Positions 1 to 64,000 of a DNA stretch of 64,000 bases are shown piece by piece. Within the stretch, counting starts at the first letter, position 1. The number at the start of each line of letters is the position of its first letter. The notes beneath the pieces were generated by a model, which ran no database searches, was not told the DNA's origin, and saw only the letters and a list, made by a program, of their open reading frames with translations. Location of the stretch: assembly GCA_021324305.1 (NCBI GenBank), contig JAJPJI010000007.1, forward strand, positions 1 through 64,000, in the 5' to 3' direction. The stretch comes from Gammaproteobacteria bacterium (lineage in GTDB: Bacteria; Pseudomonadota; Gammaproteobacteria; DSM-16500). The position numbers and the translations under genes were made by a program.

Positions 1-1035
1 CTTATTCAGTTCTGACGCGGTCACACCCAGAGTGGTTTCAAGGGTAAGCACTTGTTCAGGTCTATCCTGTTCATTACGCACGATACTCGTTGCGACATTG
101 CTAACCCTGAAATAACTGGATGCGTCAGGAACCAGGACTTTTCCCTGTACCTGTCCGGTTGTTTCAGAAGTACCAGTAATGGATTTGATGCCTTTATCCA
201 GTGTCAGCACCAGGTAACGTTCAACCTTTGGCAATGGCAGGGATTCAGAATGGATGTAAGCAGTACGCTTGTGTTCATCGAAAGTTAAATCAAACTTGAA
301 TGGATTGATATTGTTTTCCTGGCTGCCATTATCCAGCGTCTGCCACATCAGAGTGATTTTGTTATTCAAGCTATTCGTGTCTACCGGGAAGTTGAAGTTA
401 ACCGTAGCGACAGCTGCTCTTGATTTTGGATTCTGAGGATCCTGGTAGAATTTGAATTCGCCTATTGTGGCAGCGAAAGGCAATGTCGAAAACGTATAGT
501 GCAAACTTTCCATCCGGGTGCCGGATGCAAAGAAATCATTGGCAAAATCAACGGCATAGGTTTGCCCTGCCGGCCAGTCTGTTACAGGCACGAAAATGAG
601 GCGGCTGTCTGAGTCCCAAATCCATTTGCCATTGATCGAAGGTGTAATCGTAATCCCTTTCGTCACTTCCTTGCCTATCAGATTAAGAGGGGCGACAGGT
701 TTGTTATTCAGCTGCTCATTTGTCGGGATGCCAAAATCAATGGTCAGGACATCCGGAATCAGGACTTTATCGACGGGTGTGATTTTGGGCGGAGTAATCC
801 TTGCTATGACGCGTTCCGGTTTGGGGAGAGATTGATACCAGTGATATCCATAAACGAGTGTGCACACGAGAATAAGGGCAATGATGACTATTCCCCAGAA
901 TTTCACCGGCCTTGCACTAGCCTTGTTTTTCAAATAGTTGATCCAGGGCGGAGTGTTCCAGGAGATTTTTCCGAATAGCAGATGAAAGAAGGAAGCCAGG
1001 ACAGTGTATATCTTCGTGAGTATATTCTTTGGCAT
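1..1035 (-). CDS. Alpha-2-macroglobulin family protein, N-terminal part (cut by window edge)
   Basis: Translating the minus strand from the ATG at 1035-1033 gives 345 codons without a stop, running off the left edge. Residues about 46-63 form a single hydrophobic segment after a basic, cytoplasm-like N-terminus, so the protein is probably anchored in the inner membrane with a large periplasmic part. There is no lipobox, unlike E. coli YfhM. The following sequence is beta-rich, with the look of the MG1/MG2 start of bacterial alpha-2-macroglobulins (GKWIWDSDSRLIFVPVTDWP, then an FxSGTRME-type stretch). Bacterial alpha-2-macroglobulins trap proteases in the periplasm and are typically linked to pbpC, which lies divergently 160 bases away and supports the call. 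In E. coli the two genes are co-directional; here they diverge. The thioester region lies outside the window. Confidence 0.8.
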   Translation of the reverse strand, partial: MPKNILTKIYTVLASFFHLLFGKISWNTPPWINYLKNKASARPVKFWGIVIIALILVCTLVYGYHWYQSLPKPERVIARITPPKITPVDKVLIPDVLTIDFGIPTNEQLNNKPVAPLNLIGKEVTKGITITPSINGKWIWDSDSRLIFVPVTDWPAGQTYAVDFANDFFASGTRMESLHYTFSTLPFAATIGEFKFYQDPQNPKSRAAVATVNFNFPVDTNSLNNKITLMWQTLDNGSQENNINPFKFDLTFDEHKRTAYIHSESLPLPKVERYLVLTLDKGIKSITGTSETTGQVQGKVLVPDASSYFRVSNVATSIVRNEQDRPEQVLTLETTLGVTASELNK

Positions 1036-1198
1036 AGAGAGCCCTATTTACTCTGTTTGTTAAGGTCATCTTGAGTTCCCTTATTTTTCCCATGCTGTCC
1101 GGGACAGAAGAGAATTCTCAAGTTGACGTGCTATCTTCATCTGTGTCATAAAGTGGCTCGATTAACGCGAGCGGTTGTTAATAATATTACATCTATCT

Positions 1199-3514
1199 AT
1201 GACACACTATTTGAAGTGCATCAGCATAACCTTAGTTGTGCTTATTGTCAGCATGTGGGCAATATTATTTTTCTCACCAATTCCGCCATTGCTGACTGGA
1301 GTGAATTATTCGCACGCGGTTTATGATACACACAAGAAACTGCTCAGACTGACCCTGAGCCAGGACGCCAAATACCGCCTGCTTACATCATTGCCGGATA
1401 TTTCTCCCTTACTCATTGAAGCAACCCAGTTACAGGAGGACCAGTATTTTCGCTGGCATTTCGGCGTGAATCCCGTATCGATTCTGAAGGCGGGATGGAG
1501 AACGTATATTATGGGTCCGCGGCGCATGGGAGCTTCAACCATCACAATGCAGGTGGCGCGCATACGTTATGGAATTAATTCAAAAAACTTGTCAGGAAAG
1601 ATCTGGCAAATTATACGCGCACTGCAGCTCGAGGCGCATTATAGTAAAAACCAGATCCTGGAGGCATATCTAAATCTCGCGCCCTATGGAAACAATATAG
1701 AAGGTGTTGGGGCCGCCAGCCTTATTTATTTTGGCAAACCCGCACGAGAACTGACGCTGCCCGAGGTTCTGACATTGGTCGTCATACCCCAAAACCCGAC
1801 GAAACGAATACCTGACAGAGGAGTGCTTAAGGGAATACGCAACAAATTATATGCTCGCTGGATCGCGTCACATCCCGAAGATAAAAATAAGCAGTCAATC
1901 ATGGAATTGCCATTGCAGATGCGCAGCGTGCATGCCATGCCGTTTTTGGCTCCGCATTTTGTCAACAGTGTATTGTCCAGCCATGCAAATAACAGTTACC
2001 AGATAGTCACGACACTGGATATGGAATTGCAAAAGATAATTGAGCGTGTGACCAGCAAGTATATCGCCCGCAAGAGCAATCTCGGGGTTCATAATGCTGC
2101 CGTGCTGCTGGTGGACACACGTGATATGAGTGTGAAAGCCATGCTGGGTTCGGCGAATTTTTTCAATCCAGTAATTGGCGGACAGATCAATGGAACCGAG
2201 ATAAAACGATCACCGGGATCAACGCTCAAACCATTTATTTATGCATTAGCGATGGACCAGGGATTAATCCATCCTGCGACAGTGCTGAAAGATGTGCCGC
2301 ATAGTTTTGGCAGTTATAATCCGGAAAATTTTGATAATGATTTTGTCGGACCTATCAAGGCAAAGGATGCGTTAATTACCAGCCGAAACATCCCCGCGAT
2401 TTACCTGGCTGATCAACTCAAGCATCCGAATTTATATGAGTTATTGCAGCAAGCAGGCATACGTGACCTTAAGGATGAATCATACTATGGCCTGGCGCTG
2501 GTACTGGGCGGTGCAGAGATGAGCATGCAAGAGCTGGCTGCATTATATGCCGCGCTCGCAAACGATGGTGTCTGGCGGCCGATTCGTTTTATGCAAGGCC
2601 CCGAACGGCGAGCCGGAAAGAGATTGTTGAGTCCTGAAGCGAGTTATCTGGTGATCGATATGCTGAAAGACACCCAGTCTTCTGACGTCAGCTTTTCCGG
2701 ATCGTTATCGCAGCAGCTGCAGCCTGCCTGGAAAACCGGAACATCGTCCGGATACCGGGACGCATGGACGATAGGGATAGTTGGTCCCTATGTCCTGGCT
2801 GTTTGGATAGGCAATTTTAATAACCAGGGCAATCCGGTCTTTATTGGCAAGGAAATCGCTGCGCCACTGTTTTTTGAAATCATTAATGCGATTAACATGC
2901 AGTCTGGACTACTTGCAATTCCGCACAAGTATCCTGATCGCATGAATCTCACCAAAGTCGAAGTTTGTAAATCATCCGGTATGCTGCCTACACGATATTG
3001 CAGGGATACTGAAAGTGTCTGGTTTATACCGGGTAAGTCGCCGATCAAGACTGACACGATTTACCGCGAGGTCGCGATCGATAACAAGACTGGGCTTAGA
3101 GCCTGTCATTTTGATAACAGTACGCGTTTTGAGGTTTATGAATTCTGGTCATCGGATTTATTGAAAATTTTCCGGCGCGCCGGTATTCAGCGGCGCATAC
3201 CTCCGCCCTATAACGCTGATTGCACGGTTGGTTCCAAGGTTGGCGAAGGATTTGCGCCGCAAATTGCTTCGCCTCAAACACAGGTTAATTATGTCGCGCG
3301 AATTGATTCCAACCAGACATTGATTCCATTGACAGCAGTGGTGGATGCAGATGTCAGAAATCTGTATTGGTTTCTGAACGACTCGTTTCTTGGCAAGACG
3401 ACGCGTGACAAGTCCTTTTTATGGAGAGCAAAATCAGGGAATTTTGTAATCAGGGTAGTGGATGACTTCGGGCGCTCCGACGTGCGTGATGTGACGGTGA
3501 AACTGGAAAATTGA
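1199..3514 (+). CDS. pbpC: Penicillin-binding protein 1C (bifunctional transglycosylase/transpeptidase)
   Basis: Class A penicillin-binding protein of about 771 residues. A membrane segment lies near the N-terminus (about residues 8-27). A GT51 transglycosylase domain follows, with the catalytic Glu in QLQEDQYFRWHFGVNP (about residue 80) and the motif ASTITMQVAR. The transpeptidase domain carries S341-TLK (SxxK), SRN (SxN, about 395) and KTGTSSGYRDAW (about 512). The last 90 residues match the beta-rich BiPBP_C domain that is peculiar to PBP1C, ending in WFLNDS and VVDDFGRSDV. It polymerises and cross-links peptidoglycan in the periplasm. The ATG at 1199 is preferred; a TTG at 1175 in the same frame would add eight residues, and neither start has a clear ribosome binding site. 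It is divergent from the alpha-2-macroglobulin gene, its usual partner. Confidence 0.92.
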   Translation: MTHYLKCISITLVVLIVSMWAILFFSPIPPLLTGVNYSHAVYDTHKKLLRLTLSQDAKYRLLTSLPDISPLLIEATQLQEDQYFRWHFGVNPVSILKAGWRTYIMGPRRMGASTITMQVARIRYGINSKNLSGKIWQIIRALQLEAHYSKNQILEAYLNLAPYGNNIEGVGAASLIYFGKPARELTLPEVLTLVVIPQNPTKRIPDRGVLKGIRNKLYARWIASHPEDKNKQSIMELPLQMRSVHAMPFLAPHFVNSVLSSHANNSYQIVTTLDMELQKIIERVTSKYIARKSNLGVHNAAVLLVDTRDMSVKAMLGSANFFNPVIGGQINGTEIKRSPGSTLKPFIYALAMDQGLIHPATVLKDVPHSFGSYNPENFDNDFVGPIKAKDALITSRNIPAIYLADQLKHPNLYELLQQAGIRDLKDESYYGLALVLGGAEMSMQELAALYAALANDGVWRPIRFMQGPERRAGKRLLSPEASYLVIDMLKDTQSSDVSFSGSLSQQLQPAWKTGTSSGYRDAWTIGIVGPYVLAVWIGNFNNQGNPVFIGKEIAAPLFFEIINAINMQSGLLAIPHKYPDRMNLTKVEVCKSSGMLPTRYCRDTESVWFIPGKSPIKTDTIYREVAIDNKTGLRACHFDNSTRFEVYEFWSSDLLKIFRRAGIQRRIPPPYNADCTVGSKVGEGFAPQIASPQTQVNYVARIDSNQTLIPLTAVVDADVRNLYWFLNDSFLGKTTRDKSFLWRAKSGNFVIRVVDDFGRSDVRDVTVKLEN

Positions 3515-3639
3515 GTAATTAATGGCTGGAATTATCATGAATCATCGTATTGTTTCAATCCATGATAAAAAATGCAGATATAAATATAAGTAATGAATTC
3601 AGTGTATTACAAGCTCTACCTCTGTTATTGATCATCATG

Positions 3640-3672
3640 CTTAAGCTTTTCTTAAGTTAGAACTGCTACCGT
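3640..3672 (+). promoter_or_regulatory. PmrA-type tandem box and promoter of the FAD/CaaX protein
   Basis: CTTAAG-N5-CTTAAG lies at 3640-3656, a perfect direct repeat with an 11-base period. Ten bases later comes a weak -10 candidate, TACCGT (3667-3672). CTTAA-N6-CTTAA is the PmrA recognition pattern known from enteric bacteria and from Legionella/Coxiella effector promoters. The same box with the same spacing to its -10 occurs at 55283-55315. The coding region starts about 95 bases after the -10. Confidence 0.65.
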
Positions 3673-3767
3673 AAAAGAACATCGATCAAATTGCATTCTC
3701 AATTCAAGTCAAGCTAATTCGTTCTGCATACGTTTTTCAGGATGAGAAAAATATAAGGAGCGTAACC

Positions 3768-5606
3768 ATGCCACTGACACACATTAACAGAAAGTACCTG
3801 CTTGAATTTATTCATCAAAACAAGCTTCATATCAAAGCAAAAGAAGGCTGGGAAAATTTCTCACAAAATCTGCGGCAGCCAAAGGCGCTGGTTCTGGATA
3901 TTGAAGATGTCGAGTCATTACAGAAACTGGTCAAGGAAATTTATTCACTAAACGAAGAGCCAGAAGACCCAAATGATCGGATTTTATACCGGGTTGCAGC
4001 AGGCGGCAGGGATATACCATACAGCGAATCATTTTCATTAACGCCGGGCGCTGAAGCGGACATTGTGTTTCGCCTGACCGGGGAGGAATTTCACTATCTT
4101 GAAGAAACAGAGAATGAGAAGGTTGTCCGTGTTGGCGCGAGCATGCAGATTGGAGAGCTGGATGAGAAATTATACCATCATTATAATTTGATTTTACCGA
4201 CTTCGAGCCTCATTAAATACCCAACAGTTGCTGGGCTCGCCGCAAATGCCGGACACGGGACAGGTGTTGAGCAGCCGGGATTTGCGGGATTGTTTACTTC
4301 CATGACATTTTTATTGCCGAGTGGCGAAATTGTCACGATTGATGAAAGTGATCCTGATTTCGAAATATTGCGTGGCGCAAATTTAGGCTTGTCCGGGATC
4401 TTGTTATCAGCTGAGCTCAAATGTGTAACAGCAAAAAAATTGCGTTGTCAAATTGAAGTTCGCAGTCTTGCTGATTTTCTTGATGAAGTGAAGCAGGGGT
4501 TATATTTTAAGGATCCGTACACCAGCGCCATGTATGTTCCAACCTATTATCCAGACGAGTTGACAAATCGTGAGCTGAAGAATGTCATTGTCTATCGTTT
4601 CAATCCAGTTGACAGGGAAGTAGATGATCATAATAATCATCCGGTCCTTTCCCATCTCGCGCAAAAATTTGAAATTACCCTTGAAGAAGGGTTTCATGTC
4701 ACCGACTTGCTGAGTCTTGTACCAGAGCTGATACCAGATTACATGCGTTATCTGGTCACACGTGGCGCGATAGGTGAAAAAGACCATATGATAATTGGTG
4801 ACTGGCCAAATGTGTATCATTACCAGGTTGAATATCCGCACAAGATCAATGATGTTGATGTCCTGTTTCCCGTGAGCATGGATAGCCACGAAATTGTTGA
4901 TGCCTTTGTGAAAATGGCGCAGACGAATGAGGAATACGCCAAGAAAGGACAATATCCGGTTACCTTTGCCGCGTATGCGCGGTTTATCCAGGGAACCAAT
5001 GGCGGATTATCAACAAGTGCGCATGCATCAGGGCAACATGTTTGCGGGTTTGATATTGTTTCAAGTCCGGGCATTCCAGGATTGGAGGCATACAGGAATG
5101 AGATGTTTGATTTTCTCATCAGCAAACTGCATGGAAAACCGCACTGGGGAAAATATGCGCCGGAAGATCTTGATTATAAAAAAATCTATGGCGAAGATAT
5201 GACAAAATTCGTAGACACCATCAAACAGTGGTATGCAAAACATGGCATGGATCTGACGAGAAGCCCGCTGTTGAATACTTTTCTCTGTCATGTTCTCGAC
5301 TTGCCCGAATATGCTCCGAATGTCGAATCCAGGCAAGCCATTTTCAATCAATCAATTTGTACGACGAAAACAGCATGTTCGATGGCCAGGGTAGTGCTGC
5401 CGATGATTGAGGGTGACGATGAGCATGCAATACGCTTACGCAAGCGATTGCATGCAATTGCGGAAAGCAAGCTATCCAGCTCCAGCCAGACTGTATTGCA
5501 TGTTCCATCAACTGAGCAGAAGAGAACAGTCAGGAAACACGGGGAGCAGCCTGAGCCGGCAAAAAGAGATGTGCGAGAATCTTCACGGTGTTGCATCCTG
5601 ATATAA
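3768..5606 (+). CDS. FAD-linked oxidase (aldonolactone-oxidase-like) with C-terminal CaaX box; effector candidate
   Basis: A 612-residue protein with a PCMH/FAD_binding_4 domain (about residues 35-225). The glycine-rich stretch GLAANAGHGTGVEQPG and the GLSGILLSAEL segment are the usual FAD contacts. The C-terminal half ends its catalytic domain with KPHWGK, as in D-arabinono/L-gulono-lactone oxidases, so an aldonolactone or similar polyol substrate is possible; the true substrate is unknown. From about residue 550 the fold gives way to a polar, basic tail (EQKRTVRKHGEQPEPAKRD) ending in SSRCCILI. The last four residues, C-I-L-I, form a CaaX prenylation motif preceded by another Cys, as in Ras-type hypervariable tails. 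Bacteria do not prenylate proteins, so this suggests delivery into a eukaryotic host cell. The start follows the ribosome site AAGGAG. A PmrA-type box lies 112 bases upstream. Effector status is inferred. Confidence 0.85.
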   Translation: MPLTHINRKYLLEFIHQNKLHIKAKEGWENFSQNLRQPKALVLDIEDVESLQKLVKEIYSLNEEPEDPNDRILYRVAAGGRDIPYSESFSLTPGAEADIVFRLTGEEFHYLEETENEKVVRVGASMQIGELDEKLYHHYNLILPTSSLIKYPTVAGLAANAGHGTGVEQPGFAGLFTSMTFLLPSGEIVTIDESDPDFEILRGANLGLSGILLSAELKCVTAKKLRCQIEVRSLADFLDEVKQGLYFKDPYTSAMYVPTYYPDELTNRELKNVIVYRFNPVDREVDDHNNHPVLSHLAQKFEITLEEGFHVTDLLSLVPELIPDYMRYLVTRGAIGEKDHMIIGDWPNVYHYQVEYPHKINDVDVLFPVSMDSHEIVDAFVKMAQTNEEYAKKGQYPVTFAAYARFIQGTNGGLSTSAHASGQHVCGFDIVSSPGIPGLEAYRNEMFDFLISKLHGKPHWGKYAPEDLDYKKIYGEDMTKFVDTIKQWYAKHGMDLTRSPLLNTFLCHVLDLPEYAPNVESRQAIFNQSICTTKTACSMARVVLPMIEGDDEHAIRLRKRLHAIAESKLSSSSQTVLHVPSTEQKRTVRKHGEQPEPAKRDVRESSRCCILI

Positions 5607-5729
5607 GACTGATATTACTTTTTCCAGTGCGATATGCCAGAGTCTCGCCTGCCGCCTGTTGAATTTCGTAGTAATTTTTATTTATTCATGATTAAATTCA
5701 GTGAGCTGAATGATAATTAATGCTTAACT

Positions 5730-6305
5730 ATGCCTATCACAAAAATTCATCAATGGCTGGAGAGAGAAAAGAAACTAGGGTCACAATTTCCGGACCGCAT
5801 GGTATTGGCGACAGCAGGCAAGAATGCGATACCGCATTGCCGTATTGTTGCGATCAGGGAAATCACCACCAAAGGAATATTATTTTTTACTCAGCGCGGC
5901 ACAAGAAAAACCGTGGAAATGTCAGAGAATCCGCATGCCTCCATGACATGCTGGCTGCCTCTGCAGCAGCGGGAAATCATGATCGATGGAGTGATCGAGC
6001 CGCTCGAACCGCAAGAGAACGACTATTACTGGTCGCTCAGGCCAAAAGACAGGCAACTTAAATTCTCGGCATACGCACCCACATCGGGACAATCTATCGC
6101 GTCGCTGGCTGAGTTGGAGGTACGTTTTGCAGAACTCTCATCGCAATATCAGAACCGTGATGTGCCTATGAGTGATTACTATTGTGGCTATCGATTAATC
6201 CCCCACACAATCATTTTTTATACGCTTGATGATGATTATTTTTCCGAAATCATCAAATTCACTTATGATAAGCGGGTGTGGCAACAGCAACTGTTGTCGC
6301 CATAA
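5730..6305 (+). CDS. pdxH: Pyridoxamine 5'-phosphate oxidase family protein
   Basis: A 191-residue protein in line with PdxH (about 200-220). It aligns by eye to the FMN-binding split barrel: RMVLATAGKNAIPHCRIVAIRE, then GILFFTQRGTRKTVEMSENP (FMN phosphate contacts) and the helix RPKDRQL. PdxH oxidises pyridoxine or pyridoxamine 5'-phosphate to pyridoxal 5'-phosphate. The C-terminal signature is eroded: the WGGYR-type motif reads YYCGYRL, and the terminal R-L-x-P that holds substrate in PdxH reads LLSP. It may therefore be a true but divergent PdxH or a paralogue with another flavin substrate. The DUF4286 gene follows closely and may share its transcript. Confidence 0.72.
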   Translation: MPITKIHQWLEREKKLGSQFPDRMVLATAGKNAIPHCRIVAIREITTKGILFFTQRGTRKTVEMSENPHASMTCWLPLQQREIMIDGVIEPLEPQENDYYWSLRPKDRQLKFSAYAPTSGQSIASLAELEVRFAELSSQYQNRDVPMSDYYCGYRLIPHTIIFYTLDDDYFSEIIKFTYDKRVWQQQLLSP

Positions 6306-6328
6306 ATAACAAATGTTGGAGTCTTTCG

Positions 6329-6649
6329 ATGGTGATATATGAAGTAAATTTGACTGTGAATAATGAAATATTTGAAGATTACTATCAATGGCTGATCAAG
6401 CATGTTGAAGAAATGTTCCAGTTCCGGGGTTTTAAAAAGGCCGAGATTGCGAAGGAAAAGAAATTGAATCAGGAGTCAGAGGATAAGACAAAACTGACCG
6501 TGCGTTACAGTATCGACAATGAAGCTGATTTAAACGACTATCTGCAGAATTTTGCTACGACTATGCGTGAGGCAGCGATAAAGAAATTTGGTGACAAATT
6601 CAGGGCTGAGAGAAGGATATTTACTGAACCGTTGGAAGTCGTCATCTAG
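6329..6649 (+). CDS. DUF4286 family protein
   Basis: A small 106-residue protein beginning VIYEVNLTVNN and ending FGDKFRAERRIF, with a central VRYSIDNEADLNDYL. This is the pattern of DUF4286, a dimeric alpha/beta-barrel-like family with no established function. The ATG at 6329 is chosen because GGAG lies seven bases before it; a longer open frame reaching back into the pdxH-like gene lacks support. It lies 23 bases after the pdxH-like gene, so co-transcription is likely. Confidence 0.75.
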   Translation: MVIYEVNLTVNNEIFEDYYQWLIKHVEEMFQFRGFKKAEIAKEKKLNQESEDKTKLTVRYSIDNEADLNDYLQNFATTMREAAIKKFGDKFRAERRIFTEPLEVVI

Positions 6650-6829
6650 CATGGAGAGGCGTTGCATTTTCATCTGGTAAGATTCGCAATTCAAAATTTT
6701 TAAATATTGTGATTTCGATGATTTTTAAAACCAGAGGTAATTCGAATCTGTCTGATTTCCAGGAAGATATGCCGATTTGGAGTTATAGAACTGCATGTCA
6801 AAATGATTGTGATGTGTTTCCATTCAAAT

Positions 6830-6863
6830 GCAGCGGGGGAAAATAAATCTCGTTCCCCGCTGC
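6830..6863. terminator. Hairpin between DUF4286 gene and cyclophilin gene (weak)
   Basis: GCAGCGGGG(G)A at 6830-6840 pairs with TTCCCCGCTGC at 6853-6863 around a 12-base A/T-rich loop. It sits between two converging genes, 20 bases beyond the cyclophilin stop. There is no clear T-run on either side, so it may be a processing or termination hairpin. Confidence 0.4.
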
Positions 6864-6882
6864 TCGCCGGTGCTTCGGGAAG

Positions 6883-7380
6883 CTACTCTTCTTTTACCGT
6901 GACTTTTTCAATGACAACGTTATCGACGGGCACATTTTGATGGCCGGCACGCGTTGTGGTGGGAACTTTCTTGATTTTATCGACCACATCCATACCTTCA
7001 ATCACTTTTCCAAAAACACAATAGCCCCAGCCATTGGTTGATTCAGAGGTGAAATTAAGGAAATCATTGTCTACCACATTAATAAAAAATTGTGCACTGG
7101 CTGAATGCGGATCAGATGTTCTTGCCATTGCGATGGTACCCCGTTTATTCGGGAGGCCTTTATTCGCTTCATTTTTTATGGGTGTCTGAGTTGCTTTTTG
7201 CTTCATACTGGTATCAAAACCACCGCCTTGAATCATAAATCCATTCATGACCCGATGAAAAATCGTTCCTTCATAATGCCCGTTTTTTGCATAATTCAGG
7301 AAATTTTCTGCGGTCACAGGTGTGTTGACCGTATCCAGCTCGATGGTAATATCGCCAAAATTGGTATGCAATGTGATCAT
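6883..7380 (-). CDS. ppiB: Peptidyl-prolyl cis-trans isomerase, cyclophilin type
   Basis: 165 residues, the size of E. coli PpiB. The cyclophilin core is complete: [16 protein letters not shown] with the catalytic Arg, [20 protein letters not shown], and [19 protein letters not shown]. There is no signal peptide, so this is the cytoplasmic isomerase that helps fold proteins at Xaa-Pro bonds. GGAG precedes the ATG by five bases. It is separated from the downstream pntB gene by about 90 bases and is transcribed in the same direction. Confidence 0.95.
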
Positions 7381-7469
7381 TGTTTCTCCAGTTTATTTTA
7401 TAGGATGACTTTGCAAGAGGTGCGCAGTATACCGGAATAGCAACCTTTGTCATACTATGAGATGTTGCC

Positions 7470-8861
7470 TCAGGCCCCCCAGGCACGTTTAAATCCGTAT
7501 GCCAGTTTGCTGAGACTGTCTTTGGCATCCCCGAACAGCATCCAGGTATTGTCTTTATAATAGAGATCATTTTCAACGCCGGAAAACCCAGGACTCAGGC
7601 TGCGTTTCAGCACGATCACTTTTTTAGCCTTGTCGACATCCAGAATCGGCATGCCATAGATGGGGCTGGATTTGACGGTGCGCGCGGCTGGATTCGTCAC
7701 ATCATTTGCTCCAACCACAAGCACAATGTCTGCGTGTGGAAATTCAGGATTGATCTCATCCATATCAAAGAGATCTGTGTAAGGAACATTTGCCTCTGCA
7801 AGCAGAACGTTCATATGTCCTGGCATTCTTCCTGCGACAGGATGAATGGCATATTTAATACTGATGCCGTTGGCCTTGAGTTTGTCTGCGAATTCGCGCA
7901 GCGCATGGTGTGCCTGCGATGCAGCCATCCCGTAACCAGGTGCGATAATGACCGTTTTCGCCTGCTCAAAAAACTGTAATGCATCTTCGAAAGAAATTGG
8001 CTGCGGTTCTTTTGTATCGGATGTCCGTTTGGCTTTTGCCTCTGTTTCTTCCATTCTGCCGAATGCGCCAAACAATACATTCGTTATAGATCGATTCATC
8101 GCCTTGCACATGAGAATCGAGAGTATAAATCCCGAAGCGCCATCGAGTGCGCCGGTAATGATTTGAATACGATTTGCCAGCATGAAACCCATCACTGCGC
8201 CGGTTAAACCGCCATAAGAGTTAAATATGGCGATAACAACCGGCATGTCAGCTGCGCCTATGGGTGTCACAAGAAATAATCCAAAGAGGAATGAAAGCGA
8301 CAGCAGGATGTAAAAAACCGTATTCATTTCAGGATTGAGAGAGATATATACGAGCATGGCAATCATGATAATGAAGAGTGAAATATTAACAATATTTTGT
8401 CCCTTATAGGTGATAGGGTGGCCGGGCAGAATACCATGCAATTTGCCAGCGACCATTAAACTGCCTGTGAATGTCAATGCGCCGAGCATGACTTCAACGG
8501 CAACTATTCCCATGCTGGCTGATCCAAGAGAGGCGTGATAGCGATAATATTCGGCGATACCTATCAGGCAGGCAGCAAGCGCACCGCCAGCATGCGAGAG
8601 AGCAATCCGCTGGGGAATTTTAGTCATGGGTATCCATAAGGAAATTGGCAAACTCAATAAAGTGCCTGTGACCAGTCCGGCGATAATCCATGTATAATTC
8701 ACAATTTGCTGATTAAACAGCGTACCAACAATCGCGATCAGCATGCCGAACGAGGCCAGATTCATACCGCGTCTGGCAGTTTCCGGAGAGCCAAGTGAGC
8801 GTATGCCCAATATGAACATCACTGATGCAATCACATAACATAGTTGCAGGATACTCATCAT
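7470..8861 (-). CDS. pntB: NAD(P) transhydrogenase subunit beta
   Basis: 463 residues, the usual PntB length. About eight or nine membrane helices fill the first 260 residues, followed by the soluble NADP(H)-binding domain III with APGYGMAASQAHHAL, HPVAGRMPGHMNVLLAEA, VVGANDVTNPAA, VDVDKA-like LDVDKAKKVIVLKRSLSPGFSG and GDAKDSL. With the two alpha polypeptides it couples proton entry to hydride transfer from NADH to NADP+. Its start overlaps the stop of the preceding subunit (ATGATG), showing translational coupling. Confidence 0.96.
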   Translation of the reverse strand: MMSILQLCYVIASVMFILGIRSLGSPETARRGMNLASFGMLIAIVGTLFNQQIVNYTWIIAGLVTGTLLSLPISLWIPMTKIPQRIALSHAGGALAACLIGIAEYYRYHASLGSASMGIVAVEVMLGALTFTGSLMVAGKLHGILPGHPITYKGQNIVNISLFIIMIAMLVYISLNPEMNTVFYILLSLSFLFGLFLVTPIGAADMPVVIAIFNSYGGLTGAVMGFMLANRIQIITGALDGASGFILSILMCKAMNRSITNVLFGAFGRMEETEAKAKRTSDTKEPQPISFEDALQFFEQAKTVIIAPGYGMAASQAHHALREFADKLKANGISIKYAIHPVAGRMPGHMNVLLAEANVPYTDLFDMDEINPEFPHADIVLVVGANDVTNPAARTVKSSPIYGMPILDVDKAKKVIVLKRSLSPGFSGVENDLYYKDNTWMLFGDAKDSLSKLAYGFKRAWGA

Positions 8862-9160
8862 TTTTTGTCCTGTTTCTTTTCTTTCTTGAACATCTTGAGA
8901 ATTCTGTCTGTAATCAGAAATCCGCCAACAACATTGATGGTTGAACAGGTGACGGCGAGATACGCGAGCAGGTTGGTAACAATGTCATAATTCTCACCCG
9001 CGACAACGATGGATCCGACCAATGCGATGCCTGATATGGCATTGGTTGCCGCCATAAGAGGAGTATGCAACAGGGCAGGTATGCGGGAAATCAGTTGAAA
9101 GCCGAGGAATCCGGCAAGTATAAAAATATAAATATCATATATTCCAAGTCCAGTTGGCAT
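8858..9160 (-). CDS. pntAB: NAD(P) transhydrogenase alpha-2 subunit (membrane part)
   Basis: A 100-residue protein with three hydrophobic segments, corresponding to the C-terminal membrane part of the E. coli alpha subunit (FLGFQLISRIPALLHTPLMA, then ISGIALVGSIVVA). Together with the separate alpha-1 gene upstream it shows the split, three-polypeptide form of the proton-pumping transhydrogenase. The ATG has AGGAAT seven bases upstream. The C-terminal tail is lysine-rich (FKKEKKQDKK). Confidence 0.93.
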   Translation of the reverse strand: MPTGLGIYDIYIFILAGFLGFQLISRIPALLHTPLMAATNAISGIALVGSIVVAGENYDIVTNLLAYLAVTCSTINVVGGFLITDRILKMFKKEKKQDKK

Positions 9161-9185
9161 GATGAAATTCCTTTCTGATCTTCAA

Positions 9186-10340
9186 CTATAATTTCAATTT
9201 TTGTCTCACCATCGGATTCACGACTTCTCCATTTCGGGTAACCAGACATCCGCTTATTATCTCATCAGTGAGATCAAGTTGTCCTGAGCTTAACTGTGCG
9301 CCAATATAATTCAGAAATGCAAACAGATTTCTTGAGTATAACTGGCTTGCATTCATTGGCATGGTGCTAGGGATATTCAGAAGACCGATAATCGTAATTT
9401 CATGTTTGATGACAATTTTACCTGGCTCAGAAAGAATACAATTCCCTTCCTGCTCAATAGCCAGGTCAACGATCACTGAACCATGTTTCATTTCCCTGAC
9501 CATCTCTTCGGTAATCAAAATGGGTGCGCGTTTCCCGGGGATAAGTGCTGTGGTGATAACGACATCGGCTTCCTTGATATATTTGCGAATGATTTCCTGT
9601 TCGTTTTTATAAAATTCGGCCGACTGCTCTTTTGCATAGCCTCCTGTATCCTGCGTTTGTTCATGGATCGTTTCCAGGCTTACGAAATCCGCACCCAGGC
9701 TTTTTACCTGCTCGGCTGCAATCGGTCGTGTATCAAATGCAATGACTACGCCGCCCAAGCGCCTGGCAGTCGCAATTGCCTGCAAACCTGCGACACCTGC
9801 GCCGATAACGATGACTTTGGCTGGCAAGATCGTGCCTGCAGCGGTTGTGAGCATGGGAAATATCTTGCCAAGATGATCAGCAGCCATCACAACGCTTTTA
9901 TATCCAGCGAGATTACTCATGGAACTCAGGATATCCATGGATTGGGCACGAGCAATTCTTGGCAGTAAATCGAGGGAGAATGATGTTATTTTTTTTGCGA
10001 TCAATTTTTCAACTAGGTCGCGATTGCGTGCCGGGTAGAGCGGGCCTATCAGTGTGGCCTGGCTTTTCATTAAATCCAGCTCATGACTGCCAGTTTTAGC
10101 ATCGAGAACAGGCCGTTGAACTTTCAGTATGATATCTGCGTTGCCTAATACCGTCGCATGGTCCGGCTCTATGCTGGCGCCTGCCTCTATATAGCTTGTG
10201 TCATCAATATACGACTGCAACCCGGCACCAGATTCAACACATACTTCCATTCCGGCTTTAATCAATTTGGAAACGGTTTCAGGAACAGCCGCTACACGCC
10301 GTTCCCCTGGCATTATTTCGCATGGAATTCCAATTCTCAT
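9186..10340 (-). CDS. pntAA: NAD(P) transhydrogenase alpha-1 subunit (NAD-binding)
   Basis: 384 residues with the alanine-dehydrogenase/PNT fold: N-terminal MRIGIPCEIMPGERRVAAVP, then the NAD Rossmann motif VIGAGVAGLQAIATARRLGG near residue 170, and the RQD-loop region. It binds NAD(H) in the cytoplasm and works with the two membrane subunits encoded directly downstream (26 bases to the next gene). It is the first gene of the pntAA-pntAB-pntB operon on the minus strand. The next gene upstream, phhB, ends 27 bases before it, so read-through from the aromatic catabolism operon is possible. Confidence 0.95.
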   Translation of the reverse strand: MRIGIPCEIMPGERRVAAVPETVSKLIKAGMEVCVESGAGLQSYIDDTSYIEAGASIEPDHATVLGNADIILKVQRPVLDAKTGSHELDLMKSQATLIGPLYPARNRDLVEKLIAKKITSFSLDLLPRIARAQSMDILSSMSNLAGYKSVVMAADHLGKIFPMLTTAAGTILPAKVIVIGAGVAGLQAIATARRLGGVVIAFDTRPIAAEQVKSLGADFVSLETIHEQTQDTGGYAKEQSAEFYKNEQEIIRKYIKEADVVITTALIPGKRAPILITEEMVREMKHGSVIVDLAIEQEGNCILSEPGKIVIKHEITIIGLLNIPSTMPMNASQLYSRNLFAFLNYIGAQLSSGQLDLTDEIISGCLVTRNGEVVNPMVRQKLKL

Positions 10341-10367
10341 GTTTTGGAGCCTTATGTTAGAACGGTA

Positions 10368-10703
10368 TTAATTTGCCTCCAGGCTATCGATTTTTGCCGC
10401 ACAGATAAAGTCATTTTTGGTCAAGCCGTTGATTGCATGGGTGGTGAATTTAACCAGACAGTAATTATATCCAACCTCCATGTCAGGATGATGGTTTTCC
10501 TGATTGGCAATCCAGGCAATCGCATTGACAAAAGCCATGGTTTTATAAAATCCCTTGAAGGTAAACCGCTTGCTGATCATTTTGGAATCCTTACTGACTT
10601 CCCAGCCCTGTACCTGCTTCAAGAATTTGTTAATTTCATCATTTGTCAAGGCAGGTATGCCGCCCTCACAACCAACGCAGCGAATAGTATGTAATTCAGA
10701 CAT
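10368..10703 (-). CDS. phhB: Pterin-4a-carbinolamine dehydratase
   Basis: 111 residues with the family core ENHHPDMEVGYNYCLVKFTTH followed by INGLTKNDF; the two adjacent His residues are the catalytic pair. It dehydrates 4a-hydroxy-tetrahydropterin formed by phenylalanine hydroxylase and so regenerates the cofactor. The start MSELHTIRC is chosen because TTGGAG lies seven bases before that ATG; a longer frame from 10736 lacks such a site and would overlap phhA. It directly follows phhA, its functional partner. An N-terminal CVGCEGG stretch has two Cys residues that many homologues also carry. Confidence 0.93.
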   Translation of the reverse strand: MSELHTIRCVGCEGGIPALTNDEINKFLKQVQGWEVSKDSKMISKRFTFKGFYKTMAFVNAIAWIANQENHHPDMEVGYNYCLVKFTTHAINGLTKNDFICAAKIDSLEAN

Positions 10704-10732
10704 CTGGACTCTCCAAGAATTAAGATGGTATA

Positions 10733-11521
10733 TCATTTTGAGTAAAGGGGTTCATACATGCCCAGACGACGGGCTTCATGAATCATGCCAATCAAATCCA
10801 TTTCAGTTAATCGGAACAAGACATCAAAGCTGTCAATGACGAAGTAAACTGGCTGCATGATATCAATACGATATGGGGTGCGCAGTACATCCATCACTTC
10901 AAAAGGCTTGCGCAGTGGCTTATCGCTTTCGAGGCAATAAACGGTTTCACTTTTCGATGAGAGAATACCACCGCCATAAGCACGCAAGCCTTCTTTTGTT
11001 TTAATTAATCCGAACTCTATCGTGAACCAATATAGTTTTGCCAGCATCACTTGCTCATCGTGAGTCGCGTTTAATCCGAGTTTGCCATAAGTATGTGTGA
11101 AGTCGGCGCATGCCGGATTGGTCAGCATGGGGCAATGACCAAAAATTTCATGGAAAATGTCGGGTTCCTGCAGATAATCCAGTTCCTCGCGCCGGCGGAT
11201 AAATGTGGCTGCCGGAAATTTTCGGTTTGCGAGCAGGCTGAAAAAATGACTGAATGGGATCAGTGCGGGAACGGGTTCCAGTGCCCAGCCTGTGGCTTCA
11301 TGTAAGACCCTGGAAACCTCTGGACATTGAGGCACACGCTCTTTGGGCAGATCCAGCAGTTCCAGACCTCTGATATATTCATCACATGCTCGACCCTGAA
11401 CGATGGGCATTTGCCGGGTTATTAGTTCATGCCAGATCTGATTTTCTTCATTGGTATAATTGGCATTCCCGTGCTCGTCAACCGGATGGGCGACATAGGA
11501 AGAGGTCTTTTTGTATGCCAT
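10733..11521 (-). CDS. phhA: Phenylalanine 4-monooxygenase
   Basis: 262 residues, the size of the single-domain bacterial enzyme without the eukaryotic ACT domain. The non-heme iron ligands are the two His of FHEIFGHCPML and the Glu of YWFTIEFGLI. It hydroxylates phenylalanine to tyrosine using tetrahydropterin and oxygen, feeding the tyrosine breakdown genes upstream in the same operon. AAGGA precedes the ATG. The protein is cytoplasmic. Confidence 0.96.
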   Translation of the reverse strand: MAYKKTSSYVAHPVDEHGNANYTNEENQIWHELITRQMPIVQGRACDEYIRGLELLDLPKERVPQCPEVSRVLHEATGWALEPVPALIPFSHFFSLLANRKFPAATFIRRREELDYLQEPDIFHEIFGHCPMLTNPACADFTHTYGKLGLNATHDEQVMLAKLYWFTIEFGLIKTKEGLRAYGGGILSSKSETVYCLESDKPLRKPFEVMDVLRTPYRIDIMQPVYFVIDSFDVLFRLTEMDLIGMIHEARRLGMYEPLYSK

Positions 11522-11544
11522 GGCATTTGTCCTTCTTTAATAGC

Positions 11545-12858
11545 TTATATCGCTATTTTATCATCTATTCGTGTATGTGCTGATTTTAACCCCTTCCAGC
11601 AATCCAGATAATTTTTTTGACGGAATGTTGCATGCAGAGCTTGTGGGGTTAGCCGCCATATCTGTCTTGATTCAAACATAAATGCAAGTGTATCGGCATA
11701 ATATTCGGGCTGTAAAGACGTTGCGACGGCTTTGTGGTAGGCATTTGCATCAGGACCGTGAGCCGCCATGCAATTATGCAGGCTGCTGCCACCGGCTATA
11801 AAACCTGTTTCTTTTGCATCATAGGTACCATAAATCAGCCCCATGTATTCACTCATGATATTTCTATGATAATACGGCGGCCGGAATGTCTCTTTCGCCA
11901 CCATCCAGCGAGGCGGGAAGATGACGAAATCCACATTGGCGACCCCTGCTGTATTGCTTGGTGAAGTGAGCACGGTAAATATGGATGGATCAGGGTGGTC
12001 AAAACTGACAGTGTTGATGGTATTGAATAAATTTAAATCGTATTTGTATGGGACATAATTGCCATGCCATGCAACGACGTCGAGTGGTGATGTGTCAATA
12101 TCAGCAGCCCATAACTGACCCTGGAACTTGGCTAGTAACTTGTAATGACCTTGTTGTTCTTCAAAAGCCGCGGTGGGCGCAAGAAAATCTCTTGGATTGG
12201 CAAGACCGTTAGCGCCAATGACGCCCAGTTCCGGCAGGCGGAACGGCATGCCAAAGTTTTCACAAACGTAGCCTCTGGCTTTGTCCTCTAAAAGCAGAAC
12301 TTGAAACTTGATGCCGCGCGGTATGGAAATGATTTCTCCCGGATTTACGTCAATGATCCCAAGTTCTGTTTTGAAACGCAGTTTGCCTTCCTGAGGCACG
12401 ATTAGCAGTTCGCCATCAGCATTATAAAAATACTCATCAATCATTGAGCGTGTCGCACAATAAAGATGAATGGCAGCGCCAGATTGCATTTCCACGCTGC
12501 CATTGCCCGCAATCGTGAACAGGCTTTCAATAAAATGAAGTCTGGAATCAGGGTAGGGCATGGGATCCCAGCGCATTTGGGTTGGTGGAGTGCTATGTGC
12601 GTCAAACGGCGTACTGGCGAGCGTTGGATGGTCAGTGCGAGTGAATTCACCGTGCATGACGGATGGACGAATACGGTAGAGCCAGCTATGCAGATTGATA
12701 TGTCTTGGTATCGTGAAAGCACTGCCGCTTAATTGTTCTGCGTACAGGCCATATGGAACCTTTTGAGGAGAATTCCGGCTTTTTACCAGCGCCCCGGCAA
12801 GCGCTTCGGATTCAAAATGATTGCCAAATCCAGATAAATAAGCGATTGATTGGGTCAT
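11545..12858 (-). CDS. hmgA: Homogentisate 1,2-dioxygenase
   Basis: 437 residues, the normal HmgA length. It starts with YLSGFGNHFESEAL and carries SGSAFTIPRHINLHSWLYRIRPS in the N-terminal region. The C-terminal iron site region reads PPYYHRNIMSEYMGLIYG with SLHNCMAAHGPDANAY. It opens the ring of homogentisate to maleylacetoacetate, the substrate of MaiA encoded in the same operon. AGGA lies seven bases before the ATG. Loss of this step in other bacteria leads to homogentisate-derived pyomelanin. Confidence 0.97.
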   Translation of the reverse strand: MTQSIAYLSGFGNHFESEALAGALVKSRNSPQKVPYGLYAEQLSGSAFTIPRHINLHSWLYRIRPSVMHGEFTRTDHPTLASTPFDAHSTPPTQMRWDPMPYPDSRLHFIESLFTIAGNGSVEMQSGAAIHLYCATRSMIDEYFYNADGELLIVPQEGKLRFKTELGIIDVNPGEIISIPRGIKFQVLLLEDKARGYVCENFGMPFRLPELGVIGANGLANPRDFLAPTAAFEEQQGHYKLLAKFQGQLWAADIDTSPLDVVAWHGNYVPYKYDLNLFNTINTVSFDHPDPSIFTVLTSPSNTAGVANVDFVIFPPRWMVAKETFRPPYYHRNIMSEYMGLIYGTYDAKETGFIAGGSSLHNCMAAHGPDANAYHKAVATSLQPEYYADTLAFMFESRQIWRLTPQALHATFRQKNYLDCWKGLKSAHTRIDDKIAI

Positions 12859-12886
12859 GATTCATTCCTTCCCATTGCCATAATGT

Positions 12887-13984
12887 TCACAATATCTTAT
12901 GCATTGCCTTTATGAATCGTTCATTCTGTTCATGCGTGCCAATGGTCACGCGAATATGCTTTGGCATGCTGTATGCTTTCAATGGCCTTACTATCACACC
13001 TTCCAGCAATAATTTTTGATATATCGAGGCTGCATCACCAACGTCAGCAGTAATGAAATTACAGATGGATGGTATATAGTCCAATTGCAGTTTCTCAAAT
13101 CCTTCCTGAAGTTGCAGCATGCCTTCCTGGTTCAGCGCCACGCTTTTTGTGACATGTAACTGGTCATTCAAGGCAGCGCAGGCGGCTTTGGCAGCAATGC
13201 TATTGACGTTGAACGGAAGGCGTGAGCGGTTGAGTATGTCAGCAATCTCGGGAGACGAAATTGAATATCCCAACCGCAAGGCGGCCAGGCCGTAAACCTT
13301 GGAAAACGTTCGTGTAATCACCATGTTCGGGAAGCGTGCCAGATATTTCATGGCATCAGGGTAATCCGCGTTGTTTATATATTCGGAATAGGCTTCATCA
13401 ATGACCACCAATACATGTGGAGGGAGCGATTCCATCAATCGCAGGAAATCCTTGTCATTCGTATAGGTGCCTGTTGGATTATTTGGATTAACGAGAAACA
13501 AGACACGGGTTTTTTCATCGACCGCATTAATCATTCCATCAATGTCATGTCCCCAGTCTTTTGCCGGGACCACGATGGCGTGTGCGCCATAACTTTGTAT
13601 GAGGATGGGGATGGTCAAGAATGCATATTGTGAAATAACAGCAGTGTCACCCTTGTGCAGATAAGCTTTGACGATTAGTTCCAGAATATTTTCTGAGCCA
13701 TTACCAACGGTGATTTGTTCAGGCTTCACAGACAGAAATGCAGAAAGTGTCTGTTTTAATTCGTAACATCCCCCGTCCGGGTAGATATGAGCATTTTGCA
13801 AGGCTTGCTGGGCGGCGAGGAAAACTTGTGGGCTGGGTCCCAAAGGATTTTCATTGCTTGCCAGTTTGATTGAGGAGGTAATTCCTAGCTCTCGTTCGAG
13901 TTCTTCGACAGGTTTGCCGGGTTGATAGGGCGTTAATTCACGAACACTGTTATTAGCCAGGGAACGAAAATCGATTTTATTCAT
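12887..13984 (-). CDS. Aromatic/histidinol-phosphate-type aminotransferase
   Basis: A fold-type I PLP aminotransferase of 365 residues in the HisC family, with ASNENPLGPSP, VNPNNPTGTY, DEAYSEY and the PLP lysine in TRTFSKVYGLAALRLGY. By sequence it would be called HisC (histidinol-phosphate to imidazole-acetol phosphate). Its position between maiA and hmgA, with none of the other his genes present, makes a tyrosine/phenylalanine aminotransferase that produces 4-hydroxyphenylpyruvate for HppD the better guess. GGAG lies five bases before the ATG. Confidence 0.85.
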   Translation of the reverse strand: MNKIDFRSLANNSVRELTPYQPGKPVEELERELGITSSIKLASNENPLGPSPQVFLAAQQALQNAHIYPDGGCYELKQTLSAFLSVKPEQITVGNGSENILELIVKAYLHKGDTAVISQYAFLTIPILIQSYGAHAIVVPAKDWGHDIDGMINAVDEKTRVLFLVNPNNPTGTYTNDKDFLRLMESLPPHVLVVIDEAYSEYINNADYPDAMKYLARFPNMVITRTFSKVYGLAALRLGYSISSPEIADILNRSRLPFNVNSIAAKAACAALNDQLHVTKSVALNQEGMLQLQEGFEKLQLDYIPSICNFITADVGDAASIYQKLLLEGVIVRPLKAYSMPKHIRVTIGTHEQNERFIKAMHKIL

Positions 13985-14020
13985 ATGTTCTCCTTGAACA
14001 GCGTTTTTACGCTGTCATTT

Positions 14021-14665
14021 TTATTGTGTGACTGGCTCTGTCGGCCATGCTTTTTTGACTGCGGCCAGCTTTTGGCAATTTTCATCAATGCGAACCAGTG
14101 TTGGATAGTGATCCAGATTGCAAGCAAAGCGTCTTGCGTTATACATCTGTGGCACCAGGCAGATATCCGCTAACGTTGGCTGGCTGCCGAAACAAAAATC
14201 ACCAGAAAGATTCAGGCTGGTTAATTGTTTTTCCAGAGCGGTAAGCCCTTTTGCAATCCAGTGATGATACCACTGTGTTTTTTGTTCCTCAGAATGATGT
14301 AATTCATTGGTTAGATATTTTAAAACACGCGAGTTGTTTAATGGATGCAAGTCAGCCGCGATGGCTAATGCAAAAGCACGCACTAATGCTTTTTCATAGG
14401 GATTCTCAGGCAAGAGCGGATTTTCCGGCACGATTTCATCAAGATACTCGATGATGGCGAGAGATTGGGTCAATATCCTGTTTCCATCCATCAGTGAGGG
14501 AACAAGGCATTGAGGATTGATTTTCTGATAGGCTTCGGAGAATTGCTCGCCGCCATTATTGACCAGATGAACAGGGATTGTCTGGAAGTCCAGGCCTTTG
14601 AGATTGAGTGCAATCCGCACGCGAAAGCATGCGCTGGAGCGGTAATAGTCATATAGTTTTAGCAT
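14021..14665 (-). CDS. maiA: Maleylacetoacetate isomerase (zeta-class GST)
   Basis: 214 residues with the zeta-class glutathione-transferase signature YYRSSACFRVRIALNLKGL at the N-terminus and the SLAIIEYLDE glutathione site. It isomerises maleylacetoacetate to fumarylacetoacetate with glutathione as cofactor. The gene overlaps the end of fahA by seven bases, so the two are translationally coupled. Confidence 0.93.
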   Translation of the reverse strand: MLKLYDYYRSSACFRVRIALNLKGLDFQTIPVHLVNNGGEQFSEAYQKINPQCLVPSLMDGNRILTQSLAIIEYLDEIVPENPLLPENPYEKALVRAFALAIAADLHPLNNSRVLKYLTNELHHSEEQKTQWYHHWIAKGLTALEKQLTSLNLSGDFCFGSQPTLADICLVPQMYNARRFACNLDHYPTLVRIDENCQKLAAVKKAWPTEPVTQ

Positions 14666-15660
14666 ACTTTTTCACTCTCATTTACAGTGATGACTTGCTG
14701 GTTAATGGCTCCAAAAATTGATTTATTGTTATGGTCAAGCATTTCAATTCTCACCCGGTCACCGTTTTTCATGAATGGTGTGGTTGCTTTTCCGGTAGCC
14801 AGTATTTCCAGCATGCGCTTTTCAGCAATGCATGAAGAGCCTTTGGAACGATCGTAATTGGACACAGTTCCGGAGCCAATGATGGTGCCTGCAGACAGCT
14901 TCCTGCTCTTGGCGGCGTGCGCAATCAGGGTTGGAAAGTCAAACGTCATATCCACGCCTGCATCAGGCCGTCCAAACAGACGCTCATTGAAATACGTTAC
15001 CAATGGCAAATTAATTTTTGTTCCATCCCAGGCGCTGCCCAATTCATCTGGTGTGACAGCAACGGGAGAAAATGCGCTGGAAGGCTTGCTTTGAAAAAAT
15101 CCAAAACTTTTGGCCAATTCATCGGGGATCAGGTTTCGCAGAGAAACGTCATTCACCAGCATGATCAGGCAAATTGAATTTGCAGCGTCTTCCTTGCTCA
15201 CCATCATTGGAACATCAGTAGTGATCACAGCAACCTCGGACTCAAAATCCAGACCCCATTTTTCATCGGGTAACGGGATGGCATCATGTGGTCCAAGAAA
15301 TGTATCCGATCCTCCCTGATACATTAGCGGATCATGCCAAAAATTCGCTGGCATTTCTGCACCGCGTGCTTTGCGAACGAGTTCGACATGGTTGACATAA
15401 GCACTGCCGTCAGCCCATTGATAGGCGCGCGGAAGTGGAGAGTGAACAGGTTGTTGACCGAAGGGAAGTGTGCTTTTGATTTCACCCGCGCATAGGCGCT
15501 GATAACACGCCTCGAGTGCGGGTTTGCACACATCCCAGTTATCCAATGCATATTGCAATGTCGTTGCGATTTCCGGGACGGGTACCGCAAAAACCAGGTC
15601 GCTATCCACAACAACGAGTTGTCCATCGCGTGTGTCATTTTTAAGAGTTGCGAGTTTCAT
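14659..15660 (-). CDS. fahA: Fumarylacetoacetase (FAH family)
   Basis: 333 residues, the shorter bacterial fumarylacetoacetate hydrolase type. The C-terminal FAH domain includes LDFESEVAVITTD (metal-binding acidic residues), LVNDVSLRNLIPDELAKSFG and GSGTVSNYD. It splits fumarylacetoacetate into fumarate and acetoacetate, the last step of tyrosine breakdown. Its ATG overlaps the hppD stop (ATGA) and its end overlaps maiA, so the three are tightly coupled. Confidence 0.93.
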   Translation of the reverse strand: MKLATLKNDTRDGQLVVVDSDLVFAVPVPEIATTLQYALDNWDVCKPALEACYQRLCAGEIKSTLPFGQQPVHSPLPRAYQWADGSAYVNHVELVRKARGAEMPANFWHDPLMYQGGSDTFLGPHDAIPLPDEKWGLDFESEVAVITTDVPMMVSKEDAANSICLIMLVNDVSLRNLIPDELAKSFGFFQSKPSSAFSPVAVTPDELGSAWDGTKINLPLVTYFNERLFGRPDAGVDMTFDFPTLIAHAAKSRKLSAGTIIGSGTVSNYDRSKGSSCIAEKRMLEILATGKATTPFMKNGDRVRIEMLDHNNKSIFGAINQQVITVNESEKVC

Positions 15661-16727
15661 GCTGTTTCTTCTTCAATCTGGATTACACCACGGCGAATTT
15701 GATCAAGCTCAATGGATTCAAATAACGCACGGAAATTACCTTCACCGAAACCTTCATCGCCTTTACGCTGGATGATTTCAAAGAACACCGGCCCTAACAT
15801 GTTTTTGGTAAAAATTTGCAATAACAATTTTTTGTCTTGCCTTGTTTCACCATCGATGAGAATGCGGTTTTTTTTCAGGCTCTCAAGAGGTTCGCCATGA
15901 TTGGGAAGACGCTTTTCAATGAGATCGTAGTAAGTGTCAGGTGTATCTAGAAATTCAAGTCCGGATTGGCGTAATGATTCGACGCTGCTGAATATGTGGT
16001 TTGTTCCAAGCGCAATGTGCTGTATTCCTTCACCATTAAAATCTTTGAGGAATTCCTCAATTTGTGACTTGTCATCTGATGATTCATTTAAAGGAATGCG
16101 GATTTTACCACATGGACTGGTCATTGCCTTACTTTTCAATCCCGTCACTCTGCCTTCGATATCGAAATAGCGAACTTCCTGAAAGTTGAAAAGACGGGTA
16201 TAGAAATCAGCCCATTCGACCATATTGCCGCGATGCAGATTATGCGTAACATGATCTATATAAGTAAGACCTGCGCCATTGTGTGACGATTGCTGTGATT
16301 GCAGAGACAAGAATTGATGCTCGTAATTTGAAACAGAATTCTTGTGATCAACAAAATAGATCAAGCTGTTGCCAACCCCATAAATCGCAGGCATGTCATA
16401 GACAGCCTTCTCATCCATGGGTTGGTAGGGAATGGCGCCATTTGCGAGGGCATGCTGGTACGCAGTTTTGGCATCCTTGACCCGGAAACCCATGGCTGAA
16501 ACAGATGCGCCATGCAGACCGGCAAAGCGGCTGGCCATACTGTCTCTGGTCAGGTTAACAAGAAAACGGATGTCATTTTGCTGATAAATGGTTACGTCGC
16601 ATGATTTATGTTTGGCGACGGGAATAAATCCCATGGATTCAAATTGCTGTGCAAGTTTGACGGGATCATTTGTGGTGAATTCAAGAAATTCAAAGCCATC
16701 TGTGCCAACGGGGTTATGAGTCTGCAT
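15657..16727 (-). CDS. hppD: 4-hydroxyphenylpyruvate dioxygenase
   Basis: 356 residues with two vicinal-oxygen-chelate halves. The iron ligands are visible as His in YIDHVTHNL, His in IQHIALGTNHIF and Glu in GPVFFEIIQRKGDEGFGEGN. It converts 4-hydroxyphenylpyruvate to homogentisate. It is the first gene of the seven-gene minus-strand aromatic operon, preceded by AAGGAGTG four bases before the ATG. A palindromic candidate operator lies just upstream at 16775-16791. Confidence 0.97.
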   Translation of the reverse strand: MQTHNPVGTDGFEFLEFTTNDPVKLAQQFESMGFIPVAKHKSCDVTIYQQNDIRFLVNLTRDSMASRFAGLHGASVSAMGFRVKDAKTAYQHALANGAIPYQPMDEKAVYDMPAIYGVGNSLIYFVDHKNSVSNYEHQFLSLQSQQSSHNGAGLTYIDHVTHNLHRGNMVEWADFYTRLFNFQEVRYFDIEGRVTGLKSKAMTSPCGKIRIPLNESSDDKSQIEEFLKDFNGEGIQHIALGTNHIFSSVESLRQSGLEFLDTPDTYYDLIEKRLPNHGEPLESLKKNRILIDGETRQDKKLLLQIFTKNMLGPVFFEIIQRKGDEGFGEGNFRALFESIELDQIRRGVIQIEEETA

Positions 16728-16774
16728 GAATCACTCCTTTTTGTTATGCATACATTTAAGACACATGATAAGGG

Positions 16775-16791
16775 TTTACATCAAACTGTAA
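16775..16791. promoter_or_regulatory. Palindrome in the hppD upstream region
   Basis: TTTACA-N6-TGTAA lies about 50 bases upstream of hppD. The half-sites are those of the TyrR/PhhR box, but in the opposite order to the usual TGTAAA-N6-TTTACA. It could bind a regulator of the aromatic operon. No regulator gene lies in the cluster. Confidence 0.3.
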
Positions 16792-16889
16792 GGAATGTTA
16801 ATAGATCATGAAGGTTATGTCACGACTATTGTGTGGCTTGTGATTACTTTGTCATGCTGCGTAAAAGCACCGTAATCAGATCGTGCAAT

Positions 16890-18140
16890 TCAAAGGCTTA
16901 CCCAGAATGCCACGCCACCGAAAAACAGAATGGCAGTTAAAAAAATGGATGCCTGTAACGCAAAGCGTCGTGGAGTTAGGCTCCACAACAAAAAGAATTT
17001 GGATACAAATGTCGCAAATATTGCCACATACAAAACATTTTTTGCTTCTGCGAGCGGCAGTTGATGTTGAAGATAGAGGAGGGCGGTTGCCAGTGTCACG
17101 CCGTGTATCTCGAACAAGCCTCCCAAAAACGACACCAGAAGAATTCCGCCAGGTCCTATGTAACGTTTGGTAATGGCGATGAAAATAAGAATCAAAGCAA
17201 TAAAAATGGACGTGCGGAATATTGAAGACAGATTATGTGGATTGGCAGCAGGATTATGCATGACCAGCCTGGATTTCTGGAAGTAGAGCAGTGAATAGGC
17301 AAAGCCTATACTGATCAGCATCATGAGGATGATGGGCCAAATGATATAGGCAAGCAACGCTTGCGAGGCAACGGCCAGGATAATAATAATATCGATTAAC
17401 ATGGCGACAACCGCAAGTAGTGCAGATGCAATTGTTGTGAGAGAAAACTGGGGATTATCCTTGATGGTGGCGGGTAACGTGGCAAAAACCGCTGTGCTTG
17501 AAACCAGCCCGCCTAAAAATCCAGTCAAGGCAATGCCGAAGCGCTGACCAAACAATCTGATGGCGATATAGCTAACAAGCTGGATTGCTGCGATGGTCGC
17601 AACAAGGACACAAAAATTTCTCGGATTGAAATATCCCCATGGGTCGATGGTTTTATCAGGAAGAACAATCAATAAACCAAATACTAGAACGATCAGGATG
17701 ATAATGGTTTCAATTTCGTGCGGCTTAAATTTTCTTCTTGCCATGGAATGCAGGCGTTTGCGCTCTATCAGAAGCAATAAAACGATTGCACTGATAATGA
17801 TGGCGATAATCGGCTGCGCGGGAATGATGTATCCTATACAGAAAATCAGGGCGGCTGAAATTTCTGTTGTAATTCCGATGTCGATGGTCTTATCAAGGGT
17901 CATCGTCGATCGATAATAGCTAAGCAGCAGCAGCAGAAAAACAAAAGAGCTTAGAAGGATAGTCAGGAAAGTATTGTCGAGAATGGAAGCGAGGGTTCCG
18001 AGCAGCGCCAGCAAGGCAAATGTCCTGACACCTATAGCTTTATATTTTCCAATATGACTGCGTTCTCTTTCAATGCCTATCAGCAGTCCAACCAATAAGG
18101 AAATAGCAAAAGAAAATAAGCTCCCAAACATCCTGTTCAC
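16890..18140 (-). CDS. MgtC/SapB-DUF4010 membrane protein
   Basis: 416 residues, nearly all hydrophobic, with about twelve membrane helices. The N-terminal third is MgtC-like (LLVGLLIGIERERSH, then GVRTFALLALLGTLAS). The rest matches DUF4010, with GFLGGLVSSTAVFATL and GPGGILLVSFLGGLFEIHGVTLA. The family's transported or sensed substrate is not known; MgtC itself is linked to magnesium limitation and survival in macrophages. The annotated start is a GTG; an ATG three codons later is equally possible. It stands alone between hppD and a monooxygenase. Confidence 0.82.
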   Translation of the reverse strand: MNRMFGSLFSFAISLLVGLLIGIERERSHIGKYKAIGVRTFALLALLGTLASILDNTFLTILLSSFVFLLLLLSYYRSTMTLDKTIDIGITTEISAALIFCIGYIIPAQPIIAIIISAIVLLLLIERKRLHSMARRKFKPHEIETIIILIVLVFGLLIVLPDKTIDPWGYFNPRNFCVLVATIAAIQLVSYIAIRLFGQRFGIALTGFLGGLVSSTAVFATLPATIKDNPQFSLTTIASALLAVVAMLIDIIIILAVASQALLAYIIWPIILMMLISIGFAYSLLYFQKSRLVMHNPAANPHNLSSIFRTSIFIALILIFIAITKRYIGPGGILLVSFLGGLFEIHGVTLATALLYLQHQLPLAEAKNVLYVAIFATFVSKFFLLWSLTPRRFALQASIFLTAILFFGGVAFWVSL

Positions 18141-18229
18141 AGTTCCAATAGGTATCCAGCAGTTATCTTATAAGCAATCGTCGTTGCCGGCAAGGCTGAT
18201 AGAGCAGTCAATCATGGTCATGCGAATGA

Positions 18230-19816
18230 TTATTTAAGATAGCGGCTTAATAATTCCTTGATTGGTTTTTGATCGAGTGATGCTGCGCAGTACGCAATGT
18301 AATTATCAGGACGAATGATACAAACCCCGGGATCCTTGAAACAATAACGCTCATGAATAAAATTATTCTCATCGTGAATAATATTGTCTAGTCCATCAAG
18401 TTTTTCGCTGCAAATAACATGAATCTTAAAAATATCCGGATACGATTGTGTGAGCCATTGCATCAATTGAAAAACTGTTTCGGATATATTTTTCATTCCG
18501 TTCAGGCCGGCAAATATCATGACATTATGTTTTGTATTTCTTAGAAAATCATACAACCGCTTTGATCTGGTGATGTTGACATCAGGGGCACGCTCACCCT
18601 GCTGCGGCCCGTTTGCGTTTATCTTTCCGGTAAAATCCACGATGGAACTGTGTCGATAGCAAATATTGATTTGAGTGATGTAGGATGCAATCTTGTCTGA
18701 TACTTTTCCGTCATCATGAGCCAGCTGTTTGCTGAATTTGAGCAGTTTCTTTTGTGAATCATTATCGAATAAGGCTAATTTCGTGTATTTTTCATTGAGG
18801 TCAACGACATCGCTAATCACGGGATGACGCTCCTCCTGGTAAGTGTCCAGCAGTGACGGGACGGCCTTGCCATTAATAACCAGGGCGAGCTTCCATGCGA
18901 GATTAATGGCATCCTGCAATCCTGTGTTCATTCCCTGTCCGCTTGCGGGTGAAAGCGTGTGAGCTGCGTCTCCGGCAAGAAATATTGATCCATCACGCAG
19001 ATTTGAAACAACTTTGCTGTGTATCCAGAATGGAGAAATCCATGCGACTTTTTTGACGTAATACGCACCATGTGCGCGTTCCTGGGCTAATTCAATGATT
19101 TCTACTTCCGAAAAAATTTTTCTGGGATAGCTCAAATTCAGGTTGGCGCTGATGCGATAGCGATTTCCACCTAATGGAAAGGCAAAGAATACTGTATTCT
19201 GATCGAAAAACATGTGTATTTCATTTTTTGAAGTCAGGGAATCAATCTCAGCATCTGCAACTATGAACTGTTCGCGCAAGTCTTCGCCTGGGAAGTATAT
19301 TTTGCATTTGTTTCTTACCGTACTATTTGCGCCATCACATGCAATTAGCCAATGGCTGATGATTTCTTCCTGACGGCCATTTGGGCGCTTGATCGTGGAG
19401 ACAACTTTATTGTCTTGTTGCTGAATGTCAACCAGTTCCAATTCCCTTTCTACCTGTTTGCCAAATTCGGAAAGACGGCTGATTAATAAATTCTCGGTAT
19501 CTGATTGCGGTAGCATCGTGACGAAAGGATAGGTCGATTTTATCCGGTCAAGAGGTATTTTGACGATCTGCTCGCCTCTTGAGTATAAATTGATAGCTTT
19601 GCAATTTTGTGATAGACGAAGAAATCGGCTGGACAAACCGGCAAGATCGAAAAGTTCAATTGTTCTGGTTTGAATCCAGGAGGCATTGGAAGCCAGGGTC
19701 GGTTCGGCTTTTTTATCAATTATGCGAAATGGAATGCCATGACGCGCCAATTCGCAGGCGGCCATCAGTCCAGTAGGTCCTGCACCAACAATGAGTACCG
19801 GAAGGTAATTATTCAT
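18230..19816 (-). CDS. FAD-dependent aromatic-ring hydroxylase (PheA/TfdB family)
   Basis: 528 residues. The N-terminal FAD motif is VLIVGAGPTGLMAACELARHG, the DG motif is WLIACDGANSTVRNK, and the second FAD motif is LAGDAAHTLSPASGQGMNTG. The C-terminal 150 residues look like the thioredoxin-like domain of phenol-2-monooxygenase and MhpA-type enzymes (GERAPDVNI, FAGLNG, VCIIRPDNYIAY). It should use NAD(P)H and oxygen to hydroxylate an aromatic or polyketide-like substrate that cannot be named from the sequence. It is a single gene with its own upstream region, not part of the tyrosine operon. Confidence 0.87.
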   Translation of the reverse strand: MNNYLPVLIVGAGPTGLMAACELARHGIPFRIIDKKAEPTLASNASWIQTRTIELFDLAGLSSRFLRLSQNCKAINLYSRGEQIVKIPLDRIKSTYPFVTMLPQSDTENLLISRLSEFGKQVERELELVDIQQQDNKVVSTIKRPNGRQEEIISHWLIACDGANSTVRNKCKIYFPGEDLREQFIVADAEIDSLTSKNEIHMFFDQNTVFFAFPLGGNRYRISANLNLSYPRKIFSEVEIIELAQERAHGAYYVKKVAWISPFWIHSKVVSNLRDGSIFLAGDAAHTLSPASGQGMNTGLQDAINLAWKLALVINGKAVPSLLDTYQEERHPVISDVVDLNEKYTKLALFDNDSQKKLLKFSKQLAHDDGKVSDKIASYITQINICYRHSSIVDFTGKINANGPQQGERAPDVNITRSKRLYDFLRNTKHNVMIFAGLNGMKNISETVFQLMQWLTQSYPDIFKIHVICSEKLDGLDNIIHDENNFIHERYCFKDPGVCIIRPDNYIAYCAASLDQKPIKELLSRYLK

Positions 19817-19999
19817 TCCAATCTATCCGTGTCTGATTGATATTCCAGCAAATAACCCGATATTCTTTGTTATTATTATAGTCAAATATTGCCATTTAGT
19901 ATATAAACTCCGTTATAAATTTCATATGGAAGCACACGCGAGTGTATCTGCAATGGGACGTTGAATTTAAGGCAATTCCGACATTGTTGTATGAGCATT

Positions 20000-20899
20000 T
20001 TATGCCAGCTGATCATCCAGAATTTGTTTCATTTGATTTGCGATAAGATCTGTGATGTCAATTTCATTCGTGAAATGCGGAATTGTATTACAGGAAACAA
20101 TCTTTCTTGCCCCTGCACCCAACAGATTTTCGTAAATACTCCTGCCAAAAAGCGCGTGAACACAGACACATACCGGATTGCTGATATTCCTCACTTCAAG
20201 TTGTCTGATTGCGGTCAGAATGCTTGTTCCTGTCGAGATAATATCGTCAACAAATACCGGGGTTTTACCGGAGGCATCGAATGCTGGGATGCTTATTTCG
20301 ACATTTTTATCTCCATAACGTGTTTTCTGCATGATGACAAATCCTGCTTGCGTCAGTCTTGCAACTTCGGACACCCATTGCCTGCTTTCTTCATCTGGTC
20401 CGATGATATACGGCGACTTAATATTATTTATTATCCAGGTAGACATGCATTCAATGGAATGCAGCGTGTGTATTTGAGGAATAGAATATATTTCGGAGAG
20501 ACGATGAATTCGGTGCAGGTGGGGATCAATGGTGACAAGGCAATCAATACCGCTTGAGAGACAATTTGCGAACAAGACTGATGTTACTGCCTCGCCATGT
20601 TTGAATTCCTTGTCTTGCCGCATATAAGGCAAATAAGGCGTAATCAGGCAGATCTTTATTGCGCCGAGCCGTTTTGCCGTTTGCGCCATGAATAATAATG
20701 GCAGTACCTTATCGTTGGGCTGATCAAGGCAGCATACGAGGAAGACATACTTGTCTTGCACGGCTGTATCGAATCGTATGTACGTTTCACCATCGGGGAA
20801 ATTTCGGATCTCGACGGATCCGGTGTTGATATTTGCTTTACCCGAAAGGGCAAGTGCCAACTGTTCATTTCCGGGCAATGAAAAAATGATGGGTTCCAT
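20000..20899 (-). CDS. prs: Ribose-phosphate pyrophosphokinase-like protein (Prs family)
   Basis: 299 residues, slightly shorter than housekeeping Prs (about 315). The fold is two phosphoribosyltransferase-like halves with the ATP-side DPHLHRIH, the flexible-loop K-x-R in MQKTRYGDKNVEI, and the PRPP loop VFVDDIISTGTSILTAI. Prs makes PRPP from ribose 5-phosphate and ATP. It lies 14 bases after an NMP/thymidine phosphorylase gene and in one operon with a beta-CASP nuclease, so its physiological partner may be ribose phosphates released from nucleotides rather than general PRPP supply. AAGG lies seven bases before the ATG. A second, housekeeping prs is expected elsewhere. Confidence 0.86.
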   Translation of the reverse strand: MEPIIFSLPGNEQLALALSGKANINTGSVEIRNFPDGETYIRFDTAVQDKYVFLVCCLDQPNDKVLPLLFMAQTAKRLGAIKICLITPYLPYMRQDKEFKHGEAVTSVLFANCLSSGIDCLVTIDPHLHRIHRLSEIYSIPQIHTLHSIECMSTWIINNIKSPYIIGPDEESRQWVSEVARLTQAGFVIMQKTRYGDKNVEISIPAFDASGKTPVFVDDIISTGTSILTAIRQLEVRNISNPVCVCVHALFGRSIYENLLGAGARKIVSCNTIPHFTNEIDITDLIANQMKQILDDQLA

Positions 20900-20913
20900 A
20901 GGGTGACCTTGAT

Positions 20914-22422
20914 TTATTCCCTGCTTAATTTAACAATGTGCGGCATTCTGCGCGCAAAGGAAATTGAATATTCCAATCCACCCTTGGTTTGGGCATGGAT
21001 TCGGTATAGTGTCTGGCCTTTTTCAATGAGCATGTTTTGTTTGGCGAAAAATTCGATTCCGGCTGCAGGATCATGCGGTGCGCCGGCTAGTTTGGCCACC
21101 AGGGCCAGATTTCGATTGTCGATTTCCACGACTGTTCCTGAATGAGTGGCGACAATATCATGGGTATACAACGCATCCGGCGGTTCGCGAAATCCCCCCT
21201 GGGCTTCGCAGATGGCGATGAATTTTTTGTAAGCTTTGCCGCTTTCGAGGATCTCTCTTGCCGCTTCCTTTCCTTTTCCAAGAGCTGCTTTTTGACCAAG
21301 TTCCAATATCGCGCCAGCAAGCATAAGAGCCTTGTTTTTCAGGTCATAGGGTGCCTTTTTGTCATTTTTGAGGATAGCCAGGATATCCTTTGCCTCAAGG
21401 GCGGGGCCGATACCCTTACCAAGAGGCTGTATCCCGTCTGACTTGATAACCTCTATGGTCAGATTTACAGCTCTTCCAATCGTGGTGAAGTATTCCTTCA
21501 ATTTAAGGAAGCCCTGGTTGGAACGTATTTTTGCGGTCGGGCCAACCGGTATGTCAATGATGACATGTGTCGCTCCCACGGCTGCTTTTTTTGAAAGAAC
21601 CGATGCAATCATTTGTCCCTCTGGATCAAGATCCAATGGCCGTTCAACACGGATAATGATGTCGTCCGCTGGGCTGATGCCTAGTTTCCCGCCCCACACC
21701 ATGCATCCGCCTTCCTTGTCAATAACCTGGCGCATTCTTGTGAGATCAAGATCGACGGGAGTCATCGTTTCCACTGTGTCGGCAGTGCCTGCTGGCGATG
21801 TGATCGCACGGGAAGATGTTTTTGGAATAATCATTCCTGCTGCTGCAATAACAGCGACAACAATTGGTGTGGTTCTGTTGCCTGGTATTCCGCCGACACT
21901 ATGTTTGTCCATTATTAACGGAAAATCCCAATGAATTTGTTTGCCTGTTGTAATCATGGCTTTTGTCAAATAAATAATCTCATTGATATCTAAATTGTCA
22001 CGCGAGCAGGCAGTGATAAAGCTGGATATTTCAACATTGGAATATTTGCCAGCAACGATATCCTGAATGATTTCATAAAACGCATGTTCATCAATGGCAT
22101 GTCCGAAGATCTTTGACCGGACATGTTTGAAAGAGGTCACTGGAGGAAGGTGCGAGAGCGTAACATAATCCCCTTCCTGCGCACCCAGCTCATTCCATGC
22201 GCTTTCCGAGAGGCTGGCATCATTTTCTGACATGATATTGGAATGAATAATGGCAAGCGTGGCGACGATACTTTTGTTGTTGTGCGTGACGAGCACGCGA
22301 GTCAGTGTTTCAAATCCTTCTGATTTGCAAACAAAGCAATTCGCGCTGAGAATAACATAGAATTCATTCAGGGTGTCTATTCCGATCCGGATCAGTCTTA
22401 ACTTGTTTGATTCGCCGTTCAA
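20914..22422 (-). CDS. Thymidine/AMP phosphorylase, type 2 (about 500 residues)
   Basis: A 502-residue pyrimidine-nucleoside phosphorylase homologue with about 80 extra N-terminal residues, the layout of archaeal AMP phosphorylase rather than DeoA. The catalytic core is clear: MDKHSVGGIPGNRTTPI, KTSSRAITSPAGTADTVE and GGKLGISPADDIIIRVERPL. The C-terminal barrel-sandwich domain (DIVATHSGTVVEIDNRNL) is present. AMP phosphorylases convert NMP plus phosphate to ribose 1,5-bisphosphate and a base; the bacterial relatives are usually labelled putative thymidine phosphorylase. The start appears to be TTG, with GAAGGAAAG five bases before it. It is the middle gene of a three-gene operon. Confidence 0.88.
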   Translation of the reverse strand: MNGESNKLRLIRIGIDTLNEFYVILSANCFVCKSEGFETLTRVLVTHNNKSIVATLAIIHSNIMSENDASLSESAWNELGAQEGDYVTLSHLPPVTSFKHVRSKIFGHAIDEHAFYEIIQDIVAGKYSNVEISSFITACSRDNLDINEIIYLTKAMITTGKQIHWDFPLIMDKHSVGGIPGNRTTPIVVAVIAAAGMIIPKTSSRAITSPAGTADTVETMTPVDLDLTRMRQVIDKEGGCMVWGGKLGISPADDIIIRVERPLDLDPEGQMIASVLSKKAAVGATHVIIDIPVGPTAKIRSNQGFLKLKEYFTTIGRAVNLTIEVIKSDGIQPLGKGIGPALEAKDILAILKNDKKAPYDLKNKALMLAGAILELGQKAALGKGKEAAREILESGKAYKKFIAICEAQGGFREPPDALYTHDIVATHSGTVVEIDNRNLALVAKLAGAPHDPAAGIEFFAKQNMLIEKGQTLYRIHAQTKGGLEYSISFARRMPHIVKLSRE

Positions 22423-22465
22423 TTTTGCTTTCCTTCAAGAATACAATGAGTGTAACGGGATTCGT

Positions 22466-23821
22466 TTACAATGCATAACTCTGTAAATATTCCGGAATCT
22501 CGCAATCCCAGCCAAATTCTTCGGTAACGATATTTTTCAGGGAAAGGGCACTTGGCAGTTCGCCATGAGTGATGAATATTTTTTTCGGATCCGTCCTGAA
22601 ATGTTTAAGCCAGCCAAGCATTTCTCTATAGTCTGCGTGAGCGGACATATTTTGCATTAAAAAAATCTGTGCATTTACTGGATAGGATTCCCCATGAATC
22701 TTTATTTCAGGTTCGCCGCGCACCAGACGATCACCCCGTGTTCCCGGATCTTGATAACCTGTGAATAAAATGGAATTGCGGTGCTGGGCCAGGAAAACCT
22801 TCAGATGATGCAACACTCGTCCACCGGTTGCCATTCCGCTGGCTGAAATAATGATGACAGGAGTTTTATACTGATCGATTGCTTTTGATTCTTCCGGAGT
22901 GCGAATGTATCTTGCAGTCTTGCAGATTGCCTTACACATTTCTGGAGTCAGTCGATGTTCGCCGGAATATTTGACCAGGAGATCACTTACATCCTGTGCC
23001 ATCGGACTATCCAGGAATACCGGGACATCCGGGATACGTTTGCTCTGCTTCAATGCATGAATGTAATAAAGGACATCCTGAGTGCGCCCGACAGCGAAAG
23101 CCGGTATAACGATAGAACCGCCTTCATTGACAGTATTGTTAATAATTTCAGCCATTTGATCCTGTGGGCTGGATTCATCGTGTAACTTGTTTCCGTAAGT
23201 AGATTCTGTAATCAGGTAATCAGTATGAGTGATAATTGCTGGCGGTTTATGAATCGGGTGATGCGGACGGCCCAGATCCCCAGTGAAAATAATGGTCTTG
23301 TTGTTATATGTCAGTCTGACGATAGAGGAGCCAATTATATGGCCGGCTGGCAGAAGAGTCACGATCAGGCCGTCAACAATAGGAAAGGGTTTGTCGAACG
23401 TGAGCGGACTGAAAAAGTCTAATGCCCGCAAGGCATCTTCTCTTGTATAGAGCGGCAGTGCGGGTTTATGCTTGGAATATCCATACCGATTTGCGCGATT
23501 TGCATCCTCCTCCTCAAGATGGCCGCAATCAGGCAGCAGGATGGCGCATAAATCTTTGGTCCCCTGGGTACAGTAGATTCTTCCGCTAAAACCATTTTTG
23601 ATTAAGACCGGAATATAGCCTGAATGATCAATGTGTGCATGTGTCAATATGACAGCATCGATGGATTTGGGATCGACAGGAAGCCTGGTCCAGTTACGTA
23701 ACCGTAATTCCTTGTGGCCCTGATAGAGGCCGCAGTCTACGAGGATTTTTTTATTATTAATGGAAATTAAATACCTGGACCCAGTAACTGTTCTTGCGGC
23801 TCCTAAAAAAGTTATCTGCAT
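22466..23821 (-). CDS. Beta-CASP metallo-beta-lactamase-fold ribonuclease
   Basis: 451 residues. The metallo-beta-lactamase core has LTHAHIDHSGYIP (HxHxDH), LPAGHIIGSS and FTGDLGRPHHP. The beta-CASP insert carries VIPAFAVGRTQDVLYYI, a conserved Asp in FLDSPMA, IISASGMATGGRVLHHL and the final His in FITHGE. This is the CPSF-73-like RNase family acting on RNA; no KH domain is present. It leads a co-directional operon with an NMP phosphorylase (43-base gap) and a Prs-like protein, which suggests RNA breakdown coupled to nucleotide salvage. That coupling is inference. Confidence 0.92.
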   Translation of the reverse strand: MQITFLGAARTVTGSRYLISINNKKILVDCGLYQGHKELRLRNWTRLPVDPKSIDAVILTHAHIDHSGYIPVLIKNGFSGRIYCTQGTKDLCAILLPDCGHLEEEDANRANRYGYSKHKPALPLYTREDALRALDFFSPLTFDKPFPIVDGLIVTLLPAGHIIGSSIVRLTYNNKTIIFTGDLGRPHHPIHKPPAIITHTDYLITESTYGNKLHDESSPQDQMAEIINNTVNEGGSIVIPAFAVGRTQDVLYYIHALKQSKRIPDVPVFLDSPMAQDVSDLLVKYSGEHRLTPEMCKAICKTARYIRTPEESKAIDQYKTPVIIISASGMATGGRVLHHLKVFLAQHRNSILFTGYQDPGTRGDRLVRGEPEIKIHGESYPVNAQIFLMQNMSAHADYREMLGWLKHFRTDPKKIFITHGELPSALSLKNIVTEEFGWDCEIPEYLQSYAL

Positions 23822-23983
23822 TTAGTTATATCCATTAATTTTATGGTTAAATTTGAATGCCCATGAATTGCGTTCCTCTCATACAATAATTTTTGCCATG
23901 ACATTTTCCAATGAAAGTCTTGATCTTCATAGAAATCTCGTGTTCATCGATTCGTTTGATGTGCGAGGAACAGAGAGGCATTT

Positions 23984-24340
23984 TCACGATTTACCGTAGA
24001 TTTTTCCACCGGTAAAATCAAGCGCAACACATGGTTCATTACCTACGACCCAGGCATCGTGTCCTGGCGGAATATCAGCAGCATCTCCGGGTCCGAGTTC
24101 CGTTTCGGTGCCATCATCCATCTTGATCGCTATCTTTCCGGAAAGGATATAATTCAGGTGCGGAACCTCGCAGCTGCTGGTTCCAACACTGGGTTTAACG
24201 CATTCTGACCATTTCCATCCCGGCTGGAATGTAACGCGCATGATGGCAGCCGAACCGAAATTCACAATTTCAATTTTTGTCTTAGGCAAATTGCGGATCT
24301 CATCAGGTCGGGACATGCTTTTGGTGTTTATCCGGGTCAT
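23984..24340 (-). CDS. Cupin-domain protein
   Basis: A 118-residue single-domain cupin. The metal-binding motif is partly visible (SCEVPHLNYILSGKIAIKMDDG, then GPGDAADIPPGHDAWV). The ATG at 24340 is taken because GGAGG lies seven bases upstream; a longer frame from 24382 has no such site. Small cupins of this type are common stand-alone proteins and the substrate cannot be told. It is divergent from the cyclase gene with about 200 bases between them. Confidence 0.8.
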   Translation of the reverse strand: MTRINTKSMSRPDEIRNLPKTKIEIVNFGSAAIMRVTFQPGWKWSECVKPSVGTSSCEVPHLNYILSGKIAIKMDDGTETELGPGDAADIPPGHDAWVVGNEPCVALDFTGGKIYGKS

Positions 24341-24543
24341 ATAACGTCCTCCTATTCCTTGGTTATATTTATTATGCCTCAATATTGATTTTTATGCTTG
24401 CTTTTGCGCAAAGACTGTAAAATTGAAGGCTGTTTGTCTAGTTATTGGATGATTGTGTTGAAGTAGACAAATAAAAGCGGATTTGTGTTGACTCATACAA
24501 GATATGCATTATATAGGCAATATTATTTTGATAAGATATGTAA

Positions 24544-26604
24544 ATGATTCCAGAATTGTCTAAACACGCCAAACAGATTTTATTTACGCTCAGATTTAGT
24601 ATTCTTACTATTTTTGTTTCGCTGTTTATTATCACAACCCTGCTTATTATCTTCATCAGGTCGGTTGCCTTTTCTGACGAGTTGTCATATACGGCGAGAA
24701 AGCTGATTAAAGATATTTCGAATGAAGTGTTATACGAGTTGACAACCAGTATCAAGCCAGCTGAAGTTGCGGGAAAACTTTCAGCACAATTGATGGAAAA
24801 CAAGGTCTTGAGAATGGACCAGTCAGACCTTGTGGTCTATAGCTTTTATCTTGTCAAGACCATGCCGCTCATACAAGGCGCCTACTGGGGGGACGAATAT
24901 GGCAATTTTATTTATTCATGGAAAGATAATAATGGCACAGTTTCCAGCGATGTCATTACCCGCGGCAGTCAGGTAAAGCATGTCGTCATTAATCGTGATC
25001 GCCAGGGCAATATCATCAAAACATACGAATCGTCAGACCTTTCATTTGACCCAAGGGTGCGGCCCTGGTATGTGGGAGCCAAAACAAAAAAAGGTCCGGT
25101 ATGGACCGATATTTACCTGTTTTATCCCAGCCATGAATTTGGCATATCCGTTGGAACACCCGCCTATGATGAAAAAGGATATCTGCTGGGAGTATTTGGA
25201 CTTGACCTCAGCTTGAGGGACTTGAAAAAATTTGTCAGCGATCAAAGAGTCAGTAAACACGGCTATGCATTTATAATCACATCAAGAGAAGATCTGGTTG
25301 CGTTTCCAGAAAGAGACCCATTTACATTGGCCATCTCTCATCCCTATGAATTGACCAATGTGCATTCCATATCACTGCCAATAATAAACAAGTCAATTGA
25401 TATCTATAAAAAAACTGGGAACGAAGAGTTAGTCATCAAAAATGATAATGTCAACTATCTGGTTACCTATCAACCCGTGCCTGAACTCAAGGAATTGGGT
25501 TGGTTAATCGGCGTAGTTACACCAGTGAATGATTTTACGGGCTTTTTACAGCGAATAAATGTTGTAACATTGTTCATTTCTTTCATCACCCTGGCGATTG
25601 GAATTTATATTGTATCTAATCTTGTCACGCGTGTTGTCAGGCCAATCAATTCACTTGTCAAGGAAACAGAAAAAATACGCCAGTTCGATCTTGAAGGTGA
25701 ATTGAATGTAAAGTCAAGAATCAAGGAAATTGTAGTATTGAAAGACTCCATCCGGTCAATGAAGAAAGGGTTGATGCAGTTTCAAAAGTATGTTCCCAAG
25801 GTGTTGGTGCGGCAGTTAATTGAATCGGGACAGGATATCGAGGCGGGCGGCGTCAGAAAGGATCTGGTTGTGTTCTTTTCTGATATCGAGAATTTTACAA
25901 CAATCGCCGAGCATATGGATCCGGGTGAGCTGACTAAACAGATATGCGACTATTTCGAGGCGTTGACGCAAATTATTATTTCTGAGAAGGGAACAATTGA
26001 TAAATATATAGGCGATTCAATTATGGCATTCTGGGGCGCGCCATTACCTGAAGAACATCCATGGGAATGTGCTGCTAAAGCAGCGCTGCGATGCCAGCAA
26101 AAGGTGGCAGAACTCAATAAACAATGGGAGCTGCAAGGCAGGCCGAGTTTTAATACACGTATAGGAATCCATTTTGGCGAGACAATTGTTGGCAATATCG
26201 GCTCGTCTGAGCGCGTCAGTTACACGGCGCTGGGTGACACGATTAATACTACCAGCCGGCTGGAAAGCATTAATAAAATATATGCAACCAAAATTATTGT
26301 GAGTGATGTTGTTTATGAAAAGCTAAAGGACAATTTTGTACTGCGTCTGGTTGACCAAGTGATTGTTAAAGGCAAGAGCAAGCCGATTTATATCTATGAA
26401 TTGCTTGGCTCCAGCCGTGACGAGCTCTCATTCGATATTGACACCTATCGTGTTGAATTCGGGCGAGGATTCGGAGAATACCAACGGGAGGCGTGGGACA
26501 ATGCCATCCTGTATTTTCAAAATTGCCTGAAAATATATCCTCAGGACTCATTGGCAAAAATGTTCATTGAGCGATGTACCAATGCGAAAACGACCAAAAG
26601 CTGA
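24544..26604 (+). CDS. Membrane adenylate cyclase with Cache sensor and HAMP domain
   Basis: 686 residues. A membrane helix (about residues 17-40) is followed by a periplasmic double-Cache-like sensor (WYVGAKTKKGPVWTDIY, GVFGLDLSLRDLKKFV). A second helix lies near residue 340, then a HAMP domain and a class III cyclase domain. Metal-binding Asp residues lie in FFSDIENFTTIAEHMDPG and KYIGDSIMAFWGAP. The adenine-specifying pair Lys (IDKYIGD) and Asp (ALGDTINTTSRLE) is present, as are the transition-state Asn and Arg, so the product should be cAMP and not cGMP. A short helical tail (EYQREAWDNAILYF) is TPR-like. It would sense an extracytoplasmic small molecule. No partner gene is adjacent. Confidence 0.92.
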   Translation: MIPELSKHAKQILFTLRFSILTIFVSLFIITTLLIIFIRSVAFSDELSYTARKLIKDISNEVLYELTTSIKPAEVAGKLSAQLMENKVLRMDQSDLVVYSFYLVKTMPLIQGAYWGDEYGNFIYSWKDNNGTVSSDVITRGSQVKHVVINRDRQGNIIKTYESSDLSFDPRVRPWYVGAKTKKGPVWTDIYLFYPSHEFGISVGTPAYDEKGYLLGVFGLDLSLRDLKKFVSDQRVSKHGYAFIITSREDLVAFPERDPFTLAISHPYELTNVHSISLPIINKSIDIYKKTGNEELVIKNDNVNYLVTYQPVPELKELGWLIGVVTPVNDFTGFLQRINVVTLFISFITLAIGIYIVSNLVTRVVRPINSLVKETEKIRQFDLEGELNVKSRIKEIVVLKDSIRSMKKGLMQFQKYVPKVLVRQLIESGQDIEAGGVRKDLVVFFSDIENFTTIAEHMDPGELTKQICDYFEALTQIIISEKGTIDKYIGDSIMAFWGAPLPEEHPWECAAKAALRCQQKVAELNKQWELQGRPSFNTRIGIHFGETIVGNIGSSERVSYTALGDTINTTSRLESINKIYATKIIVSDVVYEKLKDNFVLRLVDQVIVKGKSKPIYIYELLGSSRDELSFDIDTYRVEFGRGFGEYQREAWDNAILYFQNCLKIYPQDSLAKMFIERCTNAKTTKS

Positions 26605-26667
26605 GGGCATCAAGAAGTGTGCTAAGGGATATCTCTTGACACACTCCTGATCGCGGTATCAAGCTGG

Positions 26668-27636
26668 TTAGCTGCTTATCGGATGATCTTTAATCCATTC
26701 AGACCAGGTTCCGATGTATCCATTTAAAGATGCGCTGGCATACTGATAGAAATGCATCAAAAATCTGTATCGTTCTTCATAATATGGCTTTAAATCCGGA
26801 TCTTTTCTGTCAGTTTGCGCAAGGTCATAATAAGGCGATATCGATGCCTGACGCTTGATAATATCATTGAAAGAAACAGTATCGGCATTTTTTAACATGT
26901 CATACATGGCGAGAAATGTTGTTGCTCGTCCGTCCCCGCCGCGACAATGTAAATGTAACCAGGCATTCTTGGGCAGGTTTCTGGCAAGTGATACGAACCT
27001 GTCAACGTCATCGTTGCGAGGTGCCATATGATCACTGACAGTCAGGCGGACATATTCAAAACCTTCCTGCTCAGCAACTTGCTGTTCACTGTTAATTGAA
27101 TCGACATGCAAGCTGGTACCTTGAAGGTAATTGCCTGTCTTGAATTGTTCGGGTGTCAAAATATCGGAAATAGATGATTGAGATCGCAATGATTGTATCC
27201 AGTCCTGCTCGGCAGCGATGGCTTGTTGATAGGATTTTCCGAGATTGATCCAGTTATATTTGGTTGTCAGGGTGATTGCCTGATTGTTCAGAAATGCATG
27301 ATCTTCCTGGCGTAAATCAAGGTCTATCATTTTTTTATATTTGCCATCTGTCAATTTTTCGATTTTATCTGCTATTATTTTGAATCCGTTGGCGCTGGGT
27401 GCGCCGCTTGCGGAAACCCATAAATGTTTTAAACCTGATGTGTTACCTTTGTAAGCATCCATAATCATTTTGGCATATCGCCAATGTTTGACATCTTTAG
27501 TGGTTTTATCGGTATCCTGTACGATGCACGGATTTTGCATGCTTCCATCACAAGTATTGGTCTCAATTGCGAGCACAGGGTTGGCTGCAGTGACAAGAGG
27601 CAGCAAGACAGCAAGCGGGATAAGCTTGATTTTCAT
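26668..27636 (-). CDS. Secreted PTP-like inositol-polyphosphate phosphatase (cysteine phytase)
   Basis: 322 residues with a clear signal peptide (residues 1-23, ending NPVLA). The catalytic P-loop is H230-C231-RGGDG-R237, the Cys-x5-Arg motif, and the general acid Asp lies in TVSDHMAP (about residue 202). The stretch NLPKNAWLHLHCRGGDGR followed by MYDMLKN resembles the PTP-like phytase of Selenomonas (PhyA). That family removes phosphates stepwise from inositol hexakisphosphate. It should be exported to the periplasm or beyond. AAGGA lies before the ATG. Relatives in host-associated bacteria can act as phosphatases on host targets, but nothing here shows that. Confidence 0.87.
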   Translation of the reverse strand: MKIKLIPLAVLLPLVTAANPVLAIETNTCDGSMQNPCIVQDTDKTTKDVKHWRYAKMIMDAYKGNTSGLKHLWVSASGAPSANGFKIIADKIEKLTDGKYKKMIDLDLRQEDHAFLNNQAITLTTKYNWINLGKSYQQAIAAEQDWIQSLRSQSSISDILTPEQFKTGNYLQGTSLHVDSINSEQQVAEQEGFEYVRLTVSDHMAPRNDDVDRFVSLARNLPKNAWLHLHCRGGDGRATTFLAMYDMLKNADTVSFNDIIKRQASISPYYDLAQTDRKDPDLKPYYEERYRFLMHFYQYASASLNGYIGTWSEWIKDHPISS

Positions 27637-27742
27637 ATAAGATCCTTATATCAAAAAAATTCCAGGTTGATGCGCAAATTCGCTGTTTCCAGCGAAGCTA
27701 TAATATAAAGCGGCATAATGAGCAAGCAAAAGATGGTGATGT

Positions 27743-28210
27743 TTATTTTTGAGTTTTGTCTACAGGCAGAACATAGATTGCTCCCCAAGGTCCGATACCG
27801 CTTATCTGAAGAATGGTTTCTTCCCTGGTCCAGCCATAATGTATGGTTTTTGCTGGTATTTTTATAAATGTTCCCGGATTCAACGCCAGCGTGTGAGCAG
27901 GGTTCATATCAACGTGCTTACCTGCTCCAAGATGATAGGTTCCCGAAATGATGGTATCGTACTCTGTGATAGCGTGGTAGTGGGGAGTCACTTTATAGTC
28001 AGCCGGAAATTTTAGCCGTACGGTAAAAAATCCTTTTTTTCCGGGGTCACCTGATAATACTGCGTATTTGGTTCCAGGAAGCGAAGCCAAATCCAGCCAT
28101 GTTAAGGATGCCGAATTGTGAGGGATCGGGTGTAATTTGGTTGCATGGGACACGTCTGTTAAGGTAAATATGAATGCTGGAAGAAGAAAAAATTTATTGA
28201 ATTTAGTCAC
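27743..28210 (-). CDS. Exported cupin-domain protein
   Basis: 155 residues with an N-terminal signal peptide (FFLLPAFIFTLTDVSHA). A single cupin domain has metal-type residues in PHYHAITEYDTIISG and the second motif PGTFIKIPAKTIHYGW. The start is a GTG with GGAG eight bases upstream. It lies 107 bases upstream of the phytase-like gene in the same direction and could be co-transcribed with it. Its ligand is unknown; a periplasmic sugar- or metal-binding or isomerase role is possible. Confidence 0.8.
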   Translation of the reverse strand: MTKFNKFFLLPAFIFTLTDVSHATKLHPIPHNSASLTWLDLASLPGTKYAVLSGDPGKKGFFTVRLKFPADYKVTPHYHAITEYDTIISGTYHLGAGKHVDMNPAHTLALNPGTFIKIPAKTIHYGWTREETILQISGIGPWGAIYVLPVDKTQK

Positions 28211-28336
28211 CTGTAAATCTCCTTTTTCTTAGGCTTGGTTAGGATGGCATTCACTGCCGGCGGCAGTTTAAAAAAACTTGTTCAAATTTTCAAGAGCTTA
28301 GAAGTTTCAAATGATACAGAAAACGAGAGACAAATA

Positions 28337-29641
28337 ATGATAATCACAATTTTCGACACCATAATATTTATCTTGTCCCTTGGATTGTTACATGAAATCA
28401 GACGGCAATCCCATTTTCAATTGAGCCTGAGAGTCTTGCTGGGGCTAGGCCTTGGCATTGCCTATGGATTAATACTCAAGATTACACCGGACAACTCAAG
28501 TGTTGTCTGGATAAAGAATATTTTATCTTTCATAGGCAACGGTTATCTGGCGTTGCTGAAAATGCTCGTCATTCCATTAATTTTCACGTCCATTATCCAT
28601 GCGATCCTGAACCTTGGTTCCGGCAGCGAAATTGCAATTAAAAAAATGAGTTTTTATGCCTGCGGAGCCTTGCTGCTTCTGACGGCTGTGTCTTCTCTGG
28701 TTGGAATCGCTGTTGCAAAACTGTTTGGAGTAGGCGAAGGCTTGAATCTTCCGGGTTTAATCGAGACGCCGAAACATGCATATACCGGTTTGGTTGATAC
28801 CTTGTTGGGCATGCTGCCAGCTAATCCGGTTGAGGCCATGACCAATGGAAACACCATCGCAATCGTTATATTTTCAGCGCTGTTGGGATTGGCTGCACGC
28901 ACCCTGGATGCTAAAGACCACGACAAGATGCAGGTATTCCGTGAACTGATTGCGTCATTGTTCGCCATTGTAAAAAAACTCGCAAGTCTGGTTCTTGGCC
29001 TGACTCCGTATGGTGTTCTGGCATTAATGTCATTGTTGCTGCTTGATCAGGGCACGGCTTTACTGGGAGCCATGTTTAATTTTATGGCGGCCATGTATGT
29101 TGCCATGTTACTTGTCATGCTGCTGCATGCATTTATCCTCATGTTCTTCGGCCATCATCCATATCAATATTTCAGGAAGGCCTATATTCCATTACTGGTA
29201 GCATTTACAACACGCTCCAGCTTTGGAACATTGCCAGTTACTGAAGAAACGCTTCGGGATAAATTTAAGACGACACAAACGACCGCTACGTTTGTGCCAA
29301 GCATTGGGGCAACAATCGGCATGAATGCGTGTGCTGGGGTGTTTCCTGCAATGCTGGTTGTCATGGCTTTAAGCATCATACACCAGCCGCTGACAACGAA
29401 TATGATTTTCATGATCATGTTTATTAATGCAATTGCTTCGCTAGGAATTTCAGGGATTCCAGGAACTGCATATATAGCTGCAACTGTCACATTAACGAGT
29501 TTGAATTTGCCATATTCTGTCGTTGCTTTGGTACAGGGCATTGATCCTATCATCGATATGGGCCGAACAGCGACCAATGTCAATGGTGTGATGACAACGG
29601 CGCTTCTTGTTGACAAAATAACCCAGCAAGATGATAAATAA
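28337..29641 (+). CDS. Dicarboxylate/amino acid:cation symporter (TcyP-like)
   Basis: 434 residues with the DAACS fold (about eight helices and two re-entrant loops): [57 protein letters not shown] and [17 protein letters not shown]. The Bacillus-type cystine symporter TcyP is a close look-alike, so L-cystine or dicarboxylate uptake with Na+ or H+ is likely. The start at 28337 ([11 protein letters not shown]) is chosen for GAGAG seven bases upstream and because TcyP-like proteins begin directly with a helix; an in-frame ATG at 28235 would add 34 polar residues. Confidence 0.88.
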
Positions 29642-29666
29642 CAGTACTCTTGAAAAAAGGATAATC

Positions 29667-30245
29667 ATGGCCAAGTTATATTTTTATTATTCGGCAATGA
29701 ATGCGGGTAAGAGTACGGTGTTGCTCCAATCAGCATATAATTATAAAGAAAGAGGAATGGATACATTGCTCTTCACTCCTCAAATTGACGACCGTTACAG
29801 CAGTGGAAAAATTCACTCAAGAATAGGATTAAGTGCCGAGGCGCAGCCATTTGATGATCAATTTAATCTTTTTGATTATGTGAAACAGGAAAAGGACAGA
29901 AATCCCCGGTTACAATGTATCCTGGTAGATGAAGCTCAGTTTCTAAAAAAAGAACAGGTATCTCAATTGTGTAGAATTGTCGATGAATTAAATTTGCCCG
30001 TGTTGGCTTATGGATTACGCAGCGACTATCAGGGCGAATGTTTTGAGGGCAGCAAATATCTCTTGATTTGGGCGGATAATCTTGTAGAGATCAAGACTAT
30101 TTGTCATTGTGGCAAGAAGGCGATCATGAATACGCGAATCGATGCTGAAGGAAAGGTGGTGAAATCAGGTGAGCAAGTGCATATAGGCGGAAACGAGCAA
30201 TATATTCCCATGTGCCGAAGACATTTTAATGAAGCCAGAAAATAA
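29667..30245 (+). CDS. tdk: Thymidine kinase
   Basis: 192 residues, type II thymidine kinase. The Walker A loop is [14 protein letters not shown], the Walker B region is [11 protein letters not shown], the lasso region is [15 protein letters not shown], and zinc Cys residues lie in TICHCGKKA and MCRRHF. It phosphorylates thymidine for the dTTP salvage route. The ATG at 29667 has AGGA five bases upstream; an earlier in-frame ATG at 29631 would overlap the symporter stop and is less likely. Confidence 0.95.
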
Positions 30246-30490
30246 TTTCATTTTTTGCCTGAATATTTGCTTATCCTCGAACACCGCGACTTCGTTGGGT
30301 ATATTTTATTAAAGCCTTACATGATGAGTTGAAAACTGCCTAATTATATGAAGGAATTGGAATTATTGGCTATTGCTGTTTCATATTTAATGCATGAACA
30401 TTGGATGTCGTAAATAATATATACTTTATAAAAGAGACATGATCCCAAGCGGTCGTTTATTGCAAGTATATGATTAATGAGGAATTTACC

Positions 30491-30922
30491 ATGGAAACTC
30501 CACTAAGTGTGCTACTGAAAGACAAGGGATATGTTGTGCAAAGCATTTTGCCTGACATAACAGCTTATGAATGCGCATTGAAATTGAACGAGTATAAGGT
30601 AGGCGCTTTATTGGTGATTGAAAATGACAAGCTCATTGGCATTATCAGTGAGCGCGATATCTTGAGGAAGGTGGTTGCAAAAGGTGAAGATCCCAAGAAG
30701 GTGTTGATCACCTCCATCATGACCAAAGATCTGGTGACCGTATTACCTTCAACGACTGTTCAGGAAGCAATGCAGATTGTCACCAACAAGCGCATCCGGC
30801 ATTTACCTGTAATTGATAATGGAAAATTGATAGGTGTGATATCTATCGGTGACTTGACAAGGTGGGTGATGTTATCGCAAGAACAACAGATATCATCACT
30901 TACAAATTATATTCAGGGTTAA
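30491..30922 (+). CDS. CBS-domain pair protein
   Basis: 143 residues made almost entirely of two CBS motifs: GALLVIENDKLIGIISERDILRKV and RHLPVIDNGKLIGVISIGDLTRW, joined by SIMTKDLVTVLPSTTVQEAM. Such stand-alone pairs bind adenine nucleotides and act as energy sensors for unknown partners. The ATG at 30491 has GAGG eight bases upstream. It is followed by dps after about 100 bases. Confidence 0.9.
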   Translation: METPLSVLLKDKGYVVQSILPDITAYECALKLNEYKVGALLVIENDKLIGIISERDILRKVVAKGEDPKKVLITSIMTKDLVTVLPSTTVQEAMQIVTNKRIRHLPVIDNGKLIGVISIGDLTRWVMLSQEQQISSLTNYIQG

Positions 30923-31021
30923 CGATCACCTGATTGAGAGTCAACCGAGTTTAGCGCAGATGTTTTGCTTGAATATAATGGAATACTGGCCTACATACTT
31001 TCAAACTTGAAGGATAAATAT

Positions 31022-31534
31022 ATGAAAGACGCGACTCTAATTGCTGCAACTCCCCAAAAGCTTGCCACGCCCAATGATCTTGGTGAAAAAGCACGACAAG
31101 CAATTCCAGCGGCCATCAATCCTCTGGTCGCTGATGCATTTGCATTATACGTCAAAACAAAGAATTTTCACTGGCACATGTCTGGTAACCATTATCGTGA
31201 TTATCATCTGCTGCTCGATGAGCAAAGTGACCAGATATTCGCAATGATTGATGTTTTGGCAGAGCGGGTTCGTAAAACAGGCGGGACAACAATCCGTTCA
31301 ATAGAACATATCAAAAGCCTCCAGCATATTCGGGACGAAAATGAGGCATTTATACAACCCAGGGATATGCTAAGACATTTGATGGAAGATAATAAGGATT
31401 TTTGTGCACGGATGCGCGCGGCGCATAAAATCTGTGACGAAGTCAATGATATTGCAACAGCCAGTCTGCTTGAAAATTACATTGATGAAGCTGAGCGCAG
31501 GGTATGGTTTCTTTTCGAAACGTTAGCAGAGTAA
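31022..31534 (+). CDS. dps: Dps-family DNA-binding ferritin
   Basis: 170 residues forming a ferritin-like four-helix bundle. The inter-subunit ferroxidase residues are visible in KNFHWHMSGNHYRDYHLLLDEQSDQIFAMIDVLAERV (His, Asp and Glu). It stores iron, detoxifies peroxide and protects DNA in starvation. The start at 31022 follows AGGA by about seven bases; a longer frame from 30965 lacks a ribosome site. A strong hairpin follows the stop. Confidence 0.92.
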   Translation: MKDATLIAATPQKLATPNDLGEKARQAIPAAINPLVADAFALYVKTKNFHWHMSGNHYRDYHLLLDEQSDQIFAMIDVLAERVRKTGGTTIRSIEHIKSLQHIRDENEAFIQPRDMLRHLMEDNKDFCARMRAAHKICDEVNDIATASLLENYIDEAERRVWFLFETLAE

Positions 31535-31548
31535 TATCCATATGACAG

Positions 31549-31591
31549 AATGCCTGTCTACGCTGAATGAAAATTCAGTAGGATAGGCATT
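31549..31591 (+). terminator. Hairpin after dps
   Basis: AATGCCTGTC and ATTCAG-side sequences fold back: AATGCCT (31549-31555) pairs with AGGCATT (31585-31591), and an inner CTGAAT pairs with ATTCAG around GAAA. The long stem ends without a pronounced T-run. Confidence 0.6.
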
Positions 31592-31651
31592 TATCATGAA
31601 TGCGAATCTCCTTGATTCATCCTGAAAAATTCAATTCGTCTGCCGTTATTC

Positions 31652-31741
31652 TTAACAGAATCTTAGCATTACTAATCCTCGCGAAATATTTAAACCAATT
31701 AATACTAAATTAATAATCAACAAGTTAATCTCAAATATAAT
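31652..31741 (+). promoter_or_regulatory. Promoter region of the ankyrin gene with degenerate PmrA-type boxes
   Basis: CTTAA-N6-CTTAG (31652-31667) keeps the 11-base period of the boxes at 3640 and 55283, with one mismatch. A second tandem repeat, TTAAT-N6-TTAAT (31699-31714), has the same period, and a consensus -10 TATAAT lies at 31736-31741. The gene starts at 31814. Confidence 0.45.
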
Positions 31742-31813
31742 ATCGCTAGTTGAAAATTATAAAATTATAAAAATAACAAAAAATAACAATAAATCGACCG
31801 AGGAGTGGCAATA

Positions 31814-34800
31814 ATGTTAAGCGGTTCAAATACCAAACTCGATTTGCGACAAAAAAATGTCCTGGATAAATTGATCCAATATTTGAATCTGTATTCAAAT
31901 AAGCGAGATCAAACACGAAAGGAACAATTAATCAACTTAATGGGTAAAGGCTATTGCAGCGGATTTACTACCATATGGTTATATGCGAACTGGATTACAA
32001 CCCAGAAGGAAACAGGCAAGGAAAGAGATGATTTGATCTGGTTTAATAATATCACCAGGCAAATTGTAACGTGGGATGGTAGCAGTGAGATTACAATTGA
32101 GCAGCAACAGGAATTTGAAAGATTTCTGAGTCTAATCGAATTTTATCAGCATATTGATGAGTTCCTTCCAATTGGTCAGGGTGATATCGAAAAAAGCCTG
32201 GTTGACTCAAAAAACAGACAACCCAAAAAGCTTTATACATTAGGCGGTTTATTTACAGAAGATGAGGCTGCAGTAATTCTGCAGAGAATGCTGGATGAAA
32301 AAATGTTCGCTGACAAGCTTACTATATTTTCATCGCATAATCATGCAACTGGTTTATTTAATGATGGGTCGGACAAATATTTTTTTTATGATCCGAATAA
32401 TCCGGATGGCGCGGTCGAAATCAAAAACGGCAAGGAACTTGCCCAGGCCTTATTCAAGGCTTACAGGTTTACACCCGGGTTGCCTTCACCTTTAGGAGTG
32501 AGAATATTTGGATTTTCACCACTGGATAATCCCATTCCGCAAACAGAATTATTGAAGCACATGAGTGTGCTTGCAGATAATAATGGAATTATAAAAGATA
32601 AAAAATACTGCAATGGAATGAGCTGCCTGCATATGGCGGTCAGGGTTGGTGATATTGAAAGCGTGAAATTTCTTTTAGAGCAGGGCGTTGATGTCAATTA
32701 TTCGAATTCATCCAAGGAGGACGACGAAGCATTGGGTTCTCCGATACGTTTTGCCATTCAATGGAACAGGCCTGAAATTCTTCAGCTGCTCATTGATACC
32801 GGAAAGGTGGTGCTTAGATCAGAAGATTTATATTCTGCTGTCAGACACAAATCTGCATTGATGCTCAAAATATTATTTGATGCGCCAAACGCTCCAGACA
32901 AATCTTCGATACAATTAGATTTAATGCTTGAGTTAGCCATAAAAAATGGATTTTCTGATATTGTCTCTGTCTTGCTTGACTATGGCGCCAATCCATTGTC
33001 TGTACATGTCAGTGGCAAAACTTATATGGAGTTGGCTGTTGATTATGGATATGTCGATGTGCTGACGGTGTTTTTAAAGAAATTGATCTCAGACTCAAAG
33101 GATGTTACCAGTTATCAGAGCACTCTGGATAGACTTTTGACACTGGCAGTCAAACAACAGCATACACATGCAGTAAGGATATTGCTGGAGTACGGTGCAA
33201 ATGTTAATGCGAGATTCGATAATAATTCGACTGTGTTGCACTATGCTCTTGAATCCGGATATAGCGATATTGCTGAAATTTTAATGAAATCACCCGGCCT
33301 GGATTATTCCCTGATTGGCAAAGATGGACAAACCATGATTAACGCTGCATACGAAGGAATCAAAACATTACGCCAGGGAATTCAGCATTTGAAACAAGAC
33401 GTCACAGTTGCGAAATCATCTGATCAATTAAATGAAGCTGTTCGAAAGCTTAAATCCGCAGAAATTGAATATCTACAGTTTCAATCGCTTTTTAACCAAT
33501 TGAAAATATCGACTGATAATTGGACTGATGCCTATCACCATGCAGTTACGATCGGTGACCTTGATCAGGTCAAAGACATGGTTGCAGATAAAAAATCACT
33601 ATTATCCGATATTGGAGCATTAATAACCGCGACACGAAATGGTCATATACAGGTTATTGATTGGCTATTGTCACAAGATATCGATATCAATGCCCAGGTT
33701 AATGGAACGACGGCCTTACATGAAAGTTTGTATGGCGGTTTGAAGATAATTCAATTCTTGCTTGAACATAATGCGAATCCCAACAGTTTATATAAAAATA
33801 TGGTAAGACCTTTGTATACTGCCGCGCAGTTGGGCAATATTGAAATAATGCGGCTTTTAATTTCATATTCTGCTGATGTTAACATGGGTACAGTGGTTGG
33901 TGAAACTCCATTATCCGGTACTGTACGTACCGGAAATTTAGCGGCAGCCGAATTCCTGATAAAAGAAGCGCATGCGAGTTTGAATACTGATCAGGATTGT
34001 GAGGATAGTCATTTGCATCTTGCCATAGAATATAACAGATTGTCATTTGTCGAGTTATTTCTGCAAAACGGTGCTGACATATTCAAAAAAAATAATGCGG
34101 GTAAAACGCCTGTTCAGCTTGCAGCCGAGAAAGGTTGGAATGGCATCACCAAAGCTATTTTCACGCACATAGCTGTTAGCAGACAAGACAAATCATCACT
34201 GCTGCATATTCTGATAGAAATGGGATATACAGGTTTTATAAAAGAGGTATTATATTCGGAATATGGCATTGCATATGCAACAAGAGATGATGGTTATACA
34301 CCTATGCATATCGCAGCAGAGTGTGGTAACGAAGCGGCGGTGCAATTGCTGCTCGAAAAGGTCGGCAATGTGTTTAACGATGATAATGCAGAACAGGTAT
34401 CTCCTGTCGATCTGGCTTACAAGAATAATTTCGATAATATAGTTCTCATGATGATGAAGAGGACACCTTCACATTCATTGTCAATGGCTATCAAAAAAGG
34501 CTATGACTTTAAACGCATTATCTCAAAGCTGATAGAAGATGACTTGAAAGCAGTCGACTTCCAGGAATTACAAATTCAGGCGATTAAGGCTAAACAGTAC
34601 GATCTTGCAATCGACCTTCTCAATGCTGAGCTGCAATACAGCAATCCAAACGGGTATTCGATATTGCATCTGGCTGCCAAACGTGGATACTGCGAGGTGA
34701 TGGGCAGGATCATGGTCCATGACAAGAGTTTACTGAATGCTTTGGATAAGAATGGCAACACGCCATTGTTGCTTGCACTTGAGCATTCACAACTCAATGT

Positions 34801-34948
34801 AGCGGATTCATTGCTTGGAATTGAAGCAGTCAATATTCATGCAGCCAATCGTAAAACCGGCAATACGGCATTGCATCACGCATGCAGGATTGGTTCGGCA
34901 GATATCGTGCGTACACTTATGAATATAATGGCGCTGACGCAAATGTAA
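31814..34948 (+). CDS. Ankyrin-repeat protein with papain-like N-terminal domain; effector candidate (5' part of a frameshifted gene)
   Basis: 1044 residues in this frame. Residues 1-245 are not ankyrin: GYC48SGFTTIWLYANW, SSHNH177ATGLF and YFFYD193PNNPDG line up as a Cys-His-Asp triad in the order and context of C58/YopT-like papain-fold domains, also seen in some Legionella ankyrin effectors. From about 260 on there are many ankyrin repeats (for instance CLHMAVRVGDIESVKFLLEQGV, PMHIAAECGNEAAVQLLLE). AGGAG lies eight bases before the ATG at 31814. PmrA-type boxes lie upstream. The frame stops at 34948 in the middle of an ankyrin repeat; the sequence continues in another frame to 35346 (see next entry). 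Delivery to a host is inferred, not shown. Confidence 0.85.
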   Translation: MLSGSNTKLDLRQKNVLDKLIQYLNLYSNKRDQTRKEQLINLMGKGYCSGFTTIWLYANWITTQKETGKERDDLIWFNNITRQIVTWDGSSEITIEQQQEFERFLSLIEFYQHIDEFLPIGQGDIEKSLVDSKNRQPKKLYTLGGLFTEDEAAVILQRMLDEKMFADKLTIFSSHNHATGLFNDGSDKYFFYDPNNPDGAVEIKNGKELAQALFKAYRFTPGLPSPLGVRIFGFSPLDNPIPQTELLKHMSVLADNNGIIKDKKYCNGMSCLHMAVRVGDIESVKFLLEQGVDVNYSNSSKEDDEALGSPIRFAIQWNRPEILQLLIDTGKVVLRSEDLYSAVRHKSALMLKILFDAPNAPDKSSIQLDLMLELAIKNGFSDIVSVLLDYGANPLSVHVSGKTYMELAVDYGYVDVLTVFLKKLISDSKDVTSYQSTLDRLLTLAVKQQHTHAVRILLEYGANVNARFDNNSTVLHYALESGYSDIAEILMKSPGLDYSLIGKDGQTMINAAYEGIKTLRQGIQHLKQDVTVAKSSDQLNEAVRKLKSAEIEYLQFQSLFNQLKISTDNWTDAYHHAVTIGDLDQVKDMVADKKSLLSDIGALITATRNGHIQVIDWLLSQDIDINAQVNGTTALHESLYGGLKIIQFLLEHNANPNSLYKNMVRPLYTAAQLGNIEIMRLLISYSADVNMGTVVGETPLSGTVRTGNLAAAEFLIKEAHASLNTDQDCEDSHLHLAIEYNRLSFVELFLQNGADIFKKNNAGKTPVQLAAEKGWNGITKAIFTHIAVSRQDKSSLLHILIEMGYTGFIKEVLYSEYGIAYATRDDGYTPMHIAAECGNEAAVQLLLEKVGNVFNDDNAEQVSPVDLAYKNNFDNIVLMMMKRTPSHSLSMAIKKGYDFKRIISKLIEDDLKAVDFQELQIQAIKAKQYDLAIDLLNAELQYSNPNGYSILHLAAKRGYCEVMGRIMVHDKSLLNALDKNGNTPLLLALEHSQLNVADSLLGIEAVNIHAANRKTGNTALHHACRIGSADIVRTLMNIMALTQM

Positions 34949-35346
34949 AGAATCTTCAAGGTGTCACGCCGCTTCATGTCGCGTGCTCCCATGGCAACGA
35001 TTCGAGCGTGGATGCATTATTTGACTGTAGCGAATCTGGCAAGCAGGCTCGAATCGATGACTCCTATGCTGAGCTGGTAAAGATAGCGGCCAATTTATAT
35101 ATATTGGACAGACTCAAAATACGAAACTACATTGAATATCGTTCCGGCAAGGCAACTTATACCGGATGGTCGTTTGGACGCACAAAAGAACAAAAACTCG
35201 CCGCGGCAAAAGAAGTAGAAGGAATGGTCAGGATGCGCAAACGCAATGACGAGGTATTTCACAAGTGTCAAAAGGATATCAATAAGGGTGCCTTGCACAA
35301 GGTTGTCAACTCAATTATGACTCTCAGGCCAAGCAGAAGCACTTGA
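34930..35346 (+). pseudogene. Frame-shifted 3' end of the ankyrin gene
   Basis: In the -1 frame relative to the preceding gene, sequence from about 34925 reads EYNGADANVKNLQGVTPLH and then VACSHGNDSSVDALF, which completes the ankyrin repeat broken off at TALHHACRIGSADIVRTL. A single missing base near 34918-34930 explains both frames. After this last repeat comes a basic, helical C-terminal domain of about 100 residues (YTGWSFGRTKEQKLAAAKEV, ending LRPSRST). The intact protein would have about 1177 residues. In Legionella-type effectors the translocation signal lies at the C-terminus, so the break would remove it. No slippery heptamer is present. It is either a real mutation or a sequence error. 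Confidence 0.75.
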
Positions 35347-35362
35347 TAGTGTACAGACTGAT

Positions 35363-36367
35363 TTACACTTCATCCAGCCATGCTGCGGCATCCTTGGCGA
35401 AATAAGTGATTATAAAATCAGCGCCTGCGCGGCGGATTGAGGTTAAAACTTCAAGGACGGCGCTTTTTTCGTTGATCCAGCCTTTTTCAGCTGCGGCTTT
35501 AATCATGGCGAATTCACCGCTAGTGTGGTATGCGCCCAATGGTAATTCCGGATAAGCTTGTTTAACACGTGTGATGATATCGAGATATGTGTGTGCGGGC
35601 TTGACCATCAGCATGTCTGCGCCTTCTGCAATGTCGAGAGAGCACTCACGAATGGCTTCACTGCTATTTGCGATATCCATCATATGTGTGCTGCGGTCCC
35701 CAAATTTGGGCGCACCTTCTGCTGCCTGACGAAATGGTCCATACATGGATGATGAGTACTTCACTGAATAGCTGAGAATCGGCTTATTGTTAAACCCAGC
35801 CTGATCAAGAGCGTTTCGAATCACATGAACCATGCCATCTATCATGCCGCTTGGAGCGATAATATCGGCTCCCGCTCGGGCATGACTCACCGCCTGCTTT
35901 GCAAGTAATTCCAGGGTCTTGTCATTGTCTAAAACATATTGATCATCATGTCGTATTATCACGCCGCAATGACCATGGTCAGTGTATTCACAAAAACAAA
36001 TATCAGATATGACAACAAGTTCTGGCGCTATTTTTTTAATAACAGGTATGGCGGTTTGAATAATGCCGTTATCCGAGTATGAATCCTGACCCAAAGCGTC
36101 TTTATGCTCGGGAATGCCAAACAGAATGACATTCTTTATTCCTAATTGGATGATCTCTCTTATCTCATCATCCAGACGGTCAATGCTGATTTGAAATTGA
36201 CCAGGCATGGAAGGAATGGGATTTTTGATTCCGGAGCCATGTCTGATAAATAAAGGTAGAACAAAATCAGTGGCATTGAGGGCTGTTTCCCTGACCAGAT
36301 CACGAAGATTGGGTGCATGTCGTAATCGGCGTAAACGCGTCTTTGGATAGTGGCCTAGATGACTCAT
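35363..36367 (-). CDS. hemB: Delta-aminolevulinic acid dehydratase (porphobilinogen synthase)
   Basis: 334 residues. The zinc-type Cys triad is present (DICFCEYTDHGHCGV), so this is the zinc-dependent form as in E. coli. The two active-site lysines lie in LSYSVKYSSSMYGPFR and ADMLMVKPAHTYLDI. It condenses two 5-aminolevulinate molecules to porphobilinogen in haem synthesis. It converges on the ankyrin gene with only 16 bases between stops. Confidence 0.97.
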   Translation of the reverse strand: MSHLGHYPKTRLRRLRHAPNLRDLVRETALNATDFVLPLFIRHGSGIKNPIPSMPGQFQISIDRLDDEIREIIQLGIKNVILFGIPEHKDALGQDSYSDNGIIQTAIPVIKKIAPELVVISDICFCEYTDHGHCGVIIRHDDQYVLDNDKTLELLAKQAVSHARAGADIIAPSGMIDGMVHVIRNALDQAGFNNKPILSYSVKYSSSMYGPFRQAAEGAPKFGDRSTHMMDIANSSEAIRECSLDIAEGADMLMVKPAHTYLDIITRVKQAYPELPLGAYHTSGEFAMIKAAAEKGWINEKSAVLEVLTSIRRAGADFIITYFAKDAAAWLDEV

Positions 36368-36576
36368 TTCAAATTTTCCTCAATGAATTCACTGACTAAT
36401 TGCAGGGTTGGATATTTATGCGCGCTTTGCGGTTCGCGGCCATAATTATCGAGGCGAATCTTACCCCATCATGCATCAATTTGCCAGGCTTCCACACTCA
36501 CGATGAAAATAGTCGTTTCATTAAATGCAAGATTTTATCCAAATAAAAGCAGTATATCGGATCGAAACGATTAGAG

Positions 36577-36582
36577 TATAAT
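36577..36582 (+). promoter_or_regulatory. Candidate -10 element upstream of relA
   Basis: A consensus TATAAT lies 80 bases before the relA start in an A/T-rich stretch. No good -35 is visible at 16-18 bases. Confidence 0.35.
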
Positions 36583-36661
36583 TATTGAATGACGCAAAAT
36601 AACAACAACTCCAGATGATCAGGGTCTGGCTGAATAAAGAGAGTGGAACAAGGTTAATTTT

Positions 36662-38806
36662 ATGAGCAAGCGTCGTTATCCCATTAATCCCGCTGAATGG
36701 ATCAGCCAGCTGGCCGGATTGCGCGGGCAAGATCAGGTGGCACTTCTAAAAACTGCAATCGGTTTATATGACAGTAAAAGCCATTCACTTCTGGAAAAGG
36801 GATTGGGCATTGCCGATATATTATTGTCTCTGGGGCTGGATAATGAAACACTGGCATCCGCGCTGGTCTATCCCGCTTTGCAAGTAAACGAGATTCACCT
36901 GGATTCAATTACTGATTATCTTGGTGAAAGCAGCAGCAAGTTATTGCATGATGTCTTGCAAATGCAATCGCTTGATAAATTACAGCATCTTGAGCAACGC
37001 GGCAGCCTGCAGCTTGAAAACCTGCGAAAAATGTTGCTGGCCATGGTGACTGATGTGCGTGCTGTACTCATTGTTATTGCTGAGCGTTTATGGCTTTTGC
37101 GCCAGGCGAAAAACGAAGATAAGGCGGCCCAGGAAAAACTCGCTAACGCGACATTAGCCATATACGCACCCCTGGCTAACCGCCTGGGTGTCTGGCAATT
37201 GAAATGGGAAATCGAAGATTTATGCTTGCGCTATATCCATCCCGATGTTTATAAAAGAATTGCGAAGGGAATTGCTTCACGGCGTGATGATAGAGAGGCA
37301 TACATTCAGAATTTTATAAAGACCTTGAGAAATACAATTGAGCAGGCTGGGATCAGTGATTTTCAGGTCACAGGCCGGGTCAAGCACATATATAGCATCT
37401 ATAAGAAGATGCAGCGTAAAAATGCCAACCTGGAGCAGATATACGACATGAGTGCCCTGCGGGTGCTGGTTCAGAATATTGAAGATTGTTACGCGGTTCT
37501 TGGCATATTGCAAAGCGGCTGGCAGCAGGTACCGGAGGAATTTGATGATTATATCAATCATCCGAAACCCAATGGCTACCAGTCGATTCATACAGTACTC
37601 ATTGGTCCCGCAAATCATTTTGTCGAAGTCCAGATCCGTACGTATCAAATGCATCAGGAGTCTGAGCTGGGAGTGGCTGCTCACTGGCGTTATAAGGAAG
37701 GTGTACTGCAGACATCGAATTACGAGGCAAAAATTGCCTTGCTCAGGCAAATCATCGAATGGCAAAAAGAAGTAGTGAGTACAGACAGTGCTCCCACTGC
37801 CCAACCATCCAAGGATTTGTTTGCTGACCGCATTTATGTGTTTACTCCTTTGGGTGACATTATTGATTTGCCAAAAGGCGCTACTCCCCTGGATTTTGCT
37901 TACACCATTCATAGTGAAGTCGGGCACCGGTGCCGCGGCGCCAAAGTTGACGGCAATATCGTGCAATTGACTTATGCCTTGCAAATGGGTCAGCGTGTGG
38001 AGATTTTGACAGCAAAACAGGCAAATCCCAGTCGGGACTGGATGAATCCTCATCTGGGATATTTAACCACAGCGCGCGCGCGAGCCAAAGTCGCGCACTG
38101 GTTCAGAGTCAAGGAGTGTATTCAAAACACAGTGAATGGCCGTGAGCTGCTGGAGAAAGAATTACGCAGGCTCGGTATCAGCAACAAGATTGACTTGAAT
38201 GCGATCGCGAACAAATTGCATTATAAAACCGATGACGAGTTACTGGCGGCCCTGGCCTCTGGTGACGTCCGCACTGCCCAGATTATGCATTATATTGTAC
38301 CAGCCGTATCGGAGCCTGATCTGCCTGTGATAGAGGGACGTGAAGATGAAACTGGTGGGCCACCAAATATTCAGATTCTCGGTATAGATAATCTATTGAC
38401 GCATATTGCGCGTTGCTGCAAACCACTGCCTGGCGATGCTGTCGTGGGTTATGTCACGCGTAATCGGGGTGTGAGTATTCATCGCCGGGATTGCAAAAAT
38501 ATCACGAATATCGGCAACGATAGCAAGGGTCGGATGATAGAGGTAAGCTGGAGTGAAAAGCACGCTGAAAAATATTCTGCGGACCTGTTTATCAGGGTCT
38601 ATGACCATCCGGGACTGCTGCGTGATATAACCACTTTGCTTGCGAGCGAAAAAATCAACGTTCTCGGCTTGCAGACCCAGCGGGTGAGTGATTCTCCGGA
38701 GGTCGATATCTATGTCACAATCGAGATTTCCAGCAGAACTCAGTTAAAAAATGCACTGGATCAATTGCAGAAATTGCCGAATATTATTCAAGCCAGGCGC
38801 AGGTAA
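36662..38806 (+). CDS. relA: GTP pyrophosphokinase (stringent response)
   Basis: 714 residues with the RelA/SpoT layout. The N-terminal hydrolase domain lacks the HD metal motif. The synthetase domain has RVKHIYSIYKKMQRK and the EFDDYINHPKPNGYQSIH motif, whose ExDD form is typical of synthesis-only RelA. A TGS domain (DRIYVFTPLGDIIDLPKGATPLDFAY), a zinc-finger-like region (HIARCCKPLPGDAVVGY, SIHRRDCKNI) and a C-terminal ACT domain follow. It makes (p)ppGpp on stalled ribosomes. In Legionella and relatives ppGpp drives the switch to the transmissive phase. It is a single gene. Confidence 0.95.
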   Translation: MSKRRYPINPAEWISQLAGLRGQDQVALLKTAIGLYDSKSHSLLEKGLGIADILLSLGLDNETLASALVYPALQVNEIHLDSITDYLGESSSKLLHDVLQMQSLDKLQHLEQRGSLQLENLRKMLLAMVTDVRAVLIVIAERLWLLRQAKNEDKAAQEKLANATLAIYAPLANRLGVWQLKWEIEDLCLRYIHPDVYKRIAKGIASRRDDREAYIQNFIKTLRNTIEQAGISDFQVTGRVKHIYSIYKKMQRKNANLEQIYDMSALRVLVQNIEDCYAVLGILQSGWQQVPEEFDDYINHPKPNGYQSIHTVLIGPANHFVEVQIRTYQMHQESELGVAAHWRYKEGVLQTSNYEAKIALLRQIIEWQKEVVSTDSAPTAQPSKDLFADRIYVFTPLGDIIDLPKGATPLDFAYTIHSEVGHRCRGAKVDGNIVQLTYALQMGQRVEILTAKQANPSRDWMNPHLGYLTTARARAKVAHWFRVKECIQNTVNGRELLEKELRRLGISNKIDLNAIANKLHYKTDDELLAALASGDVRTAQIMHYIVPAVSEPDLPVIEGREDETGGPPNIQILGIDNLLTHIARCCKPLPGDAVVGYVTRNRGVSIHRRDCKNITNIGNDSKGRMIEVSWSEKHAEKYSADLFIRVYDHPGLLRDITTLLASEKINVLGLQTQRVSDSPEVDIYVTIEISSRTQLKNALDQLQKLPNIIQARRR

Positions 38807-38976
38807 CTCTCAAGTCATTAGATGACATATTGCGCTCCGGAAATTATCAATCGTCGTTATTGTTTCCATGTTATTCAGGGTAACCGCGTTCTCAGTCTGA
38901 CCAAACCAGATGGGCAATCAGATGTTTTCATTCTCTTGCAGCGTTCAAAACCATTTCAGGTAGTGGGTTTAAATAA

Positions 38977-39015
38977 TTTCGAAAATTTGCATATTTTCGA
39001 AAAATAGCATAAGAT
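38977..39015 (+). promoter_or_regulatory. Perfect palindromic operator overlapping the promoter of the GntR gene
   Basis: TTTCGAAAAT (38977-38986), a six-base spacer TTGCAT, and ATTTTCGAAA (38993-39002) form a perfect inverted repeat with 10-base arms. The spacer TTGCAT can serve as -35, with a 17-base gap to TAAGAT (39010-39015) as -10. The GntR start follows 28 bases later, so a bound regulator would block RNA polymerase. Confidence 0.65.
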
Positions 39016-39043
39016 ACGATCAAGATAATAATAATGGTGGTGT

Positions 39044-39736
39044 ATGTCAGAACAAAGCCGGAAATTAACCAAGGCGACCAAAGTGCAGGAATGCATACGC
39101 GAGGATATCATCGGAGGATTTTATGCGCCTGGTGACAGATTACAGATGGAAGCACTGAAGGAAAGGTATGGTGTAGGCTATAGCCCTTTGCGGGAAGCGC
39201 TTTCACGTCTCGTCAGTATGGGGCTGGTAGAAATGGAGGAGCAATGCGGTTTCAGCGTCGCACCGCAGACACTGGAAGAATTGCATGATCTTTACAACAT
39301 GAGAGCGTACATTGAGGCCCGCGCGCTCGAACTTTCCATCCGTCATGGTGATGATAGCTGGGAGGCGGATGTCGTAGCGAATTGGCACTGCTTTTCCAAA
39401 TATCTGGATCCCAAAAGAAATATGAATATTGTCAGCAATGAATGGGAAAGACTGCAGAAAAATTTTTTTTATGCGCTCGTCAAGGGCTGTCAATCACCTT
39501 GGTTGTTAAGGATTCATAATCTGTTGTACGACCAGGCATCAAGGTATCGGAATATATGTATCGCGAAATATAAAAATAATGAAAAGTCACTGCATAAGTA
39601 TATTAAGGAAATGCAGCAGCTCGTTGATGCGGTCTTGTCCAGAGATGTTGAAACGACAATCAGGCTATCGCGCATCAATTGGGATAATACTGTAAAAGTC
39701 ATAGCCAAATCATTACAGGCGAGATTAAAAAAATAA
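39044..39736 (+). CDS. GntR/FadR-family transcriptional regulator
   Basis: 230 residues. The N-terminal winged helix is typical (VQECIREDIIGGFYAPGDRL, then YGVGYSPLREALSRLVSMGLVEM), and a helical FCD ligand-binding domain follows (LHDLYNMRAYIEARALELSI). The FCD metal-binding His set is not fully evident. It is the first gene of a co-directional group of six and sits ten bases before the decarboxylase gene, so it is probably the local regulator. A perfect palindrome covers its promoter, which fits autoregulation. The ligand is likely an amino acid or carboxylate, but this is not determinable. Confidence 0.88.
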   Translation: MSEQSRKLTKATKVQECIREDIIGGFYAPGDRLQMEALKERYGVGYSPLREALSRLVSMGLVEMEEQCGFSVAPQTLEELHDLYNMRAYIEARALELSIRHGDDSWEADVVANWHCFSKYLDPKRNMNIVSNEWERLQKNFFYALVKGCQSPWLLRIHNLLYDQASRYRNICIAKYKNNEKSLHKYIKEMQQLVDAVLSRDVETTIRLSRINWDNTVKVIAKSLQARLKK

Positions 39737-39746
39737 GTGTCATCAT

Positions 39747-41048
39747 ATGGGTCAGCATCCTGCCAATTATTTTTCAGAGATTGATAATACACTTGCCGGT
39801 CAACTGGCCGAAAAGTTTGGAACGCCGGTTTTCATCATGGATAAAAGAGGGTTGTTGCAGCGTTATTATGATTTACATGCCGCTGTAACACAGCGCTATA
39901 AACATTCCATGATCGCAGTTTCGTATAAAACAAATTTTTTAAAAGGCATCCTGGCGTTATTGCACGGCGTGGGTGCGCATGCAGAGGTGGTGTCTGGTGT
40001 CGAATATGCAGTAGCAAAGGAAATTCGCTTGCCACATCAAAGAATTGTTTTTAATGGACCAATGAAAACACGCAGTGAATTATTGATGGCAATCAACGAC
40101 AATGCACTCATCAACTGTGATCACGAAGATGAAATCGACCTGATTGAGCAAATTGCAAAAGACCAGAGAAAGGTGGTGCCAATTGGATTGCGCATTTATT
40201 TCAGGGAGGCACAATCTTCCTGGAGCAGGTTCGGATTTCAGGTTGACAGCGCCTTGTCAGATACTGCCACGGAGGCGCTTATCAGGAGAATTAGAGTGTC
40301 ACCAAATCTGCATCTGGCTGGATTGCATGCACACATAGGCACGAATATCCGCGACGTGCAGCATTTTTCCAGACTGGGAAAGTATTTGTCATCTTTCGCT
40401 TCGTTACTTAAAGCAAGGTTCAATATCGAGCTGGATTGGATAGATGTGGGTGGCGGTCTGGCCGGTATTAGTCCGCGCAAGGATGAGAACCGCGAAGTTC
40501 CATATGAGTTGCCGGATGCACACGAATATGCTGATGCCATTATTACGCCTTTGCTTGGATACATAAACAGTTTGACTAAACCGCCACTACTGATTTTCGA
40601 GCCAGGACGCACTTTGTTTGAAGCTTCGGGCGGTTTGTTGACACGGGTAATTGGCAGGCGAAGTGTGACAGCTGGCAAATCACAGGCATTGATACTGGAT
40701 GCGGGCATGAATGCGTTGTCTACCTGTTATCTTTATGATTTCCCTATTCGGAATTTTGCAGATAACAGCGATTATGTTTTAACGAGGCTACTGGGGCCAA
40801 CCTGTAATCAGGCCGATCAGCTGCATACACCCATAGTGATGCCTTCTTTGAACATCGATGATCTCTTGCTTTTTTATGGTGTTGGTTCATATTGCATGGC
40901 ATTCAGTTATTCATTCATCCGGTTCCGGCCAGGAGTGATTATTTGGCATGGGGACACGTTCTCCGAATGGATCAGACATCCAGAGACGTTATCGTCTAAC
41001 GCGATGATTGGACATGTCCCGGAATCATTTGCGAGGATGAATGTGTGA
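39747..41048 (+). CDS. PLP-dependent decarboxylase, fold type III (LysA/ornithine decarboxylase-like)
   Basis: 433 residues. The PLP lysine is K61 in AVSYKTNFLKG; HAHIGT, the phosphate-binding VGGG, FEPGRTLFEASG, a catalytic-Cys region LLGPTCNQADQL and GVGSYCMAFSYSFIRF are all in the expected order of diaminopimelate/ornithine decarboxylases. The closest named type is LysA, but the genome position, next to an N-hydroxylase and a MetRS-like gene, points to a pathway-specific amino-acid decarboxylase. It could remove CO2 from a hydroxylated or hydrazine-bearing amino acid, or supply lysine. Its stop overlaps the start of the next gene (GTGTGA). Confidence 0.85.
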   Translation: MGQHPANYFSEIDNTLAGQLAEKFGTPVFIMDKRGLLQRYYDLHAAVTQRYKHSMIAVSYKTNFLKGILALLHGVGAHAEVVSGVEYAVAKEIRLPHQRIVFNGPMKTRSELLMAINDNALINCDHEDEIDLIEQIAKDQRKVVPIGLRIYFREAQSSWSRFGFQVDSALSDTATEALIRRIRVSPNLHLAGLHAHIGTNIRDVQHFSRLGKYLSSFASLLKARFNIELDWIDVGGGLAGISPRKDENREVPYELPDAHEYADAIITPLLGYINSLTKPPLLIFEPGRTLFEASGGLLTRVIGRRSVTAGKSQALILDAGMNALSTCYLYDFPIRNFADNSDYVLTRLLGPTCNQADQLHTPIVMPSLNIDDLLLFYGVGSYCMAFSYSFIRFRPGVIIWHGDTFSEWIRHPETLSSNAMIGHVPESFARMNV

Positions 41049-42601
41049 TCAACGAGATGAAAACTTTTTTAATTGTTCCTTCTGTACCTACTCCCAACGG
41101 TCCTTTGCATCTTGGTCATATTGGGGGACCATATTTAAGCGCCGATATTCTTGCACGTTATTTGCGCATGAGAGGAAACCGCGCATTGATAATCAGCGGG
41201 ACCGATAGCTATGAATCATATGTTACTGCCAGGGCAAGCAAGGAAAACCAGCCGATATCTGATATCTGCAACTATTATCATCATCAGATTGATAAAGACC
41301 TGAAGGCCATGCAGATCGAAATGAATGCGTTTGTCAACCCATTATCCGAACAATGGGATCAAATGTATCGCCAATGGCATTACCATATTTTGCATAAATT
41401 GCGAAACCAGGGTTCAATTCAGGAAATAAACGAGATTGTGCTATGGGATCATCACAGTAAACGCTATCTGACTGGCTGCTGGCTGAATGGGCAATGTCCG
41501 CTTTGTCGTGCGAACGTGACGGGATACTTTTGTGAAAATTGCGGCGGTCATTTTCGTCCCGAGGAGGTTGTTCATCAATATTCTTACGCGGTGCATACTG
41601 TAAAAAATCTTTTTTTATGCGTTCCAACAACGGGATTGGTACTGAAAGGAATTAATTATTCTATTCGTGAGCGTTATCAGCATTACATCAGGCAACAAAA
41701 TGGACTTCTCAGATTGACAGCGAACAGCGACTGGGGATTGCCTTATTCTGAATCTGCCAGATTGTTCAATTATGGGTTCATGTTTGCATATTTTTTGATG
41801 CTTGGGGAAATTGCCAGAGTCATGCTGGGAGCCAGTGTTAATGCATTTCAAGCGGATTCTGATATCGTGACAATAGCCAGTTTTGGTGTTGATAATGCTG
41901 TGCCATTTCTTGCAAGTGCTCATGGTATAACAGCTGCATGTCAGGAATACAAGACGTTTGATTATTATCTGGTAAATTATTTTTATCATCTTGAAGGCAG
42001 TAAATTTTCAACTTCACGTCGTCATGCCGTATGGGTGAATGATATCGTCGATAATAAAGGATTGACCAGTGATATTGTGCGTTTCTATCTGGCGTCAATA
42101 AATGTGAGAGAAGGGAGTGGCAATTTTTCGCTGCAGGATTTTCTATCCTGCAATCTGAACACAAGAAACTGGATTCAGCAGCGCATCAATAACGTCCTTC
42201 CTGTCGTTACATTGCCTGGCTCCGGGGTGATGGATAGCGTGTTCATGCGGCAGCTGGATGAAATTCTGCTATTACAGTATCGCGCATTGGATCCAGAACA
42301 GTTCGCTCCTCATGAAGTCACTCCACTTATTCATGCCTGGCTTGAATTCGGAAATTCGATAGCGCATTTATCCGAAAATTATTTCTGGTGGTTAAAAGGA
42401 TTATGTTTATTAATTTATCCTGTCATGCCTTATACAGGCCAGCAGCTCTGGGAAATATTAGGTTATGCCGGCATGCCCAGGATAAATGGTTTTAACGAAC
42501 GGCCGGAATTACCAATTCAGAGAAATAAACAAATAAATACAAATGAGATTAATCCGGATTTGCACTTGCGGGAAAACAAATATGATAAAACTCGAACATG
42601 A
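41045..42601 (+). CDS. Methionyl-tRNA-synthetase-like adenylating enzyme (hydrazine synthetase component)
   Basis: 518 residues of class I aminoacyl-tRNA-synthetase type. The HIGH motif is PTPNGPLHLGHI (residues 22-25 HLGH), a Cys4 zinc knuckle lies at C151-xx-C154 and C163-xx-C166, and the KMSKS loop reads K320-FSTS. The MetRS tRNA-anticodon domain is short and altered and no C-terminal dimer domain is present. Housekeeping MetRS is longer. Such MetRS-like domains, joined to a cupin, activate an amino acid and load it onto N-hydroxy-lysine in hydrazine-forming enzymes of actinobacterial pathways (the s56-p1, triacsin and formycin families). The GTG start has GAGGA seven bases upstream. Neighbours are an N-hydroxylase and a cupin. 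Confidence 0.85.
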   Translation: MINEMKTFLIVPSVPTPNGPLHLGHIGGPYLSADILARYLRMRGNRALIISGTDSYESYVTARASKENQPISDICNYYHHQIDKDLKAMQIEMNAFVNPLSEQWDQMYRQWHYHILHKLRNQGSIQEINEIVLWDHHSKRYLTGCWLNGQCPLCRANVTGYFCENCGGHFRPEEVVHQYSYAVHTVKNLFLCVPTTGLVLKGINYSIRERYQHYIRQQNGLLRLTANSDWGLPYSESARLFNYGFMFAYFLMLGEIARVMLGASVNAFQADSDIVTIASFGVDNAVPFLASAHGITAACQEYKTFDYYLVNYFYHLEGSKFSTSRRHAVWVNDIVDNKGLTSDIVRFYLASINVREGSGNFSLQDFLSCNLNTRNWIQQRINNVLPVVTLPGSGVMDSVFMRQLDEILLLQYRALDPEQFAPHEVTPLIHAWLEFGNSIAHLSENYFWWLKGLCLLIYPVMPYTGQQLWEILGYAGMPRINGFNERPELPIQRNKQINTNEINPDLHLRENKYDKTRT

Positions 42602-43904
42602 TATATATGATTTGCTTGGTGTGGGTATAGGTCCGTTTAATTTGAGCCTGGCAGCGTTAATGTCGCCGCTGAAATCAACCAACAGCATATTTTTTGAACG
42701 TCGTAAATCATTTGTGTGGCATCCCGGATTGCTGTTGCCGAACGCTGAAATTCAAGTAAATTATCTCAAGGACCTGGTCACGCTGGTTGATCCAACCAAT
42801 CCTTACTCATTCATAGCCTATCTGGCGAAACAAAAGCGTTTGTATCGTTTCATGAATTCACGCTTTCAAAAAGTATTACGTGCGGAGTTCAGCCAGTATT
42901 TACATTGGGTAAGCCGGTCATTGACTAATCTTCGCTTTGACGAAAAGGTAGAGGATATAGGATTTGACGGCTCTTCATTTGTAGTGTCAACGACAGCGCG
43001 CACAGTCCGTGGTAGGCATTTAGCACTAGGTAGTGGTCTGACTCCATATGTTCCTGAGTGTGCAAGACAGTATCTGGGCGAAAATGTTTACCACAGTCAT
43101 GATTTATTAAATCATGCAGCAGATTGGAAAGGATTAAGGGTTGCCGTGATTGGAGGAGGCCAAAGCGGTGCTGAAGCCGTCCACTACATCCTGAGTGATT
43201 CTACTAATTTACCCAAACAATTAACCTGGGTAACCAAAAGAAATATTTTTTCTCCCATGGATGATTCAGTATTCGCAAACGAATATTTTACGCCAAACTA
43301 TAGCGAATATTTCTTCAGTCTTTCTGAAGATAAAAGACAGCGTTTATTGGAAGATCAAAAATTGGCTAGTGATGGAATCTCATCGGACTTGCTCGAATCA
43401 ATTTATAAAAAGCTCTACATCTACGAATTTATTGAGCAATACGGTCGTTTTTTCCGGCTTGTTGGTAATCATGAACTAACCAATGTCGGGAACAATGGGA
43501 ATGCAATCAGTTTAATGTTGAAGGAATGTGATTCAGGCGAAAAACACATGTGTACGGCGGATATAGTGATTTTAAGCACAGGGTATGACTGGCAAATGCC
43601 AGTGTATCTCAATTCACTGTCTGAGCGTATCCCGTTGAATAATGGTCGATTCATCATTAATTCAGATTATTCAATTGCATGGGATGGTCCTGAATCCTGC
43701 CGGATATATGCTCAAAACGCTGCCAGACATTCTCACGGCATCGCAGATCCTAACCTCAGCCTGATGGCATGGCGTAGCGCAAAAATCATAAACAGTATCG
43801 TGCAAGATGTTGTTTATGATCTTGCTAACGCCGAAACAGGAATGGATTGGCAAGGCTTTGCTGGTAAAACCGAAGAGGAAACAAGATATGTTGCATGCGC
43901 TTAA
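42582..43904 (+). CDS. L-lysine/L-ornithine N-monooxygenase
   Basis: 440 residues of the class B flavin N-hydroxylase family (IucD/PvdA/SidA). The FAD motif is GVGIGPFNLSLAAL, the substrate region LLPNAEIQVNYLKDLVTLVDPTNPYSF, the NADPH motif VAVIGGGQSGAEAVHYI, and a late LSTGYDW motif is present. It hydroxylates the side-chain amine of lysine or ornithine. In siderophore clusters it feeds an NRPS or an acyltransferase; none is here. Beside MetRS-like and cupin genes it fits the first step of hydrazine formation. Start at 42582, overlapping the previous gene by 20 bases; a longer frame from 42543 lies deeper in that gene. Confidence 0.9.
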   Translation: MIKLEHDIYDLLGVGIGPFNLSLAALMSPLKSTNSIFFERRKSFVWHPGLLLPNAEIQVNYLKDLVTLVDPTNPYSFIAYLAKQKRLYRFMNSRFQKVLRAEFSQYLHWVSRSLTNLRFDEKVEDIGFDGSSFVVSTTARTVRGRHLALGSGLTPYVPECARQYLGENVYHSHDLLNHAADWKGLRVAVIGGGQSGAEAVHYILSDSTNLPKQLTWVTKRNIFSPMDDSVFANEYFTPNYSEYFFSLSEDKRQRLLEDQKLASDGISSDLLESIYKKLYIYEFIEQYGRFFRLVGNHELTNVGNNGNAISLMLKECDSGEKHMCTADIVILSTGYDWQMPVYLNSLSERIPLNNGRFIINSDYSIAWDGPESCRIYAQNAARHSHGIADPNLSLMAWRSAKIINSIVQDVVYDLANAETGMDWQGFAGKTEEETRYVACA

Positions 43905-44229
43905 TGAAATACAGCCAAAATTGAATTTATCCATGGTTGAGCTTATTGCTCCAGGTGTGATTGTCCACCCGGTTGATTTTAGCGGCAGAAATGTCAATCC
44001 ACCATTCAAGGCGACTTGCTTTGAAGTAATGCCGGGATGCTCTACGCCGCCTGACCAGCATGAGGTGCAAGAATGCTGGATTATCATGAAAGGCTCCGGC
44101 ATTCTCGAATTCGCCGCGAAGCAGCACGTCATCAGGGAGAAGGATGTTCTTTATTTTGCGTCGCGCGAGCTTCATCAGATTTTTAATGATGGAAGCGAGA
44201 CGTTGATCATTTTTTCAATTTACTGGTAA
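43888..44229 (+). CDS. Small cupin (hydrazine synthetase component candidate)
   Basis: 113 residues, one cupin domain. Metal ligands expected from the cupin pattern are H58 and E62 in PPDQHEVQECWIIMKGSG and H96 in SRELHQIFND. GAGG lies before the ATG at 43888, and the start overlaps the N-hydroxylase end by 17 bases. In known hydrazine synthetases a zinc-binding cupin, fused to a MetRS-like domain, rearranges the O-aminoacyl N-hydroxylysine ester into an N-N-bonded product. Here the cupin is encoded separately but translationally coupled to the pathway genes. Confidence 0.85.
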   Translation: MLHALNEIQPKLNLSMVELIAPGVIVHPVDFSGRNVNPPFKATCFEVMPGCSTPPDQHEVQECWIIMKGSGILEFAAKQHVIREKDVLYFASRELHQIFNDGSETLIIFSIYW

Positions 44230-44236
44230 CTGGGTT

Positions 44237-45289
44237 ATGCGCGATTGGGCGGATATTATCATCGTCGGCGGCGGGATTTCCGGCTGCGCGATTTTTTATG
44301 AACTTTCCAGAAGTACATCGCTAAAAGTAATGCTGCTGGAAAAAAATTGTATTGCAAGTGGAAGCACTGCCCAATCTGGTGGATTTATTCGTAAATTTAA
44401 CACTGATGCTTATCTTCGGCGTCTGGCGGATGACAGCTTTGATTATTATCAGCACTTTGCCAGGCATGTTGGAGGATCTTGCGGGTTCAGGACTGAATAT
44501 TTTCAGTATCGTTTACCTTATCCGCTGTCGGATGAGACTCAGGCGTGCATAGAAGGATTACAGGCATCCGGTTATCCGTTATCTCTATCACTTTCCAGCA
44601 GTGAATGCGTTGTCAATGAATCAATGGCTGCAAGCATTGATCCCAAGTCAGCATGTCGTGCGTGGGTAAACGCTGCTGTACGGCATAATGGAATTGTGTA
44701 TCAGAGGACATCTGTTGATGCAATTCTGACTGAAAACGCCAGGATATATGGAGTGCAGACAACGCGGGGAGATATCATGTCAACTTATGTCGTATTAAGC
44801 GCAGGGATCATGAGCGCGGCAATCCTGGATCAGCTTGATATAAAATCGGATATCACAGTCAAATCGTTCCAATATCATGTGTACAAGCACGCCGCTCATT
44901 TGGTTGATTCAAGTTATATTGATTTAATCGATGGCTATTACCTCTTGCCGCTACGCAGCGGGGACGCTATTGCAGGTCGCCTGAGCGAGGACAGGAATGC
45001 TGATCCCGTGTCCGTTGGCGAAACGGCTGTTGATTATCAGGTTGATACAATGTTACATCAGCTTGTCTCTCAACGGATTCAGGGCCTTCGAGAATATGCT
45101 GTCTCGGATATCAAGACAGGTTATGATGCATTTACTACTGATGAGCGTGGCATGGTGAATGTTATGCCGCAAGTGGCGGGTTTGATTGTTGCGTCAGGCT
45201 GGAGCGGCGGCGGTGTCAAGCTGGCACCTGCAATCGCAAAAAAAGTGCTGGCTATCATTCAGCAGGATGTGATAGCTAAGGTATGTTAG
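44237..45289 (+). CDS. FAD-dependent oxidoreductase of the D-amino-acid/glycine oxidase family
   Basis: 350 residues, DAO fold. The FAD motif is IIIVGGGISGCAIFYEL, followed by EKNCIASGSTAQSGGFIRKF, and the C-terminal FAD contact is GLIVASGWSGGGVKLAPAIAK. Glycine-oxidase-like members cleave C-N bonds by amine oxidation. In the hydrazinoacetate pathway such a flavoprotein oxidises the N-N-linked lysine-glycine adduct and releases the hydrazine acid. It lies seven bases after the cupin gene and is the last of the group. Confidence 0.87.
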   Translation: MRDWADIIIVGGGISGCAIFYELSRSTSLKVMLLEKNCIASGSTAQSGGFIRKFNTDAYLRRLADDSFDYYQHFARHVGGSCGFRTEYFQYRLPYPLSDETQACIEGLQASGYPLSLSLSSSECVVNESMAASIDPKSACRAWVNAAVRHNGIVYQRTSVDAILTENARIYGVQTTRGDIMSTYVVLSAGIMSAAILDQLDIKSDITVKSFQYHVYKHAAHLVDSSYIDLIDGYYLLPLRSGDAIAGRLSEDRNADPVSVGETAVDYQVDTMLHQLVSQRIQGLREYAVSDIKTGYDAFTTDERGMVNVMPQVAGLIVASGWSGGGVKLAPAIAKKVLAIIQQDVIAKVC

Positions 45290-45533
45290 CCTTGATGCAT
45301 TCAGGCACTATCAAAAACAAAATGGCATTGATCCCGGATTCAAGCCCGAATTCATTATTACTCTGATATTGTCAGTAATCAGTTTTGCGATGCTGGACCA
45401 AATGTCTTTATTAGCGACAAAAGAATCAGCATGGCATGGCTATGTCGAATTCTGCGTTGAATGTTTGCTGAAAGCATTGGAGAAAGGACGCTTGAGTCAA
45501 GGGCATTCCATTCATCACATAAACTCATTATAA
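45276..45533 (+). pseudogene. Open frame without start, possible regulator remnant (low confidence)
   Basis: An 86-codon open stretch downstream of the flavoprotein gene, with a start codon only at 45390 (47 codons). The translation (DAFRHYQKQNGIDPGF, ISFAMLDQMSLLATKESAWHG, ECLLKALEKG) is protein-like and helical and resembles the C-terminal half of a TetR-type regulator, but I cannot identify it firmly. No ribosome site is seen. The remaining intergenic sequence up to 45580 shows nothing else. Confidence 0.25.
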
Positions 45534-45580
45534 TTTCCGCATCTTGTAGCGAACACTGTCTTCCGGAAGGCTGAATTATA

Positions 45581-46588
45581 ATGATTTTTCAAATGGCCCA
45601 GTTATCCATGATGTTAATGCTGATCCTCGCTGCCTCCCATTTATTCACCAATGCGATTGAATATATGGGTGAAAAGCTGGGTGTTTCCGAAGGAATGACC
45701 GGCTCCATATTCGCCGCCATTGCCACAGCGTTGCCGGAAACTTGTGTGCCTGTTGTGGCAATAATAGCCGGCACATCAGACAAACAGATAAACCAGGAAA
45801 TCAGCGTGGGCGCCATTTTGGGAGCGCCATTGATGTTGTCGACATTGTCCACTGTTTTATTAGCGCTATCCGCGCTCAGGACGCGGGGTATTAACGGTAA
45901 AATTGTCCCTGAGAAAAGCGGCTTTGTACGGGATATCAATTTCTTTTTATGCGCTTTTAGTGCGTCAGCCATCGCCATGTTCGTACCGCATCATCCGGTC
46001 TATCTGCGTGCGGTCATGAGCCTGTTTCTGGTTTTCCTGTATATTTATTACCTTGTGATGACCCTCAGGGCATCCAGGCAATTAGTGACTTGCGGGCACA
46101 GTGTCATGACAGATGAGCCTTTGCTGTTAACAAAACTGGGTTTGAAAAATAATACCGGCACAATTTTACTGCAACTGATCGCAAGTCTGGGATTGCTGCT
46201 GCTCGCGTCAAAAGGATTCATTAATAGTATTGCCGCGATATCGAAATTATTGTCCTTGTCTGCGCTGGTTCTTTCGCTACTCATTATTCCCATCGGCACT
46301 GAATTGCCAGAAAAAGTGAATAGTATTCTCTGGATACGTAAAAACAAGGATACCCTTGGATTTGGAAATATCACAGGCGCCATGGTATTTCAGGGGACAT
46401 TGCTGCCTGCGCTGGGCATCATGCTGACTCCGTGGCGGCCGGGCCCGGAGGTGATGACAGGCATTGTCATCACGCTTCTTTCCGCATTGTGGTTACGGGC
46501 CAATGCCTCCACCAAAGGAGTGCGTATTTCAGCACTGATGGTGAATGGCGGATTTTATCTTGCCTATCTTTATTTCACGCTCGCGTGA
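45581..46588 (+). CDS. Sodium/calcium exchanger family (CaCA) antiporter
   Basis: 335 residues, about ten membrane helices. The first alpha-repeat reads GMTGSIFAAIATALPETCVPVVAI and the second IPIGTELPEKVNSI, the paired cation-binding motifs (G-T-x-L-P-E) of CaCA antiporters. It exchanges Ca2+ or another cation for Na+ or H+ across the inner membrane. It is a single gene with its own upstream region and stands just before the potassium-uptake operon. Confidence 0.88.
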   Translation: MIFQMAQLSMMLMLILAASHLFTNAIEYMGEKLGVSEGMTGSIFAAIATALPETCVPVVAIIAGTSDKQINQEISVGAILGAPLMLSTLSTVLLALSALRTRGINGKIVPEKSGFVRDINFFLCAFSASAIAMFVPHHPVYLRAVMSLFLVFLYIYYLVMTLRASRQLVTCGHSVMTDEPLLLTKLGLKNNTGTILLQLIASLGLLLLASKGFINSIAAISKLLSLSALVLSLLIIPIGTELPEKVNSILWIRKNKDTLGFGNITGAMVFQGTLLPALGIMLTPWRPGPEVMTGIVITLLSALWLRANASTKGVRISALMVNGGFYLAYLYFTLA

Positions 46589-46667
46589 ATACACTGTGCT
46601 GATCACTTTCATATCGAGTATAATTCACTATCAAGGATTGTCATGATCACCAGCATGGATATGAATT

Positions 46668-46763
46668 ATGGAAGATATTCTCTACACAGGCATTATCTTT
46701 GTGTTTTTTGGCATCTGTTTCGCATTGATCTGGTTTTTTGATTCATTGTCAGGGAGTAAATAA
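46668..46763 (+). CDS. Small membrane protein upstream of kdpF
   Basis: 31 residues (MEDILYTGIIFVFFGICFAL, then IWFFDSLSGSK). One hydrophobic helix with an acidic N-terminus and a short polar tail. Its stop TAA shares one base with the ATG of kdpF, so the two are translationally coupled. Similar unnamed one-helix proteins precede kdpF in several proteobacteria. A structural or regulatory role in the Kdp complex is inference. Confidence 0.6.
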   Translation: MEDILYTGIIFVFFGICFALIWFFDSLSGSK

Positions 46764-46849
46764 TGGGTCTTTACATTCTGTGCGGTGTCATTACACTGGT
46801 TTTGTTGATCTATCTTCTGATTGTCATGTTTAAACCCGAATTATTCTGA
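46763..46849 (+). CDS. kdpF: Potassium-transporting ATPase subunit F
   Basis: 28 residues, a single membrane helix (MGLYILCGVITLVLLIYLLI, then VMFKPELF). The size, the terminal aromatic and the place directly before kdpA match KdpF, the small stabilising subunit of the KdpFABC pump. It overlaps the preceding small ORF by one base. Confidence 0.85.
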   Translation: MGLYILCGVITLVLLIYLLIVMFKPELF

Positions 46850-46866
46850 CAAGACGCAAGGAAAGG

Positions 46867-48690
46867 ATGCCAATGACACAGGCTGGCTTGGTTCAAATCT
46901 TGTTATATCTTCTGGTTGTCATCTTGTGTGTCAAGCCACTGGGCTCGTACATGGCCGCAGTTTATTCAGGCAAGTCTTGTGGTCTTGATATGGTGTTGGG
47001 CTGGCTCGAGCGGATCGCCTATCGCACAGGTGGTATCAATTCCACTCAGGAAATGAGCTGGAAGACTTATCTGTCAGCCATGCTCATTTTCAATTTTTTT
47101 GGCTTGCTTGCGGTGTATGGATGTCAGCGTCTGCAATTTTATCTGCCGCTTAATCCACAAGGCTTCCCGGCCGTCCCTCCTGATCTTGCATTAAACACAG
47201 CTTCGAGTTTTGCTGCCAATACCAACTGGCAGGCGTATGGCGGGGAAACAACCATGAGTTATTTCTCGCAAATGGCGGCGCTGACAGTGCAAAATTTTCT
47301 TTCAGCTGCGACAGGAATGTCATTGCTGGTTGCCATGATACGCGGAATTGCGCGGCATGAGACAACCAAACTCGGAAATTTTTGGGTAGACACAGTTCGG
47401 GGTATTCTTTATATTCTGCTCCCCCTCGCATTTGTATTGGCAATGCTGCTGGTTTCACAAGGTGTCATTCAGAATTTCAAGCCCTATCAGACAGTCAGTT
47501 TCATGCAGCCCGTCAGCTATCAGGAGCAAATCACCGATGCATCGGGGAATCCAGTCAAGGATGCACAAGGGCATCCCAAAGCACAAATGAAAATTGCCGC
47601 AAGCCAGTTGCTACCCATGGGGCCTGTCGCTTCCCAGATTGCCATCAAGCAGCTGGGAACAAATGGCGGGGGCTTTTTCAATGTGAATTCAGCTCATCCA
47701 TTTGAGAACCCTACCCCACTATCCAATTTTCTGGAAATGATTTCCATTCTGCTTATTCCCGCGGCCCTCTGTTACACCTATGGAATAATGGTGAACGACA
47801 GACGGCAGGGTTGGGCAATATTCATCGCAATGGCTATCCTGTTTGTCCCGCTTGTTTTTGTTACCGTCGCGCAAGAACAGCAGGGTAACCCCGCTTTTAC
47901 TTACATGGGGATAGATCAGCGCCCTGATCATGCACTTTATCCGGGCGGAAATATGGAAGGCAAGGAATCGCGTTTTGGAATCACCAATTCATCTATCTGG
48001 GCAGCTGCGACAACCGCAACGTCGAACGGTTCGATTAATTCCATGCATGATTCCTATACGCCGCTGGGTGGACTGATACCTCTCTGGTTAATGCATCTGG
48101 GAGAGGTCGCTTTTGGCGGTGTGGGTTCTGGTTTATATGGAATGTTAATGCTGGTTATCATCACCGTTTTTGTTGCAGGTCTGATGGTCGGAAGAACACC
48201 GGAATACCTGGGCAAGAAAATTGAGCCATTTGAAATGAAAATGGCTTCCATTGGCGTGCTGCTCATGCCGCTTGCTGTGTTGTTTTTTACCGGAATCGCC
48301 GTTGTTACGGCTGTTGGCACAGGCGCGATTGAAAATCCGGGCGCTCATGGATTTACTGAAATGCTGTATGCGTTTACATCCATGGTCAACAATAATGGAA
48401 GTGCTTTTGCAGGGCTCAATGCTAACAACCGCTTTTATAATCTCGCCGGAGGCATGGCGATCCTGATGGGCCGGTACTGGATTGCAATTCCGGCACTTGC
48501 GATCGCAGGCTCTCTCGCGCGTAAAAAGGGTGCTCCTGTCGGATTGGGAACGTTGGCAACGCATACACCTTTATTTATTTTTCTCTTGATCAGTGTGGTT
48601 ATTGTACTGGGTGCGCTAACTTTCTTTCCCGCGCTCTCACTGGGACCGATTGTTGAACATCTCATGCTATGGGGGAAATATGGCCGCTAA
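46867..48690 (+). CDS. kdpA: Potassium-transporting ATPase, potassium-binding subunit
   Basis: 607 residues with about ten membrane helices and four selectivity-filter-like loops, for example [43 protein letters not shown] and [14 protein letters not shown]. It is the channel-like K+ entry subunit of the high-affinity pump induced at low potassium. AAGGA precedes the ATG; a second ATG two codons later is equally placed. It is somewhat longer than E. coli KdpA because of extra loop residues ([17 protein letters not shown]). Confidence 0.96.
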
Positions 48691-50743
48691 AATTTCTCTT
48701 TGGGATCCGGGCATCATTAAGCTCGCTATTCGGGATTCATTCATCAAATTATCGCCCAGACATCAGGTGCGAAATCCGGTCATGTTTACTGTCTACATTG
48801 GATCAATTCTGACTACGGGTCTTTTCATTCAGGCCATGCTGGGAGAAGGTGAAGCGTCTGCGCAATTTATTCTTTCAATTACCGTAGGGTTATGGTTCAC
48901 CATTTTGTTTGCGAATTTTGCCGAGGCGATGGCAGAGGGACGAGGTAAGGCACAAGCGCAGGCTTTGCGGAAATCCCGGCGTGAAATAATTGCAAAAAAA
49001 TTATCAAAACCTGATCGTCAGGCAAAAGTCACCATGGTGCCGTCTGCTGTCCTGCGGGCCGGAGATATTGTTTTGGTAGAAGCGGGTGATTTTATTCCCA
49101 GTGATGGTGAGGTGATTGAAGGTGTGGCGTCAGTCAATGAAAGCGCGATCACCGGAGAGAGTGCGCCAGTCATTCGTGAAAGCGGAGGAGACCGCAGTGC
49201 GGTGACCGGTGGCACACAGGTCATATCAGACTGGATAATTGTACGTATTGTTTCAAACCCCGGCGAAACGTTTTTAGATCAAATGATTGCTCTCGTTGAA
49301 GGAGCAAGAAGACAAAAAACACCGAATGAACTTGCCCTGACAATTTTACTTGCAGCGTTGAGCCTGGTTTTCCTGATTGTATGCGCTTCTCTGCTGCCTT
49401 TTTCCATTTACAGCAGTTCAACTGTCATGAATAGTCATGTGGTTACCATTACTGTACTGGTAGCTTTATTTGTGTGTCTTGCACCGACCACTATTGGAGG
49501 ATTATTGTCTGCGATCGGGATTGCGGGCATGGATCGCATGATCCAGGCGAATGTCATCGCATTTTCAGGCAGGGCTGTTGAAGCAGCAGGAGACATTGAT
49601 GTGTTGCTGCTTGACAAGACTGGAACCATCACGCTTGGGAATCGACAAGCGACGGAATTTATACCTGCGGAAGGAATATCAGTCAATGTCCTTGCTGATG
49701 CTGCCCAGCTTGCATCGCTTGCTGATGAGACGCCTGAGGGAAGAAGTATCGTCGTGCTAGCAAAAGATAAATATAATCTTCGCGGCCGCGACATAGCGGA
49801 GCTTGGTGCGACATTCATACCATTTACCGCGCAAACAAGAATGAGCGGCGCAAACCTGCCTGGGCGCCAAATCCGTAAAGGCGCTGCAGAAGCGATTGAA
49901 GCCTACATCAAGCAGATGGGAAGTGTTTTTCCTGTGTCGGTTAAAAAAAGTGTGGACATGATTTCCCGGCGTGGCGGAACACCGCTTGTAGTTGCTGAAG
50001 GCGCAACCGTACTGGGTGTGATCTATCTTAAAGATATTGTCAAAGGCGGCATTCGTGATCGATTTGCCCATCTGCGGCAAATGGGCATCAAAACGATTAT
50101 GGTGACGGGTGATAATGCGCTAACTGCCGCCGCTATTGCTGCTGAAGCCGGCGTAGATGACTTTCTCGCCAATGCAAAACCTGAAGACAAGCTCAAATTG
50201 ATAAAACGATTACAATCAGAAGGCCGCCTGGTTGCCATGACAGGTGACGGGACGAACGATGCGCCTGCGCTGGCTCAGGCTGATGTGGCGGTGGCAATGA
50301 ATACCGGTACACAAGCAGCCAAGGAAGCTGGAAATCTGGTGGATCTCGATTCAAATCCAACCAAACTGATTGAAGTAGTGGAAATAGGCAAACAGCTCCT
50401 GATGACCCGTGGTGCGTTGACAACTTTCAGTATCGCCAATGATGTTGCTAAGTATTTCGCCATTCTGCCAGCGGCATTCGCAACAACCTATCCGATATTG
50501 AATGAACTGAATATCATGCATCTGGCAACGCCCGATAGCGCCATTTTGTCAACTGTCATCTTCAATGCTGTCATCATTATCGCACTTGTTCCGCTGGCTC
50601 TGCGCGGGGTGACATATAAAAGAGTTCCTGCCGTCCGGTTGCTGCGCAGCAATGTATTTATTTATGGTGTTGGCGGGTTACTTGTACCATTCATAGGTAT
50701 CAAGCTTATTGATTTGATTCTGGTTGCACTTGGATTAACTTAA
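48680..50743 (+). CDS. kdpB: Potassium-transporting ATPase, ATP-binding subunit
   Basis: 687 residues, P-type ATPase. The phosphorylated Asp lies in LLDKTGTIT, the actuator motif is [11 protein letters not shown], and the hinge is [22 protein letters not shown]. It hydrolyses ATP to drive K+ through KdpA. The ATG at 48680 has GGGGGA just upstream and overlaps the kdpA end by 11 bases; an earlier in-frame start at 48650 is less likely. Confidence 0.97.
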
Positions 50744-50794
50744 GGGCATGCGTACAGCAATACTTTTTGGCGTTAATTTGGCAGGAAAGCGTTT

Positions 50795-51391
50795 ATGCTT
50801 ACAGATGTATTCAAACAGATAAAAACAGCAATCAGTCTGCTGATTTTTTTCACTGTTTTAACCGGATTGATTTATCCGGGCATGATCACTGCATTTGCAC
50901 AGATTTTTTTCCCCTGGCAGGCAAACGGCAGCTTAATAGAAAAAAATGGGAAAGTTGCGGGATCATTGCTGATAGGACAAACCTTCACTGAAGATAAATA
51001 TTTTTGGGGACGCCCCTCGGCAACGACCCCTTTTCCCTATAACGCAGCCTCTTCGTCAGCATCCAATCTTGGCCCTTCCAATCCTGTTTTTTTCAAGCTT
51101 GTTGCTGTCCGCGTAGAAAATCTACGCAAAGCTGATCCCAATAATCTTGCATTCATTCCAGTTGATTTGGTTACGGCCTCAGGCAGCGGACTTGATCCTG
51201 AAATCAGCCCTCTTGCCGCCTTCTATCAGGCAGAGCGAATAGCTCGGGCCAGAGGACTCCCAGTGAAGGCGGTTCAGGATCTTATCCAGAAGTTTATCAA
51301 GCCCAGAAGTTTCAGGATTCTGGGCGAGCCGCGGGTAAATGTATTATCATTAAATATGGCACTGGATGATTTACAAACCATACCTAAATGA
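50795..51391 (+). CDS. kdpC: Potassium-transporting ATPase subunit C
   Basis: 198 residues. One N-terminal helix (ISLLIFFTVLTGLIYPGMIT), followed by a periplasmic domain with WGRPSATTPFPYNAASSSASNLGPSN and DLVTASGSGLDPEISPLAA, the KdpC signatures. It stabilises the KdpAB complex. The gap to kdpB is 51 bases and to kdpD 13 bases, so it belongs to one operon. Confidence 0.95.
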   Translation: MLTDVFKQIKTAISLLIFFTVLTGLIYPGMITAFAQIFFPWQANGSLIEKNGKVAGSLLIGQTFTEDKYFWGRPSATTPFPYNAASSSASNLGPSNPVFFKLVAVRVENLRKADPNNLAFIPVDLVTASGSGLDPEISPLAAFYQAERIARARGLPVKAVQDLIQKFIKPRSFRILGEPRVNVLSLNMALDDLQTIPK

Positions 51392-51404
51392 TCAAGGATG
51401 ACGA

Positions 51405-54080
51405 ATGTCGCAGGATAGGCCAAATCCGGAAAAGTTGTTACAACGTGTTCAAGAGGAAGAAAAACAGGAAACACGTGGTAAACTGAAAATTTATCTTGGC
51501 GCTGCTCCCGGAGTTGGAAAGACATTCACCATGCTGCAGGACGCACTTGCCAAACGGGCGCAAGGACTGGATGTCGTCATTGGTGTTGTTGAAACTCATG
51601 GCCGCAAGGAAATTGAATCCCTGCTGAAAGATTTTGAAGTCATGCCGCGGATAGAGATAGATTATCATGGGCGGAAGCTGTATGAATTCGATCTCGATGC
51701 TGCGTTAAAACGAAATCCCGGATTAATTCTGATTGACGAGATGGCGCATACCAATGCTCCTGATTTGCGCCACGCCAAGCGCTGGCAGGATATAAAAGAA
51801 ATCCTGGATCGCGGTATAGATGTCTACACAACTCTCAACGTACAGCACGTTGAATCGCTGAATGACATTGTCTCACAAATTATCCATACACGTATCAAGG
51901 AAACTGTTCCTGATTCCATGCTGGAAATGGCGGATACCATCGAATTGGTTGACTTGCCGCCGGAAGACTTGTTAAAGAGACTGCAGGAAGGAAAAGTCTA
52001 TTTTCCAAAACAGGCGGAGCTGGCTGCGGAAAATTTTTTCCGTAAAGGCAACCTGATAGCTCTGCGGGAATTGGCTTTACGCGTGACAGCCGAGCGTGTT
52101 GGCGCTCAAGTTCTGTTATACCGGCAAGGTCAGGGCATAAAACATATCTGGCCCACAAAGGAAAAAATCCTTGTCTGTGTCGGCAGTCGTCCGGAATCGG
52201 CAAAATTAATCAGGGCAGCAAGAAGAATGGCTGTCAAGTTACAGGCTGATTGGATCGCCGTGCATGTGGATACACCTCGCATCCAGTTATCAGAGGAACA
52301 ATCCCTGAACGCGATACAGAATATGCGCCTGGCAGAAAAGCTGGGTGCTGAAACACGCATTCTTACCGGTTTTGATATCGTTAAGGAAATTATGGATTTT
52401 GCTCGCGAACAAAATGTCACCATGATTATGGTCTGGAAACATATTCGCTCGCGCTGGAAGGATTTTATTTTCAGAAGTCTGGCGGATGAATTGACACGCC
52501 AGAGCGGTGAAATTGACATTTATATTCTGACAGGCGAATTACGCGACATCAAACCAGTGGAGACTCTTCTTGAGCCGCATCCGGTTCAAAAGAAAATTTC
52601 CTGGCGGGTTAATGCAATATCAATGGCCATCGTTTGTCTCGCGACATTAATCAATCTAGTCTTGTTTCCCGTGATGGGGGAAAGCAACCTGATTATGGTT
52701 TATGTGCTGGGTGTCATCTTCGTTGCGCTGTTTGGTCAAATGGGCCCGTCACTTCTGGCTTCAATACTCAGTGTCCTCGCTTATGATTTTTTCTTTATTC
52801 CGCCTTATTACACGTTGTTTATAAAGGATTACAGGTATTTCTTCACTCTTATGGTCATGTTATTGGTCACCCAGGTAATCAGCCATTTGACAGTTCGTAC
52901 CAGACGGCAGGTGGAAAGTGCAAGACTCGCGCAGCATTACACTGCCTTGCTGCATACTCTTAGCCGGCAATTAGCCAGTACTCGTGGAGTAGATAAATTA
53001 TTAGGTATGGCGGTACGGTATATTGGAGATGTTTTTGACAGTGAAGTACTGGCATTGTTACCCGAGAATGGACAGATGACCATCCGTGTTAGTTACGGTA
53101 TGGAACCGATCTTGAATGCGAAAGAGATGGGCGTTGCCCAATGGGTATATGATCTGGGACAAATCGCGGGTCTTGGAACCGATACGCTGCCATTTTCAGA
53201 TGCGTTATATGTTCCGCTGCTGGCTTCGCAAGGCACAATAGGAGTATTGCGCATTAGGCCTCTCAAGCGCAAACGTATCTTTACTCCTGAACAAATGCAA
53301 TTATTGGAATCTTGTGCAAATCAAATCGCATTGGCCCTGGAGGTTGACCGGCTGCAGGAGCAGACTAAAATTTCGGAACTGCAAACTGAAACCGACCGGG
53401 CACGCCTGGCGTTGTTGCAATCCGTATCCCATGATTTGCGTACGCCGCTGGTTGCAGTGATGGGCGCTGCCAGCACATTGATGGAGATAGGCGGGGAATT
53501 GGACAAGTCAGCAATCAAGAAATTGGCGAATGAAATTTATCTTGAATTGGAGCAACTCAGCCGTTTGATAAATAATCTCCTGCAAATGACTTATCTGGAA
53601 GCGGAATCAGTGAAGTTACAGATTGAACCGCATTCCTTGAACGATGTCATCAACATTGTTATAAAATCATTAAGCAAGAAAATAGGCAAAAAGCCGGTAT
53701 ATATCAAGTTGCCAGCTGAATTGCCCGACATTCCCTTTGATAGCACGCTGATTCAGGAAGTCTTTATCAACCTGCTGGATAACGCCATCAAGTTCACACC
53801 TTCAGAAACGCCGATTGAAATCACGGTAATTATTGACAAGGATAAGGCTGTGGTAAGCGTGGAAGACCGTGGCCCGGGAATCATGTTTGATGAAGTGAAC
53901 AAACTGTTCGAAAAATTTTATCGGGGTCGTATGCTGACTACCGAAAGAGGTCTGGGGCTGGGTCTCGCGATTTGTTACAGTATTATCAAGGCACATGGCG
54001 GAAAAATATGGGCAGAGAACCGTCCTGATGGCGGCGCTGTTTTCCGTTTTACACTGCCGCTGAAACGCCAGCACAAATGA
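51405..54080 (+). CDS. kdpD: Osmosensitive K+ channel histidine kinase
   Basis: 891 residues. The N-terminal KdpD domain has the Walker A GAAPGVGKTFTM and DEMAHTN. A universal-stress-like domain follows (KILVCVGSRPESAKLIRAARRM), then four membrane helices near residues 405-500, a GAF-like domain and the kinase core with phospho-His in QSVSHDLRTPLVAV, N-box LLDNAIKFTP and G-boxes EDRGPGI and GLGLGLAIC. It senses low K+ or turgor and normally phosphorylates KdpE. No kdpE follows: the next gene is convergent. Confidence 0.96.
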   Translation: MSQDRPNPEKLLQRVQEEEKQETRGKLKIYLGAAPGVGKTFTMLQDALAKRAQGLDVVIGVVETHGRKEIESLLKDFEVMPRIEIDYHGRKLYEFDLDAALKRNPGLILIDEMAHTNAPDLRHAKRWQDIKEILDRGIDVYTTLNVQHVESLNDIVSQIIHTRIKETVPDSMLEMADTIELVDLPPEDLLKRLQEGKVYFPKQAELAAENFFRKGNLIALRELALRVTAERVGAQVLLYRQGQGIKHIWPTKEKILVCVGSRPESAKLIRAARRMAVKLQADWIAVHVDTPRIQLSEEQSLNAIQNMRLAEKLGAETRILTGFDIVKEIMDFAREQNVTMIMVWKHIRSRWKDFIFRSLADELTRQSGEIDIYILTGELRDIKPVETLLEPHPVQKKISWRVNAISMAIVCLATLINLVLFPVMGESNLIMVYVLGVIFVALFGQMGPSLLASILSVLAYDFFFIPPYYTLFIKDYRYFFTLMVMLLVTQVISHLTVRTRRQVESARLAQHYTALLHTLSRQLASTRGVDKLLGMAVRYIGDVFDSEVLALLPENGQMTIRVSYGMEPILNAKEMGVAQWVYDLGQIAGLGTDTLPFSDALYVPLLASQGTIGVLRIRPLKRKRIFTPEQMQLLESCANQIALALEVDRLQEQTKISELQTETDRARLALLQSVSHDLRTPLVAVMGAASTLMEIGGELDKSAIKKLANEIYLELEQLSRLINNLLQMTYLEAESVKLQIEPHSLNDVINIVIKSLSKKIGKKPVYIKLPAELPDIPFDSTLIQEVFINLLDNAIKFTPSETPIEITVIIDKDKAVVSVEDRGPGIMFDEVNKLFEKFYRGRMLTTERGLGLGLAICYSIIKAHGGKIWAENRPDGGAVFRFTLPLKRQHK

Positions 54081-54110
54081 AGCTCTCCAAATGACAGGAG
54101 AGCTGTCTTA
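54081..54110. terminator. Hairpin between kdpD and the convergent oxygenase gene
   Basis: AGCTCTCC (54081-54088), an eight-base loop and GGAGAGCT (54097-54104) form a perfect 8-base-pair stem directly after the kdpD stop, followed by GTCTTATTTC. It can serve as terminator for the kdp operon and, being symmetric, perhaps for the opposite gene. Confidence 0.7.
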
Positions 54111-55070
54111 TTTCATCAGTCCAATTTTCTTGTATCGCTCGTGAAGAAACTCTCCAAAAGTGATTTTCTCTGGCAGGTTTTCGACGGGGGTTTCACCTTT
54201 ACAGTGATCCAGCACTTGCAAAACTGTTTCGTTGGGCAGGCTGCCAAAGAATGGTATGGAATAACGATGTGAATAATCATTTTCCGGCGGATTGATGACT
54301 CTGTGTGTGGTGCTAGGAATCATGCCATTGGTGATGTAACTCAGCGTATCGCCTGCGTTGATAATGGCGGCTCCATCAGGAACGACCACATCAAGCCATT
54401 CACCGTCATGATTTTTGACCTGCAAGCCAGGATGCGTGGCGCGAGGTATGATAGTCATCATGCTGATGTCTTCATGGGGCGCGGACCGGACTGAGCCAGG
54501 CGGAGAAATTGACCTGTCAACCGGAGGATAGTGCAGGATGCGCATGACGGCTGATCCTGGTTTCAGCATGCCTGATAAAATGGTTTGCTGCGGAATGGAT
54601 GCGTATCCCAGTGAAATGGCGGTTGCTTGTAGACAATATCTCATACAGGTCTCCAGTTCCAGGTAAAGTGTTGTCATGGCTTGCCTGAATCCCGGGAAGT
54701 CGGGCCATAATTCATTGGGCTGTGTCGGGCCTGTGGTTTGAAAAAATTCCTTCAAATCCATCACGTCTGTATATTTGGCATGCTCTGTGCCAAAGGGAAT
54801 AAATCCCCGATGGCCATCAGGCGATCGCTGTTTTAATTTTTCCGTTTCTGGCAGATTGAAATATTGTTCAGCGATAGCATAAGCTTGATTGATGGTTTCA
54901 GGGTTAAGACCAATATTGGTTACTGCGGCAAATCCAATTTGGCGGAATGCTTCGCCAAATTGCATCGCTATGGCATGCTTTTCATCTGCACTGCCATAGA
55001 TGAATTGACTCATGTCAACCCAAGGTATTCTCTTTAGAGGGATGCCCGCTCTTTGTTTTGTATTAGTCAT
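54108..55070 (-). CDS. 2-oxoglutarate/Fe(II)-dependent oxygenase (isopenicillin-N-synthase-like)
   Basis: About 320 residues. Iron ligands are His and Asp in RSAPHEDISMMTII and His in STTHRVINPP; the 2-oxoglutarate Arg-x-Ser is in HRYSIPFFGSLP. The N-terminal DIOX_N domain is present (IPWVDMSQFIYGS). The family includes ethylene-forming enzyme, gibberellin oxidases and IPNS. The substrate is unknown. The start MTNTKQRAG at 55070 is preferred, since the extra 28 residues of a longer frame look like noise. The 335-base stretch to the next gene holds the promoters of both genes, including a PmrA-type box. Confidence 0.85.
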   Translation of the reverse strand: MTNTKQRAGIPLKRIPWVDMSQFIYGSADEKHAIAMQFGEAFRQIGFAAVTNIGLNPETINQAYAIAEQYFNLPETEKLKQRSPDGHRGFIPFGTEHAKYTDVMDLKEFFQTTGPTQPNELWPDFPGFRQAMTTLYLELETCMRYCLQATAISLGYASIPQQTILSGMLKPGSAVMRILHYPPVDRSISPPGSVRSAPHEDISMMTIIPRATHPGLQVKNHDGEWLDVVVPDGAAIINAGDTLSYITNGMIPSTTHRVINPPENDYSHRYSIPFFGSLPNETVLQVLDHCKGETPVENLPEKITFGEFLHERYKKIGLMK

Positions 55071-55282
55071 GGAAATAATCCCGATTGTTGTGACAATAAA
55101 AGAACATGATATAGAAGATATTGCATTTAATGAACTTAAAGGTATGCATGTCAATATGAAAGATCATTATTCGTAAGTGGTTAATATCTTATTTCTTACA
55201 TTGAGCATATATTAAATTCTGCATACATCGGCAAACGATAGCTTACAGCGGCTTTCATGTATCATGAAGTCTCCCGATCTTT

Positions 55283-55315
55283 CTTAAGGTTATCTTAAGT
55301 TTTGAATGGTAGAGT
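55283..55315 (+). promoter_or_regulatory. PmrA-type tandem box and promoter of the coiled-coil gene
   Basis: CTTAAG-N5-CTTAAG at 55283-55299, then ten bases and TAGAGT (55310-55315) as a weak -10. The architecture is the same as at 3640-3672, including the length of the untranslated leader (about 90 bases). Confidence 0.65.
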
Positions 55316-55405
55316 CAAAACACTCATTGTTAATTCAGAATGAAATGTAACAAAGGGTATTGTTGTCGGATTGACATCATCTATTCAGATAAGGAGATTA
55401 TGCAC

Positions 55406-57550
55406 ATGTCTTTTAAATTCCTGCCATTTAAACAAATTGAAGAAAATCTGGTTGCATTGATCGCAAAACTTTTTGAAGAACACGAAAAAACAAAAAGCCA
55501 GATAAATGAAAAACGACAGGCTCAACTGGATACACTTGATAATTTGTTTGCGCAATTAAGAGCGTTGACTGCGGTTGTTGGTCGTGAGGCCCTGAAAAAG
55601 TCTATCGAATCCAATCTAAGACAGCTAAATGATAAAATTGCGACACAGCCACTGAATGAAGAACAGCTGGTGTTGAAGCATCAATTGGAAGATGTAAAGC
55701 CGTTGAGTGAAGAACAGCTTATTCAGAGAAAGAAAATTGCTGAACAAGAAGCACAACTTGAATTAAAGAAGAAGCTGGCTGATGTCAAAGCATTAAGTGA
55801 AGAACAAATTTCCAGATTAAAGACATTGCGTGCAGCAGCAAAACCATTGAATGACCAGGATGAAGAGGAATTACGAAATCTTGAAGTTCTGGAATATCAG
55901 AATGAACAGAAAAAGAAAGTGGCAGATGTCAAAGAGTTGAGCGAAGAACAACGAAAATTGATCGAATTAGAAGAACGGAACGCCAAGAAAAAAGAACTGG
56001 CTGATATTGAATTAACCGTCATAAATAAAAAGAGATATGAACAGGAAAGAGCTGCTTTATTAAAGTTCCAGGAAGAACTCGAAAAATCATATGAAAATGA
56101 AAACGATGAGGATCAAAAAGCAAAAGAAGAACGAGAGGCAAGAGAAGTCAGGGTGCTTACTGATGAACAGAGAGCTATCATTGCTACCGGTGTCTTGCTA
56201 AACATTAAATCTGAAATCAAAAAAGAATATGAAGGTTTGAGCAATGCCTTGATTGGTTTGGTAAAAACAAACAAGCCAGAAAATAGCATCTTGTATTCTG
56301 GAATTGATGGTGTGATTGGTGTGACCGCAGAAAACAAGCTTGATGAAAAATCAGAAATTGAAGCCAGAAATGCCGCAGCTCAATTTGTTGACAGCGTCAA
56401 ACTCGTCAGCAAGTTTGATAAATCAAGACTCAAGAAAGTGCCATCTTCTGTCATTGAGAAAGAAAGACTGGCTTCAGAGGCGCTGCAAAAACAACTCAGA
56501 GAAATTGAGTCAATGCAGAAAGATGCCAGAAACACAAAACCAATTCCAACAGTTAAAAGCGATCCAAAACTGGTACTCAAGGATTTGACCAGCCCGGAAC
56601 TCCTCAAACCAAGCAAGAGCTTGCTTGAGCAGGCCCAGGACAGAAGAATGGATGTCAAGAAAAAGAAAATGGTGACAGAGCAGATTGCAAGTTATACGCC
56701 TGATTCAGAAGTCGGCCGTTATATACGGGATGAAAAATCAAGAAGCAGCTATGTTCAGGTGCACCATTTCATCAATCCAAAAATAGAAGATGTTGGCATC
56801 ACTGCTGGCGTGGTTCAGACAAGTGACGAAGTATCAAGTGAAGATCAATTTCAGGCAAATGCGGTTGCTGAATTCAGGGCTGCCATGCTGCAAAATGTAG
56901 ACAGACCTGTTGAGCCGACTCTGGGCACGGTAAGAGAGCTGAATGAAGAGGAAGCTAAAGTATATAAACACGAAAGCGAGCTTCTGAAGTTAGCGATCAT
57001 GACCGCAGAAAAGAAACTCCAGGACAAGGCTTATAAGGATGAAAAAGAGAAGGCTGAAATCGAACAGAAATTGAAAGAAGATAAAGCTGCATATGAACTT
57101 TATCTGCAATCAATCAAAGCCTTCATGAAAGAAAAAAATACATGGACAGGTGTTAAAGATCCTTCTGATAAAGAAGCTGATCATTTTGATGGCTACAAAC
57201 ATGAATTTGAAACGGTGATGATTACTGAATACCGTAAAAAACAGGTATCCAGACAGGTTGAAGTCCAGGCAGTTACTTCAACAAGACTGGAAGCTGATGA
57301 ATACTATTCAGGTCTGCGTACAGATCCTTCCATGTATGTTGGTAACCGTGTGAAAACCGAGCAGCTGGAAAAGAAAAATGCTGAACTGACTAATGAAGTA
57401 TTGCTCAAAGAGAGAGTCAGCATCATGGGTGTGTTTGGCATGGCTCATGAAAAAATCAGAAAGTCAAAACGTGTGGAAATGGATGTTAAAGTGGACAACC
57501 GCAGCGTGGTTGCTCCGGTTGAACATGCGACTTTCCGCATGAAAAAATAA
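55406..57550 (+). CDS. Repetitive coiled-coil protein; effector candidate
   Basis: 714 residues, highly charged (Glu, Lys and Gln rich), almost wholly predicted helical and coiled-coil. Near-repeats of D-V-K-x-L-S-E-E-Q occur at about residues 96, 126 and 174, with looser copies (PLNEEQ at 82, KPLNDQDEEE at 146). There is no signal peptide, membrane helix or enzyme motif, and I recognise no family. AAGGAG lies nine bases before the ATG at 55406; other in-frame ATGs at 55340 and 55400 are not well placed. A PmrA-type promoter lies upstream and an intrinsic terminator downstream, so it is a single-gene unit. Long coiled-coil proteins are common among Legionella effectors; effector status is inferred from the promoter and protein type only. 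Confidence 0.8.
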   Translation: MSFKFLPFKQIEENLVALIAKLFEEHEKTKSQINEKRQAQLDTLDNLFAQLRALTAVVGREALKKSIESNLRQLNDKIATQPLNEEQLVLKHQLEDVKPLSEEQLIQRKKIAEQEAQLELKKKLADVKALSEEQISRLKTLRAAAKPLNDQDEEELRNLEVLEYQNEQKKKVADVKELSEEQRKLIELEERNAKKKELADIELTVINKKRYEQERAALLKFQEELEKSYENENDEDQKAKEEREAREVRVLTDEQRAIIATGVLLNIKSEIKKEYEGLSNALIGLVKTNKPENSILYSGIDGVIGVTAENKLDEKSEIEARNAAAQFVDSVKLVSKFDKSRLKKVPSSVIEKERLASEALQKQLREIESMQKDARNTKPIPTVKSDPKLVLKDLTSPELLKPSKSLLEQAQDRRMDVKKKKMVTEQIASYTPDSEVGRYIRDEKSRSSYVQVHHFINPKIEDVGITAGVVQTSDEVSSEDQFQANAVAEFRAAMLQNVDRPVEPTLGTVRELNEEEAKVYKHESELLKLAIMTAEKKLQDKAYKDEKEKAEIEQKLKEDKAAYELYLQSIKAFMKEKNTWTGVKDPSDKEADHFDGYKHEFETVMITEYRKKQVSRQVEVQAVTSTRLEADEYYSGLRTDPSMYVGNRVKTEQLEKKNAELTNEVLLKERVSIMGVFGMAHEKIRKSKRVEMDVKVDNRSVVAPVEHATFRMKK

Positions 57551-57578
57551 TTATAACAAACTGACTTTGCAACGCATA

Positions 57579-57612
57579 AAAGGGGATAGCTGGAAACAGC
57601 TATCCCTTTTTT
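57579..57612. terminator. Intrinsic terminator after the coiled-coil gene
   Basis: GGGATAGCTG (57583-57592), loop GAAA and CAGCTATCCC (57597-57606) form a perfect 10-base-pair stem followed by a T-run and preceded by an A-run. It probably works in both directions, also ending the nitronate monooxygenase transcript. Confidence 0.92.
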
Positions 57613-57620
57613 ATTCTGAA

Positions 57621-58694
57621 TCAGGCAGGTATATGTTTTATCAATTTTCTGACTTCGCGGTCCAATGTGCGTATGAGTTTGTCTGCGTGCATGACTCGAC
57701 ATAGTGAAGCAGCTTGTCCAGACCACAACGACATATAATTGATGCGGTTGTTTCTGGCTGCGGCTGTGCGGATTGACCGAGTCAAAGCATGCTGTACAGG
57801 ATAATCAAGAATCAATTGTTGATAGCGGCGCATGTCTTCAATGAAACGTGTTTTCAACCCGCGAGCGAGTTTTCCTGAATAAGCACGCGTCAGTGTGGTA
57901 TCACTGTCATGTGAATTCAGAAGTGCTTTTTTATATCCTGGATGTGCACTGGCTTCAGGACAGGTAATGAACGCTGTGCCCAGCTGTACTGCAGATGCAC
58001 CCAGTATCATGGCAGCGATAATTCCCCGTGCATCCATGATTCCACCCGCAGCGATGACAGGAATGTTCACTTTATCCGCAATTTGCGGCAGCAGCGCAAA
58101 TAGCCCTATCAGGGAATTTTCTTCGGTTTCAAGGAAACTACCACGATGTCCGCCAGCTTCCATGCCCTGAGCGACAATGAGGTCGATGCCTTTCTGCTGC
58201 AACAGGCATGCTTCCGAAACTGTTGTCGCCGTTCCTATCAACCGTATTTTGCGGCGTTTCAACTCTTTTATCCACGTGTCATCAGGAATCCCGAAAGTGA
58301 AGCTGAAGACAGGAATTTTTTCATCCAGCACAATTTGCAGCTGATCTGCAAAAGCATAGGTATAGGGCGGCTTGACAGGATGGATATCTTTTGAAAGAGT
58401 TTTACAGGTTTTTTTCAGAATCCTTGTCATGGAAGTAATCTGCTTTGCCGTTACATGCGGTTTGTTGGGAACAAAGAGATTGACAGCGAAAGGCCTGTCA
58501 GTTAACGAGCGTATCCTGTGGATAGACTCCCTGATATTTTCAGGGCTCATGTAACCTGCGCCTAATGAGCCCAGACCGCCAGCGTTGGACACATTAGCAA
58601 TGAGTTCGGCTGACGTCACATTGCCAGCCATGGGTGCCTGAATAATGGGGAGTCTGATTTTCAACATCCTGGTGATGTTTGTGTTTGGCCACAT
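57621..58694 (-). CDS. Nitronate monooxygenase (2-nitropropane dioxygenase family)
   Basis: 357 residues, FMN TIM barrel. Visible motifs are LPIIQAPMAGNVTSAELIANVSNAGGLGSLGAG, the active-site region DLIVAQGMEAGGHRGSF, VIAAGGIMDARGIIAAMILGASAVQLGTAF and CPEASAHP. It oxidises alkyl nitronates and propionate 3-nitronate. The ATG at 58694 has GGAG seven bases upstream. It is divergent from a small secreted-protein gene with about 130 bases between them. Confidence 0.9.
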   Translation of the reverse strand: MWPNTNITRMLKIRLPIIQAPMAGNVTSAELIANVSNAGGLGSLGAGYMSPENIRESIHRIRSLTDRPFAVNLFVPNKPHVTAKQITSMTRILKKTCKTLSKDIHPVKPPYTYAFADQLQIVLDEKIPVFSFTFGIPDDTWIKELKRRKIRLIGTATTVSEACLLQQKGIDLIVAQGMEAGGHRGSFLETEENSLIGLFALLPQIADKVNIPVIAAGGIMDARGIIAAMILGASAVQLGTAFITCPEASAHPGYKKALLNSHDSDTTLTRAYSGKLARGLKTRFIEDMRRYQQLILDYPVQHALTRSIRTAAARNNRINYMSLWSGQAASLCRVMHADKLIRTLDREVRKLIKHIPA

Positions 58695-58825
58695 ACGTAT
58701 GCTCCAAGTATAGTCAATATGCCTGTGTCATTATCATCAGCAAAGACAAGCCTTGATTTTGACCTGATTACGTTTACATATTAATATGATGTTATCATGG
58801 AAAGAATTCAAATCAGGATGATATT

Positions 58826-59074
58826 ATGAAAAATCAATTACTTAAATGCTTTCTTGTCATCGTTATGCTGTTTGGCGGAATCTCGCTGAGCTTTGCTGAC
58901 GCAGACAATTTATGGACGTGCAAAACCAATGCTTCCAGCGCGGCGCCTGGATCTGAGGATGCTCAGGCTGACATGAACATGGTTAAAAAACCCATGGAAG
59001 GAAATGATGCTTTCGGATTTGCTTATCAGCATTGCCGTGATTGCACCACCATCTCTTGTTCGAAGAAAAAATAA
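58826..59074 (+). CDS. Small secreted cysteine-containing protein of unknown function
   Basis: 82 residues with a signal peptide (LLKCFLVIVMLFGGISLSFA). The mature part of about 58 residues has four Cys residues (WTCKTN, HCRDC, ISC) suited to two disulfides and a basic end (SKKK). No family is recognised. AGGATGAT lies before the ATG. A 12-base palindrome CATATTAATATG (58777-58788) lies in the promoter region. The HxlR regulator begins two bases after its stop, so the two form an operon. Confidence 0.65.
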   Translation: MKNQLLKCFLVIVMLFGGISLSFADADNLWTCKTNASSAAPGSEDAQADMNMVKKPMEGNDAFGFAYQHCRDCTTISCSKKK

Positions 59075-59076
59075 TA

Positions 59077-59442
59077 ATGACTGTTCTAAAATACAGTGTT
59101 CATGATCAAAACTGTCCTTCACGCAAGGTACTTGAAATCATCAGTGATAAGTGGACGATTTTGATTATAGAAATTTTAAGCGTAAGAACCTTTCGATTCG
59201 GCGAGCTGAAGAAAAACCTGGGCGGCATTTCACAAAAAATGCTGGCTCAGACATTACGTAAGCTTGAACAATGCGGATTAATTGCGCGAAAAAGTTATCC
59301 TGTTCTTCCCCTAAAAGTTGAATACTCACTAACTCCGCTAGGCAAAAACCTGGCAGCAATGCTGAAGCAAGTGACTGACTGGGCTGAGCAGAATGTAAGT
59401 GAAATTCTTGAAGCTCAAAATCAATATAAAGAAGGTGCCTGA
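59077..59442 (+). CDS. HxlR-family (DUF24) transcriptional regulator
   Basis: 121 residues, winged helix. The family pattern is clear: CPSRKVLEIISDKWTILII, then FGELKKNLGGISQKMLAQTLRKLEQCGLI and VEYSLTPLGKNL. An N-terminal Cys (NCPS) sits where HxlR proteins such as YodB/HypR sense quinones or oxidants. The start follows the small secreted-protein gene by two bases; a longer frame from 59041 overlaps it and is rejected. A quinone-reductase-like gene, a typical HxlR target, lies 2.5 kb further on. Confidence 0.9.
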   Translation: MTVLKYSVHDQNCPSRKVLEIISDKWTILIIEILSVRTFRFGELKKNLGGISQKMLAQTLRKLEQCGLIARKSYPVLPLKVEYSLTPLGKNLAAMLKQVTDWAEQNVSEILEAQNQYKEGA

Positions 59443-59643
59443 TACAGATGAGCTGGCTGGTGCCCAAATGTAATGTGCATCGCCAACAGAAATGATCAAA
59501 ATTACTTCATTCATGAAGTATATGCATAATTAATCATATTGTTAATTTTGAGTAAAAGATTACAGAATGTTTTGCAAATAATGCGGTCGAATGATAAAAA
59601 ATCATGTATGGACGCATGGGTTTGAAACAGGGAATCAACATTG

Positions 59644-62004
59644 ATGAAATATGTCATTGAGCTAGAAAATGTCAACCTTTCCAATATTGATATGGTTGGC
59701 GGAAAAAATGCTTCAACAGGTGAAATGATCCAAAACCTGCTAAAAATGGGTATCAAGTCCCCTGGCGGCTATGCAACAACGACGGATGCCTTTAATCAAT
59801 TTCTGGCGCAAAATCATTTGGACGAAAAAATTTCCCGGTTGCTCGCAAGGACAAAATCGACCAATATCAAATCGCTGAATAACGCAAGTAAACAAATACA
59901 ACGGTGGATTCTTGCCACACCATTCCTCCCGGAATTTGAGAATGAAATAAAAGCTGCGTATAAAAAGCTGGGCAATCCTTCTGTAGCTGTTCGTTCGTCC
60001 GCAACGACAGAGGATTTGGCAAATGCATCTTTTGCCGGCGCCCAAAAAACATTTCTCAATGTGAAAGGATTGAAGAGCCTGCTGAAGGCAATAAAGCTTG
60101 TCTATGCCTCGCTTTATACTAGCCGTGCCATCGCCTACCGGAAGGACAAGCGCTTTGATGGTGTACACAGTTCGATATCAGTCGGTATCCAACCCATGAT
60201 TCGGAGCGACAAGGGAGCGAGCGGAGTGATCTTTACCCTCGATACAGAATCCGGGTTCGATAAAGTCATACTGATTAACGCCACATATGGTTTAGGTGAA
60301 GCTATTGTGCAGGGAAGCGTAAATCCTGATGAATTTATTGTGCATAAACCGACTCTGGAAGAAGGAAGATTTGCAATCTTGCAACGAAAGCTGGGTGAGA
60401 AAGCCATCAAGATGGTTTATACCAATGCAAGGAATCCTGAAAAATCGATAAAAAAAGTTGTCGTATCCAAAAAGGACCAGCTGCGTTTTAGTCTCTCTGA
60501 TAATGATATTCAGACGCTTGCCAAACAAGCCCTTATTATTGAAAAACACTATGGCAAACCCATGGATATCGAATGGGCCAAAGATGGTATGACAGGACAG
60601 CTCTATATATTGCAGGCGCGCCCGGAAACAGTGGTAAGCCACCTAAACAAAGAGCACAGCGTAGAGCGTTATTCGCTCACAAAAAAGGGAACAGTGCTTG
60701 CCAGGGGGCAGAGTATTGGCCAGCGTATAGGCAGAGGCAATGCACGAGTCATTCTCGATCCAAAACATATGCATTCTGTCAAACCTGGTGATGTGCTGAT
60801 AACTGATATGACAGATCCAGACTGGGAACCCATTATGAAACTGGCATCAGCAATTGTGACCAATCGGGGTGGTCGCACCTGTCACGCAGCAATCATTGCC
60901 AGAGAGTTGGGTGTGCCCGCGGTGGTTGGCTGCGGAAATGCCACGAGTACAATAAGGAATAATGAAGCTGTCACCGTGTCTTGCGCAGAGGGTCAGATTG
61001 GTTATGTTTATTCCGGACATTTGCCATTTGCAATCAAACACGTCGCCGTTAAAGATATGCCAGCTCTACCTGTAAAGCTATGCATGAATATCGGTAATCC
61101 TGAGCGGGCATTCCTGAATCAATTTTTACCGAATGCGGGAGTCGGGCTTGCGCGTCTGGAATTTATCATAGGTACTATGATTGGGATACATCCAAACGCT
61201 TTGTTAAATTTCCGTAAACTGAAAAATCCAGTTAAAAACGAAATCATGGAAAGAGTGTCTGCATATAAAAATCCGGTTGAATTTTACATTGAAAAAATGC
61301 GCGAGGGAATTTCATTGATTTCAGCTGCGTTTTTTCCAAAGGAAGTGATATTTCGTTTCTCTGATTTTAAATCAAACGAATATGCCAATCTCCTGGGCGG
61401 TAATTTATACGAGCCAAACGAGGAAAATCCGATGATAGGTTTTCGCGGAGCATCTCGTTATCGGGACAAGTTGTTCATCAAATGTTTTGAACTCGAATGC
61501 AAGGCATTCAAGCGTGTACGCGACGATATGAAGCTATATAATGCGCAGTTGATGATCCCATTCGTGCGAACCGTCGCCGAATTAAAATCTGTTATATCTC
61601 TGATTGAAGAGAATGGATTAAAGCGCGGTGAGAATGGCCTGAAAATATATATGATGTGCGAAATTCCTTCCAATGTTTTGCTTGCCTCGGAATTTCTCAA
61701 GTATGTTGATGGGTTTTCGATTGGATCGAATGACTTGACTCAGTTGACGCTGGGGCTTGACCGTGACTCAAACATGGTTTCTTCATTATTTGATGAGCGG
61801 GATGAATCAGTCAAGGCTTTGCTGCATTTGGCCATTTCGGAATGCAACAAGCAAGGCAAGTATATTGGTATTTGCGGTCAGGGCCCATCAGACCACCCGG
61901 ATTTTGCCGAGTGGTTGATGCGTGAGGGAATTCAATGCATGTCATTGAATCCGGATACCCTGATTGAAACATGGCTGATGCTGGCAGAAAAAAATCGAAA
62001 TTAA
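59644..62004 (+). CDS. ppsA: Phosphoenolpyruvate synthase
   Basis: 786 residues, normal for PpsA. N-terminal ATP-grasp pyruvate-binding domain (GGKNASTGEMIQNL, RSSATTEDLANASFAGAQKTFLNV), the phospho-His swivel domain (TNRGGRTCHAAIIARELGVPAVVGC) and the C-terminal PEP barrel with MCEIPSNV, SIGSNDLTQLTLGLDRDS and the catalytic Cys in GICGQGPSDHPDFA. It makes PEP from pyruvate and ATP for gluconeogenesis, which suits an organism that lives on amino acids. The start ATG at 59644 is preceded by a TTG in frame. Its end overlaps the convergent gene by four bases. Confidence 0.96.
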   Translation: MKYVIELENVNLSNIDMVGGKNASTGEMIQNLLKMGIKSPGGYATTTDAFNQFLAQNHLDEKISRLLARTKSTNIKSLNNASKQIQRWILATPFLPEFENEIKAAYKKLGNPSVAVRSSATTEDLANASFAGAQKTFLNVKGLKSLLKAIKLVYASLYTSRAIAYRKDKRFDGVHSSISVGIQPMIRSDKGASGVIFTLDTESGFDKVILINATYGLGEAIVQGSVNPDEFIVHKPTLEEGRFAILQRKLGEKAIKMVYTNARNPEKSIKKVVVSKKDQLRFSLSDNDIQTLAKQALIIEKHYGKPMDIEWAKDGMTGQLYILQARPETVVSHLNKEHSVERYSLTKKGTVLARGQSIGQRIGRGNARVILDPKHMHSVKPGDVLITDMTDPDWEPIMKLASAIVTNRGGRTCHAAIIARELGVPAVVGCGNATSTIRNNEAVTVSCAEGQIGYVYSGHLPFAIKHVAVKDMPALPVKLCMNIGNPERAFLNQFLPNAGVGLARLEFIIGTMIGIHPNALLNFRKLKNPVKNEIMERVSAYKNPVEFYIEKMREGISLISAAFFPKEVIFRFSDFKSNEYANLLGGNLYEPNEENPMIGFRGASRYRDKLFIKCFELECKAFKRVRDDMKLYNAQLMIPFVRTVAELKSVISLIEENGLKRGENGLKIYMMCEIPSNVLLASEFLKYVDGFSIGSNDLTQLTLGLDRDSNMVSSLFDERDESVKALLHLAISECNKQGKYIGICGQGPSDHPDFAEWLMREGIQCMSLNPDTLIETWLMLAEKNRN

Positions 62005-62996
62005 TGTTCGCGTGTAATAACAATTTTTCCTGTTGCTTTGCCTGATTCAAGCAAGGCATGAGCTTTTCCAATTTCATCAAACGAAAATTGTTCCGGATTT
62101 ATTAAAGGCTGTAAACGGCCTTCCTCAACCAGGCGGCTGATACGAGACAGTATTTCTCCATGACGTTCCCGTTGCACGTTATAGAGTAATGGCAGCAGCA
62201 TGAACACCGCGTGAAAATTTGCGGATTTTAGATGAAGATTGGAAAGATCGTGTGTGGAAAGAGTCAAAATTGAAACGACATCGCCATATTGTGCGACGGC
62301 GGCAATCGAGTTATCAATATTGATTCCACCTACTGTATCGAATACAACATCAAAGCCTTTTCCATTCGTCAAACGATTGACATAATCCTTGACTGACTCA
62401 GTTCGATAGTTAATGATTTCGTCAGCGCCCAATGCTCTGGCGATCGCGCCTTTTTCATCAGAGGAGACAGTCGCGTAAACGTTTGCTCCAGCCCATTTTG
62501 CCAATTGAATACCAATATGTCCGACCCCGCCGGTGCCGCCATGAATTAATATGTTTTGACCAGGAGCGAGTTTGATTTTTTCGAATAATGCTTCCCATGC
62601 AGTAATGCTGACAAGAGGCAGTGCTGCAGCTTCTGACATGCTCAAAGAAGCTGGTTTTTTAGCAATCAATCGTACATCAACCAGCATGAATTCAGCTAAA
62701 GCTCCTCCTTCACCCTTAACGCCGCCCGCGCATCCAAAGATATGATCACCTGCTTGTAATGATGTTACATCAGGAGCAACTTCTTCAATTATGCCTGCAA
62801 TATCGCTGTGTAAAATGGAAGGAAATTCCGGCGTAATATCTGGCAAGAGGCCGCTGCGAAGCTTGATATCGAGAGGATTGACACTGGTAGCCATGACACG
62901 TACCAGCGCATGGCCAGGTTTAAGGGCTGGCTTGGGAACTTCCCGAATTTCAAAAACAGATGTATCACCGTATCGATTTATGACGTGAGCTTTCAT
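62001..62996 (-). CDS. NADPH:quinone reductase-like zinc-type oxidoreductase
   Basis: 331 residues of the medium-chain dehydrogenase family without zinc ligands. GroES-like domain (KAHVINRYGDTSVFEIREVP, GHALVRVMATSVNPLDIKLR, HSDIAGIIEEV) and nucleotide fold (ILIHGGTGGVGHIGIQLAKWAGA). It reduces quinones or enones with NADPH. The start at 62996 has GGAG six bases upstream; a longer frame from 63071 is not supported. An imperfect inverted repeat at 63060-63090 lies in its promoter region. Confidence 0.9.
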   Translation of the reverse strand: MKAHVINRYGDTSVFEIREVPKPALKPGHALVRVMATSVNPLDIKLRSGLLPDITPEFPSILHSDIAGIIEEVAPDVTSLQAGDHIFGCAGGVKGEGGALAEFMLVDVRLIAKKPASLSMSEAAALPLVSITAWEALFEKIKLAPGQNILIHGGTGGVGHIGIQLAKWAGANVYATVSSDEKGAIARALGADEIINYRTESVKDYVNRLTNGKGFDVVFDTVGGINIDNSIAAVAQYGDVVSILTLSTHDLSNLHLKSANFHAVFMLLPLLYNVQRERHGEILSRISRLVEEGRLQPLINPEQFSFDEIGKAHALLESGKATGKIVITREH

Positions 62997-63059
62997 GAAT
63001 GACTCCAATGTTAGGAAATGAATAAATTGGAGAAGATTATATTTGGATATTTGTAAATA

Positions 63060-63090
63060 GTAAGTACGCACTAAATTGTGCGCTAGTTAC
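63060..63090. promoter_or_regulatory. Inverted repeat upstream of the quinone reductase gene
   Basis: GTAAGTACGCAC (63060-63071) and GTGCGCTAGTTAC (63078-63090) form an imperfect palindrome around TAAATT. It is placed 64 bases before the reductase start and could be an operator, possibly for the HxlR-type regulator encoded at 59077-59442. Nothing else is seen between 63091 and 63212. Confidence 0.4.
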
Positions 63091-63263
63091 AAAATTGATA
63101 CTATTCGATGAATTCATGCAAATGTCTCTGGATCGCTACGTCGATTTCATCGGCTCGCAACAGCAGGTTTTTAACATGGTCCGATATGTCATGCCTGTGT
63201 TGATTAGTCGAATCATTCAACGGTGACGGATTTTGCCAGGTTGCGTGGTTGATCGATATCTGT

Positions 63264-64000
63264 TCATTTTAACAATGCAACATAGTATGCAAGCAATTGC
63301 ATGGGTATTGAATATACGATGGGTGCAAGCAGCCGTTCGACAACAGGCATTCTGATTATCTGCCTTGCCTGACTATAATCGAGTTCCACGCGTTTATCCG
63401 CAAACAGAATGACATTGCCGCCACGCGTGGCAATTTCTTCCAGATTTGATTTGATCTTTTTTACCAGATCGTCTTCTGGCACAAGAACGATGATAGGCAT
63501 GGCAGGATTGACTAATGCCAATGTTCCATGCTTCAGTTCGCCTGCCGGACATGCTTCGGCATGTATATATGAGATTTCCTTGAGTTTTAATGCTCCTTCC
63601 TTGGCGATTGGATATAAAATGCCTCTGGCCAGAAACAGACTATCCTGCTTGTTTTGAAAATCTGAAACAATATTTTTGATGCTTAGATCAAGTTTTAGAG
63701 TCTGCTCAAGTACGCGCGGCAAAGATGATAGCAGTTTGATGAGATTTGTCTCTGTTCCAGGATCCAATCCTTTATAGCTTCCAAGAGCGATTGACAACAT
63801 GATTAGAGATGCAAGTTGACAGGTGAATGATTTGGTGGAGGCAACACCTATCTCCGGGCCGGCATCAGTCATTAATACGAGATCAGATTCACGAACCAGC
63901 GAGCTGACTGGCATGTTGCAAATGGCAAGCGTGGCCAGATAATTATATTTTTTAGCTGATCGGAGTGCGGCAAGTGTGTCGGCGGTTTCACCTGATTGTG
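63264..64000 (-). CDS. glmS: Glutamine--fructose-6-phosphate aminotransferase, C-terminal part, ending at a premature TGA
   Basis: The minus-strand frame is open to the right edge. It reads SGETADTLAALRSAKKYNYL, then TLAICNMPVSSLVRESD and GPEIGVASTKSF, the first SIS domain of GlmS, and a second SIS domain with REISYIHAEACPAGELKHG-like KEISYIHAEACPAGELKHG. GlmS makes glucosamine 6-phosphate for cell-wall synthesis. The frame ends at TGA (63266-63264) right after YYVALLK. The next 16 codons in the same frame read TDIDQPRNLAKSVTVE and end in TGA (63215-63213), which is the conserved GlmS C-tail. So one codon, normally Gly (GGA), is TGA here. The C-tail closes the active site in E. coli GlmS. Confidence 0.9.
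   Translation of the reverse strand, partial: QSGETADTLAALRSAKKYNYLATLAICNMPVSSLVRESDLVLMTDAGPEIGVASTKSFTCQLASLIMLSIALGSYKGLDPGTETNLIKLLSSLPRVLEQTLKLDLSIKNIVSDFQNKQDSLFLARGILYPIAKEGALKLKEISYIHAEACPAGELKHGTLALVNPAMPIIVLVPEDDLVKKIKSNLEEIATRGGNVILFADKRVELDYSQARQIIRMPVVERLLAPIVYSIPMQLLAYYVALLK

What the first reader, a model, noticed from the sequence alone, without database searches (positions are those of the whole stretch)
39044..45289. Probable hydrazine (N-N bond) biosynthesis cluster in a Legionellales-like chromosome
Seen: a GntR regulator, PLP decarboxylase, MetRS-like protein (HLGH and KFSTS, Cys4 knuckle), lysine/ornithine N-hydroxylase, cupin and DAO-family flavoprotein lie in one direction, with overlaps (41045/41048, 42582/42601, 43888/43904) and short gaps. 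Known: in actinobacterial pathways such as s56-p1, triacsin and formycin, an N-hydroxylase, a cupin-MetRS protein and a glycine-oxidase-like flavoprotein together make hydrazino acids from lysine and glycine. Inference: this cluster makes an N-N-bonded amino acid or a small product derived from it. No NRPS, PKS or siderophore export gene is present, which argues against an ordinary siderophore locus.
Basis: partly seen in the sequence, partly recalled or inferred. Interest (0 to 1): 0.92.

Follow-up and report, generated by a model that had tools for sequence, protein, structure and literature searches.

The report
Self-regulated operon making nitrogen-nitrogen bonds
A six-gene bacterial operon looks built to join two amino acids through a rare nitrogen-nitrogen bond and then trim the product, and close relatives sit in several Legionella species and in unrelated bacteria, so an unrecognised hydrazine-type chemical is probably made there.

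Summary

New here: (1) a subfamily shared with a same-genus species (same flanks), eight Legionella/Fluoribacter genomes, an Obscuribacterales MAG and a Chloroflexi-labelled MAG; (2) a palindromic operator before the regulator gene, with 0-1 mismatch in 12 of 13 genomes searched and at no second place in any; (3) a decarboxylase closest to FigC, which decarboxylates an already derivatised ornithine, and lacking the acidic residue for a free side-chain amine. The hydroxylase keeps amino-acid anchoring residues. I infer hydroxylation, coupling, decarboxylation of the conjugate, then oxidative cleavage. The core is a new member of a known kind; the FigC-like step makes it a new variant. Product, coupled amino acid and activity are untested.

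The parts
38977..39002 (.). Palindromic operator TTTCGAAAATTTGCATATTTTCGAAA, 41 bases before the regulator gene, presumably bound by the GntR protein
   Evidence: Aligned in 13 of 13 loci given. Window: 2 matches, one site read on both strands, against 0.06 expected. In 12 of 13 genomes the operon promoter (identified by coordinates) carries it with 0-1 mismatch, 3 in G010; no second place in any of the 13 has 0-1 mismatch, two have 2.
39044..39736 (+). GntR/FCD regulator, distant relative of CsiR
   Evidence: PF00392 55.7 bits and PF07729 56.5 bits; CsiR model 170 bits, under its cut-off of 218
39747..41048 (+). AR-fold PLP decarboxylase of the FigC/FslC type, with C353-N-Q-A-D instead of an acidic residue after the Cys
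   Evidence: Best PDB 7kh2, N-citrylornithine decarboxylase, 285.9 bits, next DAP decarboxylase 138.1; loop and specificity-helix residues
41045..42601 (+). MetRS-like half of a standalone hydrazine synthetase, predicted to activate an amino acid and pass it to the hydroxylamine
   Evidence: PF09334 147 bits; PyrN domain 9l8v best by profile and by structure; HLGH, KFST and Cys4 invariant in 30 sequences; separate genuine MetRS
42582..43904 (+). Flavin N-hydroxylase, predicted to act on the side-chain amine of an amino acid
   Evidence: PF13434 357 bits; anchoring K63 and N233 and S393 kept as in PvdA, MbtG and the RHA1 enzyme; tree
43888..44229 (+). Zinc cupin half of the hydrazine synthetase (RHS1-like), ligands D56 H58 E62 H96
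   Evidence: Best PDB by sequence 5UQP; H, E and H in 31 of 31 rows, first ligand D in 28, E in 2, H in 1; cupin fold in the model, pLDDT 91.6
44237..45289 (+). DAO-family flavoprotein, predicted to oxidise or cleave a C-N bond of the hydrazine
   Evidence: PF01266 131 bits; D297 aligned where glycine oxidase has the Arg of LRPGT

Best explanation
This is a self-contained, probably autoregulated hydrazine operon of the cupin/MetRS type with two separate subunits. Proposed order: (1) the N-hydroxylase makes the N-omega-hydroxy form of lysine, ornithine or diaminobutyrate; (2) the MetRS-like protein adenylates a second amino acid, perhaps a small neutral one, and passes it to the hydroxylamine oxygen instead of to tRNA; (3) the zinc cupin rearranges that unstable ester into an N-N bond; (4) the FigC-like PLP decarboxylase removes the carboxylate of the lysine/ornithine half only after its side-chain nitrogen has been derivatised; (5) the DAO flavoprotein oxidises or cleaves a C-N bond, leaving a decarboxylated hydrazine such as an aminoalkylhydrazine, or a hydrazino acid. 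The GntR protein probably controls only this operon through one palindromic operator. Supported by sequence and model comparison: enzyme families, conserved catalytic residues, operon conservation, operator. Inferred: the reaction itself, the amino acid, the order of steps 4 and 5, the product, operator binding. My confidence is about 0.92 in an N-N-forming operon, 0.8 in an amino-acid (not diamine) hydroxylase substrate, 0.5 in decarboxylation after coupling.
Confidence: 0.6

Rival explanations
1. Diamine first: the PLP decarboxylase makes cadaverine, putrescine or a similar diamine, which the N-hydroxylase then hydroxylates and the MetRS-like protein and cupin couple to an amino acid. Same operon, different order.
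For: Hydroxylase scores best with putrescine and cadaverine hydroxylases in the PDB. N-hydroxyputrescine and N-hydroxydiaminopropane are known partners of hydrazine synthetases (PMC11705231 section 15). The Robbsia plasmid cluster looks like such a case. The decarboxylase is the first enzyme gene of the operon.
Against: The hydroxylase keeps the anchoring Lys/Asn/Ser and lacks the letters that Robbsia, DesB, DfoA and FbsI share; it groups with RHA1 and not with the diamine enzymes. The decarboxylase lacks the acidic residue for a free side-chain amine. The Chloroflexi-labelled MAG keeps the Lys-type hydroxylase without a decarboxylase in its operon; the MAG may be incomplete.
Confidence: 0.2
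2. Decarboxylation of the free N-omega-hydroxy amino acid before coupling, or after cleavage by the DAO, so that the FigC-like enzyme never meets the coupled hydrazine.
For: An N-hydroxylated side chain would be less charged than a free amine, which would also suit the Asn in the loop (inference).
Against: FigC, the nearest solved relative, has an opened pocket for a bulky substituent (PMC7857480 section 8); whether the window enzyme shares the opening was not modelled.
Confidence: 0.17
3. An N-hydroxylase siderophore locus (hydroxamate or rhizoferrin-like), the MetRS-like and cupin genes being bystanders.
For: N-hydroxylases and FslC-like decarboxylases are both known from siderophore loci; NCBIfam names FslC for the decarboxylase at 321 bits, under the cut-off of 500.
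Against: No IucA/IucC match in the window's genome, which is 92% complete (G010 has one, on another contig); no NRPS family hit near the operon; 13 relatives keep MetRS-like protein and hydroxylase together.
Confidence: 0.02
4. The MetRS-like gene is a spare methionyl-tRNA synthetase, for instance one resistant to an inhibitor.
For: NCBIfam passes it as methionine--tRNA ligase, 570.7 bits over a cut-off of 551; overall fold is that of MetRS.
Against: Nearest solved structure is the PyrN domain; 17% identity over aligned columns to the genome's own MetRS, KFST for KMSKS, altered methionine pocket; beside the hydroxylase, and the cupin where the contig reaches that far, in the subfamily loci read.
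Confidence: 0.01

Closest known systems
PyrN of the pyrazomycin pathway (MetRS-like domain solved as 9l8v; also 9vq4, 9vqj, 9vr2)
   Same: Nearest solved MetRS-like structure, by profile and by model; PyrN is a proven hydrazine synthetase (PMC8664883, passages)
   Different: Cupin and MetRS-like domain fused in PyrN; it uses glutamate; 24% identity over 486 residues; the Asp that window and MetRS share at the D52 position is not kept in PyrN or RHA1
[quoted passage not shown]
   Same: Separate zinc cupin, MetRS-like protein and hydroxylase; same four metal ligands; same substrate-anchoring letters in the hydroxylase
   Different: RHA1 couples glutamate to N6-hydroxylysine; its MetRS-like protein has Arg where the window has Phe and is about 22% identical over aligned columns; no match to the window decarboxylase or DAO at E 1e-4 in the 17 kb fetched
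Spb38-40 (s56-p1), Tri26-28 (triacsin), Apy9-11 (actinopyridazinone), Por9/Por11 (PMC11705231 section 15, read whole)
   Same: Hydroxylase + cupin/MetRS enzyme; Spb39, Tri27 and Apy10 are FAD oxidoreductases that cleave the hydrazine
   Different: The section describes these as didomain enzymes and mentions no decarboxylase gene for them; the window DAO is 19% identical to the comparable Sinorhizobium flavoprotein
FigC/FslC N-citrylornithine decarboxylase (PMC7857480, passages and section 8; PDB 7kh2)
   Same: Nearest solved relative; HIGTNIR, WSRFG and GP-x-C-x-Q-x-D-x-L-H shared; non-acidic residue beside the catalytic Cys
   Different: Citrate-contacting His is Ala; one of two specificity-helix Thr is Leu; no IucA/IucC partner in the window's genome
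Robbsia plasmid p1, Aquimarina, Flavivirga and Trinickia clusters (L033, L055-L057)
   Same: Unfused MetRS-like protein + hydroxylase + cupin
   Different: No match to the window's GntR or decarboxylase at E 1e-4 in the stretches fetched; Robbsia appears to use a diamine

Membership tests
Cupin/MetRS hydrazine synthetases (standalone form) | Zinc cupin with D/H/E/H ligands, RHS1-like by sequence | tested here: met
   5UQP best; H, E, H in 31 of 31 rows (30 distinct, L031 and L047 being one contig; one row is RHS1 itself), first ligand D in 28
Cupin/MetRS hydrazine synthetases (standalone form) | Cupin structure closest to RHS1 | tested here: inconclusive
Cupin/MetRS hydrazine synthetases (standalone form) | MetRS-like partner nearest to a proven hydrazine synthetase and distinct from the cell's MetRS | tested here: met
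   (PyrN domain 9l8v best); tie with Pyrococcus MetRS in the single-sequence search
Cupin/MetRS hydrazine synthetases (standalone form) | Flavin N-hydroxylase encoded alongside | tested here: met
Cupin/MetRS hydrazine synthetases (standalone form) | ATP-dependent ester formation and N-N bond formation | not testable with these tools
   Needs enzyme assay
Amino-acid (Orn/Lys) N-hydroxylases | Lys, two Asn and Ser that bind ornithine in SidA | tested here: inconclusive
   Lys, one Asn, Ser kept; the other Asn not, as in the RHA1 enzyme, which is reported to work on lysine
Diamine N-hydroxylases (DesB, DfoA, FbsI) | No anchoring Lys; Leu, Asp and Gly at the other positions | tested here: not met
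   Robbsia is the positive control
FigC/FslC N-citrylornithine decarboxylases | Nearest AR-fold relative with a non-acidic residue beside the catalytic Cys | tested here: met
FigC/FslC N-citrylornithine decarboxylases | Citrate-contacting His357; NCBIfam cut-off for FslC | tested here: not met
   Ala here; 321 bits against a cut-off of 500
Spb39/Apy10-type hydrazine-cleaving flavoproteins | Close sequence kinship | tested here: inconclusive
   19% identity to the Sinorhizobium candidate, but a shared Asp at the Arg position of glycine oxidase; Spb39 and Apy10 themselves were not in hand
Methionine--tRNA ligase | Methionine pocket and KMSKS of the tRNA-charging enzyme | tested here: not met
   charging itself not assayed
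NIS/NRPS siderophore locus | IucA/IucC synthetase or NRPS beside the hydroxylase | tested here: not met

The most novel reading that the evidence does not exclude
The operon is a compact, cross-phylum pathway under one dedicated operator that makes a decarboxylated hydrazine, such as an aminoalkylhydrazine that mimics a polyamine, by decarboxylating the N-N-coupled conjugate with a FigC-like enzyme before oxidative cleavage. That order, a coupled intermediate decarboxylated afterwards, has a parallel in rhizoferrin but none in hydrazine biosynthesis in the papers I read. In the Legionella branch the hydroxylase has lost the carboxylate anchor together with the decarboxylase and DAO, which may mark a switch to another starting amine.
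Probability: 0.3. Interest if true: 0.75.

Novelty: new variant of a known kind. Interest (0 to 1): 0.62.

Why it matters
N-N-forming enzymes are few, and most cases in the review section read come from actinomycetes. This operon is a small, unfused, six-gene system with a FigC-like decarboxylase that I did not find described for hydrazine pathways, and its subfamily reaches eight Legionella/Fluoribacter genomes; no held paper has hydrazine, cupin and Legionella together. Genes labelled methionine--tRNA ligase in databases hide it. The single close operator match per genome makes the inducer, and so the product, directly searchable.

Tried and rejected
Diamine reading from the best PDB hit: the first look (putrescine hydroxylase best) suggested diamine chemistry; residue columns and tree turned this round. 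Siderophore and spare-MetRS readings: disfavoured. Empty-site test: relA was located in 11 of 17 genus genomes at E 1e-120, the window's own and G010 among them, and five of these surroundings fetched; no operon or kdp gene lies near relA in any of the five stretches (the G016 stretch is only 6.3 kb, cut by the contig end), so there is no clean empty site to compare. Amino-acid choice: the methionine-pocket columns are the same or nearly so in window, G010 and Legionella (bulky Phe/Tyr, no charged side chain apart from the shared Asp residues) and differ from glutamate-using RHA1, which has Arg; this hints at a small neutral amino acid, but the eight specificity residues of Matsuda 2024 were not in hand. 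The cupin fold comparison did not single out RHS1. Literature; no held paper has hydrazine, cupin and Legionella together or hydrazine, decarboxylase, N-hydroxylase and cupin together. Matsuda et al. 2022 and 2024 are recalled or seen only through the review PMC11705231. Papers: PMC11705231 passages and section 15 whole; PMC8664883 passages; PMC7857480 passages and section 8; PMC8009421 passages; PMC5126622 passages; others only as search listings.

Rows dropped or doubled: L031 and L047 are one contig; L047 and L060 were left out of the MetRS-like tree and L047 out of the hydroxylase tree; both trees are quick ones with SH-aLRT support only and several long branches. Of the loci in hand, alignment A2 used the 29's 30 that run long enough plus the window, and A4 used 18 cupins.
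Full report
What is there. The six genes are real, intact and tightly packed on the + strand: GntR/FCD regulator 39044-39736, AR-fold PLP decarboxylase 39747-41048, MetRS-like protein 41045-42601, flavin N-hydroxylase 42582-43904, cupin 43888-44229, DAO flavoprotein 44237-45289. A same-genus genome (G010, locus L023) has the same six genes in the same order between the same neighbours, hemB and relA/spoT on one side and kdpABC on the other. The exchanger gene at 45581 is missing there, so it is probably not part of the unit. Between the two species dN is 0.30-0.61 for the six genes against 0.14 for kdpB and 0.17 for relA, and synonymous differences are at or near saturation in all eight: the operon evolves faster than its neighbours but under clear purifying selection.

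Distribution. With NF008863 at E 1e-60, 2 of 36 genomes of the order (both in one genus) and 2 of 369 genomes drawn from the class have a match (the window's genome is one in each). A pattern scan of a collection of 84,980 species genomes with a three-sequence alignment gave 30 loci: nine with 43-50% identity in Legionella (seven), Fluoribacter and Candidatus Obscuribacterales; one in a MAG labelled Chloroflexi; one that is the G104 contig already in hand; a second Obscuribacterales contig whose match is cut after 579 bases; and 18 more distant ones in actinomycetes (13), Bacteroidota (2), Trinickia, an Alteromonadaceae MAG and a Bdellovibrio MAG. The scan used two short peptides and will have missed relatives. 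MetRS-like and hydroxylase trees contain the same 13-row group: window, G010, G104, eight Legionella/Fluoribacter, Obscuribacterales L038 and MAG L040 (SH-aLRT 94 and 95). So the genes travel together and, if the MAG labels are right, have crossed phyla. 95 plasmid records also match at E 1e-10, only two over 80% of the length; some of these may be plain MetRS genes.

Make-up of the subfamily. GntR, MetRS-like protein and hydroxylase occur together in window, G010, L038, L040 and eight Legionella/Fluoribacter loci; the cupin in all of these but L040, whose contig ends after the hydroxylase. G104 has no GntR gene next to its operon but an ankyrin/LRR giant gene. The decarboxylase occurs in four operons (window, G010, G104, L038). 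The DAO occurs in these four and in the MAG of L040, on another contig as cupin-DAO-GNAT followed by an MFS gene (L106). A GNAT match follows the operon in eight of eight Legionella/Fluoribacter loci (in L042 only a 47-residue piece matched), in L038 and in L106; none was found in the window, L023 or L031 with two GNAT queries at E 1e-3. None of eight Legionella/Fluoribacter genomes has a match to the decarboxylase or the DAO at E 1e-10.

Which amine is hydroxylated? The best PDB hit of the hydroxylase is a putrescine enzyme, which suggested a diamine. But in SidA ornithine is held by K107, N293, N323 and S469, said to be conserved in PvdA and KtzI and absent from the diamine enzyme DesB, which has an opposing Asp (PMC8009421, passages). 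The window enzyme has the Lys (K63), one Asn (N233) and the Ser (S393); so has the enzyme of Rhodococcus RHA1, whose strain made the lysine-glutamate conjugate when these genes were overexpressed (PMC8664883). In 33 rows (32 distinct) Lys stands in 24, Asn in 8 and Ala in 1. The 8 with Asn are the eight Legionella/Fluoribacter rows. The one with Ala is the Robbsia plasmid cluster, which lies beside a diaminobutyrate transaminase and an aminotransferase-family protein, shows the complete diamine set A/L/D/G and groups with DesB, DfoA and FbsI. That makes a useful internal control: the window enzyme should use an amino acid.

What does the decarboxylase do? Its nearest solved relative by far is FigC/FslC, N-citrylornithine decarboxylase (286 bits; next, DAP decarboxylase, 138). 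FigC acts on ornithine whose side-chain amine is already acylated; the Asp that reads a free amine in ODC and others is Met355 there, and its specificity helix carries Thr/Thr/Tyr instead of Asp or Arg (PMC7857480 section 8). In the four operon decarboxylases the loop is C-N-Q-A/K-D, and where the genome's own LysA has CESSD and an Arg in the helix stretch the window has CNQAD and Thr (that this LysA Arg is the R343 of the paper is my reading). FigC's citrate-contacting His357 is Ala or Lys, so citrate is not implied. The simplest reading is a decarboxylase for an amino acid with a derivatised side-chain nitrogen, most likely the N-N conjugate. The Chloroflexi-labelled MAG, with Lys-type hydroxylase and DAO but no decarboxylase in the operon, fits a tailoring role better than a precursor role; the MAG may be incomplete. 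The Legionella case is ambiguous: hydroxylase anchor, decarboxylase and DAO are all absent, but this is one branch, hence one comparison.

Cleavage. The DAO is a glycine/sarcosine oxidase relative (58 bits best). Where glycine oxidase has the Arg of LRPGT the window has D297; Asp stands there in 5 of 5 operon DAOs, in the flavoprotein beside the Sinorhizobium cupin-MetRS gene and in one beside a Bdellovibrio MetRS-like gene, but not in the Trinickia (L057, Phe) and Virgisporangium (L058, Met) proteins. Regiochemistry cannot be told; decarboxylation is pointless if the lysine half is thrown away, so I lean to an aminoalkylhydrazine product plus a keto acid.

Control. Upstream of the regulator gene lies a palindrome, consensus TCGAWWATTTRCAAATTNTCGAAAAT, in 13 of 13 loci aligned. 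The pattern was drawn from these loci, so its presence there is by construction; the informative result is that in 13 whole genomes of 2.8-4.8 Mb no second place matches with 0-1 mismatch. Two second places match with 2 (in G404 and G406), and with up to 3 mismatches the pattern gave 1-7 matches a genome, the reversed control 0-6. G010's own site has 3 mismatches. I conclude that the regulator probably has a single main target, its own operon. Binding is untested.

Against and open. No chemistry was measured; the second amino acid is a guess from pocket letters; the organism is known only through a group of 36 held genomes of its order. No held paper joins hydrazine, cupin and Legionella; further searches gave nothing on this operon. 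A paper on Legionella secondary metabolism (PMC5126622) has neither 'hydrazin' nor 'cupin' in its main text. Subscription papers of the Matsuda group were not available and may include relatives of this subfamily; the review lists Colwellia, Ralstonia, Corallococcus and Pseudomonas enzymes.

Verdict. A new variant of a known kind: a hydrazine-synthetase operon by the sequence tests and by the MetRS-like model, the cupin fold ranking being neutral, with a FigC-like decarboxylase, an operator matched closely once per genome and a subfamily across phyla that I have not found described.

Noticed in passing
window 38977-39002: Palindromic operator with 0-1 mismatch in 12 of 13 genomes that carry the operon, and no second match that close in any of the 13
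   Followed up: yes
L033 (Robbsia andropogonis plasmid p1) 5598-11853: Unfused MetRS-like/hydroxylase/cupin cluster next to a diaminobutyrate transaminase and an aminotransferase-family protein; hydroxylase has diamine-type residues, so a diamine (perhaps 1,3-diaminopropane) hydrazine is likely
   Followed up: partly
L039, L041-L046, L064 (Legionella, Fluoribacter): Hydrazine-type operon GntR-MetRS-like-hydroxylase-cupin with a GNAT match after it (only a piece in L042), in which the hydroxylase anchor Lys is Asn in 8 of 8
   Followed up: partly
NCBIfam NF008863: Model named methionine--tRNA ligase appears to describe this hydrazine-synthetase subunit: at E 1e-60 it rings in 0 of 14 control genomes
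   Followed up: partly
L106 1-2920: In the Chloroflexi-labelled MAG, cupin-DAO-GNAT is followed on the same strand by an MFS transporter gene, a possible exporter of the product
   Followed up: partly
L103 1366-2814 and L101: Second FigC-like decarboxylases (35% and 32%) in Obscuribacterales genomes, the other with an internal stop
   Followed up: no
L037 (Klebsiella pneumoniae IncFII plasmid) 6697-9446: MetRS-like gene without hydroxylase or cupin hit in the stretch fetched, beside a KamA radical SAM gene and an MFS transporter
   Followed up: no
window 31805-35346: Ankyrin-repeat protein of 1047 aa followed in another frame by an overlapping ORF with further weak ankyrin matches
   Followed up: no
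window 26668-27636: PTP-like phytase family protein; 24544-26604 is a dCache adenylate/guanylate cyclase
   Followed up: no
window 55340-57550: 736-aa ORF without any Pfam match at 1e-6
   Followed up: no
window 9186-16727: Aromatic amino acid breakdown genes (biopterin hydroxylase, HPPD, homogentisate dioxygenase, FAA hydrolase) with an alanine dehydrogenase
   Followed up: no
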